From the NCBI RefSeq assembly GCF_027947535.2, contig NZ_JAAGKO020000012.1, positions 62,001 through 126,000 of the forward strand: 64,000 bases of DNA, written 5' to 3'. Position numbers and translations under genes: made by a program. The notes below the pieces were generated by a model. The model was not told the origin of the DNA, ran no database searches, and was given only the letters and a program-made list of their open reading frames with translations. This document shows positions 1 through 64,000 of the stretch, in pieces (positions within the stretch are counted from its first letter, which is position 1; each line of letters opens with the position of its first letter). The DNA comes from Streptantibioticus silvisoli. GTDB lineage: Bacteria > Actinomycetota > Actinomycetes > Streptomycetales > Streptomycetaceae.

Positions 1-578
1 CAGCGGCGCCCAGCAAAACCGCACCGACCGGAATGCCAGCCCCGATCGGTACAGCAGCCCGCCGCGCCGGCGCAGTATCCGTTTCAGGTCGGCCGTTCGA
101 GTGGCTCGTCGGACAGGGTGTGAATGGCGCAAGGCAGGGATGGTCCGGGCGTTTGTATGGCATGAGCATACGGCCGGTGGGGGCCACCCCTGCGGGTGCG
201 GGGACCACCAACCGGGGCGGGGGCCTGCCGGGTGGGCATGGGGCTACCCCCGCGCGCGCAGGGGCCACGTGAGGACAGCGCGGTCCCCGTCCAGTTGCAC
301 GCTCTGCTCATGGTGCTGACATCGCCGCTCAGGGGCGTTGTCCGTCGTGCCCGGGTCTGCGAAGTCCGCGTGCAGTTGGTTCTGCTCGGCAGCCTTGCTT
401 GAACCGGCGCCACCCCTTCCTGGCTCGTGCGTGCGCTGGCGAGGCGTGCCGCGTCGCCGCCGACCCCCCTTCGGTCGCTCAAGTTGGTTTCCGAAGCGGC
501 AGAGAGAGCCGAGGCGTGACCTTCACTCCGTCTGCCGAGTTGATTCAGAAGTCCACGTAGCAGCAGATCGGAGCGCTC
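1..578. other. Left-edge stretch without a supported gene
   Basis: No convincing coding frame is seen; open frames on both strands have no ribosome binding site and look like GC-rich noise. The only structure noticed is a pair of related 29-nt segments at 180-208 and 240-268, listed separately as a possible CRISPR remnant. If the att site at 1408-1449 is real, this stretch belongs to the integrated element. Confidence 0.5.
180..268. CRISPR. Possible two-repeat remnant of a type I-E-like CRISPR array
   Basis: Two 29-nt segments, 180-208 and 240-268, match at 23 of 29 positions and start 60 nt apart, leaving a 31-nt spacer. Read on the minus strand both have the layout GTGG, CCCC, G/C core, GGGGT, GCCCC, which is the style of actinobacterial type I-E repeats. 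No further copies are seen 60 nt to either side and no cas gene is in the window, so at best this is a decayed array end. Chance similarity in GC-rich DNA is a real alternative. Confidence 0.28.
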
Positions 579-1046
579 ATGACCATCAGCCCACTACTGG
601 TGCCCCCGGCGAACCCGTCGCCCGAAGTCTCCCGTACCTGGGTGCGGCGCATTCTCAAGGGTGGCCAGATCACGGAGACCTGCCCCGACTGGTGCACTGC
701 AAAGCACTTGAACGACGACAACAGTGTCGGGCTCGACGATTTGAGTCACTGCGCAGATGGGCCCCGCATTGAGCTGCCGTGCTTCGACCGCTACGAAGAC
801 GGCCGGCCGGTCCACGTCTCGACCTACGTGCTCAGGGCCGACATCTTCGTCAGCCCGTATAGCGAGGACTCGGCCCAGCGGGTGCCGCACATCCAGTTCG
901 AGCCGTTCCAGGACGAGTTTCTGCCACCGCTCAACCCCAACGAGTTCGAGGACGTCATCCGGCAGATCGAGGCCCACACCATCCGTCTGCGCGAAGTACA
1001 TCAACAGCTTGTCTCTCTCCGCACCGAGGGGCAGGAGGGAGGCTAA
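579..1046 (+). CDS. DUF6907-like small protein
   Basis: A 155-aa protein of unknown function. Residues around 35-60 carry CPDWCTAKH followed by an acidic Leu-Asp-Asp stretch and another Cys/His, the pattern of the actinobacterial DUF6907 group; the Cys and His residues could bind a metal. The ATG at 579 is preceded by GGAG about 6 nt upstream. The C-terminal third is helical and charged (EVHQQLVSLRTEG). The gene lies about 360 bp left of a partial tRNA-Pro that looks like an integration site, so it is probably cargo of an integrated element; proteins of this group are common on such elements (inference). No enzymatic motif is visible. Confidence 0.72.
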   Translation: MTISPLLVPPANPSPEVSRTWVRRILKGGQITETCPDWCTAKHLNDDNSVGLDDLSHCADGPRIELPCFDRYEDGRPVHVSTYVLRADIFVSPYSEDSAQRVPHIQFEPFQDEFLPPLNPNEFEDVIRQIEAHTIRLREVHQQLVSLRTEGQEGG

Positions 1047-1407
1047 GTGACCGATGCTACGAAAGCCCTGTCGTAACGCCTTCCCTTTCGGGTAGCCGTA
1101 CGTCGCCTGTCACGCCAGCGGCTATCAGGCACCAGGTGGTGTGCTGTTCCTCGCCGACGGGTCGCCCATCAAATGGCGAGCTTGCCCGATCGACCTGGTT
1201 GCCCAGCTCGTCTATCTATTCAGGCCCCGTTTCCATGGTGTCAGCGGCCACGGCCAACGCACTCACTACCTGTGTCGCCGCCTCGCACACGCCTCTCACG
1301 GACTACGAGTCGCAAGACCACATGCGGCAGCACAACGCTCGGATGAACCAGGCCCTGACCTGGTAACTCTGGACCGAACAGCGCCGCCAGTAACCTCTCC
1401 CCGAACG
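1047..1407. other. Gap between DUF6907-like gene and att site
   Basis: No gene can be supported. A 76-codon plus-strand frame (1136-1366) ending just before the tRNA fragment has no ribosome binding site and no recognisable family. In an integrated element this position next to the att site often held an integrase or excisionase; none is recognisable here. Confidence 0.4.
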
Positions 1408-1449
1408 CTGGGGGTTAAGGGGTCGCAGGTTCAAATCCTGTCGTCCCGA
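1408..1449 (+). mobile_element. 3' half of a tRNA-Pro(GGG) gene, probable att site
   Basis: The segment reads as a tRNA from the anticodon loop to the discriminator base. CTGGGGG (loop with anticodon GGG, 1408-1414) is followed by TTAAG (3' anticodon stem), GGGTC (variable loop), GCAGG TTCAAAT CCTGT (T arm, 1425-1441), CGTCCCG (3' acceptor strand) and A. The bases before 1408 cannot pair with TTAAG, so the 5' half is absent. Integrases of actinomycete integrative elements commonly use a tRNA 3' end as attB, and the end distal to the restored tRNA keeps only this part. A hairpin directly downstream looks like the native tRNA terminator, so element DNA should lie to the left. Confidence 0.72.
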
Positions 1450-1468
1450 CGGTGTTTTCGCGGGTCAG

Positions 1469-1495
1469 GCCCGTCTCCATCTCGTGGGGGCGGGC
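1469..1495 (+). terminator. Hairpin terminator after the tRNA fragment
   Basis: GCCCGTCTCC (1469-1478) pairs with GGGGGCGGGC (1486-1495) over 10 bp with two G-T wobbles, a 7-nt loop and then TTTC. Its place 20 nt after the tRNA 3' end fits the original tRNA terminator. Confidence 0.6.
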
Positions 1496-1733
1496 TTTCG
1501 GCATGCGTATTGTCCGTTTCCAACGTGAGAGCCTGTGAGAGGCATCCGCAGGCGTCGGTATTTCCGCAGGTCAGCGGATTGGATCGGCGTGAATCGTGTG
1601 AACACGCGTCATTGAGCGATGACCGTTCTCGACCTACGGTCGGCGTCTGCTCACTGCTGGCCGGTGCCGAGCTCGTGGACGGAATCGCCTTCAAGCTGAT
1701 CCCGCATCACACGATCGGCTTTGAAGAGGATCT

Positions 1734-2213
1734 CTAGGACTGTCGTCCGTTTCCCGTGGTGGTGGAGACGAGTTGTCCTGTCGCGGTCAGGGCGAGGCGC
1801 GAGAAGAGCGTGCCGGAGAATCCGAAGAGCAGGGCGATGGCGAGAGCGATGGGCTGGGCGGGGGCGTTCCAGGAGTTGTCGAGGAAGACGTGCCCGAGGA
1901 GGTTGAGCTCGGGGTCGGCGAGCATGCGGACCAGGAGCAGGCCGCCGACGGCGGCGAGTGCTCCGCCGACCGGGGCGAGGACCAGAACGCCCCAGGAGGT
2001 GGGGCGCTGGGAGCGCAGCACTCCGATCACCGGTGACAGGAATCCCCCCAGAGCGCCGAGCATCATCGTCAGCCGGTGGTCGAGCACGATGCCGGTCAGC
2101 AGGATGGCGCCGAGGCCGGTCGTCGCCAGCCACAGAGCTGTGCGCTGCTGCTCGTATTCACGTTCGGCCTCGGTGTCCTCCCGGTCGTGCAGGTACTCGG
2201 TGGCGGCCGCCAC
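1734..2213 (-). CDS. Small multi-spanning membrane protein, start uncertain
   Basis: 159 aa from a GTG at 2213. The N-terminus is charged (EDTEAEREYEQQRTALW) and is followed by at least four hydrophobic segments, around residues 29-45, 52-66, 75-96 and 118-140, so it is probably an inner-membrane protein of unknown function. The same frame stays open upstream to about 2530 with coding-like composition (for example LAAAWRILHTAERQLIHL), but this extension contains no ATG, GTG or TTG. The gene may therefore be an N-terminally damaged copy or may use an unusual start. It lies downstream of the ArsP-like permease on the same strand. Confidence 0.55.
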   Translation of the reverse strand: MAAATEYLHDREDTEAEREYEQQRTALWLATTGLGAILLTGIVLDHRLTMMLGALGGFLSPVIGVLRSQRPTSWGVLVLAPVGGALAAVGGLLLVRMLADPELNLLGHVFLDNSWNAPAQPIALAIALLFGFSGTLFSRLALTATGQLVSTTTGNGRQS

Positions 2214-2481
2214 GAGCGTGGCTGTCTCGGGCCCGGTGCCGGGATGTGCGGCCAGTTCGGCGGCGAGTTCCGCGTCGCCGGGCAGCCCGGAGGTGGTGAG
2301 CCGTATCCGCAGCGACCGCAGTTGTGCGGCGTTCTCGGCAGGTGGCTGGAGATGAATGAGTTGTCGCTCGGCGGTGTGCAGGATGCGCCAGGCGGCGGCC
2401 AGTTTGGACAGCGGGATGGCTATGACCCATAAGGACGCTGTCCGGTGTTCGTCACGTTGACCGGACGCCGTCGCGGGATGC

Positions 2482-3651
2482 TCAGCTGTGGTGCTGTCGG
2501 GGGTGGTCTTCGCTGTTCGGGGGCGGGCCGCCCATCATGCGGAGCATGGCGGCTCCGCCGGTGCGCCGGAAGCGGGCGGTGAGGGCGACGGCCAGCAGGA
2601 GGAAGGCGATGTTGAGCCAGGTGGTGTAGTTCCAGGTCACGCCTTCTTGCGGCAGGCGGGCGGTGGCCTTGTCGGGGACGAGTCCGGCCGCGCCGAAGGA
2701 GAACTCCACCGCGTACCCGGCGGCGACCGCGGCCAGGTAGAACGTGCCCAGCAGGAAGAAGGCCATCCTGGCGCCGTAGTACTTCCGGTAGATGTTCAGG
2801 ATGGGCAGGATCAGCAGGTCGGCGAAGATGAAGGCCACTACTCCGCCGAAACTGATGCCGCCCTTCCACAGCACCACGGCGAGCGGGACGTTGCCGATGG
2901 AACAGACGAACGAGACGATCGCCACGAAGGGGCCGATGACGGGGCCCCACAGTTCGGCCGCCAGCGGGTGGCCGGTGAAGAAGAAGGCCTGCCAGAAGGA
3001 ATCCGGCACCCAGGCCGCGACCGCACCCGCGATCAGCAGGCCGATCACCAGATCGCGCAGGATCGCGGCCCATTCCATGACGAACACGTGCGCGGTGGAG
3101 GTGTAGCCCTCCGGCGACAGCAGTCTGCGGGCGAAGGTGCCCGCACGCCGGACGGACATGTCCATCGCGGCGTGGCCCTCCATCGCCCCGGCCAGTCCCC
3201 GTTCGGCCTGGGCGTGCGCCCGACGCCGTAGCGGTTCGCGGAGCAGAAGCCGGAAGAGGAACGCCAGGACCAGGATCATCAGCGGTCCGCCGACGAACTC
3301 CGCTGCGGTGAACTGCCAGCCCATCAGCAACGCCATGATGACGCCGAGTTCGACCACCAGGTTGGTCGAGGCGATCTCGAAGGCCATCGCGGCGGTGAAG
3401 TCCGCGCCCTTGACGAACAGGGAGCGCGCCAGGGCCACCGCGGCGTAGGAGCACGACGACGAGGCCGCACCGAGGCCGGCGGCCAGAGCGAGGGTGCGGG
3501 GACGGTCGTCCCCGAGCAGTGAAACCACCGTGGACCTGCGCACCACGGCTTGGATCACGGCGGACAGGGCGAAGCCGAGGATCAGGGCCCAGGTGATCTC
3601 CCAGGCCATGGAACCGGCGATGGTCAGTGCGTGTACGACGGCGTGGAGCAT
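2482..3651 (-). CDS. ArsP/DUF318-family permease
   Basis: 389 aa, strongly hydrophobic, with about 8-10 membrane segments arranged as two halves around a charged cytoplasmic loop (roughly residues 135-185). The motif ASSSCSYAAVALARSLFVKG near residue 60 and the repeated FVCSIGNVPLAVVLWKGG motif in the second half are the paired signature of the ArsP_1 permease family (PF03773), whose characterised members export organoarsenicals or divalent metals. Cys residues sit in both motifs (ASSSCS and FVCSIGN). The start ATG at 3651 begins directly with a membrane segment. No ArsR or other metal regulator is adjacent, so the substrate is open. Confidence 0.85.
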   Translation of the reverse strand: MLHAVVHALTIAGSMAWEITWALILGFALSAVIQAVVRRSTVVSLLGDDRPRTLALAAGLGAASSSCSYAAVALARSLFVKGADFTAAMAFEIASTNLVVELGVIMALLMGWQFTAAEFVGGPLMILVLAFLFRLLLREPLRRRAHAQAERGLAGAMEGHAAMDMSVRRAGTFARRLLSPEGYTSTAHVFVMEWAAILRDLVIGLLIAGAVAAWVPDSFWQAFFFTGHPLAAELWGPVIGPFVAIVSFVCSIGNVPLAVVLWKGGISFGGVVAFIFADLLILPILNIYRKYYGARMAFFLLGTFYLAAVAAGYAVEFSFGAAGLVPDKATARLPQEGVTWNYTTWLNIAFLLLAVALTARFRRTGGAAMLRMMGGPPPNSEDHPRQHHS

Positions 3652-4087
3652 TCCGGAAGCCTTCCCCCGCGGCGGGGTGACGCACCGAGTTCACCCGGGC
3701 CGCAGACCGCACTGCCCTCCTGGGCGCCCCGCGGCGCAGGATCAGGAAACGTGCGGGGTCACCGCGGCGGTGTACGGTTTCCGGCGGTCCGGAAACGGGA
3801 GGAACGGCCGTCGGCCGTGGGCAGGCCCGCGCTGAAGGACGGCGTCGGCCCTCGGTACCCACGACATCGCCCCGATCGTGAGCCGCTCCACGCCTGGGTT
3901 CAGACAAGGGAAAAAAAGTGGGCGCCGCACGGGGAGGTCCGCAGCCCGCCACACCTGGGCGGAAGCGGTGCGCATGCGACGGGAGACGCCGCGCGGTGCG
4001 ATCGCGCAAGCAGTAATCCTGCCGCCCCACTGCCCGGGACCACGTGGCTCGGGCGGCCCCGCGGTGGCCTGCTGCGGCTGGAGGTGG
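3652..4087. other. Intergenic stretch, permease upstream region
   Basis: 436 bp between the permease start and the end of the kinase gene, both on the minus strand. It should hold the permease promoter and the kinase terminator, but no clear hairpin, repeat or promoter pair is distinguished. No gene is supported. Confidence 0.45.
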
Positions 4088-6127
<2,040 letters not shown>

Positions 6128-6159
6128 GGAGATTCGTCCGCACCCGAAATCCCATCGTG

Positions 6160-6171
6160 TCAGATATCTGA
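6160..6171. promoter_or_regulatory. Perfect 12-nt palindrome upstream of the kinase gene
   Basis: TCAGATATCTGA is an exact dyad 33 bp upstream of the kinase start. A second ATATCTGA-type copy on the minus strand follows at about 6180-6187, giving a direct repeat in an AT-rich patch. It is a candidate operator or part of the kinase promoter; no matching regulator is evident. Confidence 0.35.
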
Positions 6172-6275
6172 GGCGTCATCAGATATTTTCGGACAGTCGT
6201 CCACGCCCGTTCCCGGCTCGTACTGTCCCGCTCGCCGGGCTCTCCGGTGAGCGCGGGGGGCGCGGTCGGGCCGTC

Positions 6276-9200
6276 TCAAGATCCGGTTCGCTGGCCAAAA
6301 AGGGCGATATCGTCGCTGAATGAACAGATGATCCGATCGGGTCCGGGAACCGCCACCGCTCCGCACGGTGCGGGCAGTCGCACCACGGCCGCGTCTGCCG
6401 GCGCCGCGGGGTCCCACACGCGCACGGTGTGGTCGGCGGACCCGGTGACGACGAGGGGCCGGGTGCCCGCGGTCGCGCAGGCCACCGCGGACACGGTGTC
6501 GGTGTGGCCGGTCAGCGGCCGACCGTGCGGCTGGCCGGTGGTGAGGTCCCACAGCCGGACGGTGCGGTCGGCGGAGCCGGTGACGGCGACGGGGCGTCCG
6601 TTCAGCACGGTGCAGGCGACGGCGTCTACGGCGCGGGTGTGGCCGGTCAGCGGCTGACCGTGCGGCTGGCCGGTGGTGAGGTCCCACAGCCGGACGGTGC
6701 GGTCGGCGGAGCCGGTGACGGCGACGGGGCGTCCGTCGAGCGTGGTGCAGGCCACGGCCCGGACCCACTGGGTATGGCCGGTCAGCGGCCGGCCGTGCGG
6801 CTGCCCGGTGGCCAAGTCCCACATACGGACGGTGTGGTCCGCCGAACCCGTGACCGCCACGGGGCGCCCGTACAGCACGGTGCACGCCACCGCCCACACC
6901 GGACCGCGGTGGCCGGTCATGGGCCGGCCCAGGGCCAGTCCACCGGCCAGGTCCCACAGGCGCACGGTGTGGTCGGCGGAACCGGTGACGGCCACCGGGC
7001 GCCCGTCCAGCAGCCCGCAGGCCACCGCGTGCACCGGCTCCTCGTGTCCGGTCAGCGGGCGGTCGTGGGGCCGCCCCCTGTCCAGGTCCCACACCCGGAC
7101 GCTGCGGTCGGCGGACGCGGTGACGGCGACCGGCCGCCCGTGCACGGTGGTGCAGGCCACCGCGCACACGGTGTCCGTGTGGCCGGTCAGGGGGTGGCCC
7201 GGCGGCTGGGCGGCCGCGAGGTCCCAGGTCCGGAGGGTGCGGTCCGCGGAGCCGGTGACGGCGACCGGCCGGCCGCGCACCGTGGTGCAGGCCACCGCCC
7301 GAACCGTGGCGGTATGACCGGCCAGCGGGCGGCCGTGCGGTCGGCCGGTCGCCAGGTCCCACACCCGCGCGGTCCCGTCCTCCGGGCCGGTGACGGCCAC
7401 GGGGCGCCCCTCCAGCACCGTGCAGGCGACGGCGTGGACCGCGTGGGTGTGGCCGGTGAGGGGCTGCCCGTACGGCTGGCCGGTGGTGAGGTCCCACAGC
7501 CGGACGGTGTGGTCGGCGGAGCCGGAGACCGCCACGGGGCGTCCGTTCAGCACGGTGCAGGCGACGGCGTAGACGGCGCGGGTGTGGCCGGTGAGGGGCC
7601 GTCCGCAGAGTTGACCGGTGGTGAGGTCCCACAGCCTGACGGTGCCGTCGGCGGAGCCGGTGACGGCCATCTGCCGTCCGTCCAGCTCGGTGCACGCCAC
7701 CGCCCACACCGGGCCGTCGTGACCGGTGAACGGCTGCCCGTGGGGCCGCCCGCCGGTCAGGTCCCACATCCGCACGGTGTGATCGGCGGAGCCGGTGACG
7801 GCGACCGGCCGGTCGCGCACGGTGGTGCAGGCTGCCGCGCACACGGTGTCGGTGTGGCCGGTGAGGGGCTGCCCGTACGGCTGGCCGGTGGTGAGGTCCC
7901 ACAGCCGGACGGTGCCGTCGGCGGAGCCGGTGACGGCCACCGGGCGCCCGTCCAGCTCGGTGCACGCCACCGCCCGCACCGCGCCGTCGTGACCGGCGAG
8001 CGGCCGGCCGCGGGGCCGCCCGCTCCTGAGGTCCCACACCCGTGCCGTGCGGTCGGGGGAGGCCGTGACCGCCACCGTGCATCCCTCGACGGTGGAACAG
8101 GCCACCGCCGTGATCGCGTCGGCGTGCCCTGCGAGGGTGTCGAGTGCGGCGGGGGAGACGGTCGAACCCGTGGCGCGCAGCGGGATCCAACACCCCGCGG
8201 GGGAACGGCCGGTGAGCGCGTCCCGCAGGGCATCGCCGTTGTAACGGGCCGCGTCCAGGGCGAGGATGCCCCGCCGGTCCGCCGCGGTCGCCGTGCGGTG
8301 CGTGCCGATGGAGCAGCGGTAGACCGCGGTGCACAGCCGCGAGGTCTGCACGCGTGCGGTGTGCAGGTGCGGTGTGAGGCTGTCGGGGTCGGCGTGCACC
8401 AGGTACTCGGGGTCGGCCAGGACGTCGTCGAGGACCCCGCCCGCGGCGGCGTGCGCCGCCAGATGGCGCAGCGTGTAGGGGTGGGCACGCAGCCAGTCCC
8501 GCCCACCGCCGGCCGCGGCCGGCACCCGGCCGGCCAGGGCCCGCGCGAACGCGGCGTGCGCGGCGGTGTCGTCGCAGTCCCGGGTCAGGAGTTCGGCCAG
8601 CGCCCGGTGGAAGAGGCGGTACGTCGAGCGGTCGTCCTCGACCGACTCCACGACGTACGAACCGGCCCGCTCCCGCAGCCGGGCGATGTCGGCGTCCGTG
8701 TACTGCTGGCCGCTGATCCCGCTCGCCACCGCCGTCCACAGGTCCTCCCAGGGCAGGCCCTGTCCCTGCGCGTAGGCCAGCGGGCGCAGCAGGTCCGTCG
8801 CACGACCGACCTCGGCGCCCAGCCGCAGCGCCAGGTCGTCGGCCATGGCGTGCTCGGCGTGCCGGGGCAAGCCCGCGCGCCAGGCGGGGTCCGCCGGGTC
8901 CGGGACGCTGGGACGGGCGGCGAGGGTGCCGGCCACGAGGCGGGCGATCAGGAAGGACCGCCCGGCCGCGTCGGCGACCGCCCCGGCCACCGCCTGCACG
9001 ACGTGCTCGGGGCAGGAGCGGTAGGGCGAACCGGGGTGGGCGGACAGTAGGTTGTGCAGGGTGTAGGCCAGGACCGCCGCGGGGTCCGTGTAGCGGTCGG
9101 CGTCGAGGTCCACCTGTCGCTCGCGTGCGAGGCCGAGGCGCCGTAGGAGGTGCGGGCGGGTGCCCAGCAGCAGCCTGATGCGCCCCTCGCCGTGCTCGGC

Positions 9201-10511
9201 GACCGGTCGCAGGACGTCGTCGCACAGGGTCTCGGGGGTGGCGGCCTCGTCGACGCCGTCGACCAGGACCGTGACCGGATGAGGGCGGGACCGGACCGCC
9301 GCCAGCAGGTCGGCGGTGGTGGCGGCCTCCACCCGGGCGGCGGCCGCCAGCGCCTCCAACACCTGGTGGTCGGTCAGGTTCTGTGCGTGGACTGCGACGT
9401 CCACCCGCCGCGCCGCCTCGCGCAGCCCGTCCGGCAGATGGAGAGAGGGCCCGGGCACGGAGCTGCCGAGCTGTGGGTGGGCGAGGGCGGCGACGATGCC
9501 CAGGACCGCGGTCTTGCCCGAGCCGGGACCGGCGGTGACTGCCAGCACGGGTATCGACGGCGGGCCACCGTCCTCCGCGAGCCAGCGGGTGACGTCGGTC
9601 AGCGCGGTGCGGCGGCCCGCGAACCACCAGCCCGACTCCTCGGCTGTACCGTGCGAGCCCTGCGCGCCGACCAGCAGACGGGTGCCGAACTCGACGGCGC
9701 GCCGGTCGGCCTGAGCCTGCCGGGCCCGGTCCTGCGGCAGGCCCAGGCGGACGCCGGTCGCCCGCGGGTCGTGGCGCGGATTGGGCAGGAAGGCCGGCAC
9801 CTCACCGGTGAGCCCTGCCTGGGTCAGGCCGACGCGCTGCGGTCCGGCGGTCTCGTTCATCCGCCGGACCACGGAGTCGAGGGCGAGGGCGACCGGGTGC
9901 CGGCCGGCGAGCGCCTCGTCGTCGACCGCGCGGCGCAACAGCGCGGGGAAGGCGCCGGTCACGGCCTGTTCGAGGGCCTGGGCGGAGGACAGGACGACCA
10001 GCCCGGCACCGGGGGCCGCCCCCCAGCGGCGGCTCATGCGCTCCAACGCGGCCGCGGTCAGCTCGTTGCCGCCCTGGCCCGAGTAGCAGGTGTCGAGCAT
10101 CAGCAGCAGGCGGCGCACCCGCGTGCCCGAGAGGATCTTGCGGGCCAGCGTCTCGGTGGGCAGGGCGTCGGCGAGGTCCCCGGGGTCGGTGTCGTGCGTC
10201 AGCAGCACGTGGCCGCCCCCCTGGTCCTCGTCCAGGACCTCGCCGTGCCCGGCGACGTACACGGCGACCAGGTCGTCGTCCCGGCGTTCCGGAGAGGTGC
10301 AGAACGCTCGCAACCGCCCGGTGAGATGGTGCTGCGTCGGGTCCAGCCCGGGGTCGTCGACGTGCCGGTAGCCGAAGACCCCGGTGAACAGATCGATGAT
10401 CTCCCGGCGAGCCTCGATCAGGCCGGGGCGGTCCCAGGCCGGTGCGCTGCGGTAGTGGGCGACGGCGGTGGCGATGAGGAACCGCCGCGGCGCCCGCTCA
10501 ACCCCCGGCAT
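6276..10511 (-). CDS. Caspase-fold protease / STAND NTPase / WD40-repeat protein
   Basis: 1411 aa, three parts. Residues 1-240 are a caspase-like peptidase (C14 clan) with the catalytic His89 in YVAGHGE and Cys142 in LDTCYSGQGG. Residues 300-620 are an AAA/NACHT-type STAND NTPase with the P-loop AGPGSGKT (Lys333) and Walker B LVDGVDEA near 417. Residues 785-1411 hold 13 regular WD40 repeats of about 44 aa, each opening with GH and closing with a WDL-type strand, enough for two propellers. This order (protease effector, switch, sensor) matches NLR-like proteins in bacteria and fungi that trigger cell death on sensing a ligand. The repeats are almost identical in DNA. The start ATG overlaps the upstream hydrolase gene by 14 bp, so the two are probably coupled in translation. 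Confidence 0.93.
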   Translation of the reverse strand: MPGVERAPRRFLIATAVAHYRSAPAWDRPGLIEARREIIDLFTGVFGYRHVDDPGLDPTQHHLTGRLRAFCTSPERRDDDLVAVYVAGHGEVLDEDQGGGHVLLTHDTDPGDLADALPTETLARKILSGTRVRRLLLMLDTCYSGQGGNELTAAALERMSRRWGAAPGAGLVVLSSAQALEQAVTGAFPALLRRAVDDEALAGRHPVALALDSVVRRMNETAGPQRVGLTQAGLTGEVPAFLPNPRHDPRATGVRLGLPQDRARQAQADRRAVEFGTRLLVGAQGSHGTAEESGWWFAGRRTALTDVTRWLAEDGGPPSIPVLAVTAGPGSGKTAVLGIVAALAHPQLGSSVPGPSLHLPDGLREAARRVDVAVHAQNLTDHQVLEALAAAARVEAATTADLLAAVRSRPHPVTVLVDGVDEAATPETLCDDVLRPVAEHGEGRIRLLLGTRPHLLRRLGLARERQVDLDADRYTDPAAVLAYTLHNLLSAHPGSPYRSCPEHVVQAVAGAVADAAGRSFLIARLVAGTLAARPSVPDPADPAWRAGLPRHAEHAMADDLALRLGAEVGRATDLLRPLAYAQGQGLPWEDLWTAVASGISGQQYTDADIARLRERAGSYVVESVEDDRSTYRLFHRALAELLTRDCDDTAAHAAFARALAGRVPAAAGGGRDWLRAHPYTLRHLAAHAAAGGVLDDVLADPEYLVHADPDSLTPHLHTARVQTSRLCTAVYRCSIGTHRTATAADRRGILALDAARYNGDALRDALTGRSPAGCWIPLRATGSTVSPAALDTLAGHADAITAVACSTVEGCTVAVTASPDRTARVWDLRSGRPRGRPLAGHDGAVRAVACTELDGRPVAVTGSADGTVRLWDLTTGQPYGQPLTGHTDTVCAAACTTVRDRPVAVTGSADHTVRMWDLTGGRPHGQPFTGHDGPVWAVACTELDGRQMAVTGSADGTVRLWDLTTGQLCGRPLTGHTRAVYAVACTVLNGRPVAVSGSADHTVRLWDLTTGQPYGQPLTGHTHAVHAVACTVLEGRPVAVTGPEDGTARVWDLATGRPHGRPLAGHTATVRAVACTTVRGRPVAVTGSADRTLRTWDLAAAQPPGHPLTGHTDTVCAVACTTVHGRPVAVTASADRSVRVWDLDRGRPHDRPLTGHEEPVHAVACGLLDGRPVAVTGSADHTVRLWDLAGGLALGRPMTGHRGPVWAVACTVLYGRPVAVTGSADHTVRMWDLATGQPHGRPLTGHTQWVRAVACTTLDGRPVAVTGSADRTVRLWDLTTGQPHGQPLTGHTRAVDAVACTVLNGRPVAVTGSADRTVRLWDLTTGQPHGRPLTGHTDTVSAVACATAGTRPLVVTGSADHTVRVWDPAAPADAAVVRLPAPCGAVAVPGPDRIICSFSDDIALFGQRTGS
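6430..8150 (-). repeat. Tandem ~132-nt repeats encoding the WD40 propellers
   Basis: Thirteen consecutive units of about 132 nt inside the caspase/WD40 gene. Each contains a GGCCACAC-type start on the coding strand, a conserved core for AVTGSADxTVRLWDL, and variable codons at fixed places. Identity between neighbouring units is high even at third codon positions, which points to recent duplication or gene conversion. Confidence 0.85.
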
Positions 10512-11346
10512 CCAGACCTTCCGCGACAGCCGCCCCGGTCGGCTCGGCGGTCAGGTACGGGCAGGCGTCGTGCGCGTGGGAGCCGTTGGCCACCACCACG
10601 GGGCGCACCCGCGGCCCGTACCGGGGGCGCAGGTCCTTCTCCAGCGCCACCACGTCCCCGTGGTCCACCACGTTCGTCCACACCAGCGCCCCGCCCCCGG
10701 GCCAGTCGCCGGGCTCGGGGCGCATGCGCCGGCAGACCATCGACACGCCCAGCGGCGACCCGAGGGTCACCAGGGCGCGCACCCGGTGGCCCGGCAGCGC
10801 GCACAGGGCCTGGTAGGCGACGACGGAACCCAGCGAATGACCGACCACGACCCGGGTGTCCGGTCCGATCCGTGCCGTGACCCGGTCGATCGCCGCCTGC
10901 CGCAGCGCGTCGTCCGTCAGGTAACGGCTGACCTGCTTGAGGTCGAACACCAGCGCGCGCAGGGCGAGGTCGGCGAAGAAGCCGCAGTTCCCCAGGGCGC
11001 GCAGCGCGGCCTGCACGGACCGGGGCGTTCGCGCGAGGGTGTCCGCCCCGGGCGCCACAACGCGCTCGTCCACCGCGGCGGCCGCCCGCCACCACGCCAG
11101 CAGGAGGTCTTTCTCGAAGCCCTCCTCCACGTCCTCGGCCGTGTACCGCGGATCGCCGACGGCGAGCGTGCTCCCCGGGGGCCGGAACAGGTCCCCGTAG
11201 AAGCCCATCGCCACGGCTTGCCGGGCCGGCGGCGCTCCACCCGCGCGGCGTATCCCGTCACACAGTGCCGGGTACCAGTCCTTCAGCAGGCTGTCCTCGC
11301 CCAGGGTCTGCTTGCCGACGCCGTGAACCGCCACCACTGCCGCCAC
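10498..11346 (-). CDS. Alpha/beta-hydrolase paired with the caspase/WD40 protein
   Basis: 282 aa. The N-terminus VAVHGVGKQ gives the oxyanion-hole strand and VVVGHSLGSVVAYQ the nucleophile elbow with Ser171; late Asp (VVDHGDVVAL) and His (ANGSHAHDACP) residues complete a plausible triad, so it is a lipase/esterase-type serine hydrolase. I chose the GTG at 11346, which has AGGGGGTGG about 7 nt upstream; the frame is open further upstream but that part reads as non-coding. It precedes and overlaps the caspase gene, suggesting joint action, perhaps as a second effector or a processed target. The substrate cannot be read from the sequence. Confidence 0.82.
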   Translation of the reverse strand: MAAVVAVHGVGKQTLGEDSLLKDWYPALCDGIRRAGGAPPARQAVAMGFYGDLFRPPGSTLAVGDPRYTAEDVEEGFEKDLLLAWWRAAAAVDERVVAPGADTLARTPRSVQAALRALGNCGFFADLALRALVFDLKQVSRYLTDDALRQAAIDRVTARIGPDTRVVVGHSLGSVVAYQALCALPGHRVRALVTLGSPLGVSMVCRRMRPEPGDWPGGGALVWTNVVDHGDVVALEKDLRPRYGPRVRPVVVANGSHAHDACPYLTAEPTGAAVAEGLDAGG

Positions 11347-11818
11347 AGTCGACCACCCCCTGCCGCGAGTGTACGGCGGGCACCACCCGATCCCGGCTGA
11401 TTCCGGACATCTCGGGGATGAGCCGGATGACCCCGGTCCGGCGTCGAGGCGGTCGCGGACGAGGCCGGCGCAGTCAGCTGTGTGCTTCCCTCCGCGATCC
11501 GAACACGGCGGCCACGCCCGTTCGGCGTGGTCCGGCCCGTACCGCGGTGGTGTGCGGCCCGTCTCAGCCCTCGTGCGGCGTCTTCCTGAGCGCGGCGACG
11601 GCGTACGTCGACCTCGGCGACATGGACCGCGAGCGGTGTCCGACGCGCGCCGTCGGCCGCAGCCCGGAGGAGAACGCTCGCCGACTCCTGAAGATGCCCA
11701 ACGACGCGGTGGAGATCCCCCGGGCCGGCCTGACGCCGGAGGGGACGAGGGAGGCTCGAAGGGGAGTAAGCGCCGTGCCCCCACGAGGTGAACCCCCGCC
11801 CCGAACGCCCGCGGCCCG
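11347..11818. other. Degenerate stretch between hydrolase gene and SDR relic
   Basis: No intact gene is supported. Composition is coding-like in places (for example the plus frame around 11590-11760) but no start, ribosome binding site or family is recognisable. It is probably promoter DNA of the minus-strand operon plus decayed sequence continuous with the pseudogene to the right. Confidence 0.4.
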
Positions 11819-12250
11819 GCGTCCGGGGCCGCTTCGCCGCTCGAACCCGCCGACATCCCGGCCGCCCTGGAGCTGCTCCGCCTCCCCGCCGTCCGCCTCG
11901 TCCGGGCCGCGCTGCCGCGCCTTCGTGCCAGCTCGGCGGGACGGATACCGGCGGTCACCGCGAGCGGGGTGAAGGAGCCGGTACCGGGGATCGCGGCACC
12001 CAACGCGATCCGGCCGGCATCACCATCACGGTGAACTGCATCGCTCCCGGCCGCATACCGACCGACCGGACGCGCCAGATGTACCCCGAGGGACCGCCGC
12101 CCGGCCGACTCGACGAGATCCCGCCGCACCGCTACCGGGAGCCCCGACGACGTCGGCGCGACGGCGGCGTTCCGCGCTTCCGAACGCGCCGCCCACCTCA
12201 CCGGGGTGACGGTCGACGTCGACGGCGGCCTGGCCGGAACGTTCTTCTGA
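11819..12250 (+). pseudogene. Remains of a short-chain dehydrogenase/reductase gene
   Basis: Pieces of an SDR protein appear in order but in different plus-strand frames. ALELLRLPAVRLVRAALPRL and AGRIPAVTASGVKEPVPGI (central helix and strand) come first, then GITITVNCIAPGRIPT (post-catalytic strand), then after a frame change GSPDDVGATAAF and LTGVTVDVDGGLAGTFF ending at TGA 12248-12250. The YxxxK active-site region expected between the second and third pieces is missing and the N-terminal Rossmann motif is not recognisable. At least two frameshifts plus a deletion therefore make it non-functional. No start is assignable. Confidence 0.72.
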
Positions 12251-12331
12251 CCCCGATACCGACCTGACCACCCGCCACCGCGTCCGGCCCGGCAGCAGCC
12301 CCGCTCCCGCCCCGGACGCCTTACCGTCCGA

Positions 12332-13300
12332 TCAGTGCGGGATGCCCTCGATGATGTCGCGGGCTCCCTGGCGCAGCAGGTCGGCCGCGGCGCGGGCGCC
12401 CATGGCCGCCGGGTCGTTGTCGCGCCCGCCGCGGACGTGGGCGTGCACGAGCCGGGAGCCGTCGGGTGAGAAGACCATCCCCCGCAGGCTGAGCTGCCCG
12501 TCAGGGTCGGTGACGCAGTGGCCCGCGATCGGGCTGTTGCAGTGTCCCCGCAGGTCGTGGAGCATGACCCGCTCGGCGGTGGCCTCGGTCATGGTCCTGT
12601 CGTGGTTGAGCCGACCCACCAGGCGGGCGACCGGTTCGTCGTCCTGCCGGCACTCCAGCCCGAGGACGCCGGCCCCGACGGCGGGCAGCATGGCGTCCGC
12701 CTCGAAGACCTGGCGACCCCGGTGGCTCAGGCCGATGCGCCGCAGGCCGGCCACGGCGACGACCATCGCGTCGAGCGGGGTGTCGGTCTTCCGCCTGCCG
12801 TCCAGCTTCTCCAGCCGGGTACCGACCGTGCCCCGCAGGTGTACGACGTTCAGGTCCGGCCGGACCCGGTTGATCTGCGCCTTCCGGCGGACCGCCGAGC
12901 TGCCCACCTGGGCGCCGGGCGGGAGGTCGTCGAGCGTCCGGTGGTCGCTGCCCTCGGGGAACACCAGTACGTCGCGTGCGTCGTCGCGCTCCAGGTGGGC
13001 CGCGAAGACCAGGCCCTGCGGCATCGGCACGTCGCCCGGCACGTCCTTGAGGCAGTGGACGGCCATGTCCACTTCGCCGTGCCGCACCATCTGGTCGATC
13101 TGCTTGACGAACGAGCCCTTGCCGCCCAACTCGGCGAGACTTCCGTGCCACTTGTCGGCCTCGGTGGTGACCGGCACCACCTCGATGCCGAGTTCGGGTT
13201 CGTGCTTGCGCAGCAGGGCCGAAACCTGGTCCACCTGGGCGAGCGCCATGGGTGAGGAACGGGTGCCGATGCGCAACGTCCGGACCGGGAAGTCGTTCAT
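12332..13300 (-). CDS. hemC: Hydroxymethylbilane synthase (porphobilinogen deaminase)
   Basis: 322 aa, the usual length. It joins four porphobilinogen units into hydroxymethylbilane in tetrapyrrole synthesis, in the cytoplasm. The N-terminal LRIGTRSSPMALAQ motif, the KDVPGD loop, the arginine-rich GSSAVRRKAQ element and the cofactor-attachment site LRGHCNSPIAG with Cys254 (dipyrromethane thioether) are all present. It stands alone, between an SDR pseudogene and the CHAT operon, not beside hemA/hemB/hemD as in the usual Streptomyces heme operon. It is therefore probably a second copy, perhaps serving a locally produced tetrapyrrole or acquired with the region. The ATG at 13300 is the natural start. 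Confidence 0.95.
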   Translation of the reverse strand: MNDFPVRTLRIGTRSSPMALAQVDQVSALLRKHEPELGIEVVPVTTEADKWHGSLAELGGKGSFVKQIDQMVRHGEVDMAVHCLKDVPGDVPMPQGLVFAAHLERDDARDVLVFPEGSDHRTLDDLPPGAQVGSSAVRRKAQINRVRPDLNVVHLRGTVGTRLEKLDGRRKTDTPLDAMVVAVAGLRRIGLSHRGRQVFEADAMLPAVGAGVLGLECRQDDEPVARLVGRLNHDRTMTEATAERVMLHDLRGHCNSPIAGHCVTDPDGQLSLRGMVFSPDGSRLVHAHVRGGRDNDPAAMGARAAADLLRQGARDIIEGIPH

Positions 13301-13564
13301 GTTGTCCTCTCCGCGTTACGGGTCACAAGATACCGGGCGGCGTTGGTGAGCTGGAACGGAATCGCGATGCGCCGGCTGACCGCGCGGTGAGGCATCCACC
13401 CGCACGTTGCTACGGGCTCGCCCACGTGTGGGTCGGCTGCGGGGAGAAGGCAGCCGCCCCGGGCCAACCGCCTCCGCCAAGACAGGAGACCCGCACCCCA
13501 CCTGCGGCAACCCGATGCCCACGATCGCACCGCTCCGGTGACGCGGATGTCGCATGATGGATTC

Positions 13565-16500
13565 GTGACGAGACCCTTCTTACCGCAGGGCCGGCCCGAT
13601 CCGTCGCACGGCGGGCCTGTCTGGCCCCAACTCCCGCCGCCCGAGCGGGATCTGCTCGACCGGCTGCTGCTGTTCGCCGGGCCGACGGGCGCGGCGCCGC
13701 GTGCGGAGGTGCTCCGGGAGACCCGCACCGCGGCCGCGCGGACGGCGTTGGCCGCGGAGTGCGGCAACGGGCGCTGGAGCGACATCGTCAGCGTGCATCT
13801 GCTCGGCCTGCTCGCCTGGACGCTCTGGCTGGTCACCGGCGACGAACGGGAACTCGCGGTCGCGGCGGACTGGTTGGTCATCGTCCGCCGGGCCGACCCG
13901 GTCCTGCTGCCGGAGCCGCTGCGCTCCGCCGGCCGGGAGCGGTTCACCGCGGCCGGACTGTCCGGCCTGGTCGACGCCGCCGGCGGCAGGGAGTACGCGC
14001 TGACCCTCGCGGCGCGGTTCATCGGCAGCGGGTTGGGCTGGGCGGCGACCCCCGGGGAGACCGAGGCCGTCGCGACCTACGTTCGCGCCCGCAACCTCCT
14101 GCGCGACGACGCTCCGGCGGCGGACGAGGAGGTGCGGCAGGCGCTGTCGCTGCTCCCGGCCGGGCGGCACTGGCTCACGCCGTTCGCCCTCGACCTGGCG
14201 GCCTGCGCCTGCGGCCTGCGCACCATGGCGGAGGGGGGACTGGCCTCCGAGGACGCGGTACGCCTCGCGCAGCGGGCGGTCGACATCGTCCCCGCCGACC
14301 ATCCCCTGCTGCCAAAAACCCTCACCTATCTCCATACCCTTCGCGTGGGTCTCCTCGCGCGTCAACTGCGGCCCACCACGCCGGCCCTCGAACCGTCGGC
14401 GGCCGCCCGCTGCCGGGAAGTGGTGGAACTGGGCCGCCGGGCGCTGGCGGTGAGGGAGGAGGACGACGAGAAGATCGCTGTCACCCTCAGGACGCAGACC
14501 GCTGCACTCTTCCTGCTGCTCAGCTGTGATCCCCGCGATCCGGTGCTGCGGGCGGAGATGACGCGGCACGGCCGGCTCGCCGCCGGGCGGTTGAGCGGCT
14601 CGCCGGCCGACGAGGCGGCCGTGTGGCTGGACATGGGCGACCGCCTCAAGCTGCTCTTCCTCTGGACGACCGAACCGGAGCGGCTGGCGGAGATGACCGA
14701 AGTGCTCGAAACCGCCTGCCGGGTCGCGCCGGCCGGGTCGGTCCTCGAAGCGAGGGCCGTCTGCGCACTCGGCTGGGCCGAGTTCATCCGGGCGGGGGCG
14801 CGCGGCGACCTGACCGGCCTGAACGCGGCGGCGGAGCACCACCTCCGCGTCATCGACCTGCTCGGCCTGCCGGTGCCCGAGGACTCCCCGGACGAGGCGG
14901 CGCAACGCGCCCTGGAGCGTACTCGCGCGCTCGCCCAGTTCCAGCAGCTGCTGACGACGCGCGCCGAGCTCATCGGCGACCGCGACTCCCGGATGGAGGT
15001 GTTGGCGCCGCAGACCGGTCCGCTGCCCGAGGTGGTCACCGGCACCGGAGACTTCTTCGACCTGCAGATCAGGCGGCAGTTGGCGCAGCAGCGCTTCGCC
15101 CAGGCCCAGCAGCTGTTCGTCGCGACCTGTGCCCAGGCCTTCGAGGACCTCAGACCACAGGCCCTCCGCAGGGCGTGCGAGACGCTGCGCGGGGCGGCGG
15201 ACGAGTACGCCGCAGCCGTACCGGACCAGCGCCACCTGGCCGACGGCGCCCACACGTGGACCGGACACGTCGCCCGTCAGGCGGATGCCATGGAGGCCGA
15301 GGCGATCGAGCCGCCCGAGGCGATCGACGAACTGGTGGCCACGTTGGTGGGGGAGGGCGCCCCGGAACTGCTGTTGGACGACGCCCTGTTCGGCCGGGTG
15401 AGCGGCGGGCAGCCGGGAAGGGGCGCGCCGGCGGAGGCGGCGGCGGGGCCGGCTGCGGGCGGGACTGCGGACGCCACCCGAGCGCTGCCGTTCCTCAAGG
15501 GGCACGAGGTCGCCCGCCTCCGCCTGTCGGTGGCCCTGGGGCAGGCCCGGCAGGCGCTCGGCGCGCGCCGGCGGGGGGAGCCGCACACCGCGGCGTGGTC
15601 CCGGGCTCTGGTGTTCAGCGAGCGGGGCTACGCCGATCCGGCCGTTTCACCCCTCAACCTCGTACCGCACGCATGGTTCATGGCCAGGATCGCCGCCCGG
15701 CTGGACGACCTGCCGGCGGTGGCGCCGCTGCTGGCCACCGCCGTCCGCGCGACCGCGTCGCTGGCCTCGCCCCGGTTCCGCCGCGCCGACCAGGAGGCGA
15801 TGCTCACGCTGTACGCCAACGGACTCGGTGACCAGGCGTGCGCCGCCGCGCTCCTGGCCGGCGAACCCGCCGAACGGGCGCTGGCCGTCCTGGAGACGGC
15901 CCGCGGCCTGCTGGCCGCCGCCCGGCTGAACTCCATGTCCGACCTCGGCACCCTGCGCCGCGCCTGCCCGGAGGCCGCGTCCCGCTTCGAGGCGGCCACG
16001 GCCGAACTCACGGCGGCCCAGGAGGAGACCCCCGCGCCGCGTCTGGCGGCGATGACCCGCCGGCACCGGGCGGCGGACCGGTGGGAGGGCGAACTCGACC
16101 GGATCAGGGGTCTGCCCGGCTTCGGGGACTTCCTCCGGCCGCTCGACGCGGCGACGGTACGTTCCCTCGCCGACCACGGACCCGTGGTCCACCTGACGCT
16201 GCATTCCGTCCGCTCCCACGCCCTTTTGCTCACCGCCGACGGGGTGGAGGCACTGCCGCTGCCCGGTGCCTCCCCGAGCCGGGCGCAGGAGTGGACGGGC
16301 CGCTTGGAGCAGGCGCGAGGGGAGCCGGGCACGACCGGCGCGCAGCAGGTCCGGGCCGTTCTGGGCGAACTGTGGGACGCGGTGGCGAAGCCGGTGCTCG
16401 ACGCGCTCGGTCTGCGTACCCCGCCCGGAGGACCGGCGGATCGGCCGCGCCTGTGGTGGATACCGTCCGGACAGGCGGTCCTCCTGCCCCTGCACGCGGC

Positions 16501-17242
16501 GGGCCGCTTCATCCCGCAAGCGGCCTCCCCGGGAACCGTGCCGTGCCAAGCCCCCGGCGACAACGTGCTCGACCGGGTGATCTCCTCGTACGCGCCGACG
16601 CTGCGCGCATTGCGCCACGCCCGGCTGCGGGTCGCCCCCGCCGGCCGGCCGGGAGTGCTGGCGATCGCCGTCCCGGGCGGCACTCACGAGCCCGGTTCGC
16701 TGCGCTGGGCCGGCCTCGAAGCCCAGGACGTGCTGGCCGAGGTCGGCGCCGGCCGGTACCTGGAACAGGGGGAGGCGACCCTGGCGGCCGTCGGGCGAGC
16801 CCTGCGTGAACACCCCTGGCTGCACTTCGCCGGTCACGCCGCGAGCCCGCAGGACGGTCCCCGCGCCGGAACGTCCGGCGGCCTGCTGCTCGGCGACACA
16901 CTGCTGACGCCGCAGATCGTCGACCGCCTGGCGCTGCCCTCGGCGGAACTGGCCTTCCTGTCCGGCTGCGGCACCGCCAGGGGCACCTCGGCCCTGGCCG
17001 ACGAATCCCTCCACGTCGCGTCCGCGCTGCACCTGGCGGGCTACCGCGACGTGGTCGGCACGCTGTGGCCGGTCCGGGACCGGGCGGCGGCACTGATCGC
17101 CGAGCGGTTCTACGGCGGACTGCGCGCGGGAGCGGTCCGCGGCGGCGCGGCCCCGGCACTCGACGCCGCGGTCCGCGCGACCCGGCAGGAGCAGCCCGCA
17201 CGGCCCGACCTGTGGGCCGCTCACCTGCACATCGGCCCTTGA
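13565..17242 (+). CDS. CHAT-domain protease with long helical-repeat region
   Basis: About 1225 aa. The last 300 residues form a CHAT (caspase HetF associated with TPR) domain: LHFAGHA with catalytic His1091, LSGCGTARG with Cys1135, then LHLAGYRDVVGTLWPV, the standard order of this caspase-related fold. The remaining 900 residues are Ala/Leu/Arg-rich helices, probably degenerate TPRs, that would act as sensor or scaffold. CHAT proteins in characterised systems are proteases switched on by a partner. The start is uncertain: ATG 13547 and GTG 13565 are both possible and neither has a strong ribosome binding site. Two further genes follow at 91 and 61 bp on the same strand and look like one operon. 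Confidence 0.9.
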   Translation: MTRPFLPQGRPDPSHGGPVWPQLPPPERDLLDRLLLFAGPTGAAPRAEVLRETRTAAARTALAAECGNGRWSDIVSVHLLGLLAWTLWLVTGDERELAVAADWLVIVRRADPVLLPEPLRSAGRERFTAAGLSGLVDAAGGREYALTLAARFIGSGLGWAATPGETEAVATYVRARNLLRDDAPAADEEVRQALSLLPAGRHWLTPFALDLAACACGLRTMAEGGLASEDAVRLAQRAVDIVPADHPLLPKTLTYLHTLRVGLLARQLRPTTPALEPSAAARCREVVELGRRALAVREEDDEKIAVTLRTQTAALFLLLSCDPRDPVLRAEMTRHGRLAAGRLSGSPADEAAVWLDMGDRLKLLFLWTTEPERLAEMTEVLETACRVAPAGSVLEARAVCALGWAEFIRAGARGDLTGLNAAAEHHLRVIDLLGLPVPEDSPDEAAQRALERTRALAQFQQLLTTRAELIGDRDSRMEVLAPQTGPLPEVVTGTGDFFDLQIRRQLAQQRFAQAQQLFVATCAQAFEDLRPQALRRACETLRGAADEYAAAVPDQRHLADGAHTWTGHVARQADAMEAEAIEPPEAIDELVATLVGEGAPELLLDDALFGRVSGGQPGRGAPAEAAAGPAAGGTADATRALPFLKGHEVARLRLSVALGQARQALGARRRGEPHTAAWSRALVFSERGYADPAVSPLNLVPHAWFMARIAARLDDLPAVAPLLATAVRATASLASPRFRRADQEAMLTLYANGLGDQACAAALLAGEPAERALAVLETARGLLAAARLNSMSDLGTLRRACPEAASRFEAATAELTAAQEETPAPRLAAMTRRHRAADRWEGELDRIRGLPGFGDFLRPLDAATVRSLADHGPVVHLTLHSVRSHALLLTADGVEALPLPGASPSRAQEWTGRLEQARGEPGTTGAQQVRAVLGELWDAVAKPVLDALGLRTPPGGPADRPRLWWIPSGQAVLLPLHAAGRFIPQAASPGTVPCQAPGDNVLDRVISSYAPTLRALRHARLRVAPAGRPGVLAIAVPGGTHEPGSLRWAGLEAQDVLAEVGAGRYLEQGEATLAAVGRALREHPWLHFAGHAASPQDGPRAGTSGGLLLGDTLLTPQIVDRLALPSAELAFLSGCGTARGTSALADESLHVASALHLAGYRDVVGTLWPVRDRAAALIAERFYGGLRAGAVRGGAAPALDAAVRATRQEQPARPDLWAAHLHIGP

Positions 17243-17333
17243 CCGCCCATGGCCGAACCCCGGCCCCGGACCCCGGTTCCCGGACCAGCGCGCGCCGCGC
17301 GGACACGTGCCCCGACGAGACGAGCCCACCGAG

Positions 17334-17765
17334 ATGACCACGCACACGGACGAGTTGCGCCGGCGCTACCGCGCCTTCTTGGCCCCTCAGGACGAACCCG
17401 ACCAGGTGCCGGCGGGCGCGGAGGCCGCCACGCTCGCCGTTCCCGCGGAGTCCCCGCCCTCGCGCACGGGCCTGCTGGCCGAACTCATCGACCTCTTCAG
17501 GCAACGACCCGGCCTCCGCTCCGTCGTCCTGACGGTGGGTGGCGACACGATCGGCGTCGCCCACCGGAGCACGCTGGAACTGTTCGACCCGGACGCGCTC
17601 CGCGGGGACTGCCTGTCCGGCCCGATGCCGGGCCCGCCCGTGCGATTCACCGCGCTGTACTTCCGCTGCCCGCACCCGCCGTGCCCGAACCAGAAGATCC
17701 TGCTGTTCGTCGACGGAGCGCCGCCGGAATGCGACCGGCACGGCCCGATGATCCAGGAGGCGTGA
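17334..17765 (+). CDS. Small Cys/His-rich protein of the CHAT operon
   Basis: 143 aa, unknown family. The first 50 residues are helical and charged (TDELRRRYRAFLAP). The C-terminus holds CPHPPCPNQK and then CDRHGPM, a CX4C-X(16)-CX2H arrangement that could form a small zinc ribbon. The ATG at 17334 was chosen; a GTG 27 nt upstream is an alternative. Its place between the CHAT protease and a membrane protein suggests it is an adaptor, substrate or regulator of the protease (inference only). Confidence 0.75.
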   Translation: MTTHTDELRRRYRAFLAPQDEPDQVPAGAEAATLAVPAESPPSRTGLLAELIDLFRQRPGLRSVVLTVGGDTIGVAHRSTLELFDPDALRGDCLSGPMPGPPVRFTALYFRCPHPPCPNQKILLFVDGAPPECDRHGPMIQEA

Positions 17766-17826
17766 TGGGACCGCGCACCGGCCGGTCTCCGGCTCGCGAC
17801 CGGACAACGGGGAAGGCGGTTTCGCG

Positions 17827-18762
17827 GTGAACCTGTCGGCCCTCGCCCAACCCGCCGGATCGGCCGTCTCCGGCAGGTTCTTCCTGGTCTCGACCCTGCC
17901 CACCACCCTCGCGGTGACGTACCTGCTCGTCCTGGTGTGGGCGGGCGCGCCCGGCCCGGTGCGGTTCGCGCACGCCTGGCGGACCGCCGCCGGCCTGGGC
18001 ACCGGGCAGATCCTGCTGCTGCTCCTGGTGATCACCTCGGTCGGCGTGGTCACCATGCCCCTGCAACTGCCGCTGGTCCGCTGGCTCGAAGGCTACTGGC
18101 CGGACCGCCTGGAGCCGCTCGCCGGCTTCTGCCGAACACGCCAGGGGAAGCGGCGCGACACCTTGGTCACGGAACTGGTGCCCGGAGCGGACCTCCAGCG
18201 TGCGGGCGAAACGGGCCACCGGCAGCGGACCCGCTACCCGGTCGAGCCGCACCGCCTCCGCCCCACCGCCCTCGGCAACGCGCTCACCGCCGCGGAGACA
18301 CGGGCGGGGCGGGCGTACGGCCTCGACGCCCCGGTCGTCTGGCTCCGCCTGGAGCCGCTGCTGGGCGACCGCATCCGCACCGCGGTGGCCGACCGGCGCG
18401 ACGCGATGGACGCCGCGACCCGGATGAGCGTCACCGTCGGGCTCTGCGTCCCGCCGACCGTCTGGCTGTTGTGGCGATCGGGCTGGTGGCTGGCGCTGGC
18501 CGCGCTGCTCGCCGCGGTCTCCCGACTCGGCTACGTCGCCGCCGTGCACGCCGCCGTCGCCTACGGGCAGTACGTCGAAGCAGCCTTCGACCTGCACCGC
18601 TTCGACCTCCTCACCGCCCTCCACCTGCCCCTTCCCGAGGACCGGACGCAGGAACTGGCGACCGGCGCGGCACTCAGCACCCTGTGGCGGCAGGGACACG
18701 CCGGACCCCCGCTGTTCCGCTACGACCACGGACCCGGCGACCGGCCGCCCCCGCAGGCATGA
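17827..18762 (+). CDS. Membrane protein of the CHAT operon
   Basis: 311 aa, no family recognised. Hydrophobic segments lie near residues 18-40, 58-82 and 200-240 (the last probably two helices), with a soluble middle part of about 110 residues rich in Arg and Thr and a hydrophilic tail. The GTG start at 17827 has GGAAGGCGG upstream. It is the third gene of the CHAT operon and ends just before a bidirectional terminator. A membrane partner for a caspase-like protease fits a model in which cleavage opens or releases a membrane factor, but the sequence gives no pore motif. Confidence 0.72.
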   Translation: MNLSALAQPAGSAVSGRFFLVSTLPTTLAVTYLLVLVWAGAPGPVRFAHAWRTAAGLGTGQILLLLLVITSVGVVTMPLQLPLVRWLEGYWPDRLEPLAGFCRTRQGKRRDTLVTELVPGADLQRAGETGHRQRTRYPVEPHRLRPTALGNALTAAETRAGRAYGLDAPVVWLRLEPLLGDRIRTAVADRRDAMDAATRMSVTVGLCVPPTVWLLWRSGWWLALAALLAAVSRLGYVAAVHAAVAYGQYVEAAFDLHRFDLLTALHLPLPEDRTQELATGAALSTLWRQGHAGPPLFRYDHGPGDRPPPQA

Positions 18763-18822
18763 CCGAAGCGCCGGGACCACGTCGCCGCGTGGATCCACCG
18801 CCGGTGCGCGCCGAGGACCCGG

Positions 18823-18851
18823 CGCCGCGTACCGCGAAAAGGTACGCGGCG
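18823..18851. terminator. Bidirectional hairpin between converging operons
   Basis: CGCCGCGTACC (18823-18833) and GGTACGCGGCG (18841-18851) form a perfect 11-bp stem with the loop GCGAAAA. It lies between the converging ends of the CHAT operon (plus) and the epoxide hydrolase gene (minus). Confidence 0.8.
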
Positions 18852-18892
18852 TCGGCGCCGGCTCCGTCGGCGACTGGTGCGTGGGCAGGCCG

Positions 18893-20008
18893 TCAGCGCA
18901 CGAGTCGGAAGAAGCCGCGGATCTGCTCGACCAGCGAATCCGGCTGTTCCAGTGCGGCGAAGTGGCCCCCGTGCGGCAGTTCCTCGAACCAGCGCAGGTC
19001 GGTGAAGCGCAGTTCGGCCTCGCGCCGGGACGGGCGGGTGATCTCGCGCGGGTACACCGAGATTCCCGACGGCGCGGTGACCTTCTCGCCGAAGCGGCCC
19101 TCCCAGTACAGCCGTGCCGACGACGTGGCCGACGCGGTGAACCAGTAGACCGAGACGGCGTCGAGGATCTGCTGCCGTGACAGCGCGTCCTCGGGGTGGC
19201 CGTCGTTGTCGGTCCAGGCCCAGAACTTCTCGGCGATCCACGCGGCCTGGCCGGCCGGTGAGTCGGTGAGGCCGTAGCCCAGCGTCTGCGGCCGGGTGGA
19301 CTGCTGGCCGGAGTAGCCGCGGCCGGTGCGCCGGAACTCCTCGGTGGCCTCGCGCGCGGCCCGTTCCTGCGGCGTCGGGTCGTCGAAGGCGCCCAGCGGC
19401 GCACTCGCCAGGTTCACGTGCAGACCGGCGACCCGTTCCGGGGCCACCTCACCGAGCGCGCCGGACACCGCCGAACCCCAGTCGCCGCCCTGCGCGCCGT
19501 AGCGCCCGTAGCCCAACGAGACCATGAGCCGGTCCCACGCCCGCGCCGTGCGCTCGATGCCCCAGCCGGTGGCCGACGGCTTGTCGCTCCACCCGTACCC
19601 CGGCAGCGACGGGGCCACGACGTGGAACGCGTCGGCCGGGTCACCGCCGTGGGCGCGCGGGTCGGTCAACGGCCCCAGGACGTCCAGGAATTCGAGCACC
19701 GACCCCGGCCACCCGTGCGTGACCACCAGCGGAAACGCGTCGGGCTCCGGTGAACGGACGTGCAGGAAGTGGATCCCCAGCCCGTCAACGGTGTCGCGGT
19801 ACTGCGGGAACGCGTTGAGCCGGTCCGCGAACCCGAAGTCGTACTCCTCGGCCCAACTGCGGCACAGCTCCCGCGCGTAGGCCAGCGGCACCCCCTGCGA
19901 CCAGTCCGCCACCGTCTCCGCCTCCGGCCACCGGGTGCGGCGCAGGCGTTCCCGCAGGTCCGCGATGTCGGCTTCGGTGACGCTGACTTCGAACGGCTCG
20001 GCTGTCAT
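18893..20008 (-). CDS. Epoxide hydrolase (EHN-type, alpha/beta-hydrolase)
   Basis: 371 aa. It adds water to an epoxide to give a diol through an Asp-ester intermediate. Residues 4-110 match the epoxide-hydrolase N-terminal domain. THGWPGS (about 97-103) supplies the oxyanion region, Asp176 in QGGDWGSAVSG is the nucleophile, and GGHFAALEQP near the end supplies the general-base His. The start ATG at 20008 has GGAG 8 nt upstream. It lies 139 bp downstream of a P450 gene on the same strand, so the pair could make and open an epoxide on one substrate. The TetR gene beyond the P450 is the obvious candidate regulator. Confidence 0.92.
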   Translation of the reverse strand: MTAEPFEVSVTEADIADLRERLRRTRWPEAETVADWSQGVPLAYARELCRSWAEEYDFGFADRLNAFPQYRDTVDGLGIHFLHVRSPEPDAFPLVVTHGWPGSVLEFLDVLGPLTDPRAHGGDPADAFHVVAPSLPGYGWSDKPSATGWGIERTARAWDRLMVSLGYGRYGAQGGDWGSAVSGALGEVAPERVAGLHVNLASAPLGAFDDPTPQERAAREATEEFRRTGRGYSGQQSTRPQTLGYGLTDSPAGQAAWIAEKFWAWTDNDGHPEDALSRQQILDAVSVYWFTASATSSARLYWEGRFGEKVTAPSGISVYPREITRPSRREAELRFTDLRWFEELPHGGHFAALEQPDSLVEQIRGFFRLVR

Positions 20009-20030
20009 GCCGGCTCCTTTCGTCGGTGTG

Positions 20031-20098
20031 GACGACGTCCCGGTGCGGACGACACCGCGGTACGGACGACGTCCCGGTGCGGACGGCATCCCGGTACG
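20031..20098. repeat. 17-nt tandem repeat, four units
   Basis: Units start at 20031, 20048, 20065 and 20082. Units 1 and 3 are identical (GACGACGTCCCGGTGCG); units 2 and 4 differ at a few positions. A partial fifth copy follows. It fills the space between the P450 stop and the epoxide hydrolase ribosome binding site. Confidence 0.85.
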
Positions 20099-20147
20099 GA
20101 CGCATCCGCGACGCCTGCCCGGGCGATCCCGTACCCGCGCCCCGCGC

Positions 20148-21365
20148 TCACCAGGTGACGGGGAGTTCGTGCACCCCGTACACGAGCATGTCGTGCTTGA
20201 ACCTGACGTCGGACAGCGGTTCCGCCAGCGCGAGCGTGGGGATGCGGCGGTACAAGGTGCTGTAGACCACCTGGAGTTCGACCCGGGCGAGCGGCTGGCC
20301 GAGGCACTGGTGGATGCCGAAGCCGAAGGCGACGTGGTGGCGTGCCTTGCGGCGGACGTCGAGGTCGTCGGCGTCGGGGAAGTGGGCCTCGTCGCGGTTG
20401 GCGACGGACAGGGCGGCGACGATGCCCTCGCCCTCGCGTATCGTCCGCCCGCCGATCTCGATGTCCGCCAGCGCGACCCGGCGCAGACCGGCATGCACGA
20501 TGTTGAGGTAACGCAGCAGTTCCTCGACGGCGTTGGCGACCAGGGCGGGGTCGTCGCCGTCGCGGATCTGCGCCAGCTGGTCCGGGCGCTCCAGCAGCGC
20601 GACCGTGCCCAGGGCGATCATGTTGGCGGTCGTCTCGTGGCCGGCGATGAGCAGCAACTGCCCCATGCCGGCGATCTGCCGGGCGGTCATCGCACCGGTA
20701 CGCATCTGCTCGACGACGAGTTGGCTGAGCAGGTCGTCGCCGGGGTCGCTGTTCTTCTGCTCGGCGAGGTCGCCCAGGTAGCCGAGCATCTCCTCGGTGG
20801 CCGACACCGCTTCGGCCGGAGTGGAGTCGCGCGCGATGATCGTCCTGCTGATGCGGTGGAAGAGGTCACGGTCGGCGTAGGGCACGCCCAGCAGTTCGCA
20901 GATGACCAGCGACGGCACCGGCAGCGCGAACGCCGCGACGAGGTCCGCGGGCTTCGGCCCGGCGAGCAGGTCGTCGATCAGCTCGTCCACGATCCGCTGG
21001 ACGCGCGGCCGCAGTGCCTCCATCTTCTTGATCATGAAGTTCGAGGTCAGCAGGCGGCGCTGGGCGGAGTGCTCCGGGTCGTCCATGTTGATGAACGCTC
21101 TGGAGACCTTGCTCCGGGCGGCCGTCGCCGCCGTGGCGTGCGGGTACCCCGGCAGGCTGTTGTCGACGCTCACCCGCGGGTCGCCGAGTGCGGCCCGGAT
21201 GTCCTCGTAGCGGGTGAGCAGCCACGGGGTGCTGCCGTCCCACAGCTCCACGCGCGAGATCGGCTCGTTCTGCTGGAGGCCGCCCAGCGCGGGCGGCGGG
21301 TCGAACGGGCAGCGGTCGGCACGGGGCATGGGGAAGGCGGGTGCACCGGACAGGGTCTCCGTCAT
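20148..21365 (-). CDS. Cytochrome P450
   Basis: 405 aa, a typical bacterial class I P450 that needs separate ferredoxin and reductase, neither of which is adjacent. The I-helix motif AGHETT, the K-helix EELLR (ExxR) and the haem loop FGFGIHQCLGQPLAR with Cys354 as proximal ligand are present. The overall pattern is like CYP105/CYP107-type oxidases of Streptomyces; the substrate is unknown. I chose ATG 21365 because GGAG lies about 8 nt upstream; an in-frame start 18 nt further out is less well placed. The epoxide hydrolase follows on the same strand. Confidence 0.93.
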   Translation of the reverse strand: MTETLSGAPAFPMPRADRCPFDPPPALGGLQQNEPISRVELWDGSTPWLLTRYEDIRAALGDPRVSVDNSLPGYPHATAATAARSKVSRAFINMDDPEHSAQRRLLTSNFMIKKMEALRPRVQRIVDELIDDLLAGPKPADLVAAFALPVPSLVICELLGVPYADRDLFHRISRTIIARDSTPAEAVSATEEMLGYLGDLAEQKNSDPGDDLLSQLVVEQMRTGAMTARQIAGMGQLLLIAGHETTANMIALGTVALLERPDQLAQIRDGDDPALVANAVEELLRYLNIVHAGLRRVALADIEIGGRTIREGEGIVAALSVANRDEAHFPDADDLDVRRKARHHVAFGFGIHQCLGQPLARVELQVVYSTLYRRIPTLALAEPLSDVRFKHDMLVYGVHELPVTW

Positions 21366-21400
21366 GACATCTCCAAACGTCACTGTCAGCTACCAAACGA

Positions 21401-21423
21401 TTGTTCACACACTTGGCGAACAA
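21401..21423. promoter_or_regulatory. Inverted repeat upstream of the P450 gene, candidate TetR operator
   Basis: TTGTTC (21401-21406) and GAACAA (21418-21423) form a 6-bp dyad separated by 11 nt, centred about 47 bp before the P450 start, in an AT-rich patch where the promoter should lie. The size and place fit an operator for the neighbouring TetR protein. Confidence 0.45.
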
Positions 21424-21660
21424 ATGTTAGGTCGTTCGATGACCAGGTGTCAGGAGGGCGTGGCCGGATCGAGCCACGACAGGTCCTGAGAACGGCGGCC
21501 GCAACGTGCCCTCGCCACACGGGAGTTCACCGGAGCGACGGTGCGGGCCCGCCGGCTGCTCCAGGCCCCGGGGGCCAGCGTCCCGGGCCCGCGAGTCCCC
21601 GCCGCGTGCCGATCCGGCGGGCCGGTGCGTTGCGGGCCGCGTCGCGGGCGTGGTTGGGGG

Positions 21661-21686
21661 CGGCCCGGGCTTTCGCCGCCGGGCCG
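21661..21686 (-). terminator. Hairpin downstream of the TetR gene
   Basis: CGGCCCGG (21661-21668) pairs with CCGGGCCG (21679-21686), 27 bp past the TetR stop codon. No T-run follows, as is common in Streptomyces. Confidence 0.5.
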
Positions 21687-21712
21687 GGAGGACATCACTC
21701 AGGTGGTGGGGC

Positions 21713-22339
21713 TCAGACGAAGACCAGTGCGATGAGGTCGTCGACGAACGCCTTGATGTTCTGGGCGCCGGTCCTGCTCGGCAGGCTGTGCACCAGCGCG
21801 ACGTGCCCGTGCGCGCCGACGAAGACGATCTCCGCGGCCCGCCGGCCGGGCACGCGCAGCTCGTGGCCGGCTTCGGCGCAGCGCGTGAAGGCGGCGACGA
21901 GGGTCTCGACCACCTCCATCAGCGGACCCTCGGGGCGCTCCTCGGGCCCGGGGCGGCTGGCGCCGTTGCTGAGCATCAGCCGGTAGTGGCCGGGGTGGGC
22001 GACGGCGAACGCGCAGTAGGCGTGCATCTGCGCGCGCACCCGCCCGACGACGTCCTCGGGGTCGCAGTGCTCGTCGGCGGTCAGCATCAGCGACCGCAGG
22101 CGGGCGAACTCGTGCTCCAGGAGCCCGCGCACCAGCGCGGCGCGGTCGGTGAAGTGCCGGTAGATGCTGGCCGGTGCGATGCCCACGCCCCGGGCGACCC
22201 CGCGGATGGTCAGCCCGTCCGCGGCGCCGAGCTCGGACAGCAACTGGCTCGCCGCGTCGAGGATCTCGACCCGCAGCCGCTCACCCTCGCCCCAGCGGTT
22301 GCGGGTGCGCTGGGGAGCGATGTCTACCTCGTCTGGCAC
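21713..22339 (-). CDS. TetR-family transcriptional regulator
   Basis: 208 aa. Residues 25-72 form the TetR helix-turn-helix, with LTIRGVARGVGIAPASIYRHFTD as the recognition part; the remainder is the helical ligand-binding and dimer domain (HPGHYRLMLSNG, GRRAAEIVFVGAHGHVALVHSL), resembling the TetR_C_13/WHG-type domain. I chose GTG 22339; the frame is open upstream but that stretch consists of GC-rich short repeats. The gene lies upstream of the P450 and epoxide hydrolase genes on the same strand and probably represses them, using a small-molecule signal. Confidence 0.9.
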   Translation of the reverse strand: MPDEVDIAPQRTRNRWGEGERLRVEILDAASQLLSELGAADGLTIRGVARGVGIAPASIYRHFTDRAALVRGLLEHEFARLRSLMLTADEHCDPEDVVGRVRAQMHAYCAFAVAHPGHYRLMLSNGASRPGPEERPEGPLMEVVETLVAAFTRCAEAGHELRVPGRRAAEIVFVGAHGHVALVHSLPSRTGAQNIKAFVDDLIALVFV

Positions 22340-22767
22340 GGGTCCATTCTTACCGGCCCGCGGCCTCCTGCCCAGGAGATGCGCCGGGTGGGTCCCGGCA
22401 TCGGCATCGGCCCCGGCACCGCGGAGGGTGACGCGGCTCCGGGGATGACGCACCGCGGGGGGTGACGCACCGCGGGGGGACGATGCACCGCAGGGGGTGA
22501 CGCACCGCGGGGGACGACGCACCGTGAGGTGACGCTCCGTCGGCCACCGGGCGACCCCGCCACCGGCCGCGCCGTTCACGGGCGCCTACGCGTCATCCGC
22601 GTCACGTTCGCCGGCACGGCATCCGCGTCACTCGCCGGGCCGCCGCCGGCGCGGAGCTCTTCGCCGGTGCCGGACCGAGCCGGTGCCGGACCAACACCCC
22701 GCGTTCACAGGCTGCATGGCCGGGATTACGATTTCTCCACACCTATCGTATTCCCGGGGGGGAACTC
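22340..22767. other. Intergenic stretch between divergent genes
   Basis: 428 bp separating the TetR gene (minus) from the secreted-protein gene (plus). It must hold both promoters; an AT-rich patch at about 22726-22752 is the likely promoter of the plus-strand gene. The left part is occupied by the tandem repeat at 22444-22542. Confidence 0.45.
22444..22542. repeat. ~17-nt tandem repeat, about six units
   Basis: Imperfect units of the form GTGACGCACCGCGGGGG, with GACGATGCACCG and GACGACGCACCG variants, run from 22444 to 22542 about 100 bp upstream of the TetR start. Confidence 0.75.
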
Positions 22768-24351
22768 ATGCGGCGAAGACCGCTCATGCTCGCTGTCGCC
22801 ACACTCGCGCTCGGGCCCGCGCTGGCCACGTTGCCGGCCGCGCAGGCCCAGGCGGCCACCGGGTCGCTGACGGTGACGACGATCGGGCGGAACGGCGCGA
22901 AGGTCAAGGCCGACGTGCAGTTGTACAACACGCGCAGCCAGGCCGTGAAGACGGTCAAGAGCGGCGTGAAGACGTCGCTGCCGACCGGGACGTACATCGT
23001 GACGGCGGACATCGAGACGCCGGACAGCGCGCCGGGTGTCATGGGGATGACGGACACGCTGGCGGGGCGGCAGATCACCGTGGCGTCGGGGACGACGCTG
23101 ACGTTCGACGCGCGCCAGGGCAAGCAGGTCAAGGCGTCGCTGAGCGGCGAGGCGGGGAGCGCCTCGGACTACCAGGGGCAGATCCTGGCCGGGGTGTGCG
23201 CCAAGGACGACACCTTGGAGGAGGCGCTCGCCATCAACACGCCGCAGGGGATGTACGAGATCCCCAACTCCTCCAACGCGCTCCAGTTCGCCTGGATGGC
23301 GACCTACCTGGACCAGCCGGCGGCCGGCACGGGCGCGGAGTACTACCTGAGCGGGCAGACGACCGGAATGCCGGCCAGTGTGTCGTACGCCTACAGCAGG
23401 GCGAAACTCGCGCACGTCAGCGTGATGGTCCGCAGCGGTGAGTCGGTCGGCGGGCAGACGTCGTTCGAGTTCCAGCCGACGCCGCCCGGCAACCTCAGCT
23501 GCGAGACCGACATGTGGGGTCCGGCCTACGAGGAGGACGCGCCGGGCTACGCCGTGGACGCCTACGTCTCGCCCGGTACGTGGGAGGCGCGCACCGACGA
23601 GTTCAGCGGCAGCGACGACGTGGGAGGCGCGTTCACCGGCGACCACGTGTACGCGGGCGGCAGGACGTACGACGAGACGTTCCAGCGCGCGGTGTTCGGC
23701 CCGACCGAGGGTCTGCCGTACGTCGAGGGCCGAGCGGTCACCTACACGCCGTACAACACGATCGCGGACGCGGTCGGCGGCACCGGCGAGTCCCCGTCGA
23801 CGTACGACACGGTGACGCTGAGCCGCGACGGCAGGACACTCAAGACGCAGAAGCTCACCACGGGGAGCGAGGCGTACCCGACCTTCTCCGAGCACATCAC
23901 GGCGACGGGCTGGTACGTGCTGAAGGTGGTGGCCACCCGGGTCCGCGCCGCCAACCTGTCCAGCACGGTCTCGCTCGACTGGCACTTCTACGCCAACCCC
24001 GCCCACCACCAGGTGGAGCAGGGGTACATCACCCGGCTCTACCCGACCGGGCTGGACCGCCACAACGCCGCGTCGCCCGGCACCACCACACCGGTCACGG
24101 TCTACCTGACCCGCAAGGACGGCTACGGCGAGAAGTACGCCGCCGAGACGGCCAAGTCCGTCGCGGTGTACGCCTCGTTCGACAGCGGCAAAACGTGGCA
24201 CGCCGTGTCGGCGCGCAGGAGCGGCGCCCACTGGCTGGCCGACGTGAAGGAGCCGTCCGCCGCCGGGGCGGTCGCGCTGCGCACGGTGGTCACGGACACC
24301 AAGGGCGTGGCCTCCACACAGACGATCTACCGCGCGTACACCGTGAGTTGA
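22768..24351 (+). CDS. Large secreted protein with Ig-like features
   Basis: 527 aa. A Sec signal peptide (MRRRPLMLAVATLALG, cleavage near AQAQAA at 29-31) is followed by a beta-rich region. The first 100 residues have the pattern of a carboxypeptidase-regulatory or Ig-like fold (GSLTVTTIGRNGAKVKADVQ, LPTGTYIVTADI). The last 100 resemble bacterial repeat domains with KDGYGEKYAAETAKSVAVYASFDSGKTW. No protease or cell-wall sorting signal is seen. Two Cys residues (GVCAKD, LSCETD) could form a disulphide. The gene has a GGGGGGGA ribosome binding site and a strong terminator behind it, so it is a single transcription unit. Function unknown, extracellular. Confidence 0.82.
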   Translation: MRRRPLMLAVATLALGPALATLPAAQAQAATGSLTVTTIGRNGAKVKADVQLYNTRSQAVKTVKSGVKTSLPTGTYIVTADIETPDSAPGVMGMTDTLAGRQITVASGTTLTFDARQGKQVKASLSGEAGSASDYQGQILAGVCAKDDTLEEALAINTPQGMYEIPNSSNALQFAWMATYLDQPAAGTGAEYYLSGQTTGMPASVSYAYSRAKLAHVSVMVRSGESVGGQTSFEFQPTPPGNLSCETDMWGPAYEEDAPGYAVDAYVSPGTWEARTDEFSGSDDVGGAFTGDHVYAGGRTYDETFQRAVFGPTEGLPYVEGRAVTYTPYNTIADAVGGTGESPSTYDTVTLSRDGRTLKTQKLTTGSEAYPTFSEHITATGWYVLKVVATRVRAANLSSTVSLDWHFYANPAHHQVEQGYITRLYPTGLDRHNAASPGTTTPVTVYLTRKDGYGEKYAAETAKSVAVYASFDSGKTWHAVSARRSGAHWLADVKEPSAAGAVALRTVVTDTKGVASTQTIYRAYTVS

Positions 24352-24368
24352 CCACCCCCATGCAGAAC

Positions 24369-24407
24369 GGCTCCGGCCCGCGCGGACACTCCGCGCGGGC
24401 CGGAGCC
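24369..24407 (+). terminator. Strong intrinsic-type terminator
   Basis: GGCTCCGGCCCGCGCGG (24369-24385) and its exact complement at 24391-24407 form a 17-bp perfect stem with the loop ACACT, 18 bp after the secreted-protein stop. Confidence 0.92.
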
Positions 24408-24415
24408 GGTGGCGT

Positions 24416-24586
24416 TCATGGGCCGGATGCGGCCGCTCGTACGCGGGGGAAGGTGGTCGAGATCTTCGCCGGGCAGAGCAGCAGGATCGTCAGGGAGTCG
24501 AGCGGCGTCCGCCGGACCTCGGGGAACTGTCCGACCGCCATGGTCTCCGCGATCGGGGTGCGTTGCGTTTTCGATCCGGGCATCAC
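24416..24586 (-). CDS. Possible small peptide gene
   Basis: A 56-codon frame with very high third-position GC, GTG start at 24586 (ATG at 24583) and AAGGAAGG about 15 nt upstream. The peptide has a polar N-terminus (PGSKTQRTPIAETMAVGQFP), then VRRTPLDSLTILLLCPAK with a single Cys, and a basic tail. No family is recognised. Short precursor-like peptides of this layout occur beside RiPP systems, but no modifying enzyme is adjacent. It shares the terminator region of the gene to the left and could be read-through DNA. Confidence 0.4.
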   Translation of the reverse strand: MMPGSKTQRTPIAETMAVGQFPEVRRTPLDSLTILLLCPAKISTTFPRVRAAASGP

Positions 24587-24613
24587 CCGCCCGTGTGCCT
24601 TCCTTGCCTTCAA

Positions 24614-24972
24614 CAGGCCATGAAACGCTGCTACTTGGCAGGGTCGTTCCGGCGGCGTCCCAGCATTGGATCGACGCGGCCGACGTCATGGGCGGCACGG
24701 CAACCCCGGAAACGGCGACGTCGATGTCGGGGGCAACGGGGCCCCCGTAGTGGCGTACAACCGGCGCCCGTCATTCTCCTGGCAAGGAGACGATTCATGC
24801 TCCTGCCGCTTGCCGCACCGGTTCATTCTGGGGGAGTCGGATGGGGTGCTGTGCTGGGGTACACCTGCGTACTGGCCTACACGGTTCTGATGTTCGAGCG
24901 GGCCAGGGGCTCGGCCGGCTGGGGAACTACGCTGTGAAGTTCGGGTAGTTGTGCGGCGGGAGGGTCTTGCGG
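24614..24972. other. Upstream region of the hydrolase/NB-ARC gene
   Basis: About 360 bp with lower GC in places. It should contain the promoter of the large plus-strand gene. No operator, repeat or gene is supported; a 74-codon plus frame (24666-24890) has no ribosome binding site. Confidence 0.4.
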
Positions 24973-27900
24973 ATGGCCGTCGACGGGCTGGGTGTGGTGC
25001 TGGTCCACGGGTTCAGATCCGGGCCGGAGACGTGGCAGCACGTGCGGGACCGGATCGGCGAGGACGATGAGCTGAAGTTCGTCACGACGCTGCCGTTCTC
25101 GTATGCGACCGGTCTTACGCGGTACCACCCGCTGAGGACGTGGACGAGCATCAGTGCCGCGGCGGACAGCCTGCGGGAGTTCCTGCGGACCGAGGCCGGC
25201 GGCTTCCCCCGGGTGGTGCTGGTCTCGCACAGCATGGGCGGGCTGATCGTGCAGCGCCACTTGGCGCGGATGCTCTCCGACGGCAACGGGCGGGAGCTGG
25301 CCCGGATCGGCCGGGTGGTGATGCTGGCCTGCCCCAACGACGGCTCGCAGCTGTTCCTGTCGCTGCGCCAGGGCATATTCGGGCGGCGGCATCCGCAGGA
25401 GAGCGAGCTGCGGCCACTGAACGAGCAGGTCACCGAGACCCGGCGCAGGGTGCTGCACGATGTCGTCCACGCCGCCCGGGTCACCGACCGCACGTGTCCG
25501 ATCCCGTTCTCCGTCTATGCCGGTGACAGCGACGGTGTGGTCCCGATGGCCTCCGCCCAGTCGGTGTTCCGCGACACCGCGGCACTGCCCGGCGACCACT
25601 TCGGCATCCTTCGGGCGGTCGGCGCGGAGCACCGCACCTTCACCACGCTGCGCCGCCTGCTGCGCGAGACCGCCGCGGCACCGGACCCGCCCGGCACCGC
25701 AGAGACCTCGGAGGTCTGCGGTGGCTTACCGGCCGGCGCTGTCGGGTCCCGGCCCGCGCCCGGGGCGCCGCAGCCGCCGGTGACGGTGGGCAACGCGATC
25801 AGCGGCGGCCGGCAGCACGCCCCCGTCATCCAGGGCCACACGGTGAACGTCACGTTCCGCTCCGAACCGTCGACCGGAACCTCCGGGGCCGACGGCCGCG
25901 ATGCCGGGCACCGACCGCCGGCCGGACCGGCCGCGTCCTCGCCCGTGCAGGGTGCGGCGGGGCTGCCGGTGCGTTCGGCGACGTTCACCGGCCGCGAGGA
26001 CGACGTCCGCGCCCTCCTGGACGACCTGGCCCCCCGCACCCGCACCGACGCCGGCGCGACCGGTACTCCGCGGGTCCCCGTGCTGGTGCAGGCGGTGGCC
26101 GGGATGGGCGGGGTCGGCAAGACCGAGCTGGCCCTGCAAACCGCGGAGCGCGCCCTGGCCCGGCCCGGCTGGTTTCCCGGCGGGGTCCTGTTCGCCGACC
26201 TCAACGGCTACGACCCCACCCCCGAGCGCCGCACCAGCGCCGAAGCCGTCCTGGACACCTTCCTGCGCGCCCTGGGCACACCGCCCGAGGAGATACCGGC
26301 CGACGCCCCCGCCCGCTCGGCTCTGTTGCGCACGGTCCTGGCCGACCGCGCCGCACACGGCCGACGCACCCTGCTGGTGATCGACAATGCCGGCAGCGAA
26401 GAGCAGGTCCGCCCCCTGCTGCCCGGCGACGACGCCACCGCGGTTCTGGTCACCTCCCGGCACTCCCTCGACATCGGCGCCCGCCTGCACACCCTCGACA
26501 CCCTCGACGCGCACGCCTCGGTCGACCTCATCCGCCAGGAACTCCACCGGGCCCGCACCGGCGACACCCGCGTCGACGACGACCCCGACGCCGCCGCCCG
26601 CATCGCCGACCTGTGCGGCCACCTCCCCCTCGCCCTCCACGTCATCGCCGCCCTCCTCGCCGACACCCCGCAACGCCCCCTGGCCTCCATGGCGGACGCC
26701 CTGGCCGACGGACACACCCGCCTGCAACTCCTGACCCGCGCCGACCGCGCCGTACAGGCCGCATTCGACCTGTCCTACGCCAACCTCACCCCCGACCAGG
26801 CCAGACTCTTCCGCCTCCTCCCGCTCAACCCCGGCCCGGACCTGTCCACCGAGACCGCCGCCCACCTCCTGGACGCCGACCAGGCCACGGTCGAGGTACT
26901 GCTGACCGATCTGGCCCGCGCCCACCTGGTCGAGCCCGGGGTATGGCCACGGTGGCGCATGCACGACCTGCTGCGCCTCCACGCGGACCACCACGGCCGC
27001 ACCCAAGCCGACGAAGACCACCGCGACACCGCACACACCCGCCTGCTGGACCACTACCTGGCCACCGCCGAAGCGGCCGACACCCACCTGTCCCGCCTGC
27101 CGCAGACACCGCGCTCACCGGCATTCACCGACCGCCGGCGGGCACTGGAGTGGCTGGACGCCGAACACGCCAACCTCACCGCAGCCGCCACCACCGCCCC
27201 CCACAACCACCCCGCCCACACCGACATGACCTTCGCCCTGTACCAGTACTTCGACCTCCGACGCCGCTTCGACGACATCATCACCCTCGCCAACCAAACC
27301 CGCACCGCCCACCGCGAGACCGGCGACCGGCACCGCGAAGGCATGGCGTGGGGCAACCTTGGCCTCGCCCTGCGGGAGGTGCGCCGGTTCGACGAGGCCA
27401 TCGACGCCCACCAACAGGACCTGGACATCTGCCGCGAGACCGGCGACCGACACGGCGAAGGCAGGGCGTGGAACAACCTCGGCCTCGCCCTGCGGAAGGT
27501 GGGCCGGTTCGACGAGGCCATCACCGCCCACCAACAGGACCTGGACATCTGCCGCGAGACCGGCGACCGACACGGCGAAGGCACGGCGTGGAACAACCTC
27601 GGCCTCGCCCTGCGGGAGGTGGGCCGGTTTGACGATGCCATCACCGCCTGCACCCACGCCCGCGACATCTTCCGCGAGACCGGCGACCGGCACGGCGAGG
27701 GCAGTGCGTGGAACAACCTCGGCCTCGCCCTGCGGAAGGTGGGCCGGTTCGACGATGCCATCACCGCCCACACCCACGCCCGTGACATGCACCGCGAGAC
27801 CGGCGACCGGCACGGCGAGGGCAGTGCGTGGAACAACCTCGGCAACGCCCTGCAGGAGGTGGGCCGGTTTGACGACGCCATCACCGCCCACACCCACGCC

Positions 27901-28353
27901 CGTGACATGCACCGCGAGACCGGCGACCGGCACGGCGAGGGCAGGGCGTGGAACAACCTCGGCAACGCCCTGCAGGAGGTGCGCCGGTTCGACGACGCCA
28001 TCACTGCCCACCAACAGGACCTGGACATCTGCCGCGAGACCGGCGACCGACACGGCGAAGGCAGGGCGTGGAACAACCTCGGCCTCGCCCTGCGGAAGGT
28101 GGGCCGGTTCGACGAGGCCATCACCGCCCACCAACAGGACCTGGACATCTGCCGCGAGACCGGCGACCGGCACGGCGAGGGCAGTGCGTGGGGCAACCTC
28201 GGCCTCGCCTTGCAGGAGGTGGGCCGGTTTGACGACGCCATCACCGCCCACACCCGCGCCCGCGACATCTGCCGCGAGACCGGCGACCAGCACAGTGAGG
28301 GCATCGCCAGGGCGAATCTGGAGGAGGTGCGGGGCCGTGCCACCGGCGGGTGA
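24973..28353 (+). CDS. NLR-like protein: alpha/beta-hydrolase, NB-ARC, TPR
   Basis: 1126 aa. Residues 1-245 are a lipase-like alpha/beta-hydrolase with LVHGFRSGPETW (oxyanion strand), Ser87 in VLVSHSMGGLI, a plausible Asp (GDSDGVVP) and a late His. Residues 272-295 (VGNAISGGRQHAPVIQG) resemble the bacterial amyloid-signalling motifs of the RHIM-like type (N..SG...VxQG). Residues 350-650 are an NB-ARC switch with P-loop GMGGVGKTEL (Lys383), Walker B TLLVIDN and the GHLPLAL motif. Eight near-identical 40-aa TPRs (AWNNLGLALREVGRFDEAI type) follow from about residue 785. The effector/switch/sensor order is that of plant and animal NLR proteins. The ATG at 24973 has GGGAGGG 8 nt upstream. A short gene overlaps the end. 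Confidence 0.93.
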   Translation: MAVDGLGVVLVHGFRSGPETWQHVRDRIGEDDELKFVTTLPFSYATGLTRYHPLRTWTSISAAADSLREFLRTEAGGFPRVVLVSHSMGGLIVQRHLARMLSDGNGRELARIGRVVMLACPNDGSQLFLSLRQGIFGRRHPQESELRPLNEQVTETRRRVLHDVVHAARVTDRTCPIPFSVYAGDSDGVVPMASAQSVFRDTAALPGDHFGILRAVGAEHRTFTTLRRLLRETAAAPDPPGTAETSEVCGGLPAGAVGSRPAPGAPQPPVTVGNAISGGRQHAPVIQGHTVNVTFRSEPSTGTSGADGRDAGHRPPAGPAASSPVQGAAGLPVRSATFTGREDDVRALLDDLAPRTRTDAGATGTPRVPVLVQAVAGMGGVGKTELALQTAERALARPGWFPGGVLFADLNGYDPTPERRTSAEAVLDTFLRALGTPPEEIPADAPARSALLRTVLADRAAHGRRTLLVIDNAGSEEQVRPLLPGDDATAVLVTSRHSLDIGARLHTLDTLDAHASVDLIRQELHRARTGDTRVDDDPDAAARIADLCGHLPLALHVIAALLADTPQRPLASMADALADGHTRLQLLTRADRAVQAAFDLSYANLTPDQARLFRLLPLNPGPDLSTETAAHLLDADQATVEVLLTDLARAHLVEPGVWPRWRMHDLLRLHADHHGRTQADEDHRDTAHTRLLDHYLATAEAADTHLSRLPQTPRSPAFTDRRRALEWLDAEHANLTAAATTAPHNHPAHTDMTFALYQYFDLRRRFDDIITLANQTRTAHRETGDRHREGMAWGNLGLALREVRRFDEAIDAHQQDLDICRETGDRHGEGRAWNNLGLALRKVGRFDEAITAHQQDLDICRETGDRHGEGTAWNNLGLALREVGRFDDAITACTHARDIFRETGDRHGEGSAWNNLGLALRKVGRFDDAITAHTHARDMHRETGDRHGEGSAWNNLGNALQEVGRFDDAITAHTHARDMHRETGDRHGEGRAWNNLGNALQEVRRFDDAITAHQQDLDICRETGDRHGEGRAWNNLGLALRKVGRFDEAITAHQQDLDICRETGDRHGEGSAWGNLGLALQEVGRFDDAITAHTRARDICRETGDQHSEGIARANLEEVRGRATGG
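27330..28290 (+). repeat. Eight tandem 120-nt units encoding TPRs
   Basis: Eight successive 120-nt units, each encoding one 40-aa TPR with ETGDRHGEG at the turn. Several unit pairs are nearly identical at all codon positions, with two interchangeable helix cassettes (AHQQDLDIC and AHTHARDMH). The pattern indicates recent expansion and shuffling of the sensor. Confidence 0.9.
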
Positions 28354-28588
28354 GTGCAGCATGCGGTTGCCGGCGGCGGGCCGTGCCGAAGCCGCGGTGG
28401 CCGAGCCCGACGAGCCCGTCGACGTATGGCCCGGCCCAGCCGCCTTCCAGCGCGGCCCCTTGCCCGACGACGCCGACGGGGCCACACTCACGGCCGGCGT
28501 CTCCCGGACGTCACCCACCTGGTGGTGGCGCAGCACCGGGCGGGCCATCCAGCGCCAGAGCAACCTCCCGCCGGACGCCGGGGTGTGA
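28337..28588 (+). CDS. Small protein overlapping the NLR-like gene
   Basis: 83 aa from a GTG at 28337, 17 bp inside the preceding gene, with GAGGAGGT 8 nt upstream. The sequence is Pro/Ala-rich and acidic in the middle (VAEPDEPVDVWPGP) with WWWRSTGRAIQRQ near the end. No family is recognised. Third-position GC is high. If real it is translationally coupled to the NLR-like protein and could be an accessory factor. The short length and lack of homology keep confidence modest. Confidence 0.5.
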   Translation: MPPAGECSMRLPAAGRAEAAVAEPDEPVDVWPGPAAFQRGPLPDDADGATLTAGVSRTSPTWWWRSTGRAIQRQSNLPPDAGV

Positions 28589-28918
28589 ACCTCCGGATCA
28601 CGTGCCCGGCCGCTTGCACAGGCGGGGGTCGGTGCGGCGGCGAGCTGGTCAAGCCGCACACCGACCTGCCGGGGCCAACGCCAGCGCCCGGCGTCGGCAT
28701 CACCCTCGACTTCGCATCGCCGATGAACCCGCCGCCCACGGTGCCGAAGCACCCACGACGCGGAAGCTCCCTCGGCGTCGTGCTACTCCTCCGCGCGCTC
28801 GCCCCGACCGCCTCCCGGACTTCGCAGACGCGGCGACGGTTCCGCTCGGCGGCCGGCTCCGTTCCCGACGGCTGCCGCGCCGTCCTGGAGCGGACGCCCC
28901 CGCCGCGCCCTCACACCC
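28589..28918. other. Gap before the ECF transporter operon
   Basis: 330 bp at the converging ends of plus- and minus-strand genes. A plus frame starts at 28585 with a GTGA overlap to the previous stop and encodes a Cys-containing stretch (NLRITCPAACTGGGRCGGEL). However, it runs on into the antisense of the ATPase gene without a stop, so it is at best a decayed gene. No terminator hairpin is obvious. Confidence 0.4.
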
Positions 28919-29752
28919 TCACGGCCCCGCCGGCGCCTCCGCCGTGTCGTGGGCGTCGGAGGTCAGGCGGTCCAGGAACCCCTCCACGGTCGCCACCGGG
29001 GTCTGCCAGCCCAGGCGGCGGCCCAGCCGGGTCAGCTGGGGGAGTTCGAACGCGTGGCCGGTGGGCCGGGACGCCCGGGCCAGCCAGTGCTCGACGGGGC
29101 CGTCCGCGACGATGCGGCCGTCCTCCAGGGCGATCACCCGGTCGAAGTGCTCCGCGCAGAAGTCCATGTCGTGGGTGACGGCGAGCACGGTCCGGCCCTC
29201 GGCGGCCAGTTCGTCGACCAGGTTCCCCAGCAGCGCGACCGACCGGTGGTCCTGGCCGGTGGTCGGCTCGTCGAGCACCACGACCGGCGTGTCCATGGCC
29301 AGTACGGATGCCAGCGCGACGCGTTTGCGTTCGCCGAGCGACAGGTGGTGCGGGTGGGCGTCGACGAGGTCCGTCAGCCCGGTCCTGCGCAGCGCGGACT
29401 CCACCAGCTCCTTGCGGCGGTCGGGCGCGAAGCGCAGGTTGCGCGGCCCGAACCCCACCTCCTTGGCGACGCTGGACGCGTGCAGCTGGTCGTCCGGGTT
29501 CTGGAAGACGAAGCCCACCGTGCGGGCGAGTTCGGCGATGGCGAGCCCGTCGGTCCGCCGGCCGTCGATCTCGATGGTGCCGGACGCCGGGCGCTCGATG
29601 CCGATGAGATGACGCGCCAGCGTGCTCTTGCCCGCGCCGTTGGGGCCGACGAGCGCCACCCGTTCGCCCGCCTCGACGCCGAAGGACACGCCGTCCAGGG
29701 CCGTGGTGCCGTTGGGGTAGCGGAATGTCAGGGAGTCGATGCGCAGGATCAT
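28919..29752 (-). CDS. ecfA: ECF transporter ATPase (A component)
   Basis: 277 aa ABC ATPase of an energy-coupling-factor importer. Walker A GPNGAGKST, Q-loop FVFQNPDDQLHAS (the NPxxQ form typical of ECF ATPases), signature LSLGERKRVALA, Walker B VVVLDEPTTGQD and switch His (VTHDMD) are all present. It powers uptake of a micronutrient through the membrane with the T and S components encoded upstream. It is the last gene of a four-gene operon; its ATG at 29752 overlaps the preceding stop by 4 bp (ATGA). Confidence 0.93.
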   Translation of the reverse strand: MILRIDSLTFRYPNGTTALDGVSFGVEAGERVALVGPNGAGKSTLARHLIGIERPASGTIEIDGRRTDGLAIAELARTVGFVFQNPDDQLHASSVAKEVGFGPRNLRFAPDRRKELVESALRRTGLTDLVDAHPHHLSLGERKRVALASVLAMDTPVVVLDEPTTGQDHRSVALLGNLVDELAAEGRTVLAVTHDMDFCAEHFDRVIALEDGRIVADGPVEHWLARASRPTGHAFELPQLTRLGRRLGWQTPVATVEGFLDRLTSDAHDTAEAPAGP

Positions 29753-30618
29753 CGCGGGCCTCCGCCGTCGAAGGATTCCACCGTTCCGCCGAACCCTTCG
29801 ACGGCGGCGTCGAGCGTGACCGGCAGCGGCTTTCCGGCCGGCCAGAGCTGTCGTGCCGCGGCCCGGCGTGCGGCCACGGTGTAACGCAGGGGCGCGACAC
29901 CCCACTTCTCCAGCCGCTCGTCGGCCAGCACCTCGCCGGGCGTGCCGTCCGCCACGATCGTCCCGTGTTCGAGTACGAGGACGCGGTCGGCCTCGCGCGC
30001 CAGGCGCTCCATGCGGTGTTCGATCAACAAGGTGGTGATCCCCTGCTCCTTGAGGGTGTCCAGCGCCGCGAAGACCAGGTCGCAGCCGGCCGAGTCCAGC
30101 TGCGAGGTGGGTTCGTCCAGCACCATGACGCCGGGGCGCATGACCAGCACGGATCCGATGGCCAGCAACTGCTGCTGGCCGCCCGACAGTTCGTACGGCG
30201 ACCGGTCGCGCACCTTGGCGAGTCCGAGCTCCCGCATGACGGTGTCGACCCGTTCGGCCATCTCGTCGCGGGGAACGCCTAGGTTCTCCAGGCCGAAGGC
30301 CAGTTCCTCGCGCACGGAGAAGCGGGCGCCGGAGATCTGGTTGAACGGGTTCTGCATGACCAGGCCGACCTCGCCCACCAGGCCCGACAGCGGGGCGTCG
30401 GCGAGGGTCCTGCCGTTGACCCGGACCGAGCCCTCGACGTCACCACCGGTGAGATGGGGAACGGTGCCGCTCACCACGCCCGCCAGCGTGCTCTTGCCCG
30501 CTCCGTCGCCGCCCACCACCGCGCACAGTTCGGCGGGCCGGACGGCGAAGCTGACGTCGACGAGCGCCGGCCGGGAACCGGTGGGGTAGCTGAAGGAAAG
30601 CTTCTCGACCTCGATCAC
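29749..30618 (-). CDS. ecfA: ECF transporter ATPase (A' component)
   Basis: 289 aa, the second ABC ATPase of the ECF module. It has Walker A GGDGAGKST, Q-loop GLVMQNPFNQISG, signature ELSGGQQQLLAIG, Walker B VMVLDEPTSQLD and switch His in IEHRMERL. It pairs with the downstream ATPase to form the usual A/A' heterodimer bound to the T component. Start and stop overlap both neighbouring genes by 4 bp, showing a translationally coupled operon. Confidence 0.93.
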   Translation of the reverse strand: MIEVEKLSFSYPTGSRPALVDVSFAVRPAELCAVVGGDGAGKSTLAGVVSGTVPHLTGGDVEGSVRVNGRTLADAPLSGLVGEVGLVMQNPFNQISGARFSVREELAFGLENLGVPRDEMAERVDTVMRELGLAKVRDRSPYELSGGQQQLLAIGSVLVMRPGVMVLDEPTSQLDSAGCDLVFAALDTLKEQGITTLLIEHRMERLAREADRVLVLEHGTIVADGTPGEVLADERLEKWGVAPLRYTVAARRAAARQLWPAGKPLPVTLDAAVEGFGGTVESFDGGGPR

Positions 30619-31400
30619 CGCACGACCCCCCAGACGTTGACGACGATCGAGACGAGCGCGCAGAGCAACATGGCCGCGCGCAGGCCCCGTTGGGCCCCGC
30701 TATCGGCGACCACGGTGAGATTCGTGGGCCGCCGGGTGGCGCCGAAGCCGCGGGTCTCCATGGCGGCGGCGCGTTCCCCCACGTCGATGAAGGCGCTCAG
30801 CACCAGCGGGCCCATCAGCGGCGCCAGGGCCCGCATCCGCCCCCGCAGGCCGTGGATCGTCTGGCCGCGTGCCTGCTGCGCGTGCAGGATGCTGGTGGCC
30901 CGGCGGTTGAACGTCGGCACGATCTGCACGGCGGCCGAGACGATGTAGATGACGTTCGGCGACACCTTGCGCTCGCTCAGCGCACTCATCAGGGCGCTGG
31001 CGTGCGTGGTGAGCAGAAGGAGGAAGAAGCCGCCCATCAGGACCAGGATGTGCAGGGCCGTCTGGACGGCGAAGGAGACGCCTTCCGACGACAGTTTCAG
31101 CGGGCCGAGCCGGGCGATCACGTCGTGGGCCCCGGGGAAGAAGAATCCCTGGACGAGCAGGACGGCCACGGCCACCGGGGCCCACAGCGCCGCGAGCATG
31201 AGCAGGAAACGCCGCACCACCCCGGCGGCGATCGCGGCGGGGAGGACGACCACACAGAAGAGCAGCAGGGGCCAGCGGTAATCCACCATGGCGAAAGCGC
31301 AGACGGTCACGGCGACCGCGAACGTGAGCTTGGTGACCGGGTTGAGCCGGTGAATGCGCGACGTGCCGGACGCATGAACTGTTTCTCGCATCGAGTTCAC
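30615..31400 (-). CDS. ecfT: ECF transporter T component (EcfT/CbiQ-like)
   Basis: 261 aa integral membrane protein with five or six hydrophobic segments. It ends with the two Ala-Arg-Gly type coupling helices expected of EcfT (AQQARGQTIHGLRGR and AMETRGFGATRRPT), which dock into the two ATPases. The GTG at 31400 overlaps the upstream stop by 4 bp (GTGA); ATG 31391 is an alternative. It links the ATPases to the substrate-binding S component. Confidence 0.9.
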   Translation of the reverse strand: MNSMRETVHASGTSRIHRLNPVTKLTFAVAVTVCAFAMVDYRWPLLLFCVVVLPAAIAAGVVRRFLLMLAALWAPVAVAVLLVQGFFFPGAHDVIARLGPLKLSSEGVSFAVQTALHILVLMGGFFLLLLTTHASALMSALSERKVSPNVIYIVSAAVQIVPTFNRRATSILHAQQARGQTIHGLRGRMRALAPLMGPLVLSAFIDVGERAAAMETRGFGATRRPTNLTVVADSGAQRGLRAAMLLCALVSIVVNVWGVVR

Positions 31401-32236
31401 CCCGCCTTCACGACCGTGGACGCCTTCGCGGTCCTGACGGTATTGGCCCGCGGTGACAGGACGCGGTGGTCCCGGACGAAGGGGAAGCGGTGGGTGAAGC
31501 CCGGTGGCAGGCCCTTCAGGATGGCCATCGCGAGGATCACCGTCAAAACCTTGTCCAGCGGGTCCGCCACCAGCCCTTGCAGGGTGGCCGCCTTGAGCAT
31601 CCCGTTCCCGAACGCCTGGAACGTGGCGAGCACGGCGGACTCGCCGACCGATCCGCTGGCGTTCCCGAAGACGAACGCGGTGATGGGGGCGGAGACGACG
31701 CCGGCCACCACACCGATCACGAGGCCGGCGAGCACCGCCGTGGGCAGCCGCCGGAACAGCCCCAGGCGCGCCAGCATGCCCGCCGTGAAGCCGATCACGG
31801 CCGCCGTCACCGCGTAGGGCAGCGCCCCGGGCGTGATCGTCATGCCCACGATGACGTTGGCGAGGGCCCCGGTCGCGGCTCCGGCGGCCGGTCCCGCGAC
31901 CACTCCCACCAGCACGGTGCCGATCGAGTCGAGCTGAAGCGGAAGTCCGCTGAAGTAGACGATCTTGCCCATCACGATGTCCACCGTGATGGCCACCGGC
32001 AGGAGGGCCACGGTCGTGGGAGGCAGGCGGTCGACGGCGCCGGAGACGATGAGCATGGCGCCCACCGTGTAGCCCAGCAGGGCCAGCAACGCCACCGGTC
32101 CTCCCACGCCGCCGTGCGCCGACGTGGGCCGGGCGGCGATGAGTCCCGCATAGGTCACGAACACCAGGCCGGTGCCCCATCCGATGCGCCATCGCTCATT
32201 CATCCACGGAGGAGTGGAGCGCCTGGAATAAGCCAT
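31397..32236 (-). CDS. ECF transporter S component (substrate-specific)
   Basis: About 279 aa, six hydrophobic segments; first gene of the ECF operon. It should bind and carry the substrate. Its PITAFVFGNASGS and TLQGLVADPLDKVLT motifs fit the large S-component/QueT-ThiW-like superfamily, but I cannot assign vitamin or metal. It is longer than the usual 180-200 aa S component because of a longer N-terminus and a polar tail. AGGAG lies 13 nt upstream of ATG 32236 and only 1-2 nt before ATG 32248, so the start is ambiguous. No recognisable riboswitch lies upstream. Confidence 0.82.
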   Translation of the reverse strand: MAYSRRSTPPWMNERWRIGWGTGLVFVTYAGLIAARPTSAHGGVGGPVALLALLGYTVGAMLIVSGAVDRLPPTTVALLPVAITVDIVMGKIVYFSGLPLQLDSIGTVLVGVVAGPAAGAATGALANVIVGMTITPGALPYAVTAAVIGFTAGMLARLGLFRRLPTAVLAGLVIGVVAGVVSAPITAFVFGNASGSVGESAVLATFQAFGNGMLKAATLQGLVADPLDKVLTVILAMAILKGLPPGFTHRFPFVRDHRVLSPRANTVRTAKASTVVKAG

Positions 32237-32248
32237 CTTTAGTCTCAT

Positions 32249-32698
32249 TCTCCTGGCGGTGAGGTGGTATATGGAAAATTCCTGGGCACAGTAGCAGGGC
32301 GGATCCGGCGCATGTCAACAGTATTGATTAATTCCCTGTTCCCGTGGGGACGTGGACCGGAAAGCGGGCGTCCGTCAAATAGCTCGTGTTATGAGCCTGT
32401 TGGCGGCGGTTCGTATCGCGCGAGAAACCGGCCGATGGGGATGGGATGCTTGTCCGAATTGACGCGCGGGAAACTTTCGCCACTCGGCGGGCAATCGTCG
32501 GAATCGAGATGCGGTGCGGTCGCTTTCCGCTGTTTCGCCAATTGCGACGCGGCGGGGGCTTTCTGGGTGAGGGCGGCCATTTCGGGGTGGGCGGTGCAGG
32601 GGCTTGTTCTTTCGGTGCGGGCGGTGCAGGCGGTGCGGGGGCGGCTTGTCCTCCCTGAGCCGTCCCCGGGCCCCGCCTTACCCGCGAGACCCGCGAGG
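32249..32698. other. Upstream region of the ECF operon
   Basis: 450 bp between the ATP-grasp gene end and the ECF operon start. It is less GC-rich than its surroundings at 32249-32520. It should carry the ECF promoter and perhaps a leader RNA; I looked for cobalamin and thiamin riboswitch core motifs and saw none. The right end (32570-32660) is a run of GCGGTGC-type repeats. No gene is supported. Confidence 0.45.
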
Positions 32699-33928
32699 TC
32701 ACTCGAAGGTGAAGGTGAACGCGGCTTCGACCCGGCGTGCCACCTCGCTGAGCCCTTCGACGCTGTCGGCGGTGATGAGCGTCTCGGTGAAGAAGTTCTC
32801 CTGGTCCATCGAGGTCACCCGGAAGTTCTCGAACTGGTAGCCGTCCACCACCCCGGGAATGCGCTTGAGTTCGTCCAGGGGCGTGGCGCTGACCAGGACC
32901 CCCGTCCGGTCCGCCTCGAAGGGCAGGAGTGCGAGCAACTCGTCACTCCGGGTGCGGTCCGCGAGACCGGCCGCGCCGTCCATGGGCTCGTCCACTCCGA
33001 GGGCCATCAGCACCGAGGCGTGGATGGGATCGACTCCGCAGGTGCGGATGGTCGCGGCGCGGTGGAGCCCGCCGCCCGGCCGCGGGTTGATCTCGATGAG
33101 TTCGACGGACCCGTCACGGGCCGCTCGCCCCTCGACGTGGAGCCACCCGCTGGTGATCTCCGACCCGCCGCACAGCGCGGTGATCCTGCCCGCCAGCTCC
33201 TGGGCACCGCGGCGGACGTGCTCCGACGGCGGCGGCGTGATCCGCAGGCCGGCATCGTGGTGGCGGCGTTCGTCGTGCTCCGTCTTCTCCACGACGAGCA
33301 GGGCGTGGAACCGGCCGGCCGTCACCGGACCGTCCATGGAGAACTCCGTTCCCTCCACGTACTGCTCCACGATGACGTGGAGCCCGGCGCCGGCGGACTC
33401 GCCGATCTCCCGCAGGTGCGCGTCGAGTTGCGCGGCGTCGTCGGCCCGACGTACCAGCCGGGACGATCCGGAGTCCTGGGCCGGCTTGACGATGACGGGG
33501 TAGCCGGTGACGCACCGCGCGTCCAGGGACCCCACCGGCCCGGCGGCGAACCGTACGCCGGAAAGGCCGAGGCGGCGCATCTCCTCGCGCACCTTCGCCT
33601 TGCTCAACAGGATTTCCCTGCCCGCTTCCCCGCCGGGCAGCCCGTAGTGCCGCGTCACCCGGATCTGCCAACCGATCAGCGGCTCGACGAAGTTGACGAC
33701 CGCGCTCGGGACCACCCCCGCCGCGTCCACCGCCTTCACGAGCTGTTCGAGGTCGTCGGCGTCCCAGTCCACCACGATGTGGGCGGCACACGCGTCCCGA
33801 TTGACGTCCGCCGGCTCGTCCGACACCAGGACGGGACGCCTGCCGGACTCCGTGAGGATCTGCGCCACGGTACGGACTCCTCCGATGAACCGCTTGGAGA
33901 AGATCAGCACATCCGTTGACGGGGTCAT
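32699..33928 (-). CDS. ATP-grasp ligase
   Basis: 409 aa. Enzymes of this fold join a carboxylate to an amine or thiol through an acyl phosphate, as in L-amino-acid ligases. The central part shows YPVIVKPAQDSGSSRLV (ATP-binding Lys and Gly/Ser loop), VIVEQYVEGTEFSMDG and the metal-binding VELIEINPRPGGG. The N-terminal pre-ATP-grasp domain opens with DVLIFSKRFIGG and the C-terminus holds an ATP-grasp-associated small domain. An MFS exporter and a FemAB/GNAT-like enzyme follow upstream on the same strand, so it may form a dipeptide or amide in a small natural-product pathway. The ATG at 33928 is preceded by AAAGGAACGA. Confidence 0.88.
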   Translation of the reverse strand: MTPSTDVLIFSKRFIGGVRTVAQILTESGRRPVLVSDEPADVNRDACAAHIVVDWDADDLEQLVKAVDAAGVVPSAVVNFVEPLIGWQIRVTRHYGLPGGEAGREILLSKAKVREEMRRLGLSGVRFAAGPVGSLDARCVTGYPVIVKPAQDSGSSRLVRRADDAAQLDAHLREIGESAGAGLHVIVEQYVEGTEFSMDGPVTAGRFHALLVVEKTEHDERRHHDAGLRITPPPSEHVRRGAQELAGRITALCGGSEITSGWLHVEGRAARDGSVELIEINPRPGGGLHRAATIRTCGVDPIHASVLMALGVDEPMDGAAGLADRTRSDELLALLPFEADRTGVLVSATPLDELKRIPGVVDGYQFENFRVTSMDQENFFTETLITADSVEGLSEVARRVEAAFTFTFE

Positions 33929-34020
33929 CGATCGTTCCTTTGTTCAGCCTTCGGGGCCCAGCTGGCCCGGGGACGGAACCATGCCATGCGCGCGGGAGGC
34001 ACGGCGACCAGAAGCCGCGA

Positions 34021-35334
34021 TCAGGACGCTGAGGTCCGGCTCGGCTCGGGCGCCGGCTCACGGGGGCCGGCCGGACGGCCGAGCTCCTGGGCCTCCTCCA
34101 GCGTGCGTGCCGTCCGGAGCGGGGAGAACATCAGCCAGAAGGAGACGACGAGGTAGGACAGGCCGACCGCCCAGATCGCCCCGCGGGGCGAGATGAGGTC
34201 GCACAGTACGCCGCCGAGCAGGGCGCCGAGCGGCAGCGTCCCGAGCGCGATCAGCCGGTAGCTCGCGGTCACCGCTCCCAGTTGGCTCTCCTGGGGGATG
34301 GCCTGGCGCAGGCTCACCGCGAACACGTTGAACAGGGCCACCCCGAAGCCGTTCACCACGGTGGCGACGGAGGCGAGTACGACGACGTAGATCCCGATCT
34401 GCGCGACGACCGGGACGAGGAGCAGGCCGGCGGCGGCGAGGACGACCCCCAGGGTCAGCATGAAGCCCACGGTCGAACGGGCGGCCAGCCGCGATGCGAG
34501 GAGGGAGCCGGCCAGGGCACCCGCGCTTCCGATGCCGACGATCACACCCACGGTGGCGCCGCTCATGTGCAGGTCGCGGACCGCGAACACCAGGAAGACG
34601 GTGAGGAACGCCTGCTCGTGCAGGTTCGACAGGCCGGCCTGGACGCACAGGTCCCGGATCGGGCGCAGCGACCAGGTGTAGCGCAGACCGGAACGGATGG
34701 TCCGCAGCGCCGACTCGCGCGGCTGCGGGGGTGCCTCGACGCCGCGCAGGAACGCTCCGCTGATCGCGGCGCCCACGAAGAGGGCGGCGGTCACCGCGAG
34801 GGCGGACGACAGCCCCAGCCTGCCGATGAGGAAGCCGGCCGCCGAGGGCCCGGCCAGGGTGCTGATCGAATACGTGGCCTGGTGGAGGCCGTTGGCCGTG
34901 GTGATGGAGCCGACCGGCACGATCTTGGGGAGGGTCGACTGGTAGGCCACCTCGTAGAAGACGGTGGCGGTTCCGATGACGGCCGCGGCGATCACCAGTT
35001 GTGTGAAGGTCAGGCCGCCGGCGGCCTGGAAGACGCCGAGCAGGGCGAGCGCTCCGCCCCGGGCGAGGCAGCTGATGACCAGGGTGCGGCGCGGCGGGTG
35101 GCGGTCGACCATCACCCCGGCGAGCAGCGACAGGACGACGATGGGCACGAACTGGACCGCGGACAGCAGTCCGACGCCCGTTCCGTCCACCGCGAGATGG
35201 GTGACCGCGATCAGCGGCAGCAGGAAGTTCGTCAGCTGGGCGCCGAAGTGCGCCGCCGTCTCCCCGATCCAGACGTTGCGAAAGTTCGCATTGCCCTTCA
35301 GCAGATCACGGACTTCTCCGTCGAATGCTTCCAC
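34021..35334 (-). CDS. MFS transporter (enterobactin-exporter-like MFS_3 group)
   Basis: 437 aa with 12 predicted membrane helices. The VMVDRHPPRRTLV loop between helices 2 and 3 is the MFS motif A, and the N-terminal RNVWIGETAAHFGAQLTNFLLPLIAV matches exporters of the MFS_3 group. I chose GTG 35334, which has a GGGGGGCGG stretch just upstream. It lies between the ATP-grasp ligase and the GNAT/FemAB-like gene and probably exports their product, which would also give self-protection. Confidence 0.9.
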   Translation of the reverse strand: MEAFDGEVRDLLKGNANFRNVWIGETAAHFGAQLTNFLLPLIAVTHLAVDGTGVGLLSAVQFVPIVVLSLLAGVMVDRHPPRRTLVISCLARGGALALLGVFQAAGGLTFTQLVIAAAVIGTATVFYEVAYQSTLPKIVPVGSITTANGLHQATYSISTLAGPSAAGFLIGRLGLSSALAVTAALFVGAAISGAFLRGVEAPPQPRESALRTIRSGLRYTWSLRPIRDLCVQAGLSNLHEQAFLTVFLVFAVRDLHMSGATVGVIVGIGSAGALAGSLLASRLAARSTVGFMLTLGVVLAAAGLLLVPVVAQIGIYVVVLASVATVVNGFGVALFNVFAVSLRQAIPQESQLGAVTASYRLIALGTLPLGALLGGVLCDLISPRGAIWAVGLSYLVVSFWLMFSPLRTARTLEEAQELGRPAGPREPAPEPSRTSAS

Positions 35335-35857
35335 TGCCGCCCCCCGGCCGGTATCTCGTGAATAGAATGCGTAGGACCCTAGCACGTCATGACATACGCC
35401 GCCAACGCGTTTCCGTGACCGCTCGGCGGCCTTTACGGAACGGTCAGCGGTGGCAGAGCGATAACGGCTCCGGAACGATGGACGTTTTCAAAGCGATAAA
35501 CGATGGACGTCTTCGATGCGATAGAGGCGGCGGGCGATCCGTCCTGCGGAACCCATCGCCGGGGAGGTCGGTATTTTTCCCCAGTGGGCCGGTGAACTGC
35601 GGGAACGGCCCGCGCGTCCCGGCCGGCCGGACCCGGGCCCGCGATGTCTCCGGCGCACCGGCGATGGCCTTCGCCGGATATTCACCCCGCGGCATGTCGA
35701 TACGCTGTTCCGGCCGACCGGATTGTCGGACGGCAAGCTGACGGCGTTCATTCCCTCCCGCGCCGCACCGGTGTTTCGGGCACCCATGGGGCGGTGAACG
35801 GAAATCCGCTGCCGGACCGCTGCGCACCGGAAGTCCGCCCGGTGCTGTACGCGCCCC
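35335..35857. other. Intergenic stretch with a 25-nt tandem duplication
   Basis: 523 bp between the GNAT/FemAB-like gene end and the MFS gene start. It has a 25-nt direct duplication (35474-35498 and 35499-35523, unit beginning AACGATGGACGT), which lies where an MFS promoter or operator would be. No gene is supported. Confidence 0.5.
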
Positions 35858-37018
35858 CTACAGTGGTCCGATCGACGCCAGATCCCACTCCTCGGGGTCC
35901 GTGCCGCCGCCGGCCTCGGTCATCAGCGCGTCGGCCAGCTTCCGGTCCGCCGCCACGTCGCGCCGCAGCCCGGCGTTCGCGGTGAGCGGGAGCGGTACGA
36001 CGGCGGCCCAGAGCGGGCACACCGACGCCCCGCGGCGCACCTTCGCCTCCAGGGCGGAGAGCCCCAGGTGCAAGGAGGTCATCCCCGCGCCCTCCATGTG
36101 CCGCAACGGGGCGTAGTACACGGCGTTGAAGTACTCGAAGGCGTTACGGGTCCGCGTGTAGTCGAAGCCGGCCACCCGCGCGTAGAACGTGTCGCGCCAG
36201 GCGAAGCAGAGGTTGCCGCCGACCAGCCGCCCCTCTTCGTCGACGCAGCGGAACACCGTGCTCAGGCCGTCCAGGCAACGCGCCTGCACGCTGAGGAAGG
36301 CGTGGATCTCCGCGGGGTCGAGGGAGGCGCTGTAGCGGTCCATGGTCTGACCCACCAGCGGCGCGAACTCGTCGACGCACTCGGAGAGCGGCGCCGTCTC
36401 CATCCGCAGCCCGGAGTTCTCGAACCGGCGTATCTCGTAGTCGCGCTTGACGGCGTTGCGGCCGAGCATCCCCCGGTACGACGCGAAGGTGCCGCCGTCG
36501 TTGCGCAACACGGCCTCGGCGGCGCGCAGTTGGGCCTGCACCGGATACAGCCCCGCCAGCCGGCGGAGGCTGTCGGTGGTGAGGCAGTCGAAGAGCAGCG
36601 CGTCGCACCCCAGGTCCGCGGCCTTCTCCGCGACCCCGGCGACCAGGTCGCCGAGCAACTCCCGGGCCTTCTCCGGGTCTTCCGACACGCGTCCGGGGTT
36701 TTCCGACTCGCGTCCGGGGTTTTCCGACACGAGGAACTCGTTGTGGTTTCCGGTGCGGGTGCCCACTCTGAGCACCCGGTACCCCTGGGCGACGTCGGGC
36801 AGCGGCGGGGCGGTCCGCGCCGGGAAGTCGTAGTAGGGGGTCGCGGCGGCGAGAGCGCCGTCGTTCATGACCGTGACGTAGCCGGCGGTGGCGAAGTCGG
36901 GCCGTTCCTGTCCCCGCAGCCAGGCGTGGCTCTGGTAGAAGCGGCTGCCCGGCACCAGTCCGTCCCAGGCGTTCTGGCCGATGTCGTCGATCGACTCCAG
37001 GTGTTTCACATCTGACAT
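35858..37018 (-). CDS. FemAB/GNAT-fold acyltransferase-like protein
   Basis: 386 aa. It resembles the peptidoglycan-biosynthesis/FemAB-like group within the GNAT superfamily: WDGLVPGSRFYQSHAWLRG at the start, a second GNAT half with GGNLCFAWRDTFYARVAG, and GMTSLHLGLSALEAKVRRG near the end. Such enzymes move acyl or aminoacyl groups, sometimes from tRNA. A short in-frame repeat (SENPGRE/SENPGRV/SEDPEK, DNA about 36680-36735) inserts in a surface loop. ATG 37018 was chosen for its GGAACGGA ribosome binding site. Context with an ATP-grasp ligase and exporter suggests aminoacyl transfer in a peptide pathway (inference). Confidence 0.78.
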   Translation of the reverse strand: MSDVKHLESIDDIGQNAWDGLVPGSRFYQSHAWLRGQERPDFATAGYVTVMNDGALAAATPYYDFPARTAPPLPDVAQGYRVLRVGTRTGNHNEFLVSENPGRESENPGRVSEDPEKARELLGDLVAGVAEKAADLGCDALLFDCLTTDSLRRLAGLYPVQAQLRAAEAVLRNDGGTFASYRGMLGRNAVKRDYEIRRFENSGLRMETAPLSECVDEFAPLVGQTMDRYSASLDPAEIHAFLSVQARCLDGLSTVFRCVDEEGRLVGGNLCFAWRDTFYARVAGFDYTRTRNAFEYFNAVYYAPLRHMEGAGMTSLHLGLSALEAKVRRGASVCPLWAAVVPLPLTANAGLRRDVAADRKLADALMTEAGGGTDPEEWDLASIGPL

Positions 37019-37784
37019 GGTCCGTTCCGTTCCTCGCTCGTTCCACTCCTGCAACGGTGCGCCGTCCCCGACGACGAACGCCGGTGGCGCCGGGCCGCGT
37101 TGTGATCCCGTGGGAAGTCCGGCACCGCACGCCGGGGGCGACAGCCACGCGCAACGGGTCATCGCGAGCCGCACACAGTAGCCGTTCCGGGCAGGCCGTC
37201 GAGCCTGCTGCGCGTCAACGGCACGTCACGCGCGGATTCCGGTGCACGCGCGGGCACTTGTGCGACGTGTTCGCCCCGGTAGCCGTGCGCACGAGTGCCC
37301 CGGCGGTCGTGCGCACGAGGATGCGGCCCCCACGCATCCAGCGGATCGTTCCACCCTAGCGGCGTCCGACACGGTACCCCGCGGCGTCGCCGGTCCGCCT
37401 CCGGGAATCCGGCGGCCGGGACGCGGTGGCGGGGCGTCGCGGGACACGGGACGCGTCGGCGGGGCGTTGTGCGCCGCGCAGGTGAGGGGGCGCGGCCGGG
37501 CAGCGGAAGCGCCGCTGGGTGCCGGGGCGGCGGACCCGGTCGATGCTGTTCGGGGTAGACGTGGGTGAGGGCTTTGGCGTAGGTGTTATCGACTCAGAAC
37601 GGTTGCTTCTGGACGCCGTTGGACGGAGGGACGTCCTCCGGGGGAGGGGGCGGACGGGGTGACGTTCTGTTGGCGTCGCTCCGGCTGGGGGCGCTGTTGT
37701 TGCCGGTGATCGGGGTCGGGCCCATGCGGACCCGTCGTCCGCGGCGGTCCCGCCGCAGCCGTGCGACGGACCCGCGCCAGCGAT
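37019..37784. other. Intergenic stretch, no gene seen
   Basis: 766 bp between two minus-strand operons. It contains GC-rich simple repeats (CGTGCGCACGAG twice near 37285-37320; GACACGG.ACGCG.CGGCGGGGCG near 37420-37470), and open frames lack ribosome binding sites. It should contain the promoter of the GNAT/FemAB-like gene and the terminator of the five-gene operon. Nothing more specific is seen. Confidence 0.5.
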
Positions 37785-38810
37785 TCAGCGGTACCGGCCG
37801 CCGTCCGGCTCGTCGTCGGTCAGCAGGGCGTAGGCGGCGGCCACGAAGCCGTCGCCGCGCCGGAAGCGCCGGGTGGCGACGGCGACGACCGCGGTGCCGG
37901 TGCCCGGCCGGAAGCCCAGGAACGCCTGCTGGCCACTGGTCGCTCCGGCGTGGAAGTAGGCCGGACCGCTCCCGGTGGGATGGACGAACCAGCCCAGGCT
38001 GTGGGTGTGCCGGTGCCCGTGCCCGCGGCGCAGCACCGGACGGCGCATCAGGGTCAGCGCCTGCCGCGTCAGGGCGTCCGGCACCCGTTCCGGTTCCAGG
38101 TGGGCCTCCAGGAACGTCAGCAGGTCGTGCGGCGTGGCGCGGATCGCGCCGGCCGCCAGGAAGCCCCCGACGTCCAGTGGGGGAGTCGGGGTGACCCCGT
38201 CCTTGCGGTGGCCGGCCGCGTCGGCACCGGGCGTCGCCAGCGTCGAGGTGTGCGCCAGCCCCAGCGGTCCCAGCAGCCGGCGCGTCATCAGCTCCTGCCA
38301 GGGCGCCCCGGCCGCCGCTGACAGCGCGTGGCCGAGCACCGAGACCCCGAAGTTGGAGTACCGCCAGTGACCGCCCGGCCGGTGCCGGGGCCGGGCCCGC
38401 AGGAAGGCGGCCACCACGCGGTCCGGGCCGTAGCGCTGGAAGGGGTTGCTGGACCACCGCGGCACCGCCCGCGGGTAGAGGTCGGCGGGCAGCGCGGGCA
38501 GGCCGGAGGTGTGCGTCATCAGATGGACCAGCCGCACCGGGCCGCCGCCGGCCGGCCGGCCCGGCGCCAGGTGGGCCAGTGCCGGATCGCGCCCGTGGAC
38601 CACCCCGGCCGCCGACAGCGAGGTCAGCAGCAAGGCGGTGAAGGACTTCGAGGCCGACCCCGCCTCGTACCGCAGTTCGTCGCGCGGCACGCACGGCGCC
38701 GGACCCGACCCGCCGCAGCGCACCGAGCGCCGGCCGTCGCGGGACAGCGCGAAGACCACGTCCGGCGCGTCGACCGCGGCGACCGCCTCAGCCAGCCGGT
38801 CGCCGGTCAC
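37785..38810 (-). CDS. Beta-lactamase/PBP-fold serine hydrolase (class C type)
   Basis: 341 aa. SASK with Ser52 and Lys55 is the SxxK motif, Tyr151 in WRYSNFG is the YxN motif, and HAGATSG near residue 293 stands in the HxG position, so it is a penicillin-binding-protein/beta-lactamase-fold hydrolase. Family members act as D-aminopeptidases, esterases or peptide-bond-forming cyclases (as in SurE-type peptide cyclases). No signal peptide is present, so it is cytoplasmic, which argues against a cell-wall role. GTG 38810 overlaps the upstream stop by 4 bp. As last gene of the five-gene operon it may cleave or cyclise the encoded 61-aa peptide. Confidence 0.88.
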   Translation of the reverse strand: MTGDRLAEAVAAVDAPDVVFALSRDGRRSVRCGGSGPAPCVPRDELRYEAGSASKSFTALLLTSLSAAGVVHGRDPALAHLAPGRPAGGGPVRLVHLMTHTSGLPALPADLYPRAVPRWSSNPFQRYGPDRVVAAFLRARPRHRPGGHWRYSNFGVSVLGHALSAAAGAPWQELMTRRLLGPLGLAHTSTLATPGADAAGHRKDGVTPTPPLDVGGFLAAGAIRATPHDLLTFLEAHLEPERVPDALTRQALTLMRRPVLRRGHGHRHTHSLGWFVHPTGSGPAYFHAGATSGQQAFLGFRPGTGTAVVAVATRRFRRGDGFVAAAYALLTDDEPDGGRYR

Positions 38811-39742
38811 GCGCGTTCCGGGGCCAGACCGGACATCGCCCGCGAAGTGGCCAGCGCCGAGGCGAACGCGGCGACCAGCGTCGGATGGTAGAGCAGGTCG
38901 AACGCCTCGTTGCCTCCGTCGCTCCCGCCGGCCGCTTCGCCGTCGGCGCCGGAGACCGGCATGGAGCCGTCCGGCGACTGGGCACCGGCGAGCGCGGTCC
39001 AGGCCGCCTCGTCCAGTGACGGGTACGGCAGGCAGGCGTCGACCACGAGCAGTTCGCCCAGCAGGTCCCAGCGGCGCAGGTCGGTCCAGTCGTCCAGCCA
39101 CACCGGCAGCCACAGCGCCAGGTAGTCCGCGACCTCGTCCGGTAGCCCCCGCGGGCTTTCGCCCCAGTCGGTGAGGTGGAAGACGGTGTGCGTGATGTCG
39201 TAGCCGATGTGGCCCTCGACGGTCCACGGTTCGGGGGTACGGGCCAGCCAGGTGCGGGCTGCGGCCTCCGGCAGCGGGGTGGACGGCGTCATGCCGTAGC
39301 GGCGCTCGAAGGTGCACACGCCCAGCCGGCGCACCGGCGACACCTCCAGCGCCGCCCAGCTGCCCAGACGGTGGTTGATCCGAATGGCCCGCTCCAACTC
39401 CGGTTCGCCGTAGCCCAGTTCCCGGAACGGCACGTACGTCTCGAACGGCACCGGCGACAGCGGTTCGCGGCGCTGGCCGACCACCAGGGCCCGCCCGCCG
39501 TCCAGCACCTCGCGCCAGGCGTGGTCCAGCAACTGCCGGGCCAGCTCGGCCTGCCGGGAGCCGGCCACCCCCTCGCGGAACAACACCTTGCAGATCAGGG
39601 CGAGTTCACCGACCGGCTTGAAGCGTTCCAGGAACGAGCCGCCCGCCTCGGCCGCCGGCTCCAGCCGGAAGCCGTCGCGGTGCGCGTGCAGCCAGGTCAG
39701 CGCCTTCAGCCCCACGTCGTGGGTGAGTCGAACGTCCCTCAT
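38807..39742 (-). CDS. Helical protein with HTVFHLTDWG motif (copy 2), DUF6895-like
   Basis: 311 aa, predicted all-helical and soluble, with no membrane segment. HTVFHLTDWG at about 185-194, RFKPVGELAL near the start, RRLGVCTFERR in the middle and YHPTLVAAFASALATSR near the end are shared with the next gene upstream, its paralogue. The layout recalls helical-toroid proteins of the DUF6895 type, whose function is not known to me. The ATG at 39742 overlaps the upstream stop (ATGA). It is placed between its paralogue and the serine hydrolase in the peptide operon. Confidence 0.75.
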   Translation of the reverse strand: MRDVRLTHDVGLKALTWLHAHRDGFRLEPAAEAGGSFLERFKPVGELALICKVLFREGVAGSRQAELARQLLDHAWREVLDGGRALVVGQRREPLSPVPFETYVPFRELGYGEPELERAIRINHRLGSWAALEVSPVRRLGVCTFERRYGMTPSTPLPEAAARTWLARTPEPWTVEGHIGYDITHTVFHLTDWGESPRGLPDEVADYLALWLPVWLDDWTDLRRWDLLGELLVVDACLPYPSLDEAAWTALAGAQSPDGSMPVSGADGEAAGGSDGGNEAFDLLYHPTLVAAFASALATSRAMSGLAPERA

Positions 39743-40719
39743 ACCGGTTCTCCGATCGTGTCGCCGCCCGCCGGCACCGGCCGCGAGCCGCCGCCGGCCG
39801 CAGGCGGTGCGCACTCCGCGAGCCGGAAGGTGGCCAGGGTGGCGGCGAACGCGGCGACCAGGGTGGAGTGGTAGCAGTTCCAGAACGTGCGGCCGTCCGC
39901 CATGGCCGGGGCGGTCGCACCGGCCTCCGGCACGGCGCCGTCCGGGCGCTGCACCGCCGCGATCCGCTCCCACGCCGCCCGCGAGGCGTCCCGCGGCCCC
40001 GGACCGGGCACGCTGGCGGCCACCGCCAGCAGTTCGCAGGCCAGATCCCACTGCTCCTGCTCCAGACAGCCGTCCAGCCAGGCGGGCAGCCACACCGTCA
40101 GGTACCGCGCCAGGTCCGGCGGCACCCGCTGCGGCGCCCGGCCCCAGTCGGTCAGGTGGAAGACGGTGTGGGTCAGCGCGTAACCCGAGGCGTGTTCGAA
40201 CGTCCACGGCTCCGGCAGTCCGCCGAGCCAGGTGCGGCGCAGCACGACCGGTGCGGCGTCGTGCGGCACGAACCCGGTGCGCGCCTCGCAGTTGAGCACC
40301 CCCAGCCGCCGGTTGGGGGGCTGTTCCAGCAGCCGCCAGCCGCGGGTGCGGGTCATCGTCGCGCAGAAGTCCTGTACCCGCGGATGGCACAGGCCGACCG
40401 CGGCGAACGCGGCGTAGATCTCCAGCGGGTAGGTGGCGAACGGCTCGCAGCGCAGCAGGTCGGCGAAGAGCGCGCCGCGCGCGGTCTGCTCCCATGCCCA
40501 GTCCACCGACTCCCGGGCCAGCCGGTGCCGTTCGTCGTCCGGCGCGGTGTGCCGCAGGATCGAACCGCTCAACTGGGCCAGCTCGCCGAGGGGTTTGAGC
40601 GTGCGGTTGACGTCGGTGTCCGGCGCGAGGATGTCGGGCGGCAACGCGAAGTCGTCCCGTCTGGCCGCCGTCCAGCGCAGTGCCGCCGTGGCCACTTCCC
40701 GCTCCGGGCCGCCCGTCAT
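39739..40719 (-). CDS. Helical protein with HTVFHLTDWG motif (copy 1), DUF6895-like
   Basis: 326 aa, paralogue of the gene that follows. It shares TLKPLGELAQL, RRLGVLNCEAR, HTVFHLTDWG (about 183-192), DLACELLAVA and YHSTLVAAFAATLAT with it. It differs by the leading DILAPDTDVNRT and a Gly/Pro-rich tail. The invariant His-x3-His and Asp-Trp could form a metal or active site, giving two related enzymes or a heterodimer that acts on the operon's peptide (inference). ATG 40719 overlaps the upstream stop by 4 bp. Confidence 0.75.
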   Translation of the reverse strand: MTGGPEREVATAALRWTAARRDDFALPPDILAPDTDVNRTLKPLGELAQLSGSILRHTAPDDERHRLARESVDWAWEQTARGALFADLLRCEPFATYPLEIYAAFAAVGLCHPRVQDFCATMTRTRGWRLLEQPPNRRLGVLNCEARTGFVPHDAAPVVLRRTWLGGLPEPWTFEHASGYALTHTVFHLTDWGRAPQRVPPDLARYLTVWLPAWLDGCLEQEQWDLACELLAVAASVPGPGPRDASRAAWERIAAVQRPDGAVPEAGATAPAMADGRTFWNCYHSTLVAAFAATLATFRLAECAPPAAGGGSRPVPAGGDTIGEPV

Positions 40720-41411
40720 CGCGGGTCTCCGGCCCGCAGCAGCTGCGCGGCCGACACGTGCAGCGCGACCCGCGGGTCGGCGCCGTCCATGTGCTGGATG
40801 AACTCCAGACCGGTGTCGAGTCCCAGGGACGGCGGCACGTCGTCGAGGACCGCGAGCCAGCGGCCCGCGCCGGCCGCCTGGAGCCAGTCGCGCCGGCGAA
40901 CGGCCCGCACGAAGCCGCGCGCCACATCGTGCGGACGGCGGGTCAGCGCCCGCAGCACCCCGCAGTCGCCCCCCGGTACGGCCAGCGCCGCGAGCAGCGA
41001 GACCTGGTGGGTCAGCGCCTGCCAGGGCGCGGTGTCCAGCCACGAGGCGTCCGGCTCGTCGTCGGCGGGGTGCGGCACCGGTGGGTCCAGGGCGCGCAGG
41101 CTGCGGGCCATCGCCCAGTGGCTCCACGCGGTGGCCCGCGAGGCGTCCGCGCCCGGCGGGAAGGCGGTCAGCGCCTGGCGGAGGATCCGCACGTCCAGTC
41201 CCTCCGGCCGGCGCCGGCTCATGATGCTCGGCAGCAGCACGTCGGCGCCCAGTACGCGCACCGCCGCGATGCCCAGCTTGTCGTCCTCCACGATGCCCGC
41301 GGGCGCGCAGACCACGCCGGGGTGGTCCCCGCCCCGCAGGGCGGAGACCACCTCCGATGCCAGGTCGCGCACCGCGCCCGCGAGGCGGGTGGATGCGGAT
41401 GGCTGCTCCAT
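40716..41411 (-). CDS. Unknown protein following the 61-aa peptide gene
   Basis: 231 aa, mostly helical with Trp/Asp/Pro-rich loops (DPPVPHPADDEPDASWLD) and LAVLDDVPPSLGLDTGLEFIQHMDGADPRVALHV near the end. No family is recognised. It lacks the HTVFHLTDWG motif of its two neighbours. The ATG at 41411 lies 11 bp after the peptide stop, and the stop overlaps the next ATG. It could be a peptide-binding or additional modifying protein. Confidence 0.7.
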   Translation of the reverse strand: MEQPSASTRLAGAVRDLASEVVSALRGGDHPGVVCAPAGIVEDDKLGIAAVRVLGADVLLPSIMSRRRPEGLDVRILRQALTAFPPGADASRATAWSHWAMARSLRALDPPVPHPADDEPDASWLDTAPWQALTHQVSLLAALAVPGGDCGVLRALTRRPHDVARGFVRAVRRRDWLQAAGAGRWLAVLDDVPPSLGLDTGLEFIQHMDGADPRVALHVSAAQLLRAGDPR

Positions 41412-41422
41412 GCAGTCCGACC

Positions 41423-41608
41423 TCAGCTCTTCTTCGGGCGCGGGGTGGGGGGCGAGAGCAGGAGGGTGGCGGTTCCGCTCAGCAGGGCGAGTGCGGCGCA
41501 CTCACGCGTGTCGTGGAACGTTCCCTCCATCTCGGCCGGATTCAGCGCGTTCTCGACATCGATGTCGAGAACCATCGTCGGGTTCATGGTCGTGTGCTCA
41601 GTAGTCAT
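41423..41608 (-). CDS. 61-aa peptide, possible RiPP-type precursor
   Basis: The first gene of a five-gene overlapping operon. The N-terminal half is acidic (LDIDVENALNPAEMEGTFHD), like a leader for an enzyme to hold; then come Cys37 in TRECAALALL, a hydrophobic Ser/Thr-containing stretch (SGTATLLL) and the tail SPPTPRPKKS. The ATG at 41608 has AGGGAA about 7 nt upstream. A leader-like 13-codon frame with GGAGGAG (start GTG about 41637) ends over this ATG and could couple translation. The size, acidic front and operon position fit a ribosomally made peptide precursor. The core class is unknown because no known lanthipeptide, lasso or radical-SAM enzyme is beside it. Confidence 0.68.
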   Translation of the reverse strand: MTTEHTTMNPTMVLDIDVENALNPAEMEGTFHDTRECAALALLSGTATLLLSPPTPRPKKS

Positions 41609-43191
41609 GTGATCGTTCCCTAGGAATGAGGGGATTCACTTGCTCCTCCAGTGGAACTCGCCCGGCCGGGGCCCGCAAACGCATGGCCCGTTCGCAGGGA
41701 AAAATCGCTCCGACTTGCGGAAATCGCCATCGGGGTATCGGAATCCCGGCCGCCGCCCGTCGCACCGGAAAATCCGGCCCCGCACCGGAAGAGTCGCCCC
41801 CGCACCGGAAAATCCGGCCCCGCACCGGAAAATCCGGCCCCGCACCGGAAGAGTCGCCCCCGCACCGGAGAATCCGCCTCCGCTCCCGAAAGCCGCCGCT
41901 GCTCCCGGAAAGCCGTCGCCGGACAGGTCGGATGCCGTCAGGGCACGGGCGAACCCGGTGAGCACGTCGGTCCCCAGCGCCGCCGAATCTTTTCCGGTCC
42001 GGCCGCGGGACACACGTCACGCGGTTCCCGTACCGGCTGGCAGGCTCAACCCCGGCCCGATTTCCTCGCCTTCACCGGTCCGGCTGGATCAGCGGCAACG
42101 ACGACGGACTTCAGAAATCCTGATACGCGATCAACCGGCATATCCACCAGGGTTCCACGGGGGGCGCGGATTCCGCGGCCGCGTAACCAGGAGATGCCTC
42201 GGGAACTTCTGTGACATCAATGAGGTGAGGTGAGGTGCGGTGCGGGTGGGTGATGAGGCGGTCGGCGGATTCGGGGGAAGGCCTCAAGAGCGCCCGCTGG
42301 TCGGATGAGGCTTCGTCGGCGTCGGGATCCCGGTTCGCGGGACCGGTCCCCGTCGCCGGCCGCCACGGCCGGCGGTGGCCAGGGTGCCCCGGAGCATCGC
42401 CGCGCGCCCTGAGGTGGGGCCGCCGTCGGGGGAGGGGAACGCGGCGCGTGCGGCAGGGCGACCCTCCGCCCGACGAGCACCCCCGCCGCGCCGGGGCGTG
42501 CGGTGCCGGTGCCCGCCGTGCGCGTCACTCCGCGCGCCCTGTCGTCGGCCTGCCCGCGCCCCCTCGTCGTACGGGACGCTCGGGGCGACGGGGTAGCCGA
42601 CACCCGGCCGGATGCCCCGCACCCATCAGGAACAGGTCCCAGGCCGTTCCGAGAAGGACGTCATGAGTCACCACGTCCCCCGTCGGCGGGAACATCCCCG
42701 ACAACTGCGCCGGCAGCTCCCCGTCCGTGCCCGGATGTGTCGGCTGACGGTCCGTGCCCCCGGGGCCGTGACCCGGGTGACCCCGACGGAGACGCACGTC
42801 GCAGGCAAAACGGCGGCTCCGCGGACACCCGGCCCCCGGAGCCGACCCGGCGTCAGCCGGCCGTCGGCGCCCCAGGAAGCGCGTGGTCCGCGGCTACCGG
42901 GCTCCGGCATCGCGACGGCGCTGACCGACAGCGGGACGGCATACGGACGGAGCGGCTCAGGGGCCCCGCCACCACGGCGCAACCCGTCAGGCGGGGCCAC
43001 CGGGTGAACGGAGCGCTCCTGCCGGCCCGGTGAGCGCGGCGGCCTCGGCCCGGAAAAGGAGGGTGCGCGGCGACACCGGACACACCATCAGGCTGAATCA
43101 CGGGGCACAGCCGTCGGCGCAGGGCAAAACGGCGCCGCGGTGGATAGCCTCCCCTTCGAGGTCATTTCCGGCATATCACAAGGAGTGGGTC
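41609..43191. other. 1.6-kb gap with repeats and no firm gene
   Basis: The left part holds the 20-nt repeat array at 41761-41920. A minus-strand 125-codon frame (41636-42013, GTG start) reads through the array and gives two 20-aa repeats (GAGFSGAGATLPVRGRIFRC) plus a CVC motif; its composition is only partly coding-like. A plus frame at 42663-43007 has AAGGAC before its ATG but low-complexity Arg/Pro content. Neither is annotated as a gene. The promoter of the peptide operon must lie near 41640-41760. Confidence 0.45.
41761..41920. repeat. 20-nt tandem repeat array upstream of the peptide operon
   Basis: Six full units run from 41761 to 41880 in the order A B A A B A', where A is CGCACCGGAAAATCCGGCCC and B is CGCACCGGAAGAGTCGCCCC. 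Two degenerate units (CGCTCCCGAAAGCCGCC type) follow to about 41920. It lies about 150 bp upstream of the 61-aa peptide start. Confidence 0.95.
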
Positions 43192-43311
43192 ATGGGTCTC
43201 CCCGTCGTCGGCGGTTTGATCGACAGCGTTATCGGCATTGTCCTGGGCGCGGCGTACGGCATCGTGCCTCAGCTCGGCGCCCTCTTGAGCGGCCTGGGTC
43301 TGCCGGTGTGA
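43192..43311 (+). CDS. 39-aa hydrophobic peptide
   Basis: ATG at 43192 has an ideal AGGAG 6 nt upstream and a strong hairpin 19 bp after the stop, so this is very likely a real gene. The peptide is almost wholly hydrophobic with regular Gly and a single Asp (MGLPVVGGLIDSVIGIVLG then AAYGIVPQLGALLSGLGLPV), enough for one membrane helix with a Pro-containing kink. It has no Lys or Arg, which argues against a cationic leaderless bacteriocin. It could be a small membrane regulator, a hydrophobic surface peptide or a toxin. It lies next to a Gly-rich secreted protein gene on the other strand. Confidence 0.72.
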   Translation: MGLPVVGGLIDSVIGIVLGAAYGIVPQLGALLSGLGLPV

Positions 43312-43329
43312 GTGCTCCGGCACTGAGGC

Positions 43330-43366
43330 GGCCTCCTGGCCCCGGCGTCGCCGGAGCCGGGAGGCC
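43330..43366 (+). terminator. Hairpin after the 39-aa peptide gene
   Basis: GGCCTCCTGGCCCCGG (43330-43345) pairs with CCGGAGCCGGGAGGCC (43351-43366) over 16 bp with one G-T wobble and one mismatch, loop CGTCG. Confidence 0.82.
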
Positions 43367-43505
43367 GGCCGCTCCCCGTCGCTCACCACCCGTCAGGGGC
43401 CGGTGGCCGCACGGGGCGCCGCCCGGGGAACGCGCTCGTCACCTCCGGGTCCCTCCCGGGCCGAGGGATCGGGAAGCGGTCCGGGCTCCCCGCCCGGTGC
43501 GCCGC

Positions 43506-44123
43506 TCAGCAGGGGAGAGTGGTGCGGCCGGCCGCACCCGTGGCGCCGGTGACGCCGTCCGCGGTGGACGTGGCGTCGGTACCGTCGCCGCCGGGCTTGC
43601 CGGGGCACAACGGACTGGCGGCGCCGCCGGCCCCGCCGGTGCCGCCCTTGTGGCCGCCGCCGGCCGTGGAGGCGCCGCCGTTGCCGCCGTTTCCGCCGGG
43701 AACCCCGACGCCGGCGTTGCCGACACCGCCCACGCCGCCTTTGCCGCCGGTGCCGCCGAGCGCCGCGGCGCCCCCGTGGCCGCCGGTGCCGCCGTTGCCG
43801 TTGGCGCCGCCCGCACCCCCGGCGCCACCCGCGCCGCCGGTGCTCCCGCTGTCGGTGGCGTCCCCGCCGTCACCGCCGTTGCCGCCGATGCCGTTGGCAC
43901 CGGAAGCGCCGCCGGTGCCGCCGAGGCCACCGAGACCGCCGCTGGTCCCCACACCGTTGAGGCCGTTGACGCCGCGGAGGCCCATGTTGACGTAGGGCGT
44001 GGCGCCGGTCGGGTCGGCCGGGGACGCCGCGAGGGCGAGGGTGGGGGTGAGGGCGAAGGCGGCTGCGGCGGTAGCGGCGATCAGAAGGGGCCGGCGGCTG
44101 GCGATGGTGCGCGACAAGCGCAT
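43506..44123 (-). CDS. Secreted Gly-rich protein (PGRS-like triplet repeats)
   Basis: 205 aa. A twin-Arg-containing Sec-like signal peptide (MRLSRTIASRRPLLIAATAA, Ala-rich core, cleavage near ALAASP at about 33) precedes about 130 residues of GGxGG/GGTGG repeats like those of collagen-like or PE_PGRS proteins. The tail is compact with two Cys (PLCPGKPGG and a C-terminal LPC). The short Pro/Val-Asn segment after the signal (TPYVNMGLRGVNGLNG) may anchor it. ATG 44123 has AAAGG 7 nt upstream. It is probably a surface or matrix protein; the repeats can change length easily. Confidence 0.8.
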   Translation of the reverse strand: MRLSRTIASRRPLLIAATAAAAFALTPTLALAASPADPTGATPYVNMGLRGVNGLNGVGTSGGLGGLGGTGGASGANGIGGNGGDGGDATDSGSTGGAGGAGGAGGANGNGGTGGHGGAAALGGTGGKGGVGGVGNAGVGVPGGNGGNGGASTAGGGHKGGTGGAGGAASPLCPGKPGGDGTDATSTADGVTGATGAAGRTTLPC

Positions 44124-44496
44124 GGGTGAGCCTTTCGGTCGTGCGGCCGGAGACAATCCCCGGCCGGTAAATGACCAAGTTATGCGCAAAGAGGACGTTT
44201 TGTGCTGCGCGGATCGCGGTGGTCGCGGGCGGGCGCGGTTGTTCGACGAGTTGGCCGTTCGCGGATCGGGCTCTGAGGGTGCCGGAAGCTCATCCCCGCA
44301 GGCCGGATGGCTTGCGAGCTTCCCGTGGGGAGTCGGCCGCTGGTTCCTGATCGACGCGCGGACGAGCGGGCCGGGGCCCGGGGTTGTGCGCTCCGCGCCG
44401 AGGGCGTGTGCTGTCCGGTCCCGCGCCGGCTCGGCTGCACCGTCGTCCGGGGCCGCCGCTCACCCCGTGCCGTCAGCCGTACGGCAGGATGGGGGC
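44124..44496. other. Intergenic stretch between divergent genes
   Basis: 373 bp between the Gly-rich secreted protein (minus) and the monooxygenase-like gene (plus). Both promoters should lie here. A lower-GC patch at about 44160-44200 is the likeliest promoter of the minus-strand gene. No repeat or gene is seen. Confidence 0.4.
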
Positions 44497-44826
44497 ATGA
44501 GCGTAGTCAAGATCAACGTACTGAACGTCCCCGCCGAGCAGCGGGAGGTGCTGGAGAAGCGGTTCGCCTCCCGTGCGCACGCCGTTGAGGGTTCCGACGG
44601 GTTCGAGTGGTTCGAGCTGCTCCGGCCGGTCGAGGGCACCGATGATTACCTCGTCTACACCCGGTGGCGTGACGAGGAGTCCTTCCAGGCCTGGATGGAG
44701 GGCCCCATGAAGGCGGCCCACCAGGGCGGTGGCGCCGAGGGCGCGGAGCGTCCCAAGCCGGCGGCGAGCGGGTCCACGCTGTGGTCCTTCGAGGTCGTGC
44801 AGCAAGCGGCGCCGAAGAGCGCGTAA
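44497..44826 (+). CDS. ABM-fold (antibiotic biosynthesis/haem-degrading type) monooxygenase
   Basis: 109 aa, the usual size. The ferredoxin-like dimeric alpha/beta-barrel pattern is clear: VVKINVLNVPAEQREVLEKRF, FEWFELLRPVEGTDDYLVYTRWRDEESFQAWM, then a C-terminal strand STLWSFEVVQ. Family members include cofactor-free quinone-forming oxygenases and haem oxygenases of the MhuD/HmoB type; which one this is cannot be told. The ATG at 44497 follows a GGATGGGGGC stretch. It lies next to the polyketide cluster but on the opposite strand, so a pathway role is uncertain. Confidence 0.88.
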   Translation: MSVVKINVLNVPAEQREVLEKRFASRAHAVEGSDGFEWFELLRPVEGTDDYLVYTRWRDEESFQAWMEGPMKAAHQGGGAEGAERPKPAASGSTLWSFEVVQQAAPKSA

Positions 44827-45171
44827 GCAGGTCGTCGTCAACGATTGACCTCTGCCGACGCCCCGGCGGACGCGAGGCTCCCGGCTCGTTACGGACCCGG
44901 CTCCCGGCTCGTTACGGGCCCCGGGCCGGGCGCCGCCCGACCGGGCGCGCGGACCGGGCCGGCGCCCGCGTCGGGGCCGGGGCCGCCGCCCGGGGGTGCT
45001 GTTCGGGGTGGACGGGGGACCGGGGGGCCGCCCCTGCACGCGGCCGGCCCCCGGTTCATCGGTCAACGGGGCATCCCGCCCGGCGGACCGCCTCCCGCAC
45101 CGCCCGGCAGCTCGACGGGTTCGGGCGCGGGCGCGGCCGGCACGCCCGCCGCCGCGCCCGAGGAGAAGACG
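44827..45171. other. Gap between converging genes
   Basis: 345 bp at the end of the PKS gene. It holds a 23-nt direct duplication (44876-44898 and 44899-44921, unit GGCTCCCGGCTCGTTACGG plus 4 nt) and GC-rich sequence. No gene is supported and no clear terminator hairpin could be defined. Confidence 0.45.
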
Positions 45172-51855
<6,684 letters not shown>

Positions 51856-52125
51856 GTTCTGCTCCTGCGTCGTCAACGCGGGCTCCTCATGTCGGATTCG
51901 TCGATTGACCTGGGCCTGTCCGGCGGGTCAGGGCGGGACGGGAAGCGGCGCCCGCTGCCGCGCGAAGCGGTGCCCGCCGGCCGCGGGGCGGGGGAACCGG
52001 GCGCCGGAGCGGCCCGGCAGCCGGTGGCGTCGGGGCGTTCCGGCAGCGCCGTCCCGCGCCCCCGGCCGCCGGCCGCGGGCGCCCGCGGGCCGGGCGTCGC
52101 GGGGCCGCCGTCCGCCGGACACGCC

Positions 52126-53169
52126 TCAGGCCCAGGCCGGCAGTTCGGTGATGGTGAGGACCACGGCCACGGCCGACCAGCCCGGAGCCCCGCCGAAGAG
52201 CAGGACGTGGTCGCCCGCCGCGAGTTGGCCGGTGCGCAGCAGGTGGTCGAGCGCGATGAACTGGTCGCTGGCCGAGGCGTGCCCGATCCCGCAGCCGAAC
52301 TCCCACTGCGACCGGGAGACGTCCAGGCCCAGCGGCTCCATGACGCAGTTGCGGGTGGTCGCCTCGTCGCCGTTGGGCACCAGGACCCAGCGCAGGTCGG
52401 ACACCTCGATCCCGGCCTCGCCCACGGCGGCGCGCGCCGTCTCGGTGCAGGCGATCGCGATGCCGTCGCCGACGCTCACCCCGTCGATCTCCTTGACCCG
52501 CTCGTTGAACTGCTGGGCGCGGCCCACGACGTCGATCCGCCGGCCGGAGGACCCGGTGGGCGGGAACAGCGGCTCGTCGCCGCGCGCCATCGCCTCGAAC
52601 TCCGGGTAGACCCTGGAGACGACCGCGTCGACGCGGGCGAACCCGCCGGTCGCGCTGAGCACCACGGAGCTGGCCGCGTCGGCGGCGATCACGCCCATCG
52701 GCCCGCTGTCCCACCGGTTGATCAACGGCGAGTTGAAGTTGTCGGCGGTGGTCAGCAGGATGTCCGGCCGGTCGTCCGACTGGTGCGACAGCAGGCCGGC
52801 CCCCAGCTCGACGGCGGTGAGCATGCCGTTGCACCCGTTGCGTATCTCGGTGCCGCCGGCCCCCCGGATGCCCAGCTCCCGCATGATGTACGCCGACGGC
52901 GACCACATCTCGGGGCCCTGGTAGAAGGTCGAGGCGTGCAGCACCGTCCCGATCGAGGCGGCGCCGCCGGGGGACCGGTCGAGCGCCACCCGGGCGGCCT
53001 CGACGGCCATGTCGGGCGCCGGTTCCGTGCCGGCGACCAGGACACCGCGCAGCGCGCTCTCGGCGAAGACCGCGGGGTCGTACAGGCCCGCGGCGACGGC
53101 CTCGGACGCGGCGAAGGCGGACGGCAGCCGGCAACCCAGACCGGCGAGGAACACGTTCGCCGGCTTCAT
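52126..53169 (-). CDS. KASIII-like acyltransferase/ketosynthase, copy 1
   Basis: 347 aa with the thiolase fold of FabH. Nucleophile Cys113 sits in RNGCNGMLTAVE. The usual FabH HQAN region reads VPNGDEATTRN and the Asn loop reads GHASASDQ, so the normal Cys-His-Asn triad is changed. Such divergent KASIII proteins (CerJ, CloN2 and relatives) transfer acyl groups between carriers, or onto sugars, instead of doing decarboxylative condensation. Here it probably moves the pyrrolyl group from the stand-alone carrier protein to the PKS or to an acceptor. It lies 270 bp upstream of the PKS gene. ATG 53169 was chosen; the upstream extension is repeat DNA. Confidence 0.88.
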   Translation of the reverse strand: MKPANVFLAGLGCRLPSAFAASEAVAAGLYDPAVFAESALRGVLVAGTEPAPDMAVEAARVALDRSPGGAASIGTVLHASTFYQGPEMWSPSAYIMRELGIRGAGGTEIRNGCNGMLTAVELGAGLLSHQSDDRPDILLTTADNFNSPLINRWDSGPMGVIAADAASSVVLSATGGFARVDAVVSRVYPEFEAMARGDEPLFPPTGSSGRRIDVVGRAQQFNERVKEIDGVSVGDGIAIACTETARAAVGEAGIEVSDLRWVLVPNGDEATTRNCVMEPLGLDVSRSQWEFGCGIGHASASDQFIALDHLLRTGQLAAGDHVLLFGGAPGWSAVAVVLTITELPAWA

Positions 53170-53511
53170 GCTCGCGCCCGGACGGGACTCATGATTGTCA
53201 TGCCTTGTTCGACGCATGACGGCCGGTGTCTGTTCACGCCGGCCCGCGACTTTCTCCGGACCCCGCGGGAAGGCCACGGCCGGCGAACGGGTCCGAATCG
53301 GCTCCGCGGGAACCGGCTGACGACGGCACGCCGGTGCGGCCGACCGACCGCGCCGGGCCGTGCGGTGCGCCGGGCCGTGCGATCCGTGTGCCGGGCCGGT
53401 CCGATGAGCACACCGGCCCCGCCGTTCAGTGCGCGGGACCGGTCCGATGAGTACACCGGCCGCACCGTCCAATGCACCGCTTCGATCCGATGAGCGCACC
53501 GGCCGCACCGT
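53170..53511. other. Gap between sigma factor and KASIII-like gene
   Basis: 342 bp. The right half is the 43-nt tandem repeat; the left half (53190-53390) is the likely promoter region of the KASIII-like and PKS genes and includes a lower-GC patch around 53195-53230. No gene is seen. Confidence 0.5.
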
Positions 53512-53526
53512 TCAGTGCACCGGGCC
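53398..53526. repeat. 43-nt tandem repeat, three units
   Basis: Units 53398-53440, 53441-53483 and 53484-53526 share G(G/A)TCCGATGAG, CACCGGCC and GTTCAGTGC blocks. The last unit runs into the end of the sigma factor gene, so the sigma stop codon and last four codons lie within the repeat. Confidence 0.92.
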
Positions 53527-54234
53527 CAGGAGTTCGGCCAGCGACCTCAGCGCGTAGAAGCGCCGCGACCGCACCGTGCCTTCCGGCACCCCCAGCCGGG
53601 TGGCCAGCTCGCGGGGCGTGACGTCGCGGTAGTACAACTCGACGAGCACCTCGCGCTGCACCTCCTTCAGCCGCGCCAGGGCGGACCGGACGGTGTGCAC
53701 GTCCACCACCCGCTGCGCGTGATCCGGCGTGTCGATGTGCACCGGCGCCTCGACCACGGCACGCCGCTCGGCGCGTATCTTCCGTTTGCGGGTCGCGTCG
53801 ATGAACGCGTGCCGGGCGACCGTGAACAGCCAGGGCTGGCACAGCTCCGGGCCGGCCGGCAGCGCGTCGACGTTGCGCCACGCCCGCAGCAGCGTCTCCT
53901 GGAGCAGGTCCTCGGCGAATTCGCGTTCCCCCGCCGTCAGCCGCAGCAGGAACCGGCGCAACGCCCCGGCGTGGGTATCGTGGACGTCCCACATCCGGCG
54001 CAGGTCGTCGGACACGGCCCCCGGCGTGCGGGCCGCACCGGGACGCGCGAGTACCGGTTCGCCGTCGGGCCGGACGCCGCAGTACCCGCCGCGGACGTCC
54101 TGCCCGGCCTGCGCGCGGTCGTCGGCGGTGCCGTCGGCGGCGGCGAGGGAACCGGTGCCGGAGGCGGCACCGGGCTCGGCGAGTGGGGTGGAGAACGCGA
54201 CGGGGACGCGTTCGGCACGTCGGGTGGGGGACAT
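53512..54234 (-). CDS. ECF-type RNA polymerase sigma factor
   Basis: 240 aa. Region 2 (FAEDLLQETLLRAWRN, PWLFTVARHAFID) and region 4 (LKEVQREVLVELYYRDVTPRELATRLGVPEGTVRSR) are complete. About 70 extra residues precede region 2 and include a Cys and a Pro/Ala-rich stretch. No anti-sigma gene is adjacent. The ATG at 54234 has AAGGACC upstream. As the last gene in line after halogenase and HAD genes, it probably activates the polyketide cluster, including the PKS and KASIII genes downstream. Confidence 0.92.
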   Translation of the reverse strand: MSPTRRAERVPVAFSTPLAEPGAASGTGSLAAADGTADDRAQAGQDVRGGYCGVRPDGEPVLARPGAARTPGAVSDDLRRMWDVHDTHAGALRRFLLRLTAGEREFAEDLLQETLLRAWRNVDALPAGPELCQPWLFTVARHAFIDATRKRKIRAERRAVVEAPVHIDTPDHAQRVVDVHTVRSALARLKEVQREVLVELYYRDVTPRELATRLGVPEGTVRSRRFYALRSLAELLGPVH

Positions 54235-54279
54235 TCGCGGTCCTTGGTTCGGTCGGCGTCGTCGGGCGAGCCCGGTCCG

Positions 54280-54948
54280 TCACACGGTCGGGACGGCCGC
54301 TCCCCGATTGCGGGAGCGTGTGGTGCCCGCGTCAACCAGGCGGGCGAGCCGTTCAACGGTCAGTTCGGACAGGCCGGGTACGCACAGGGCCACCGGTTCC
54401 CGTGTCGGCGCGACCGAGACCGGCACGCACCCCGCGGCGATGCCTGACCGGATTCCGGTGGACGAGTCCTCGACGACCACGCAGCGCCCGGGGGCGACCC
54501 CGAGCCTGGCCGCGGCGGTGCGGTAGGACTCGGGGTCGGGTTTCGGGCGGTCCACCTCGTCGCCCGCCACGGTCACGGCGAACTCCGCCCGGCCGAGCGA
54601 GGGCAGCACGGCGTCCACCATCGCCCGGTACGAGGACGTGACCAGCGCGCACGGCACCCCGGCCCGCCGCAGCGCCCGCAGCAGGCCGACGGCTCCGGGC
54701 AGCGGGGTGATCCCGTCACGCAACCGGGCGAGTACCCGGTCGTTGACGTGTGCGTACAGCTCCTGCGTGCTCATCGGCGACCGCAGCAGGCCGCTCAGCC
54801 GGGTCAGGTTCTCCGCGACACTGCGCCCCCGCAGTTCCTCCGGCCGAACCGCCGAGGCCGGCACGCCCCGGTCGACGAGCACCGCCAGCAGGGCGCCGAG
54901 CAGGATCGGTTCGGTGTCGACCAGGGTGCCGTCCAGGTCGAACAGCAC
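54280..54948 (-). CDS. HAD-superfamily hydrolase (phosphoglycolate/beta-phosphoglucomutase type)
   Basis: 222 aa. FDLDGTLVDTEP holds the nucleophile and acid/base Asp residues (Asp4, Asp6), VTSSYR is motif II, the Lys of DRPKPDPE is motif III and VVVEDSSTGIRSG is motif IV; the cap domain lies at residues 18-85. It would remove or move a phosphate on a small metabolite. GTG 54948 lies 14 bp after the halogenase stop. Its role in the chloropyrrole cluster is not evident; it may act on a phosphorylated intermediate or be housekeeping. Confidence 0.88.
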   Translation of the reverse strand: MLFDLDGTLVDTEPILLGALLAVLVDRGVPASAVRPEELRGRSVAENLTRLSGLLRSPMSTQELYAHVNDRVLARLRDGITPLPGAVGLLRALRRAGVPCALVTSSYRAMVDAVLPSLGRAEFAVTVAGDEVDRPKPDPESYRTAAARLGVAPGRCVVVEDSSTGIRSGIAAGCVPVSVAPTREPVALCVPGLSELTVERLARLVDAGTTRSRNRGAAVPTV

Positions 54949-54962
54949 CGCCCACGGCGCGG

Positions 54963-56312
54963 TCAGAAGAGGGCCTTGGACGCGAGGGAGACCTTCATCT
55001 TTCCCAGCAGCGGGTGCCAGAGGTGGTCGGGATTCTCCTCGACGGTGGTGACGAACTCCCGCATCGCCGTCAGGGCGGCCGGCTCCTGGTCGTCGTAGAC
55101 GTCCCCCTGAAGCAGTTTCAGTACGTCGATACGGTAACGGGGGTCCTGGACGAAGGCGGTGAACAGGATGTTGAGGCGGTAGTAGATGGAGATGAACTCG
55201 TACCAGGTGGACACCCCGCGCCGCAGCTTCGTCACGTAGGTCTCGAACCGGTCGGCGCTGAAGTCGTCGGCCGCCGCGGCGGCGATGATGTCGGCGCAGG
55301 CCAGCCGGGCGCTGTTCATCGCGACACTGACACCGCTGGAGAAGATCGGGTCGACGAACCGGGCGGCGTCGCCGATCATGACCATCGCGTCACCGCTGAC
55401 CTTGCGCATGCCGTAGCTGTAGTCGCCCTCGGCCTTGAAGGGGCGTACCCGCTCGGCCTTCTTCAGCGCGTCGTGCAGCAGCGGCCTGCTGCCGACCGAC
55501 TCCCAGAAGAAGCCTTCGAGATCGTCCTTGCTCTCCTTGAACCGCGCCTTCTGGGTGACGACCCCGATCGAGGTGATCGTGTCGGTGATCGGGATCTGCC
55601 ACACCCAGGTGTCGCTGAGCGGCAGGAAGTGGATGAATATGTACCCGGCCTGGTTCTCGTCGTTGGCCAGTGCCTGCCGGTCGAGCCCTTCGAACCAGCT
55701 GTGCACGGCGTACTGGTTGAACACCGGGTCGGGGACCTTGACCTTGAGCTGCCGCCCCAGGAGCGTGCCGCGCCCGCTGGCGTCGACGACCATCCGCACC
55801 GTGACGTCCGCGGTCGGCCCGCCGAGTCCGACCCGCAGCACGGGACGGCGGGGATCGGCGAAGTCCACGTCCCGCACCCGCACCCCGCAGAACACCTTCG
55901 CCCCGAGGCTTTCCGCGTGCTTGAGCAGGATCAGGTCGAACTCGCCGCGGTCGACGTGGAAGGTGTAGTCGCGGTCGACGCCGAGCTGGTCGCGTTCGTT
56001 GAACAGCACGTCGGCCGCGCCGAGGCCGTGGTCGTGGACCTGGAAGCCGAGCGGGTCCACCCCGTCCGCGTTGGCCGACGTCCACGCGGCGCCGTACTTG
56101 CGGGGGAAGCCGGCCGCTTCGATCTTGTCCATGACGCCGATGTCGAGCAGGACCGGCGTGGTGGCCGGCACCAGCGACTCACCCACGTGTTCCCGGGGGA
56201 ACAGCTCACTTTCGAACACCGCGACCGAGAGGCCGGCCTTGGCCAGGTAGGACGCGGCGGTGGAGCCGGCCGGACCGCCGCCGATGATGCCGATGTCGTA
56301 GTCGTACGTCAT
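54963..56312 (-). CDS. FADH2-dependent halogenase (carrier-bound substrate type)
   Basis: 449 aa. GGGPAGSTAA near residue 11 binds FAD, and WVWQIPI at about 236 is the WxWxI signature of flavin-dependent halogenases; GDAARFVDPIFSSGV is the second FAD motif. Tunnel Lys was not located with certainty. The closest known groups are those chlorinating pyrrolyl-carrier thioesters (PltA, HrmQ, Clz5) and CndH-type enzymes. It sits directly downstream of the carrier protein gene (11 bp), which supports chlorination of pyrrole-2-carboxyl on that carrier. FADH2 would come from a reductase encoded elsewhere. Confidence 0.9.
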   Translation of the reverse strand: MTYDYDIGIIGGGPAGSTAASYLAKAGLSVAVFESELFPREHVGESLVPATTPVLLDIGVMDKIEAAGFPRKYGAAWTSANADGVDPLGFQVHDHGLGAADVLFNERDQLGVDRDYTFHVDRGEFDLILLKHAESLGAKVFCGVRVRDVDFADPRRPVLRVGLGGPTADVTVRMVVDASGRGTLLGRQLKVKVPDPVFNQYAVHSWFEGLDRQALANDENQAGYIFIHFLPLSDTWVWQIPITDTITSIGVVTQKARFKESKDDLEGFFWESVGSRPLLHDALKKAERVRPFKAEGDYSYGMRKVSGDAMVMIGDAARFVDPIFSSGVSVAMNSARLACADIIAAAAADDFSADRFETYVTKLRRGVSTWYEFISIYYRLNILFTAFVQDPRYRIDVLKLLQGDVYDDQEPAALTAMREFVTTVEENPDHLWHPLLGKMKVSLASKALF

Positions 56313-56323
56313 CTGTCGCCCCG

Positions 56324-56602
56324 TCAGATAGAGGCGGTCTGGGAACGGAGGAGCAATATCAGGTCGGTGATCGTCTCCAGCGTGCGGAAGTGCTCACCGG
56401 TCATGTACAGCGGCGGAATCCGGGTGCCGTACTCGGAGCGGATGTGCGCCAGCAACCGTGCGGTGCGCACCGAATCCAGCACGCCCAGTTCCAGCAACTG
56501 GCTGTCGGCGGTGATCAGTTCGGGATCCACGCCGCCGGCGAGCTCGTCCTTCACGTAGCGCAGCAACTGGTCCAGCAGCGTCGCGCGATCGAGGTCCGTC
56601 AT
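56324..56602 (-). CDS. Stand-alone carrier protein (peptidyl/acyl carrier)
   Basis: 92 aa. Ser44 in ELGVLDSVRTA is the phosphopantetheine site; the four-helix pattern and length fit PltL/RedO-type prolyl carrier proteins. ATG 56602 has AGGAG 6 nt upstream. With the adjacent prolyl ligase, dehydrogenase and halogenase it should hold L-proline, then pyrrole-2-carboxylate, then its chlorinated form as thioesters. It lies between the methyltransferase and halogenase genes. Confidence 0.92.
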   Translation of the reverse strand: MTDLDRATLLDQLLRYVKDELAGGVDPELITADSQLLELGVLDSVRTARLLAHIRSEYGTRIPPLYMTGEHFRTLETITDLILLLRSQTASI

Positions 56603-56641
56603 GGTTTCTCCTTGCATCGGTGAGGGGGCTGCGGCAGGGCA

Positions 56642-57361
56642 TCAGTGCGGGGCGGCGGCGCGTGCGACGAGGTAACTCGTCGGCAGCTCGAGCGGTCGCC
56701 CGTCGGAGGTGTTCTCCGTGGTGTGCAGGGCGATCTCGCCGTCGGCGACGACGTCGAACCCGTTTCTTTCGAACAGCAGCCTCAGCTGTCCCTCGTGCGC
56801 GGGGGCGACGCGGGCGCCGAAGTCGAAGTGGGCGGCCAGCCCGGCGGTCTTCGGCAGTGGCTGGCCGCTGGCGAGCAGCTCGGAGACGTACCAGCCGGTG
56901 CGCTCGGTCAGCTCCTGGGCGAACAGGCGGCCGGAGTCGCCGAGCAGCAGGGCGAGGGTTCCCAGCATCGTGCGGCGCTCGTCCGGGACGAGTTGGTGCA
57001 GGACGCCGCGCATGTAGACGTTGACGTCGCCGAGTTCGGTGTGCAGGGCCGCCGCGGCGTGCTCGTCGAGCAGATCGGCGCAGCGGTAGGTGACGTTGGG
57101 TGCCGGATGCGACTCGGTGGCCAACTCCACCGCGGCCTCGGCGATGTCGAGGCCGATGACCCGCGGGAAGTGCCGCGCCAGCCACTGCGTCTGCCGTCCG
57201 TTGCCGCAACCGATGTCGACCAGCGGCAGGAGCGGGTCGACGTGGTCACGGAACAGCGGAAGGTGCTGCGCCGCGGTCAGCTGGGGCGACGAGTCCCACA
57301 GGGCGGCCCCGGGTTCGGCCGGCAGCATGGTCCAGAACGCGTTCCAGGCGGTGCTCGTCAT
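56642..57361 (-). CDS. Class I SAM-dependent methyltransferase
   Basis: 239 aa. LVDIGCGNGRQTQWLA near residue 47 is the SAM-binding motif I, followed by VIGLDIAE (acidic ribose ligand) and NVTYRCADLLDE. It probably methylates O, N or C of the pathway product. Its ATG at 57361 overlaps the adenylation gene stop by 4 bp and its stop is 39 bp before the carrier protein start, so it belongs to the same operon. The substrate cannot be predicted from the sequence. Confidence 0.88.
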   Translation of the reverse strand: MTSTAWNAFWTMLPAEPGAALWDSSPQLTAAQHLPLFRDHVDPLLPLVDIGCGNGRQTQWLARHFPRVIGLDIAEAAVELATESHPAPNVTYRCADLLDEHAAAALHTELGDVNVYMRGVLHQLVPDERRTMLGTLALLLGDSGRLFAQELTERTGWYVSELLASGQPLPKTAGLAAHFDFGARVAPAHEGQLRLLFERNGFDVVADGEIALHTTENTSDGRPLELPTSYLVARAAAPH

Positions 57362-58791
57362 GCGTCGGCTCCTTGCGCCACCAGGCCGCTGAGCGCGGCG
57401 CGATCGACTTTCCCGTTCCGGGTGAGAGGAAATCCGCCGATCGTGTGCGACGCGTCGATGTTCATGTACGCGGGCAGACGGCCGGCGCAGTGCCGTCGCA
57501 GCTCGACGTGCTCGGGTGCGGTGTCCGTCTCGGGGACCACGAAGGCGTGCAGTCGCGCGTCAAGACCGGTCCCGACGACGAGCACCACCGCGTCGCGCAC
57601 CGCTTCGTGCGTGACGAGCGCGCTCTCCACCTCGGCCGGCTCGATCCGGTAGCCGCGGACCTTGGCCATGTTGTCGACCCGGCCCCGGTATTCGAGCAGG
57701 CCGTCGGGACCGTACCTGCCGAGGTCGCCGGTGCGGTACGGACCGGCCTGGGGCGGCGCACCCCAGTAGCCGAGCATGACGGTCGGGCCGCCGACCACGA
57801 TTTCGCCGTCGTCGAGGGAGACGGTGTCCCCGGCGACGGGCGCCCCGATCGGAACGGCCGTGGTGCGGTCGAGGTCGGCGGCGGTCACCTCGTAGGAGGT
57901 GCAGACGTTGGTCTCGGTCGGGCCGTACCAGTTGAGCATCCGGATGCCGGGCCAGCCGCGGCGCAGATCCTTCAGCTGCTTCAACGGAAAGGGCTCGCCG
58001 GCGAACACGCACGCGCGGAGCGCTCCCGGTCCGCGCTCCAGCAGTTCGCCGTACTCGGCCATGAGGATCAGCGCGGACGGCACCGAGTACCAGACCGTGA
58101 TGGCGCGGTCGAGCAGGAAGTCGACCAGCGGATCGGCGGCCTGGGCGAGGGTCTCGCCGATCAGGTGCACCGACGCGCCGGCCCGGAAGGCCCCGTAGAG
58201 GTCGAAGACCGACAGGTCGAAGCCGAACGAGGCGTGGTTCGCGAGCCGGTCGGACGCGGTGAGGTCCAACTCCCGGCAGGCCCAGTCGACGAACGCGATC
58301 GCGTTGCCGTGGCTCAGGCAGACGCCCTTCGGCGTGCCCGTCGATCCCGAGGTGTACAGGATGTACGCGGGGTCGGCCGGCCGGACCGGGCAGTGCGCCG
58401 CGGCGGAACCGCGCGTCACTCCCTTGACGAGGTCCTCGCAGTGCACCGAGACGGTGTCGCGGACGTGATCACCGTGGTCCGTGATGATCAGCGCCGGGCG
58501 GGCGTCCGCGACGATCCGGGCGACCCGCTCGCGGGGATTGCCCCGGGGGACCGGGACGTGGATCGCGCCGGCGCGTAACACCGCCTGGGCGATCGCCACG
58601 GCCTCGGTCGTCTTGTCCGTCCACACCAGTACGCGGTCGCCCGGCCGGACACCGCGGCCGTGCAGGGCGGCCAGGTACTCGTCCGCGCGCGCGTCCAGTT
58701 CGCGGTAGCTGAGACCGGTGAACAGGTCGTGGACCGCGAGAGCGTCCGGTGTCCGCGCGGCCGCGTCGACCACGAAGCTGTAGAGGCTCAA
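57358..58791 (-). CDS. Amino-acid adenylating enzyme, probable L-prolyl-AMP ligase
   Basis: 477 aa, a stand-alone adenylation domain. A3 YILYTSGSTGTPKG, A5 NWYGPTETNV, A7 YRTGDLG, A8 GRVDNMAKVRGYRIEPAEVE and A10 Lys in LTRNGKVD are present; no carrier or condensation domain is attached. It activates an amino acid with ATP and loads it on the stand-alone carrier protein; by context (dehydrogenase, halogenase) the substrate is L-proline as for PltF, RedM and PigI. The start is TTG 58791, overlapping the dehydrogenase stop by 4 bp (TTGA). Confidence 0.9.
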   Translation of the reverse strand: MSLYSFVVDAAARTPDALAVHDLFTGLSYRELDARADEYLAALHGRGVRPGDRVLVWTDKTTEAVAIAQAVLRAGAIHVPVPRGNPRERVARIVADARPALIITDHGDHVRDTVSVHCEDLVKGVTRGSAAAHCPVRPADPAYILYTSGSTGTPKGVCLSHGNAIAFVDWACRELDLTASDRLANHASFGFDLSVFDLYGAFRAGASVHLIGETLAQAADPLVDFLLDRAITVWYSVPSALILMAEYGELLERGPGALRACVFAGEPFPLKQLKDLRRGWPGIRMLNWYGPTETNVCTSYEVTAADLDRTTAVPIGAPVAGDTVSLDDGEIVVGGPTVMLGYWGAPPQAGPYRTGDLGRYGPDGLLEYRGRVDNMAKVRGYRIEPAEVESALVTHEAVRDAVVLVVGTGLDARLHAFVVPETDTAPEHVELRRHCAGRLPAYMNIDASHTIGGFPLTRNGKVDRAALSGLVAQGADA

Positions 58792-59918
58792 AGTCCCATC
58801 CCCCGGGCGATCAGCTGACGCTGGATGTCGGAGGTGCCGGAGAAGGTCGTGGCCGGAAGGGCGTCGCGCAACTGCTCTTCGATCCCGTACTCCTTGAGGT
58901 AGCCGCGGCCGCCGAAGATCCGGGTGGCGTCGAGCGCGGTAGCGACCGCCGCCTCGGAGACGGCGAGTTTCGCCAGGGAGATCCACAGGGAGGGGTCCTG
59001 ACCGCTGTCGATCTCGGCGCAGGCGCGGTACAGCAGGAGCCGGCCGCTCTCCAGCCGCAGTCGCATCTCCGCCAGCCGATCCGCGACCGGCTGGATGTCG
59101 GCCAGCCGCTTCCCGAACTGCCGTCGCTCCCGCACGTGTTGAACGCACTGACCGATGAGCCGTTCTTGCTGGCCCAGGTAGATCGCGAACAGGCAGCAGC
59201 GTTCCCACTGCATCGACGTCTGGAAGACCAACTGCCCCTGCCCCGGACTGGCGATGACCCGGTCGTCCGGCACGAAACACCGGGTGAACACCACCTGGCT
59301 CGACTGGCAGGTCGTCAGCCCGGACTTCTCCATCGGGGGGCCCGCGACAAGACCGGGTGAGTCCTTGTCCACGGCGAACGCGGTCGTGTTGAAGTACGCG
59401 CCCTGCGGATCCGTCGTGGCATACGTGACGTAGAGATCGGCGACCGGCCCGTTGCTGACAAAGCTCTTGACCCCGTCGAGCAGGTACCCGCCGTCGACCT
59501 TGGTGGCCCGGGTGGCCAGCCGGGAGACGTCCGAGCCCGACTCCGGCTCGGTCATGGCGTTACCGGCGATCCATTCACCGGAACACAGCGCGGGCAGCAG
59601 CGCCTTGCGGATCCCCTCGGACGCGAACTCCACCAGCGGGCGGACGCAGGCGAAAAGATGTGCCGCGGCGGCGAAGAGCAGCCCGTTGTCGGCACACCCC
59701 TCACCCGCGGCCTCGAAGAGCAGGGCCGTGTCGAGGGCGCCGAACCCCGAACCGCCGTACTCCTGCGGGACCGCCGCACCGAGCAGTCCCATCGCCGCCA
59801 GGCCCGTCCAGTCGCGCCGGCGAAATCCCGCGGCGGAGGAACCCGCGGACAGGTCCCGCGCGGCGCTCTTCACCCGCGCGTACCGCTGCTGTTGTTCGGC
59901 ACTCCGACTGAAGTCCAT
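58788..59918 (-). CDS. Acyl-CoA-dehydrogenase-like L-prolyl-carrier dehydrogenase
   Basis: 376 aa flavoprotein. It should oxidise prolyl-S-carrier by four electrons to pyrrole-2-carboxyl-S-carrier, as PltE, RedW and PigA do. AMTEPESGSDVS and FVSNGPVADLYV are FAD-binding parts, QTSMQWERCC holds Glu239 at the helix-G base position used by isovaleryl-CoA and prolyl-carrier dehydrogenases, and the C-terminal loop reads FSGTSDIQRQ, lacking the Glu of the medium-chain type. That combination supports the prolyl-carrier subgroup. It overlaps the adenylation gene and follows the KASIII-like gene by 9 bp. Confidence 0.9.
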   Translation of the reverse strand: MDFSRSAEQQQRYARVKSAARDLSAGSSAAGFRRRDWTGLAAMGLLGAAVPQEYGGSGFGALDTALLFEAAGEGCADNGLLFAAAAHLFACVRPLVEFASEGIRKALLPALCSGEWIAGNAMTEPESGSDVSRLATRATKVDGGYLLDGVKSFVSNGPVADLYVTYATTDPQGAYFNTTAFAVDKDSPGLVAGPPMEKSGLTTCQSSQVVFTRCFVPDDRVIASPGQGQLVFQTSMQWERCCLFAIYLGQQERLIGQCVQHVRERRQFGKRLADIQPVADRLAEMRLRLESGRLLLYRACAEIDSGQDPSLWISLAKLAVSEAAVATALDATRIFGGRGYLKEYGIEEQLRDALPATTFSGTSDIQRQLIARGMGL

Positions 59919-59927
59919 GAGATTCCT

Positions 59928-60998
59928 TCAGGAGGCGGTGGCGGGGGAAGCGGCGGCCCGGGCGGCGGTGGACCAGTGCGGGGTCCCGGTGATCTCGATC
60001 ACGGCGCACGCGATGTTCAGCCCGGGGCCCACCCCGAGCATCAGGAAATGGTCGCCCTGCCGCAGCGAACCGTCGAGCAGGAGCTGCTCCAGAGCCACCA
60101 CCTGGTCACTGGCGCCGATATGGCCGACGGTCCGTCCCTGCTCCCATGTCGACAGGGACATCGGCAGGCCGAGCGGCACCATCGCGCGGTCCTCGACCCG
60201 TTCCCGCGACCCGTTGGCGTAGGCGACGCGGGAGACGTCGTCCAGCGTGATCCCGGCCTCGTCGAGCGTGCGGCTCACCAGTTCGTCCTGGGCGGCGACG
60301 AGTTTCAACGGGCCGACCGGGTCGCGATCCGGGCCTTCCAGCCACCGGTGCTTGGAGTTGCCGAAGTCGAGCTTGCCCGGCAGCGTGGCCCCCGGCGGGT
60401 ACAGCGGTTCCGGCCCACGATGCATGGCTTCGTACTCGGGGAGCGTGACCGAGTTGATGGACTTGAGCCGGGCGAACCCCTCCCGCCTGCTGAGGACGAC
60501 GGCGGAACCGGCGTCCCCCATGACGAAATGCGGACTGAAACGCCAGCGCTCCAGCAGGGGCGAGGTGAAGTTGTCCCCGGAGGTGACCAGCGCCGCCTCG
60601 TGGTCGTCCGAGGCCATGAGGTGGGTCGCCGCCAGTTCCAGCGCGGAGAACATCCCCATGCAGCCCTGCCGGATCTCAGCGGCGGTCGCCCGGCCCGCGC
60701 CCGTGTGCCGCTGGACGTAGTACTGCGGGCACCAGCCGTGCGGGCCCTGGTACCACACGCTGACGTACAGCAGGAGGCTCAGCGACTCGGCTTTCTGCCC
60801 GGCCCGTTCGAGAGCCTGCCGGCACGCCCGCACCGCCATCTCCGGCGCCGGTATTTCGCCCGCGACGGTGACACTGGTGATCCCGTATTCCTCCGCCGCG
60901 GTCCGATCGATCAGTTCCCGCTCCACCGCCCACTCAATGGGGACCTGATCGGGCAGAAAGGAGCCCAGGCCGCTGATCAGCACATCGGACGCCTTCAT
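59928..60998 (-). CDS. KASIII-like acyltransferase/ketosynthase, copy 2
   Basis: 356 aa, thiolase fold, clearly related to the copy at 52126-53169. Nucleophile Cys113 in RQGCMGMFSALE; the HQAN position reads AYANGSRERVED and the Asn loop GHIGASDQ. As in copy 1 the standard Cys-His-Asn triad is altered, so acyl transfer is more likely than condensation. It is the first enzyme gene of the chloropyrrole operon. The two copies may hand the pyrrolyl group on in series or form a heterodimer. ATG 60998 has no strong ribosome binding site (CTGGGGC at about 8 nt). Confidence 0.88.
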   Translation of the reverse strand: MKASDVLISGLGSFLPDQVPIEWAVERELIDRTAAEEYGITSVTVAGEIPAPEMAVRACRQALERAGQKAESLSLLLYVSVWYQGPHGWCPQYYVQRHTGAGRATAAEIRQGCMGMFSALELAATHLMASDDHEAALVTSGDNFTSPLLERWRFSPHFVMGDAGSAVVLSRREGFARLKSINSVTLPEYEAMHRGPEPLYPPGATLPGKLDFGNSKHRWLEGPDRDPVGPLKLVAAQDELVSRTLDEAGITLDDVSRVAYANGSRERVEDRAMVPLGLPMSLSTWEQGRTVGHIGASDQVVALEQLLLDGSLRQGDHFLMLGVGPGLNIACAVIEITGTPHWSTAARAAASPATAS

Positions 60999-61208
60999 TG
61001 ACTGCCCCAGATTCTCTTGGCCGCGAAATTATTCGGTGTACCGGCAGACGGGTGAGGGAGTTCCGTTCCGCCCCGGCACGCCGGTTGCCGGCGGCACCGG
61101 CCGAGTCGGAACAGGGGGTGGTGGGCAACGGGGCCCGCACGACGATGCGGCCGACAACAAGGCGGCAGCGATGGTGTGTTGGGCGACGGGGTCCGGGCAA
61201 CGCTACGG

Positions 61209-61403
61209 TCAGTAACGGTGTCCCCGGGACGGTGTGCCGGGCAACGTTGTCGCCCCGGCCGCGACGGCCGTGGCGGAGCGGAGTGCCAAGTCGGGCACGC
61301 GGAGCGAAAGGCCCATATTCAGAACGATCGGCTCTGTCGGGCCTTCGGCGTTGAGCACCATATTGTCCGGAGAGGGCATGCCGCCACTACCAGGTACTGA
61401 CAT
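61209..61403 (-). CDS. Small peptide gene in the leader of the chloropyrrole operon
   Basis: 64 aa. ATG 61403 has GGAGG 10 nt upstream and lies about 50 nt after the predicted transcript start. The peptide is Met/Pro/Asn-rich at first (SVPGSGGMPSPDNMVLNAEG), then hydrophobic (PIVLNMGLSLRVPDLALRSA) and Ala/Thr-rich at the end. No family is recognised. Codon use in the first 30 codons is less GC-biased than in neighbouring genes. It could be a regulatory leader peptide, a small pathway protein, or a frame open by chance. Confidence 0.45.
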   Translation of the reverse strand: MSVPGSGGMPSPDNMVLNAEGPTEPIVLNMGLSLRVPDLALRSATAVAAGATTLPGTPSRGHRY

Positions 61404-61462
61404 GCTGCGCTAGCCTCCGGAACAAGTTCGACCCGACGGCGAATTGCCGTTGCCGAACCGTT

Positions 61463-61491
61463 ATATTACCTTCCGTGTCACCTTGCGTCAA
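61463..61491 (-). promoter_or_regulatory. Near-consensus vegetative promoter for the chloropyrrole operon
   Basis: On the minus strand TTGACG (61491-61486) and TAATAT (61468-61463) are separated by exactly 17 nt, matching the principal-sigma consensus for -35 and -10. Transcription would start near 61456 and run into the small peptide gene and then the KASIII-like gene. Confidence 0.82.
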
Positions 61492-61702
61492 GAGTCGAGT
61501 CAAGTTCAGGCGGATATGCATAAGTAAAGGGAATTCCCGCTCGCGAGGGGACTACTCTTCCCGGTTTGCGGGAACGGAGTCGTTTTGCCCTGCTCGGCCG
61601 AAGCGGGATGCGTGCACCCGCCCGCGATGCCCCCGCGGTGCCGGCCGTGTTGTCGGCGGCACGCGCCGGTGCGCGTCGCCGGCGGGTGGCCTGACGGCGA
61701 CT

Positions 61703-61786
61703 CACGGCGCCTCTCACGGCGCCTCTCACGGCGCCTCTCACGGCGCCTCTCACGGCGCCTCTCACGGCGCCTCTCACGGCGCCGCA
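61703..61786. repeat. 12-nt tandem repeat, six perfect units
   Basis: CACGGCGCCTCT is repeated exactly six times from 61703 to 61774, followed by a partial unit. The 12-nt length keeps any reading frame open. Confidence 0.97.
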
Positions 61787-62088
61787 CGGTCGCTCGCGAA
61801 GGGTGAGATGTGTACGTCGTGCGGTGGGCCCGGCTCCCGTTGGCCGGGCGGAGTCGCGTCCCGCCCTGCTCGCCCGGCCGCCCGCGCGCCACGCAAGCCG
61901 GTGCCGGCGATCCGGGTCCGCACGACGGTGCCGGGTGCGGCGGCGGTGAGGTGAGGCCGGCCTCCGGGAGTTGGAAGGTGCCGCACCCGGTGATCCGGCC
62001 GGGGACGGTCACGACGATGTCGCTGCCGACGACCGCGATGCAAGCGCCGGGGACGCCCGAGCCGCCGGGGCGTCCCGATATTGTTGGC

Positions 62089-62118
62089 GGTGCTGGTGCT
62101 GGTGCTGGTGCTGGTGTC
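62089..62118. repeat. 6-nt tandem repeat (GGTGCT)
   Basis: Four perfect GGTGCT units (62089-62112) and a degenerate fifth, in a non-coding stretch. Confidence 0.9.
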
Positions 62119-62673
62119 TTCGTCGGTGTTGCCCCCGCGCTGCGCCGCCGGGGCCCGCGGGCGGCGGCCGCCGGGTGCATGTCTCGCCGATGCGGGTCGC
62201 GTTGTTGGGCCGGTTCGCTCGGCACCTACGACGAGGCCTACGCCCCCGAGGCCGCGCGAACCGGTGCGGAACATGCCCCTCTCGACCCGGAGACCTCCAT
62301 CGCCGACACACCGCCCGGCCGGTACCGGGACGTCATGGACGGGTTCCGGTCGTCCGTCGCACCGGGGCGTTCGCCGCACCGGAGCGTCATGGACCGCACC
62401 GGATGTCCGTCGCTCCCGGTGGCCCGCCGACTGGCCGGCAGACGTGCCACCCTCGGCGACACGCCGAGGGGGGCGTGCCGCCGCCCGCCGCGCGGGCAGC
62501 ACACTGACGGGGTCCGGGCGCAGGTCCGGGCCGCTCAGGACGTCGGGCGGGTGCGGGGTCCGCGCCCCGCGCGGCGAGCCGCCGGCGACCGTTTTCCTCT
62601 CCCGACCACCCCTTCTCCCTCACCGCCCGGGGCCCGGCGAACGCCGCCCCCCACCATCCGTCTGGAGCACCGC

Positions 62674-63990
62674 ATGTCGCACGACCCGTCCGAGACCCCA
62701 GCCGAGATCGTCACCCGGCTGCGTGCCACCTTCGACGCCGGACGTTCCGCGCCGCTCGCCTGGCGCATCGCGCAACTGCGGGCGCTGCGCACGCTGTTGA
62801 CCGAGGAGGGCGAGACCCTGGCGGCGGCGCTGCGCGAGGACCTCGGCAAGGGGCGCGAGGAGGCGTACCGCACCGAGATCGACTTCACCGTCCGCGAGAT
62901 CGACCACACCCTGGAGCACCTGGCCGACTGGCTGCGGCCGCAGCCCGCGCCGGTTCCGGAGCGGTTGAGCCCGGCCAAGGCCGACACCGTCCTCGACCCG
63001 CTCGGCGTGGTCCTGGTCATCGCCCCCTGGAACTACCCGGTGCAGCTGCTGCTGGCCCCGGTCGTGGGAGCGCTGGCCGCCGGCAACTGCGTGGTGGCCA
63101 AGCCCAGCGAGCTGGCCCCCGCGACCTCGCGCGCGCTGGCCCGGCTGCTGCCCCTGCACCTGGACACCGACGCGGTCGCCGTGGTGGAGGGCGCCGTGCC
63201 GGAGACCACGGCCCTGCTGGCGCAGCGGTTCGACCACATCTTCTACACCGGCAACGGCACCGTCGGCCGGATCGTGCTGCGCGCCGCCGCCGAGTACCTG
63301 ACCCCGGTCACCCTCGAACTGGGCGGCAAGTCACCGGTGTTCGTCGACCGGGGGACCGACCTGGCGACGGTCGCCGCCCGGCTGGTGTCGACCAAGTTCA
63401 TGAACGCGGGACAGACCTGCGTCGCCCCCGACTACGTGCTGACCGACCCGGAGACCGCCCGCGCCCTGGAGGAGCGGCTCGCCGAGGCGGTCCGCGAGCG
63501 GTACGGCGACGACCCGGCGACCGCCGAGGACTACGGCCGGATCGTCAACGAGCGCCACTTCGACCGGCTGTCCGGCCTGCTGGACTCGGGCCGCACGGTC
63601 ACCGGCGGCGTGGGCGACCGGGAGCGGCGCTACCTCGCCCCGACCGTGCTGGCGCAGGTCGAGCCGGACGCGCCGGTGATGCGCGAGGAGATCTTCGGGC
63701 CGATCCTGCCGCTGGTCGAGGTGGCCGGCCTGGACGAGGCCATCGCCTTCATCCGGGACCGCGACAAGCCGCTGGCCCTGTACGCCTTCACCGACTCCGA
63801 CACCACGCGTGAGCGCCTGATCCGCGAGACCTCCTCGGGCGGCATCACCTTCAACCAGCCGGTGGTTCACCTGACCGTCTCCGACCTGCCGTTCGGCGGC
63901 GTGGGCGAGAGCGGGATGGGCAACTACCACGGCCGGTACTCGCTGGAGACCTTCAGCCACCGCAAGGCGGTCCTGGACCGGCGCGGCTGA
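62674..63990 (+). CDS. Aldehyde dehydrogenase (class 3-like, NAD(P)-dependent)
   Basis: 438 aa. It oxidises an aldehyde to a carboxylate. APWNYPVQLLLAP and the Lys of VVAKPSEL bind the cofactor, TLELGGKSP carries the general-base Glu, NAGQTCVAPDY carries the catalytic Cys, and EEIFGPILPL and PFGGVGESGMG are the C-terminal family motifs. Lacking the C-terminal membrane tail of ALDH3A2, it should be soluble. ATG 62674 has GGAG 7 nt upstream; an open frame upstream is not coding-like. It stands alone at the window edge and its link to the polyketide cluster is unclear. Confidence 0.95.
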   Translation: MSHDPSETPAEIVTRLRATFDAGRSAPLAWRIAQLRALRTLLTEEGETLAAALREDLGKGREEAYRTEIDFTVREIDHTLEHLADWLRPQPAPVPERLSPAKADTVLDPLGVVLVIAPWNYPVQLLLAPVVGALAAGNCVVAKPSELAPATSRALARLLPLHLDTDAVAVVEGAVPETTALLAQRFDHIFYTGNGTVGRIVLRAAAEYLTPVTLELGGKSPVFVDRGTDLATVAARLVSTKFMNAGQTCVAPDYVLTDPETARALEERLAEAVRERYGDDPATAEDYGRIVNERHFDRLSGLLDSGRTVTGGVGDRERRYLAPTVLAQVEPDAPVMREEIFGPILPLVEVAGLDEAIAFIRDRDKPLALYAFTDSDTTRERLIRETSSGGITFNQPVVHLTVSDLPFGGVGESGMGNYHGRYSLETFSHRKAVLDRRG

Positions 63991-64000
63991 CCGTACCGGG

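What the first reader, a model, noticed from the sequence alone, without database searches (positions are those of the whole stretch)
37785..41608. Undescribed peptide operon: 61-aa acidic precursor, two paralogous helical proteins and a PBP-fold hydrolase
Five genes overlap by 4 bp or lie within 11 bp. The first encodes a precursor-like peptide, the next three encode proteins without a known enzyme motif, two of which are paralogues sharing HTVFHLTDWG, and the last a cytosolic serine hydrolase that could cleave or cyclise a peptide. No LanM, LanB, YcaO, lasso or radical-SAM enzyme is present, so if this is a RiPP system it is of a new type.
Basis: partly seen in the sequence, partly recalled or inferred. 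Interest (0 to 1): 0.78.

Follow-up and report, generated by a model that had tools for sequence, protein, structure and literature searches.

The report
Streptomyces peptide operon with paired epimerases
About half of the sampled relatives of this soil bacterium carry genes of the same family, often in the same or a similar compact gene set, which seems to make a small peptide, probably flip some of its amino acids to the mirror-image form, and then cut or close it; the set fits no known class of such peptides.

Summary
Five minus-strand genes (41608-37785) are packed with one 11-bp gap and three 4-bp overlaps: a 61-aa peptide, a 231-aa all-helical protein ("P2") without a known family, two tandem DUF6895 (PF21836) proteins and a cytosolic S12/PF00144 serine hydrolase. 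The operon is conserved: of 80 named Streptomyces/Streptantibioticus loci, 77 have all five genes; the other three are cut by contig ends. Over 141 P2-bearing loci (132 distinct), a peptide gene precedes P2 in 140. Loci with two DUF6895 genes carry a peptide ending like ...SPPTPRPKKG; loci with one carry other peptides, mostly ending ...SPKxP.

DUF6895 also sits in planosporicin-like lanthipeptide clusters, radical-SAM peptide clusters and LanB/cupin clusters. A 2026 paper, seen only as a title in a reference list, calls a DUF6895 enzyme a lasso-peptide epimerase. Its predicted fold is an (alpha/alpha)6 toroid. No lasso-protease match was found in this genome.

Best reading: a RiPP operon without any class-defining enzyme, in which two DUF6895 epimerases (inferred) act on the Leu-rich segment and a D-selective S12-type hydrolase (inferred) cleaves or closes the product. 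No product has been seen, so the chemistry is unproven.

The parts
41423..41608 (-). precursor-like peptide, 61 aa: acidic N-terminal half, motif FHDTREC, Leu/Ala/Gly-rich segment AALALLSGTATLLL, tail SPPTPRPKKS
   Evidence: found by phmmer in 35 of 61 loci, the window included, and in 79 of 80 named loci
40716..41411 (-). P2: 231-aa all-alpha protein without Pfam, NCBIfam or clear PDB match; probable partner or precursor-binding protein (inferred)
   Evidence: matched in 16 of 20 DUF6895-positive and 0 of 20 DUF6895-negative genomes
39739..40719 (-). DUF6895-A (PF21836), first tandem copy, 326 aa; putative peptide epimerase
38807..39742 (-). DUF6895-B (PF21836), second tandem copy, 311 aa; putative peptide epimerase; (alpha/alpha)6 toroid model
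37785..38810 (-). S12/PF00144 serine hydrolase, 341 aa, no N-terminal hydrophobic segment by eye; S52, K55, Y151, H287
41609..41640 (-). sequence before the peptide ATG with a ribosome-binding-like AGGGA
   Evidence: sequence printed; not tested further

Best explanation
The operon makes a ribosomally synthesised, post-translationally modified peptide (RiPP) of a class not defined by any known class-defining enzyme. Shown: a conserved small precursor-like gene precedes P2, one or two DUF6895 genes and an S12-type serine hydrolase; the number of DUF6895 genes goes with the type of peptide. Inferred: the N-terminal acidic half is a leader; P2 holds the precursor or the enzymes; the DUF6895 proteins, (alpha/alpha)6 toroids with a conserved set of acidic and histidine residues (E46, H185, D192, D226, E230, H286 in copy B), abstract and return an alpha-proton in the Leu/Ala/Gly-rich segment and so make D-residues, two copies serving the type-I peptide; the S12-type hydrolase, from a fold family with several members specific for D-residues (recalled), then cuts next to a D-residue, most simply removing the conserved PPTPRPKK tail, or passes the acyl group to the peptide's own amine to close a ring. 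My probability for RiPP is about 0.85, for epimerisation here about 0.55, for the D-selective hydrolase step about 0.4.
For: Conserved five-gene unit amid mostly unlike neighbours. Peptide before P2 in 140 of 141 loci; the same motifs fired in 5 of 141 reverse-strand and 1 of 141 downstream controls (completed by reading). Two DUF6895 genes with PPxPR peptides in 114 loci by the regex (116 after reading L053 and L101); one with SPKxP peptides in 18 (19 with L192, whose DUF6895 is split); one with other Leu-rich, Gly-rich or divergent peptides in 5. P2 matched in 0 of 20 genomes without and 16 of 20 with DUF6895. DUF6895 in other RiPP settings: LanB + LanC + ABC transporter (one cluster by Pfam; six more by gene order and size), peptide + radical SAM + MFS, LanB + Cupin_8 in an actinomycete and in Cupriavidus. 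Published title naming a DUF6895 lasso-peptide epimerase. In all 8 radical SAM clusters the first DUF6895 has lost E46, E230 and H286 together (Q, K, Q) while the second keeps them, which marks these three as one working site; both window copies keep them. Fold shared with sugar 2-epimerases among others. Catalytic S, K, Y, H of the hydrolase in 139 of 139 aligned rows; best PDB sequence match an S12 peptidase, 3wwx.
Against: No product, mass or expression data. The epimerase paper was seen only as a title. The (alpha/alpha)6 fold is also that of terpene cyclases and glycosidases, which score as high or higher, so fold does not name the reaction. The peptide is strongly conserved, which is unusual for an antibiotic RiPP, and no transporter or separate leader protease belongs to the conserved unit. 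S12 enzymes are diverse (esterases, beta-lactamases, peptidases), and 3wwx matches at only 60.6 bits. K42 and W225, constant or nearly so in this operon, are lost in the lanthipeptide clade, so the reaction may differ between clades.
Confidence: 0.6

Rival explanations
1. RiPP operon, but DUF6895 does another reaction here, for example a cyclisation or dehydration in the style of other (alpha/alpha)6 toroids such as terpene cyclases or uronate dehydratases; the S12 hydrolase is a plain peptidase or esterase.
For: Best structural neighbours include squalene-hopene cyclase (Z 16.0) and GH105; the sugar epimerases come after them (Z 15.0-14.6). Foldseek's top row is a glucuronate dehydratase (E 2.5e-3). 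K42 and W225 are lost in the lanthipeptide clade, so clades may differ in reaction.
Against: The only functional report found for the family calls it an epimerase (title); T184, H185, D192 and D226 are kept in nearly every sampled row.
Confidence: 0.2
2. Not a RiPP: the small hydrophobic peptide is itself a functional membrane microprotein (signal, toxin or scaffold) and the other genes control, bind or degrade it.
For: Hydrophobic segment followed by a basic tail looks like a small membrane peptide; strong conservation of the tail (51 of 76 distinct peptides end in LLSPPTPRPKKG); no exporter in the conserved unit.
Against: DUF6895 recurs beside RiPP precursors and enzymes in unrelated clusters; tail charge is not conserved in single-DUF loci (EPEEEE in L064).
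Confidence: 0.12
3. The peptide is a lasso peptide finished by cyclase and protease genes elsewhere in the genome, with DUF6895 as its epimerase, as in the published lasso case.
For: Title of the published DUF6895 work concerns a lasso peptide.
Against: No match to Transglut_core3 (PF13471, the lasso B2 protease family) anywhere in this genome; none of five Asn_synthase matches lies on contig C24. The other loci were not tested for these families.
Confidence: 0.03

Closest known systems
DUF6895 lasso-peptide epimerase (Shi et al., ACS Catal. 2026, 16, 1757; title only, seen as ref 371 of PMC13352647)
   Same: Same named family as two of the five genes.
   Different: No lasso protease match in this genome and no Asn_synthase match on this contig; tandem copies, P2, S12 hydrolase and another peptide.
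MslH (MS-271 lasso peptide epimerase)
   Same: Radical-SAM-independent peptide epimerisation by acid/base chemistry (abstract and passages of PMC10406935).
   Different: MslH has a calcineurin-like fold with Ca(II); DUF6895 is predicted all-alpha.
Planosporicin/NAI-107-like class I lanthipeptide clusters (core likeness recalled, not from a call)
   Same: Seven of the sampled loci hold a DUF6895 gene directly after two transporter-sized genes (Pfam test of one, L068).
   Different: They have LanB and LanC and a Cys-rich precursor; none of the operon's five proteins matches those families.
S12/PF00144 peptidases: 3wwx S12 family peptidase, ClbP, D-alanine carboxypeptidases (D-specificity recalled, not from a call)
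   Same: PF00144 domain and catalytic residues; 3wwx is the best PDB hit, 1.1e-15; ClbP 3.2e-11.
   Different: Distant in sequence; the window's enzyme shows no N-terminal signal by eye and sits in a peptide operon.
Sugar 2-epimerases (cellobiose 2-epimerase 5zig, N-acyl-D-glucosamine 2-epimerase 1fp3)
   Same: (alpha/alpha)6 toroid, Z 15.0 (4.1 A, 273 aligned) and 14.6 (4.2 A, 276 aligned).
   Different: About 10% identity; sugar, not peptide, substrates; other toroid enzymes score equally.

Membership tests
DUF6895 (PF21836) | score above the Pfam cut-off over the full domain | tested here: met
   296.7 and 290.9 bits against 23.8, positions 2-289 and 3-289 of 289
RiPP biosynthetic operon | short precursor gene conserved next to the enzymes | tested here: met
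   140 of 141 P2 loci; 79 of 80 named loci
RiPP biosynthetic operon | modifying enzymes from a family known to modify ribosomal peptides | tested here: inconclusive
   family membership met, but the function rests on a title and on genomic company
RiPP biosynthetic operon | modified, processed peptide product | not testable with these tools
   needs mass spectrometry
Lasso peptide cluster | B2 leader peptidase (PF13471) | tested here: not met
   0 matches at E <= 0.001 in the assembly, 98.11% complete
Lasso peptide cluster | Asn_synthase-type cyclase (PF00733) near the precursor | tested here: not met
   5 matches, none on contig C24
Lanthipeptide cluster | LanB/LanC or LanM/LanKC enzyme in the operon | tested here: not met
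   none among the five proteins; of the rest of the window only ten further genes were scanned
Radical-SAM epimerised RiPP (proteusin, epipeptide) | radical SAM enzyme (PF04055) in the operon | tested here: not met
   none among the five proteins
RRE-dependent RiPP | PqqD-like winged-helix recognition element | tested here: inconclusive
   no Pfam match to PqqD in any of the five proteins; P2 is predicted all-helical, but RREs can escape sequence models
S12 serine hydrolase (PF00144) | SxxK, YxN and H/KxG catalytic motifs | tested here: met
   S52, K55, Y151, N153, H287, G289; S, K, Y, H, G in 139 of 139 rows and N in 136
D-stereospecific S12 peptidase | preference for a D-residue at the scissile bond | not testable with these tools
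   needs an enzyme assay

The most novel reading that the evidence does not exclude
A ribosomal route to a D,L-peptide made without radical SAM enzymes, in which two cofactor-free epimerases act on several residues of a Leu/Ala/Gly-rich core and a penicillin-binding-protein-like enzyme uses the new D-residue as acyl donor to cut off the tail and close the peptide on its own N-terminus, giving a membrane-active ring or channel peptide shared by a large part of the genus.
Probability: 0.12. Interest if true: 0.9.

Novelty: new variant of a known kind. Interest (0 to 1): 0.64.

Why it matters
DUF6895 occurs in 217 of 394 sampled genomes of the window's family; of the 163 loci with a DUF6895 match that I read, 141 have P2 and so this operon or its single-copy form, though these loci were not drawn at random. 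None of the operon's five proteins matches a class-defining RiPP enzyme, so searches for cyclases, dehydratases, YcaO or radical SAM would be expected to pass it by. If the reading holds, a common Streptomyces peptide has gone unnoticed, and the pairing of an epimerase with an S12-type hydrolase would be a way to make and then recognise D-residues in ribosomal peptides. The active-site residues named here make the epimerase claim directly testable.

Tried and rejected
Lasso peptide: rejected for this genome. P2 as a broken or distant DUF6895: profile comparison gave probability 0.2% and P2's model found no clear PDB match. A hydrophobicity-window rule for finding the peptide was a poor test: it missed 56 of 141 loci, the window's own included, and fired on the reverse strand in 44 of 141; I replaced it with tail motifs plus reading by eye. 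A regular-expression check of the hydrolase motifs was misleading and was replaced by an alignment. bldA regulation: no TTA codons in the five genes. Literature: searches for DUF6895, MslH/lasso epimerases, RiPP + epimerase + DUF, RiPP + S12 family, decRiPPter + hydrolase, RiPP + D-leucine, and D-stereospecific S12 amidohydrolase showed no description of this operon in their listings; only open-licence PMC papers are held and I opened two of them, so this is weak evidence that it is unpublished. VIA-align was run for DUF6895 only; no structural family is excluded by its absence there.

Counts to read with care: of the 141 P2 loci, nine pairs are the same DNA fetched twice (132 distinct). The 80 named loci are the best-scoring 80 of 335 confirmed stretches, and all are of the two-copy type. 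The 60 loci were hand-picked from the matches listed, and the 20, to widen variety, so proportions of types are not population frequencies. The tree used samples of the two-copy type (15 each of 117); there copy 1 forms a clade with only 0.51 support, copy 2 with 1.0, the single-copy type (with one row from outside P2 loci) with 0.61, and the three together with 0.94. In one search my gene calls missed the DUF6895 of L071, which the profile did find. The genome scans score a limited number of first-look candidates, so absences are soft.
Full report
Observation. The five genes lie on the minus strand between 41608 and 37785: a 61-aa peptide, then after 11 bp P2 (231 aa), then DUF6895-A, DUF6895-B and the hydrolase, each overlapping the last by 4 bp. 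The two paralogues are both Pfam DUF6895 (PF21836; 296.7 and 290.9 bits), the last gene is PF00144, and the peptide and P2 match no Pfam or NCBIfam model. A search of the window's genome with DUF6895-B gave two matches, both in this operon.

Conservation. A family scan found DUF6895 in 217 of 394 genomes of the window's family and in none of 14 control genomes, commonly in one or two copies. In a phylum-wide draw it was in 7 of 396 genomes: six of the same family, the window's own included, and one marginal hit elsewhere. In the named set 77 of 80 have all five genes, two lack the hydrolase and one lacks the peptide. The one without peptide, L108, is a 4.7-kb contig that begins inside P2. The two without hydrolase are L101 and L144, whose stored sequence ends 36 and 184 bases after the second DUF6895 match (lengths). 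Outside the operon the neighbours mostly differ from locus to locus, with some shared among several loci.

Two operon types. Among 141 places with P2 (132 distinct after removing duplicates), loci with two DUF6895 genes have a peptide with the tail [SA]PP[TAP]PR, and loci with one have another peptide. The regex gave 114 and 18. The exceptions, read by hand, are: L053 and L101 have the first kind, the regex having missed one and first hit another frame in the other; L192 counts as two only because its one DUF6895 is split over two frames; L044, L045 and L050 have a third kind with a tail EDA[FY]xG; L047 has a Gly-rich and L178 a divergent peptide; L108 is cut. The same motifs fired in 5 of 141 reverse-strand and 1 of 141 downstream control stretches. 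Enzyme number and peptide type thus change together, which is what one expects if DUF6895 acts on the peptide; shared descent of the two types would also give it.

The peptide. The type-I consensus over 76 distinct sequences (capitals where 90% or more agree) is e-a-a-L-d-p-x-E-x-d-G-x-y-R-D-s-R-E-C-a-a-l-a-L-x-x-g-x-x-x-l-L-l-s-P-P-T-P-R-P-K-k-g; the window's copy, not in that count, has H for the first R. Single-copy loci have, for example...SDAPLYSPEAAGFLLLLLLLSPKTP... (L049). Leader and core borders are inferred; nothing here shows where the peptide is cut. The Cys is not general: L048 has Met, and most of the single-copy peptides printed have none.

DUF6895 elsewhere. Of 164 loci, 23 have no P2. 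(a) Seven (L068, L183, L186, L187, L188, L190, L191) hold LanB- and LanC-sized genes and two transporter-sized genes before DUF6895, and in L068, L187, L188, L190 and L191 I read a precursor such as ...ITSISYCTPGCTSEGGGSGCSHCC; Pfam confirmed Gallidermin, Lant_dehydr, LANC and ABC2 for L068 alone. (b) Eight hold a radical SAM gene and two DUF6895 genes, with a gene weakly like glycosyltransferases (below the Pfam cut-off) and MFS; a short acidic peptide (...ICIINNSSAM in L065) and a subtilase were seen in several. Pfam was run on L058 alone. (c) Cupriavidus oxalaticus plasmid DNA (L193) and the actinomycete locus L189 have LanB, Cupin_8 and small genes beside DUF6895. (d) L059, L061 and L173 have a 65-72-aa gene before a DUF6895 frame. 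(e) L066, L069 and L071 showed no clear precursor. [quoted passage not shown] I saw only that title; the paper is not held.

Structure. The AlphaFold model of DUF6895-B is confident (pLDDT 92.5, pTM 0.91) and all-helical. Foldseek gave no match at E <= 0.001. VIA-align puts the model with (alpha/alpha)6 toroids: squalene-hopene cyclase Z 16.0, 3.6 A over 258; GH105; cellobiose 2-epimerase Z 15.0, 4.1 A over 273; N-acyl-D-glucosamine 2-epimerase Z 14.6, 4.2 A over 276. The tool warns that mostly helical models can reach Z near 13-14 by common arrangement alone. The fold allows an epimerase but does not name one. T184, H185, D192, D226 and G259 are nearly constant through the seven groups tabulated; E46, E230 and H286 are constant in those groups except the radical SAM clusters. 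There, in 8 of 8 clusters, the first copy has Q, K and Q at these three positions and the second keeps E, E and H, as if the three form one site and the first copy had become a partner without it. In the window both copies keep all three. P2 is also confidently helical (pLDDT 89.6) with no clear PDB relative and no profile match to DUF6895. P2 was matched in 16 of 20 DUF6895-positive genomes and in 0 of 20 negative ones; of the four misses, G005, G014 and G049 do have a weak P2 homologue at the locus (L057, L064, L062), and G022 (L061) is of type (d).

Hydrolase. S52, K55, Y151 and H287 are kept in 139 of 139 aligned rows. The best PDB match is an S12 peptidase, 3wwx (60.6 bits); class C beta-lactamases, ClbP and chains named D-alanine carboxypeptidase are also among the hits. 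That several S12 enzymes act on D-residues is recalled knowledge; that this one does is inference.

Mechanism. Taking these together I think the peptide is a RiPP precursor, P2 its partner, the DUF6895 pair its epimerases and the hydrolase the enzyme that reads the D-residue. What is shown is gene order, co-occurrence, predicted fold and conservation of likely active-site residues; the reactions are inferred. Lasso, lanthipeptide and radical SAM classes are excluded for the operon by their own defining genes, within the limits stated in the membership table.

Noticed in passing
window 45172-61000, minus strand: A separate biosynthetic cluster: one-module type I PKS (KS-AT-DH-ER-like-KR-ACP), two KAS III-like genes, a sigma factor, a tryptophan-halogenase-like FAD enzyme, an acyl-CoA dehydrogenase and a 97-aa gene that looks acyl-carrier-like by eye but had no Pfam match at 1e-8.
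   Followed up: partly
window 32699-37174, minus strand: ATP-grasp (PF13535), MFS transporter and a 386-aa protein without a Pfam match at 1e-8 follow the operon on the same strand; the gene after the hydrolase differs between loci, so they are probably not part of it.
   Followed up: partly
window 41753-41891: Tandem array of a 20-bp unit (6.6 copies, CGCACCGGAAAATCCGCCCC) about 145-285 bp upstream of the peptide start; could be regulatory or a plain minisatellite.
   Followed up: no
L058, L063, L065, L067, L070, L179, L184, L185: Unfamiliar peptide cluster type: radical SAM with two DUF6895 genes, the first of which lacks three putative active-site residues in all eight, with a glycosyltransferase-like gene, MFS and, in several, a SARP-like regulator and subtilase.
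   Followed up: partly
L193 (Cupriavidus oxalaticus plasmid) and L189: LanB + Cupin_8 (JmjC-like) + DUF6895 cluster shared between a betaproteobacterium and an actinomycete, with an LWTC motif in candidate precursors.
   Followed up: partly
L173 7896-8114, L061 7162-7359, L059 9320-9526: A 65-72-aa gene (AGYVLAWE[RK]YVLVVA) precedes a DUF6895 frame, without P2 or hydrolase; the DUF6895 frame is unusually long in L059 and L061 (577-599 aa by my gene calls).
   Followed up: no
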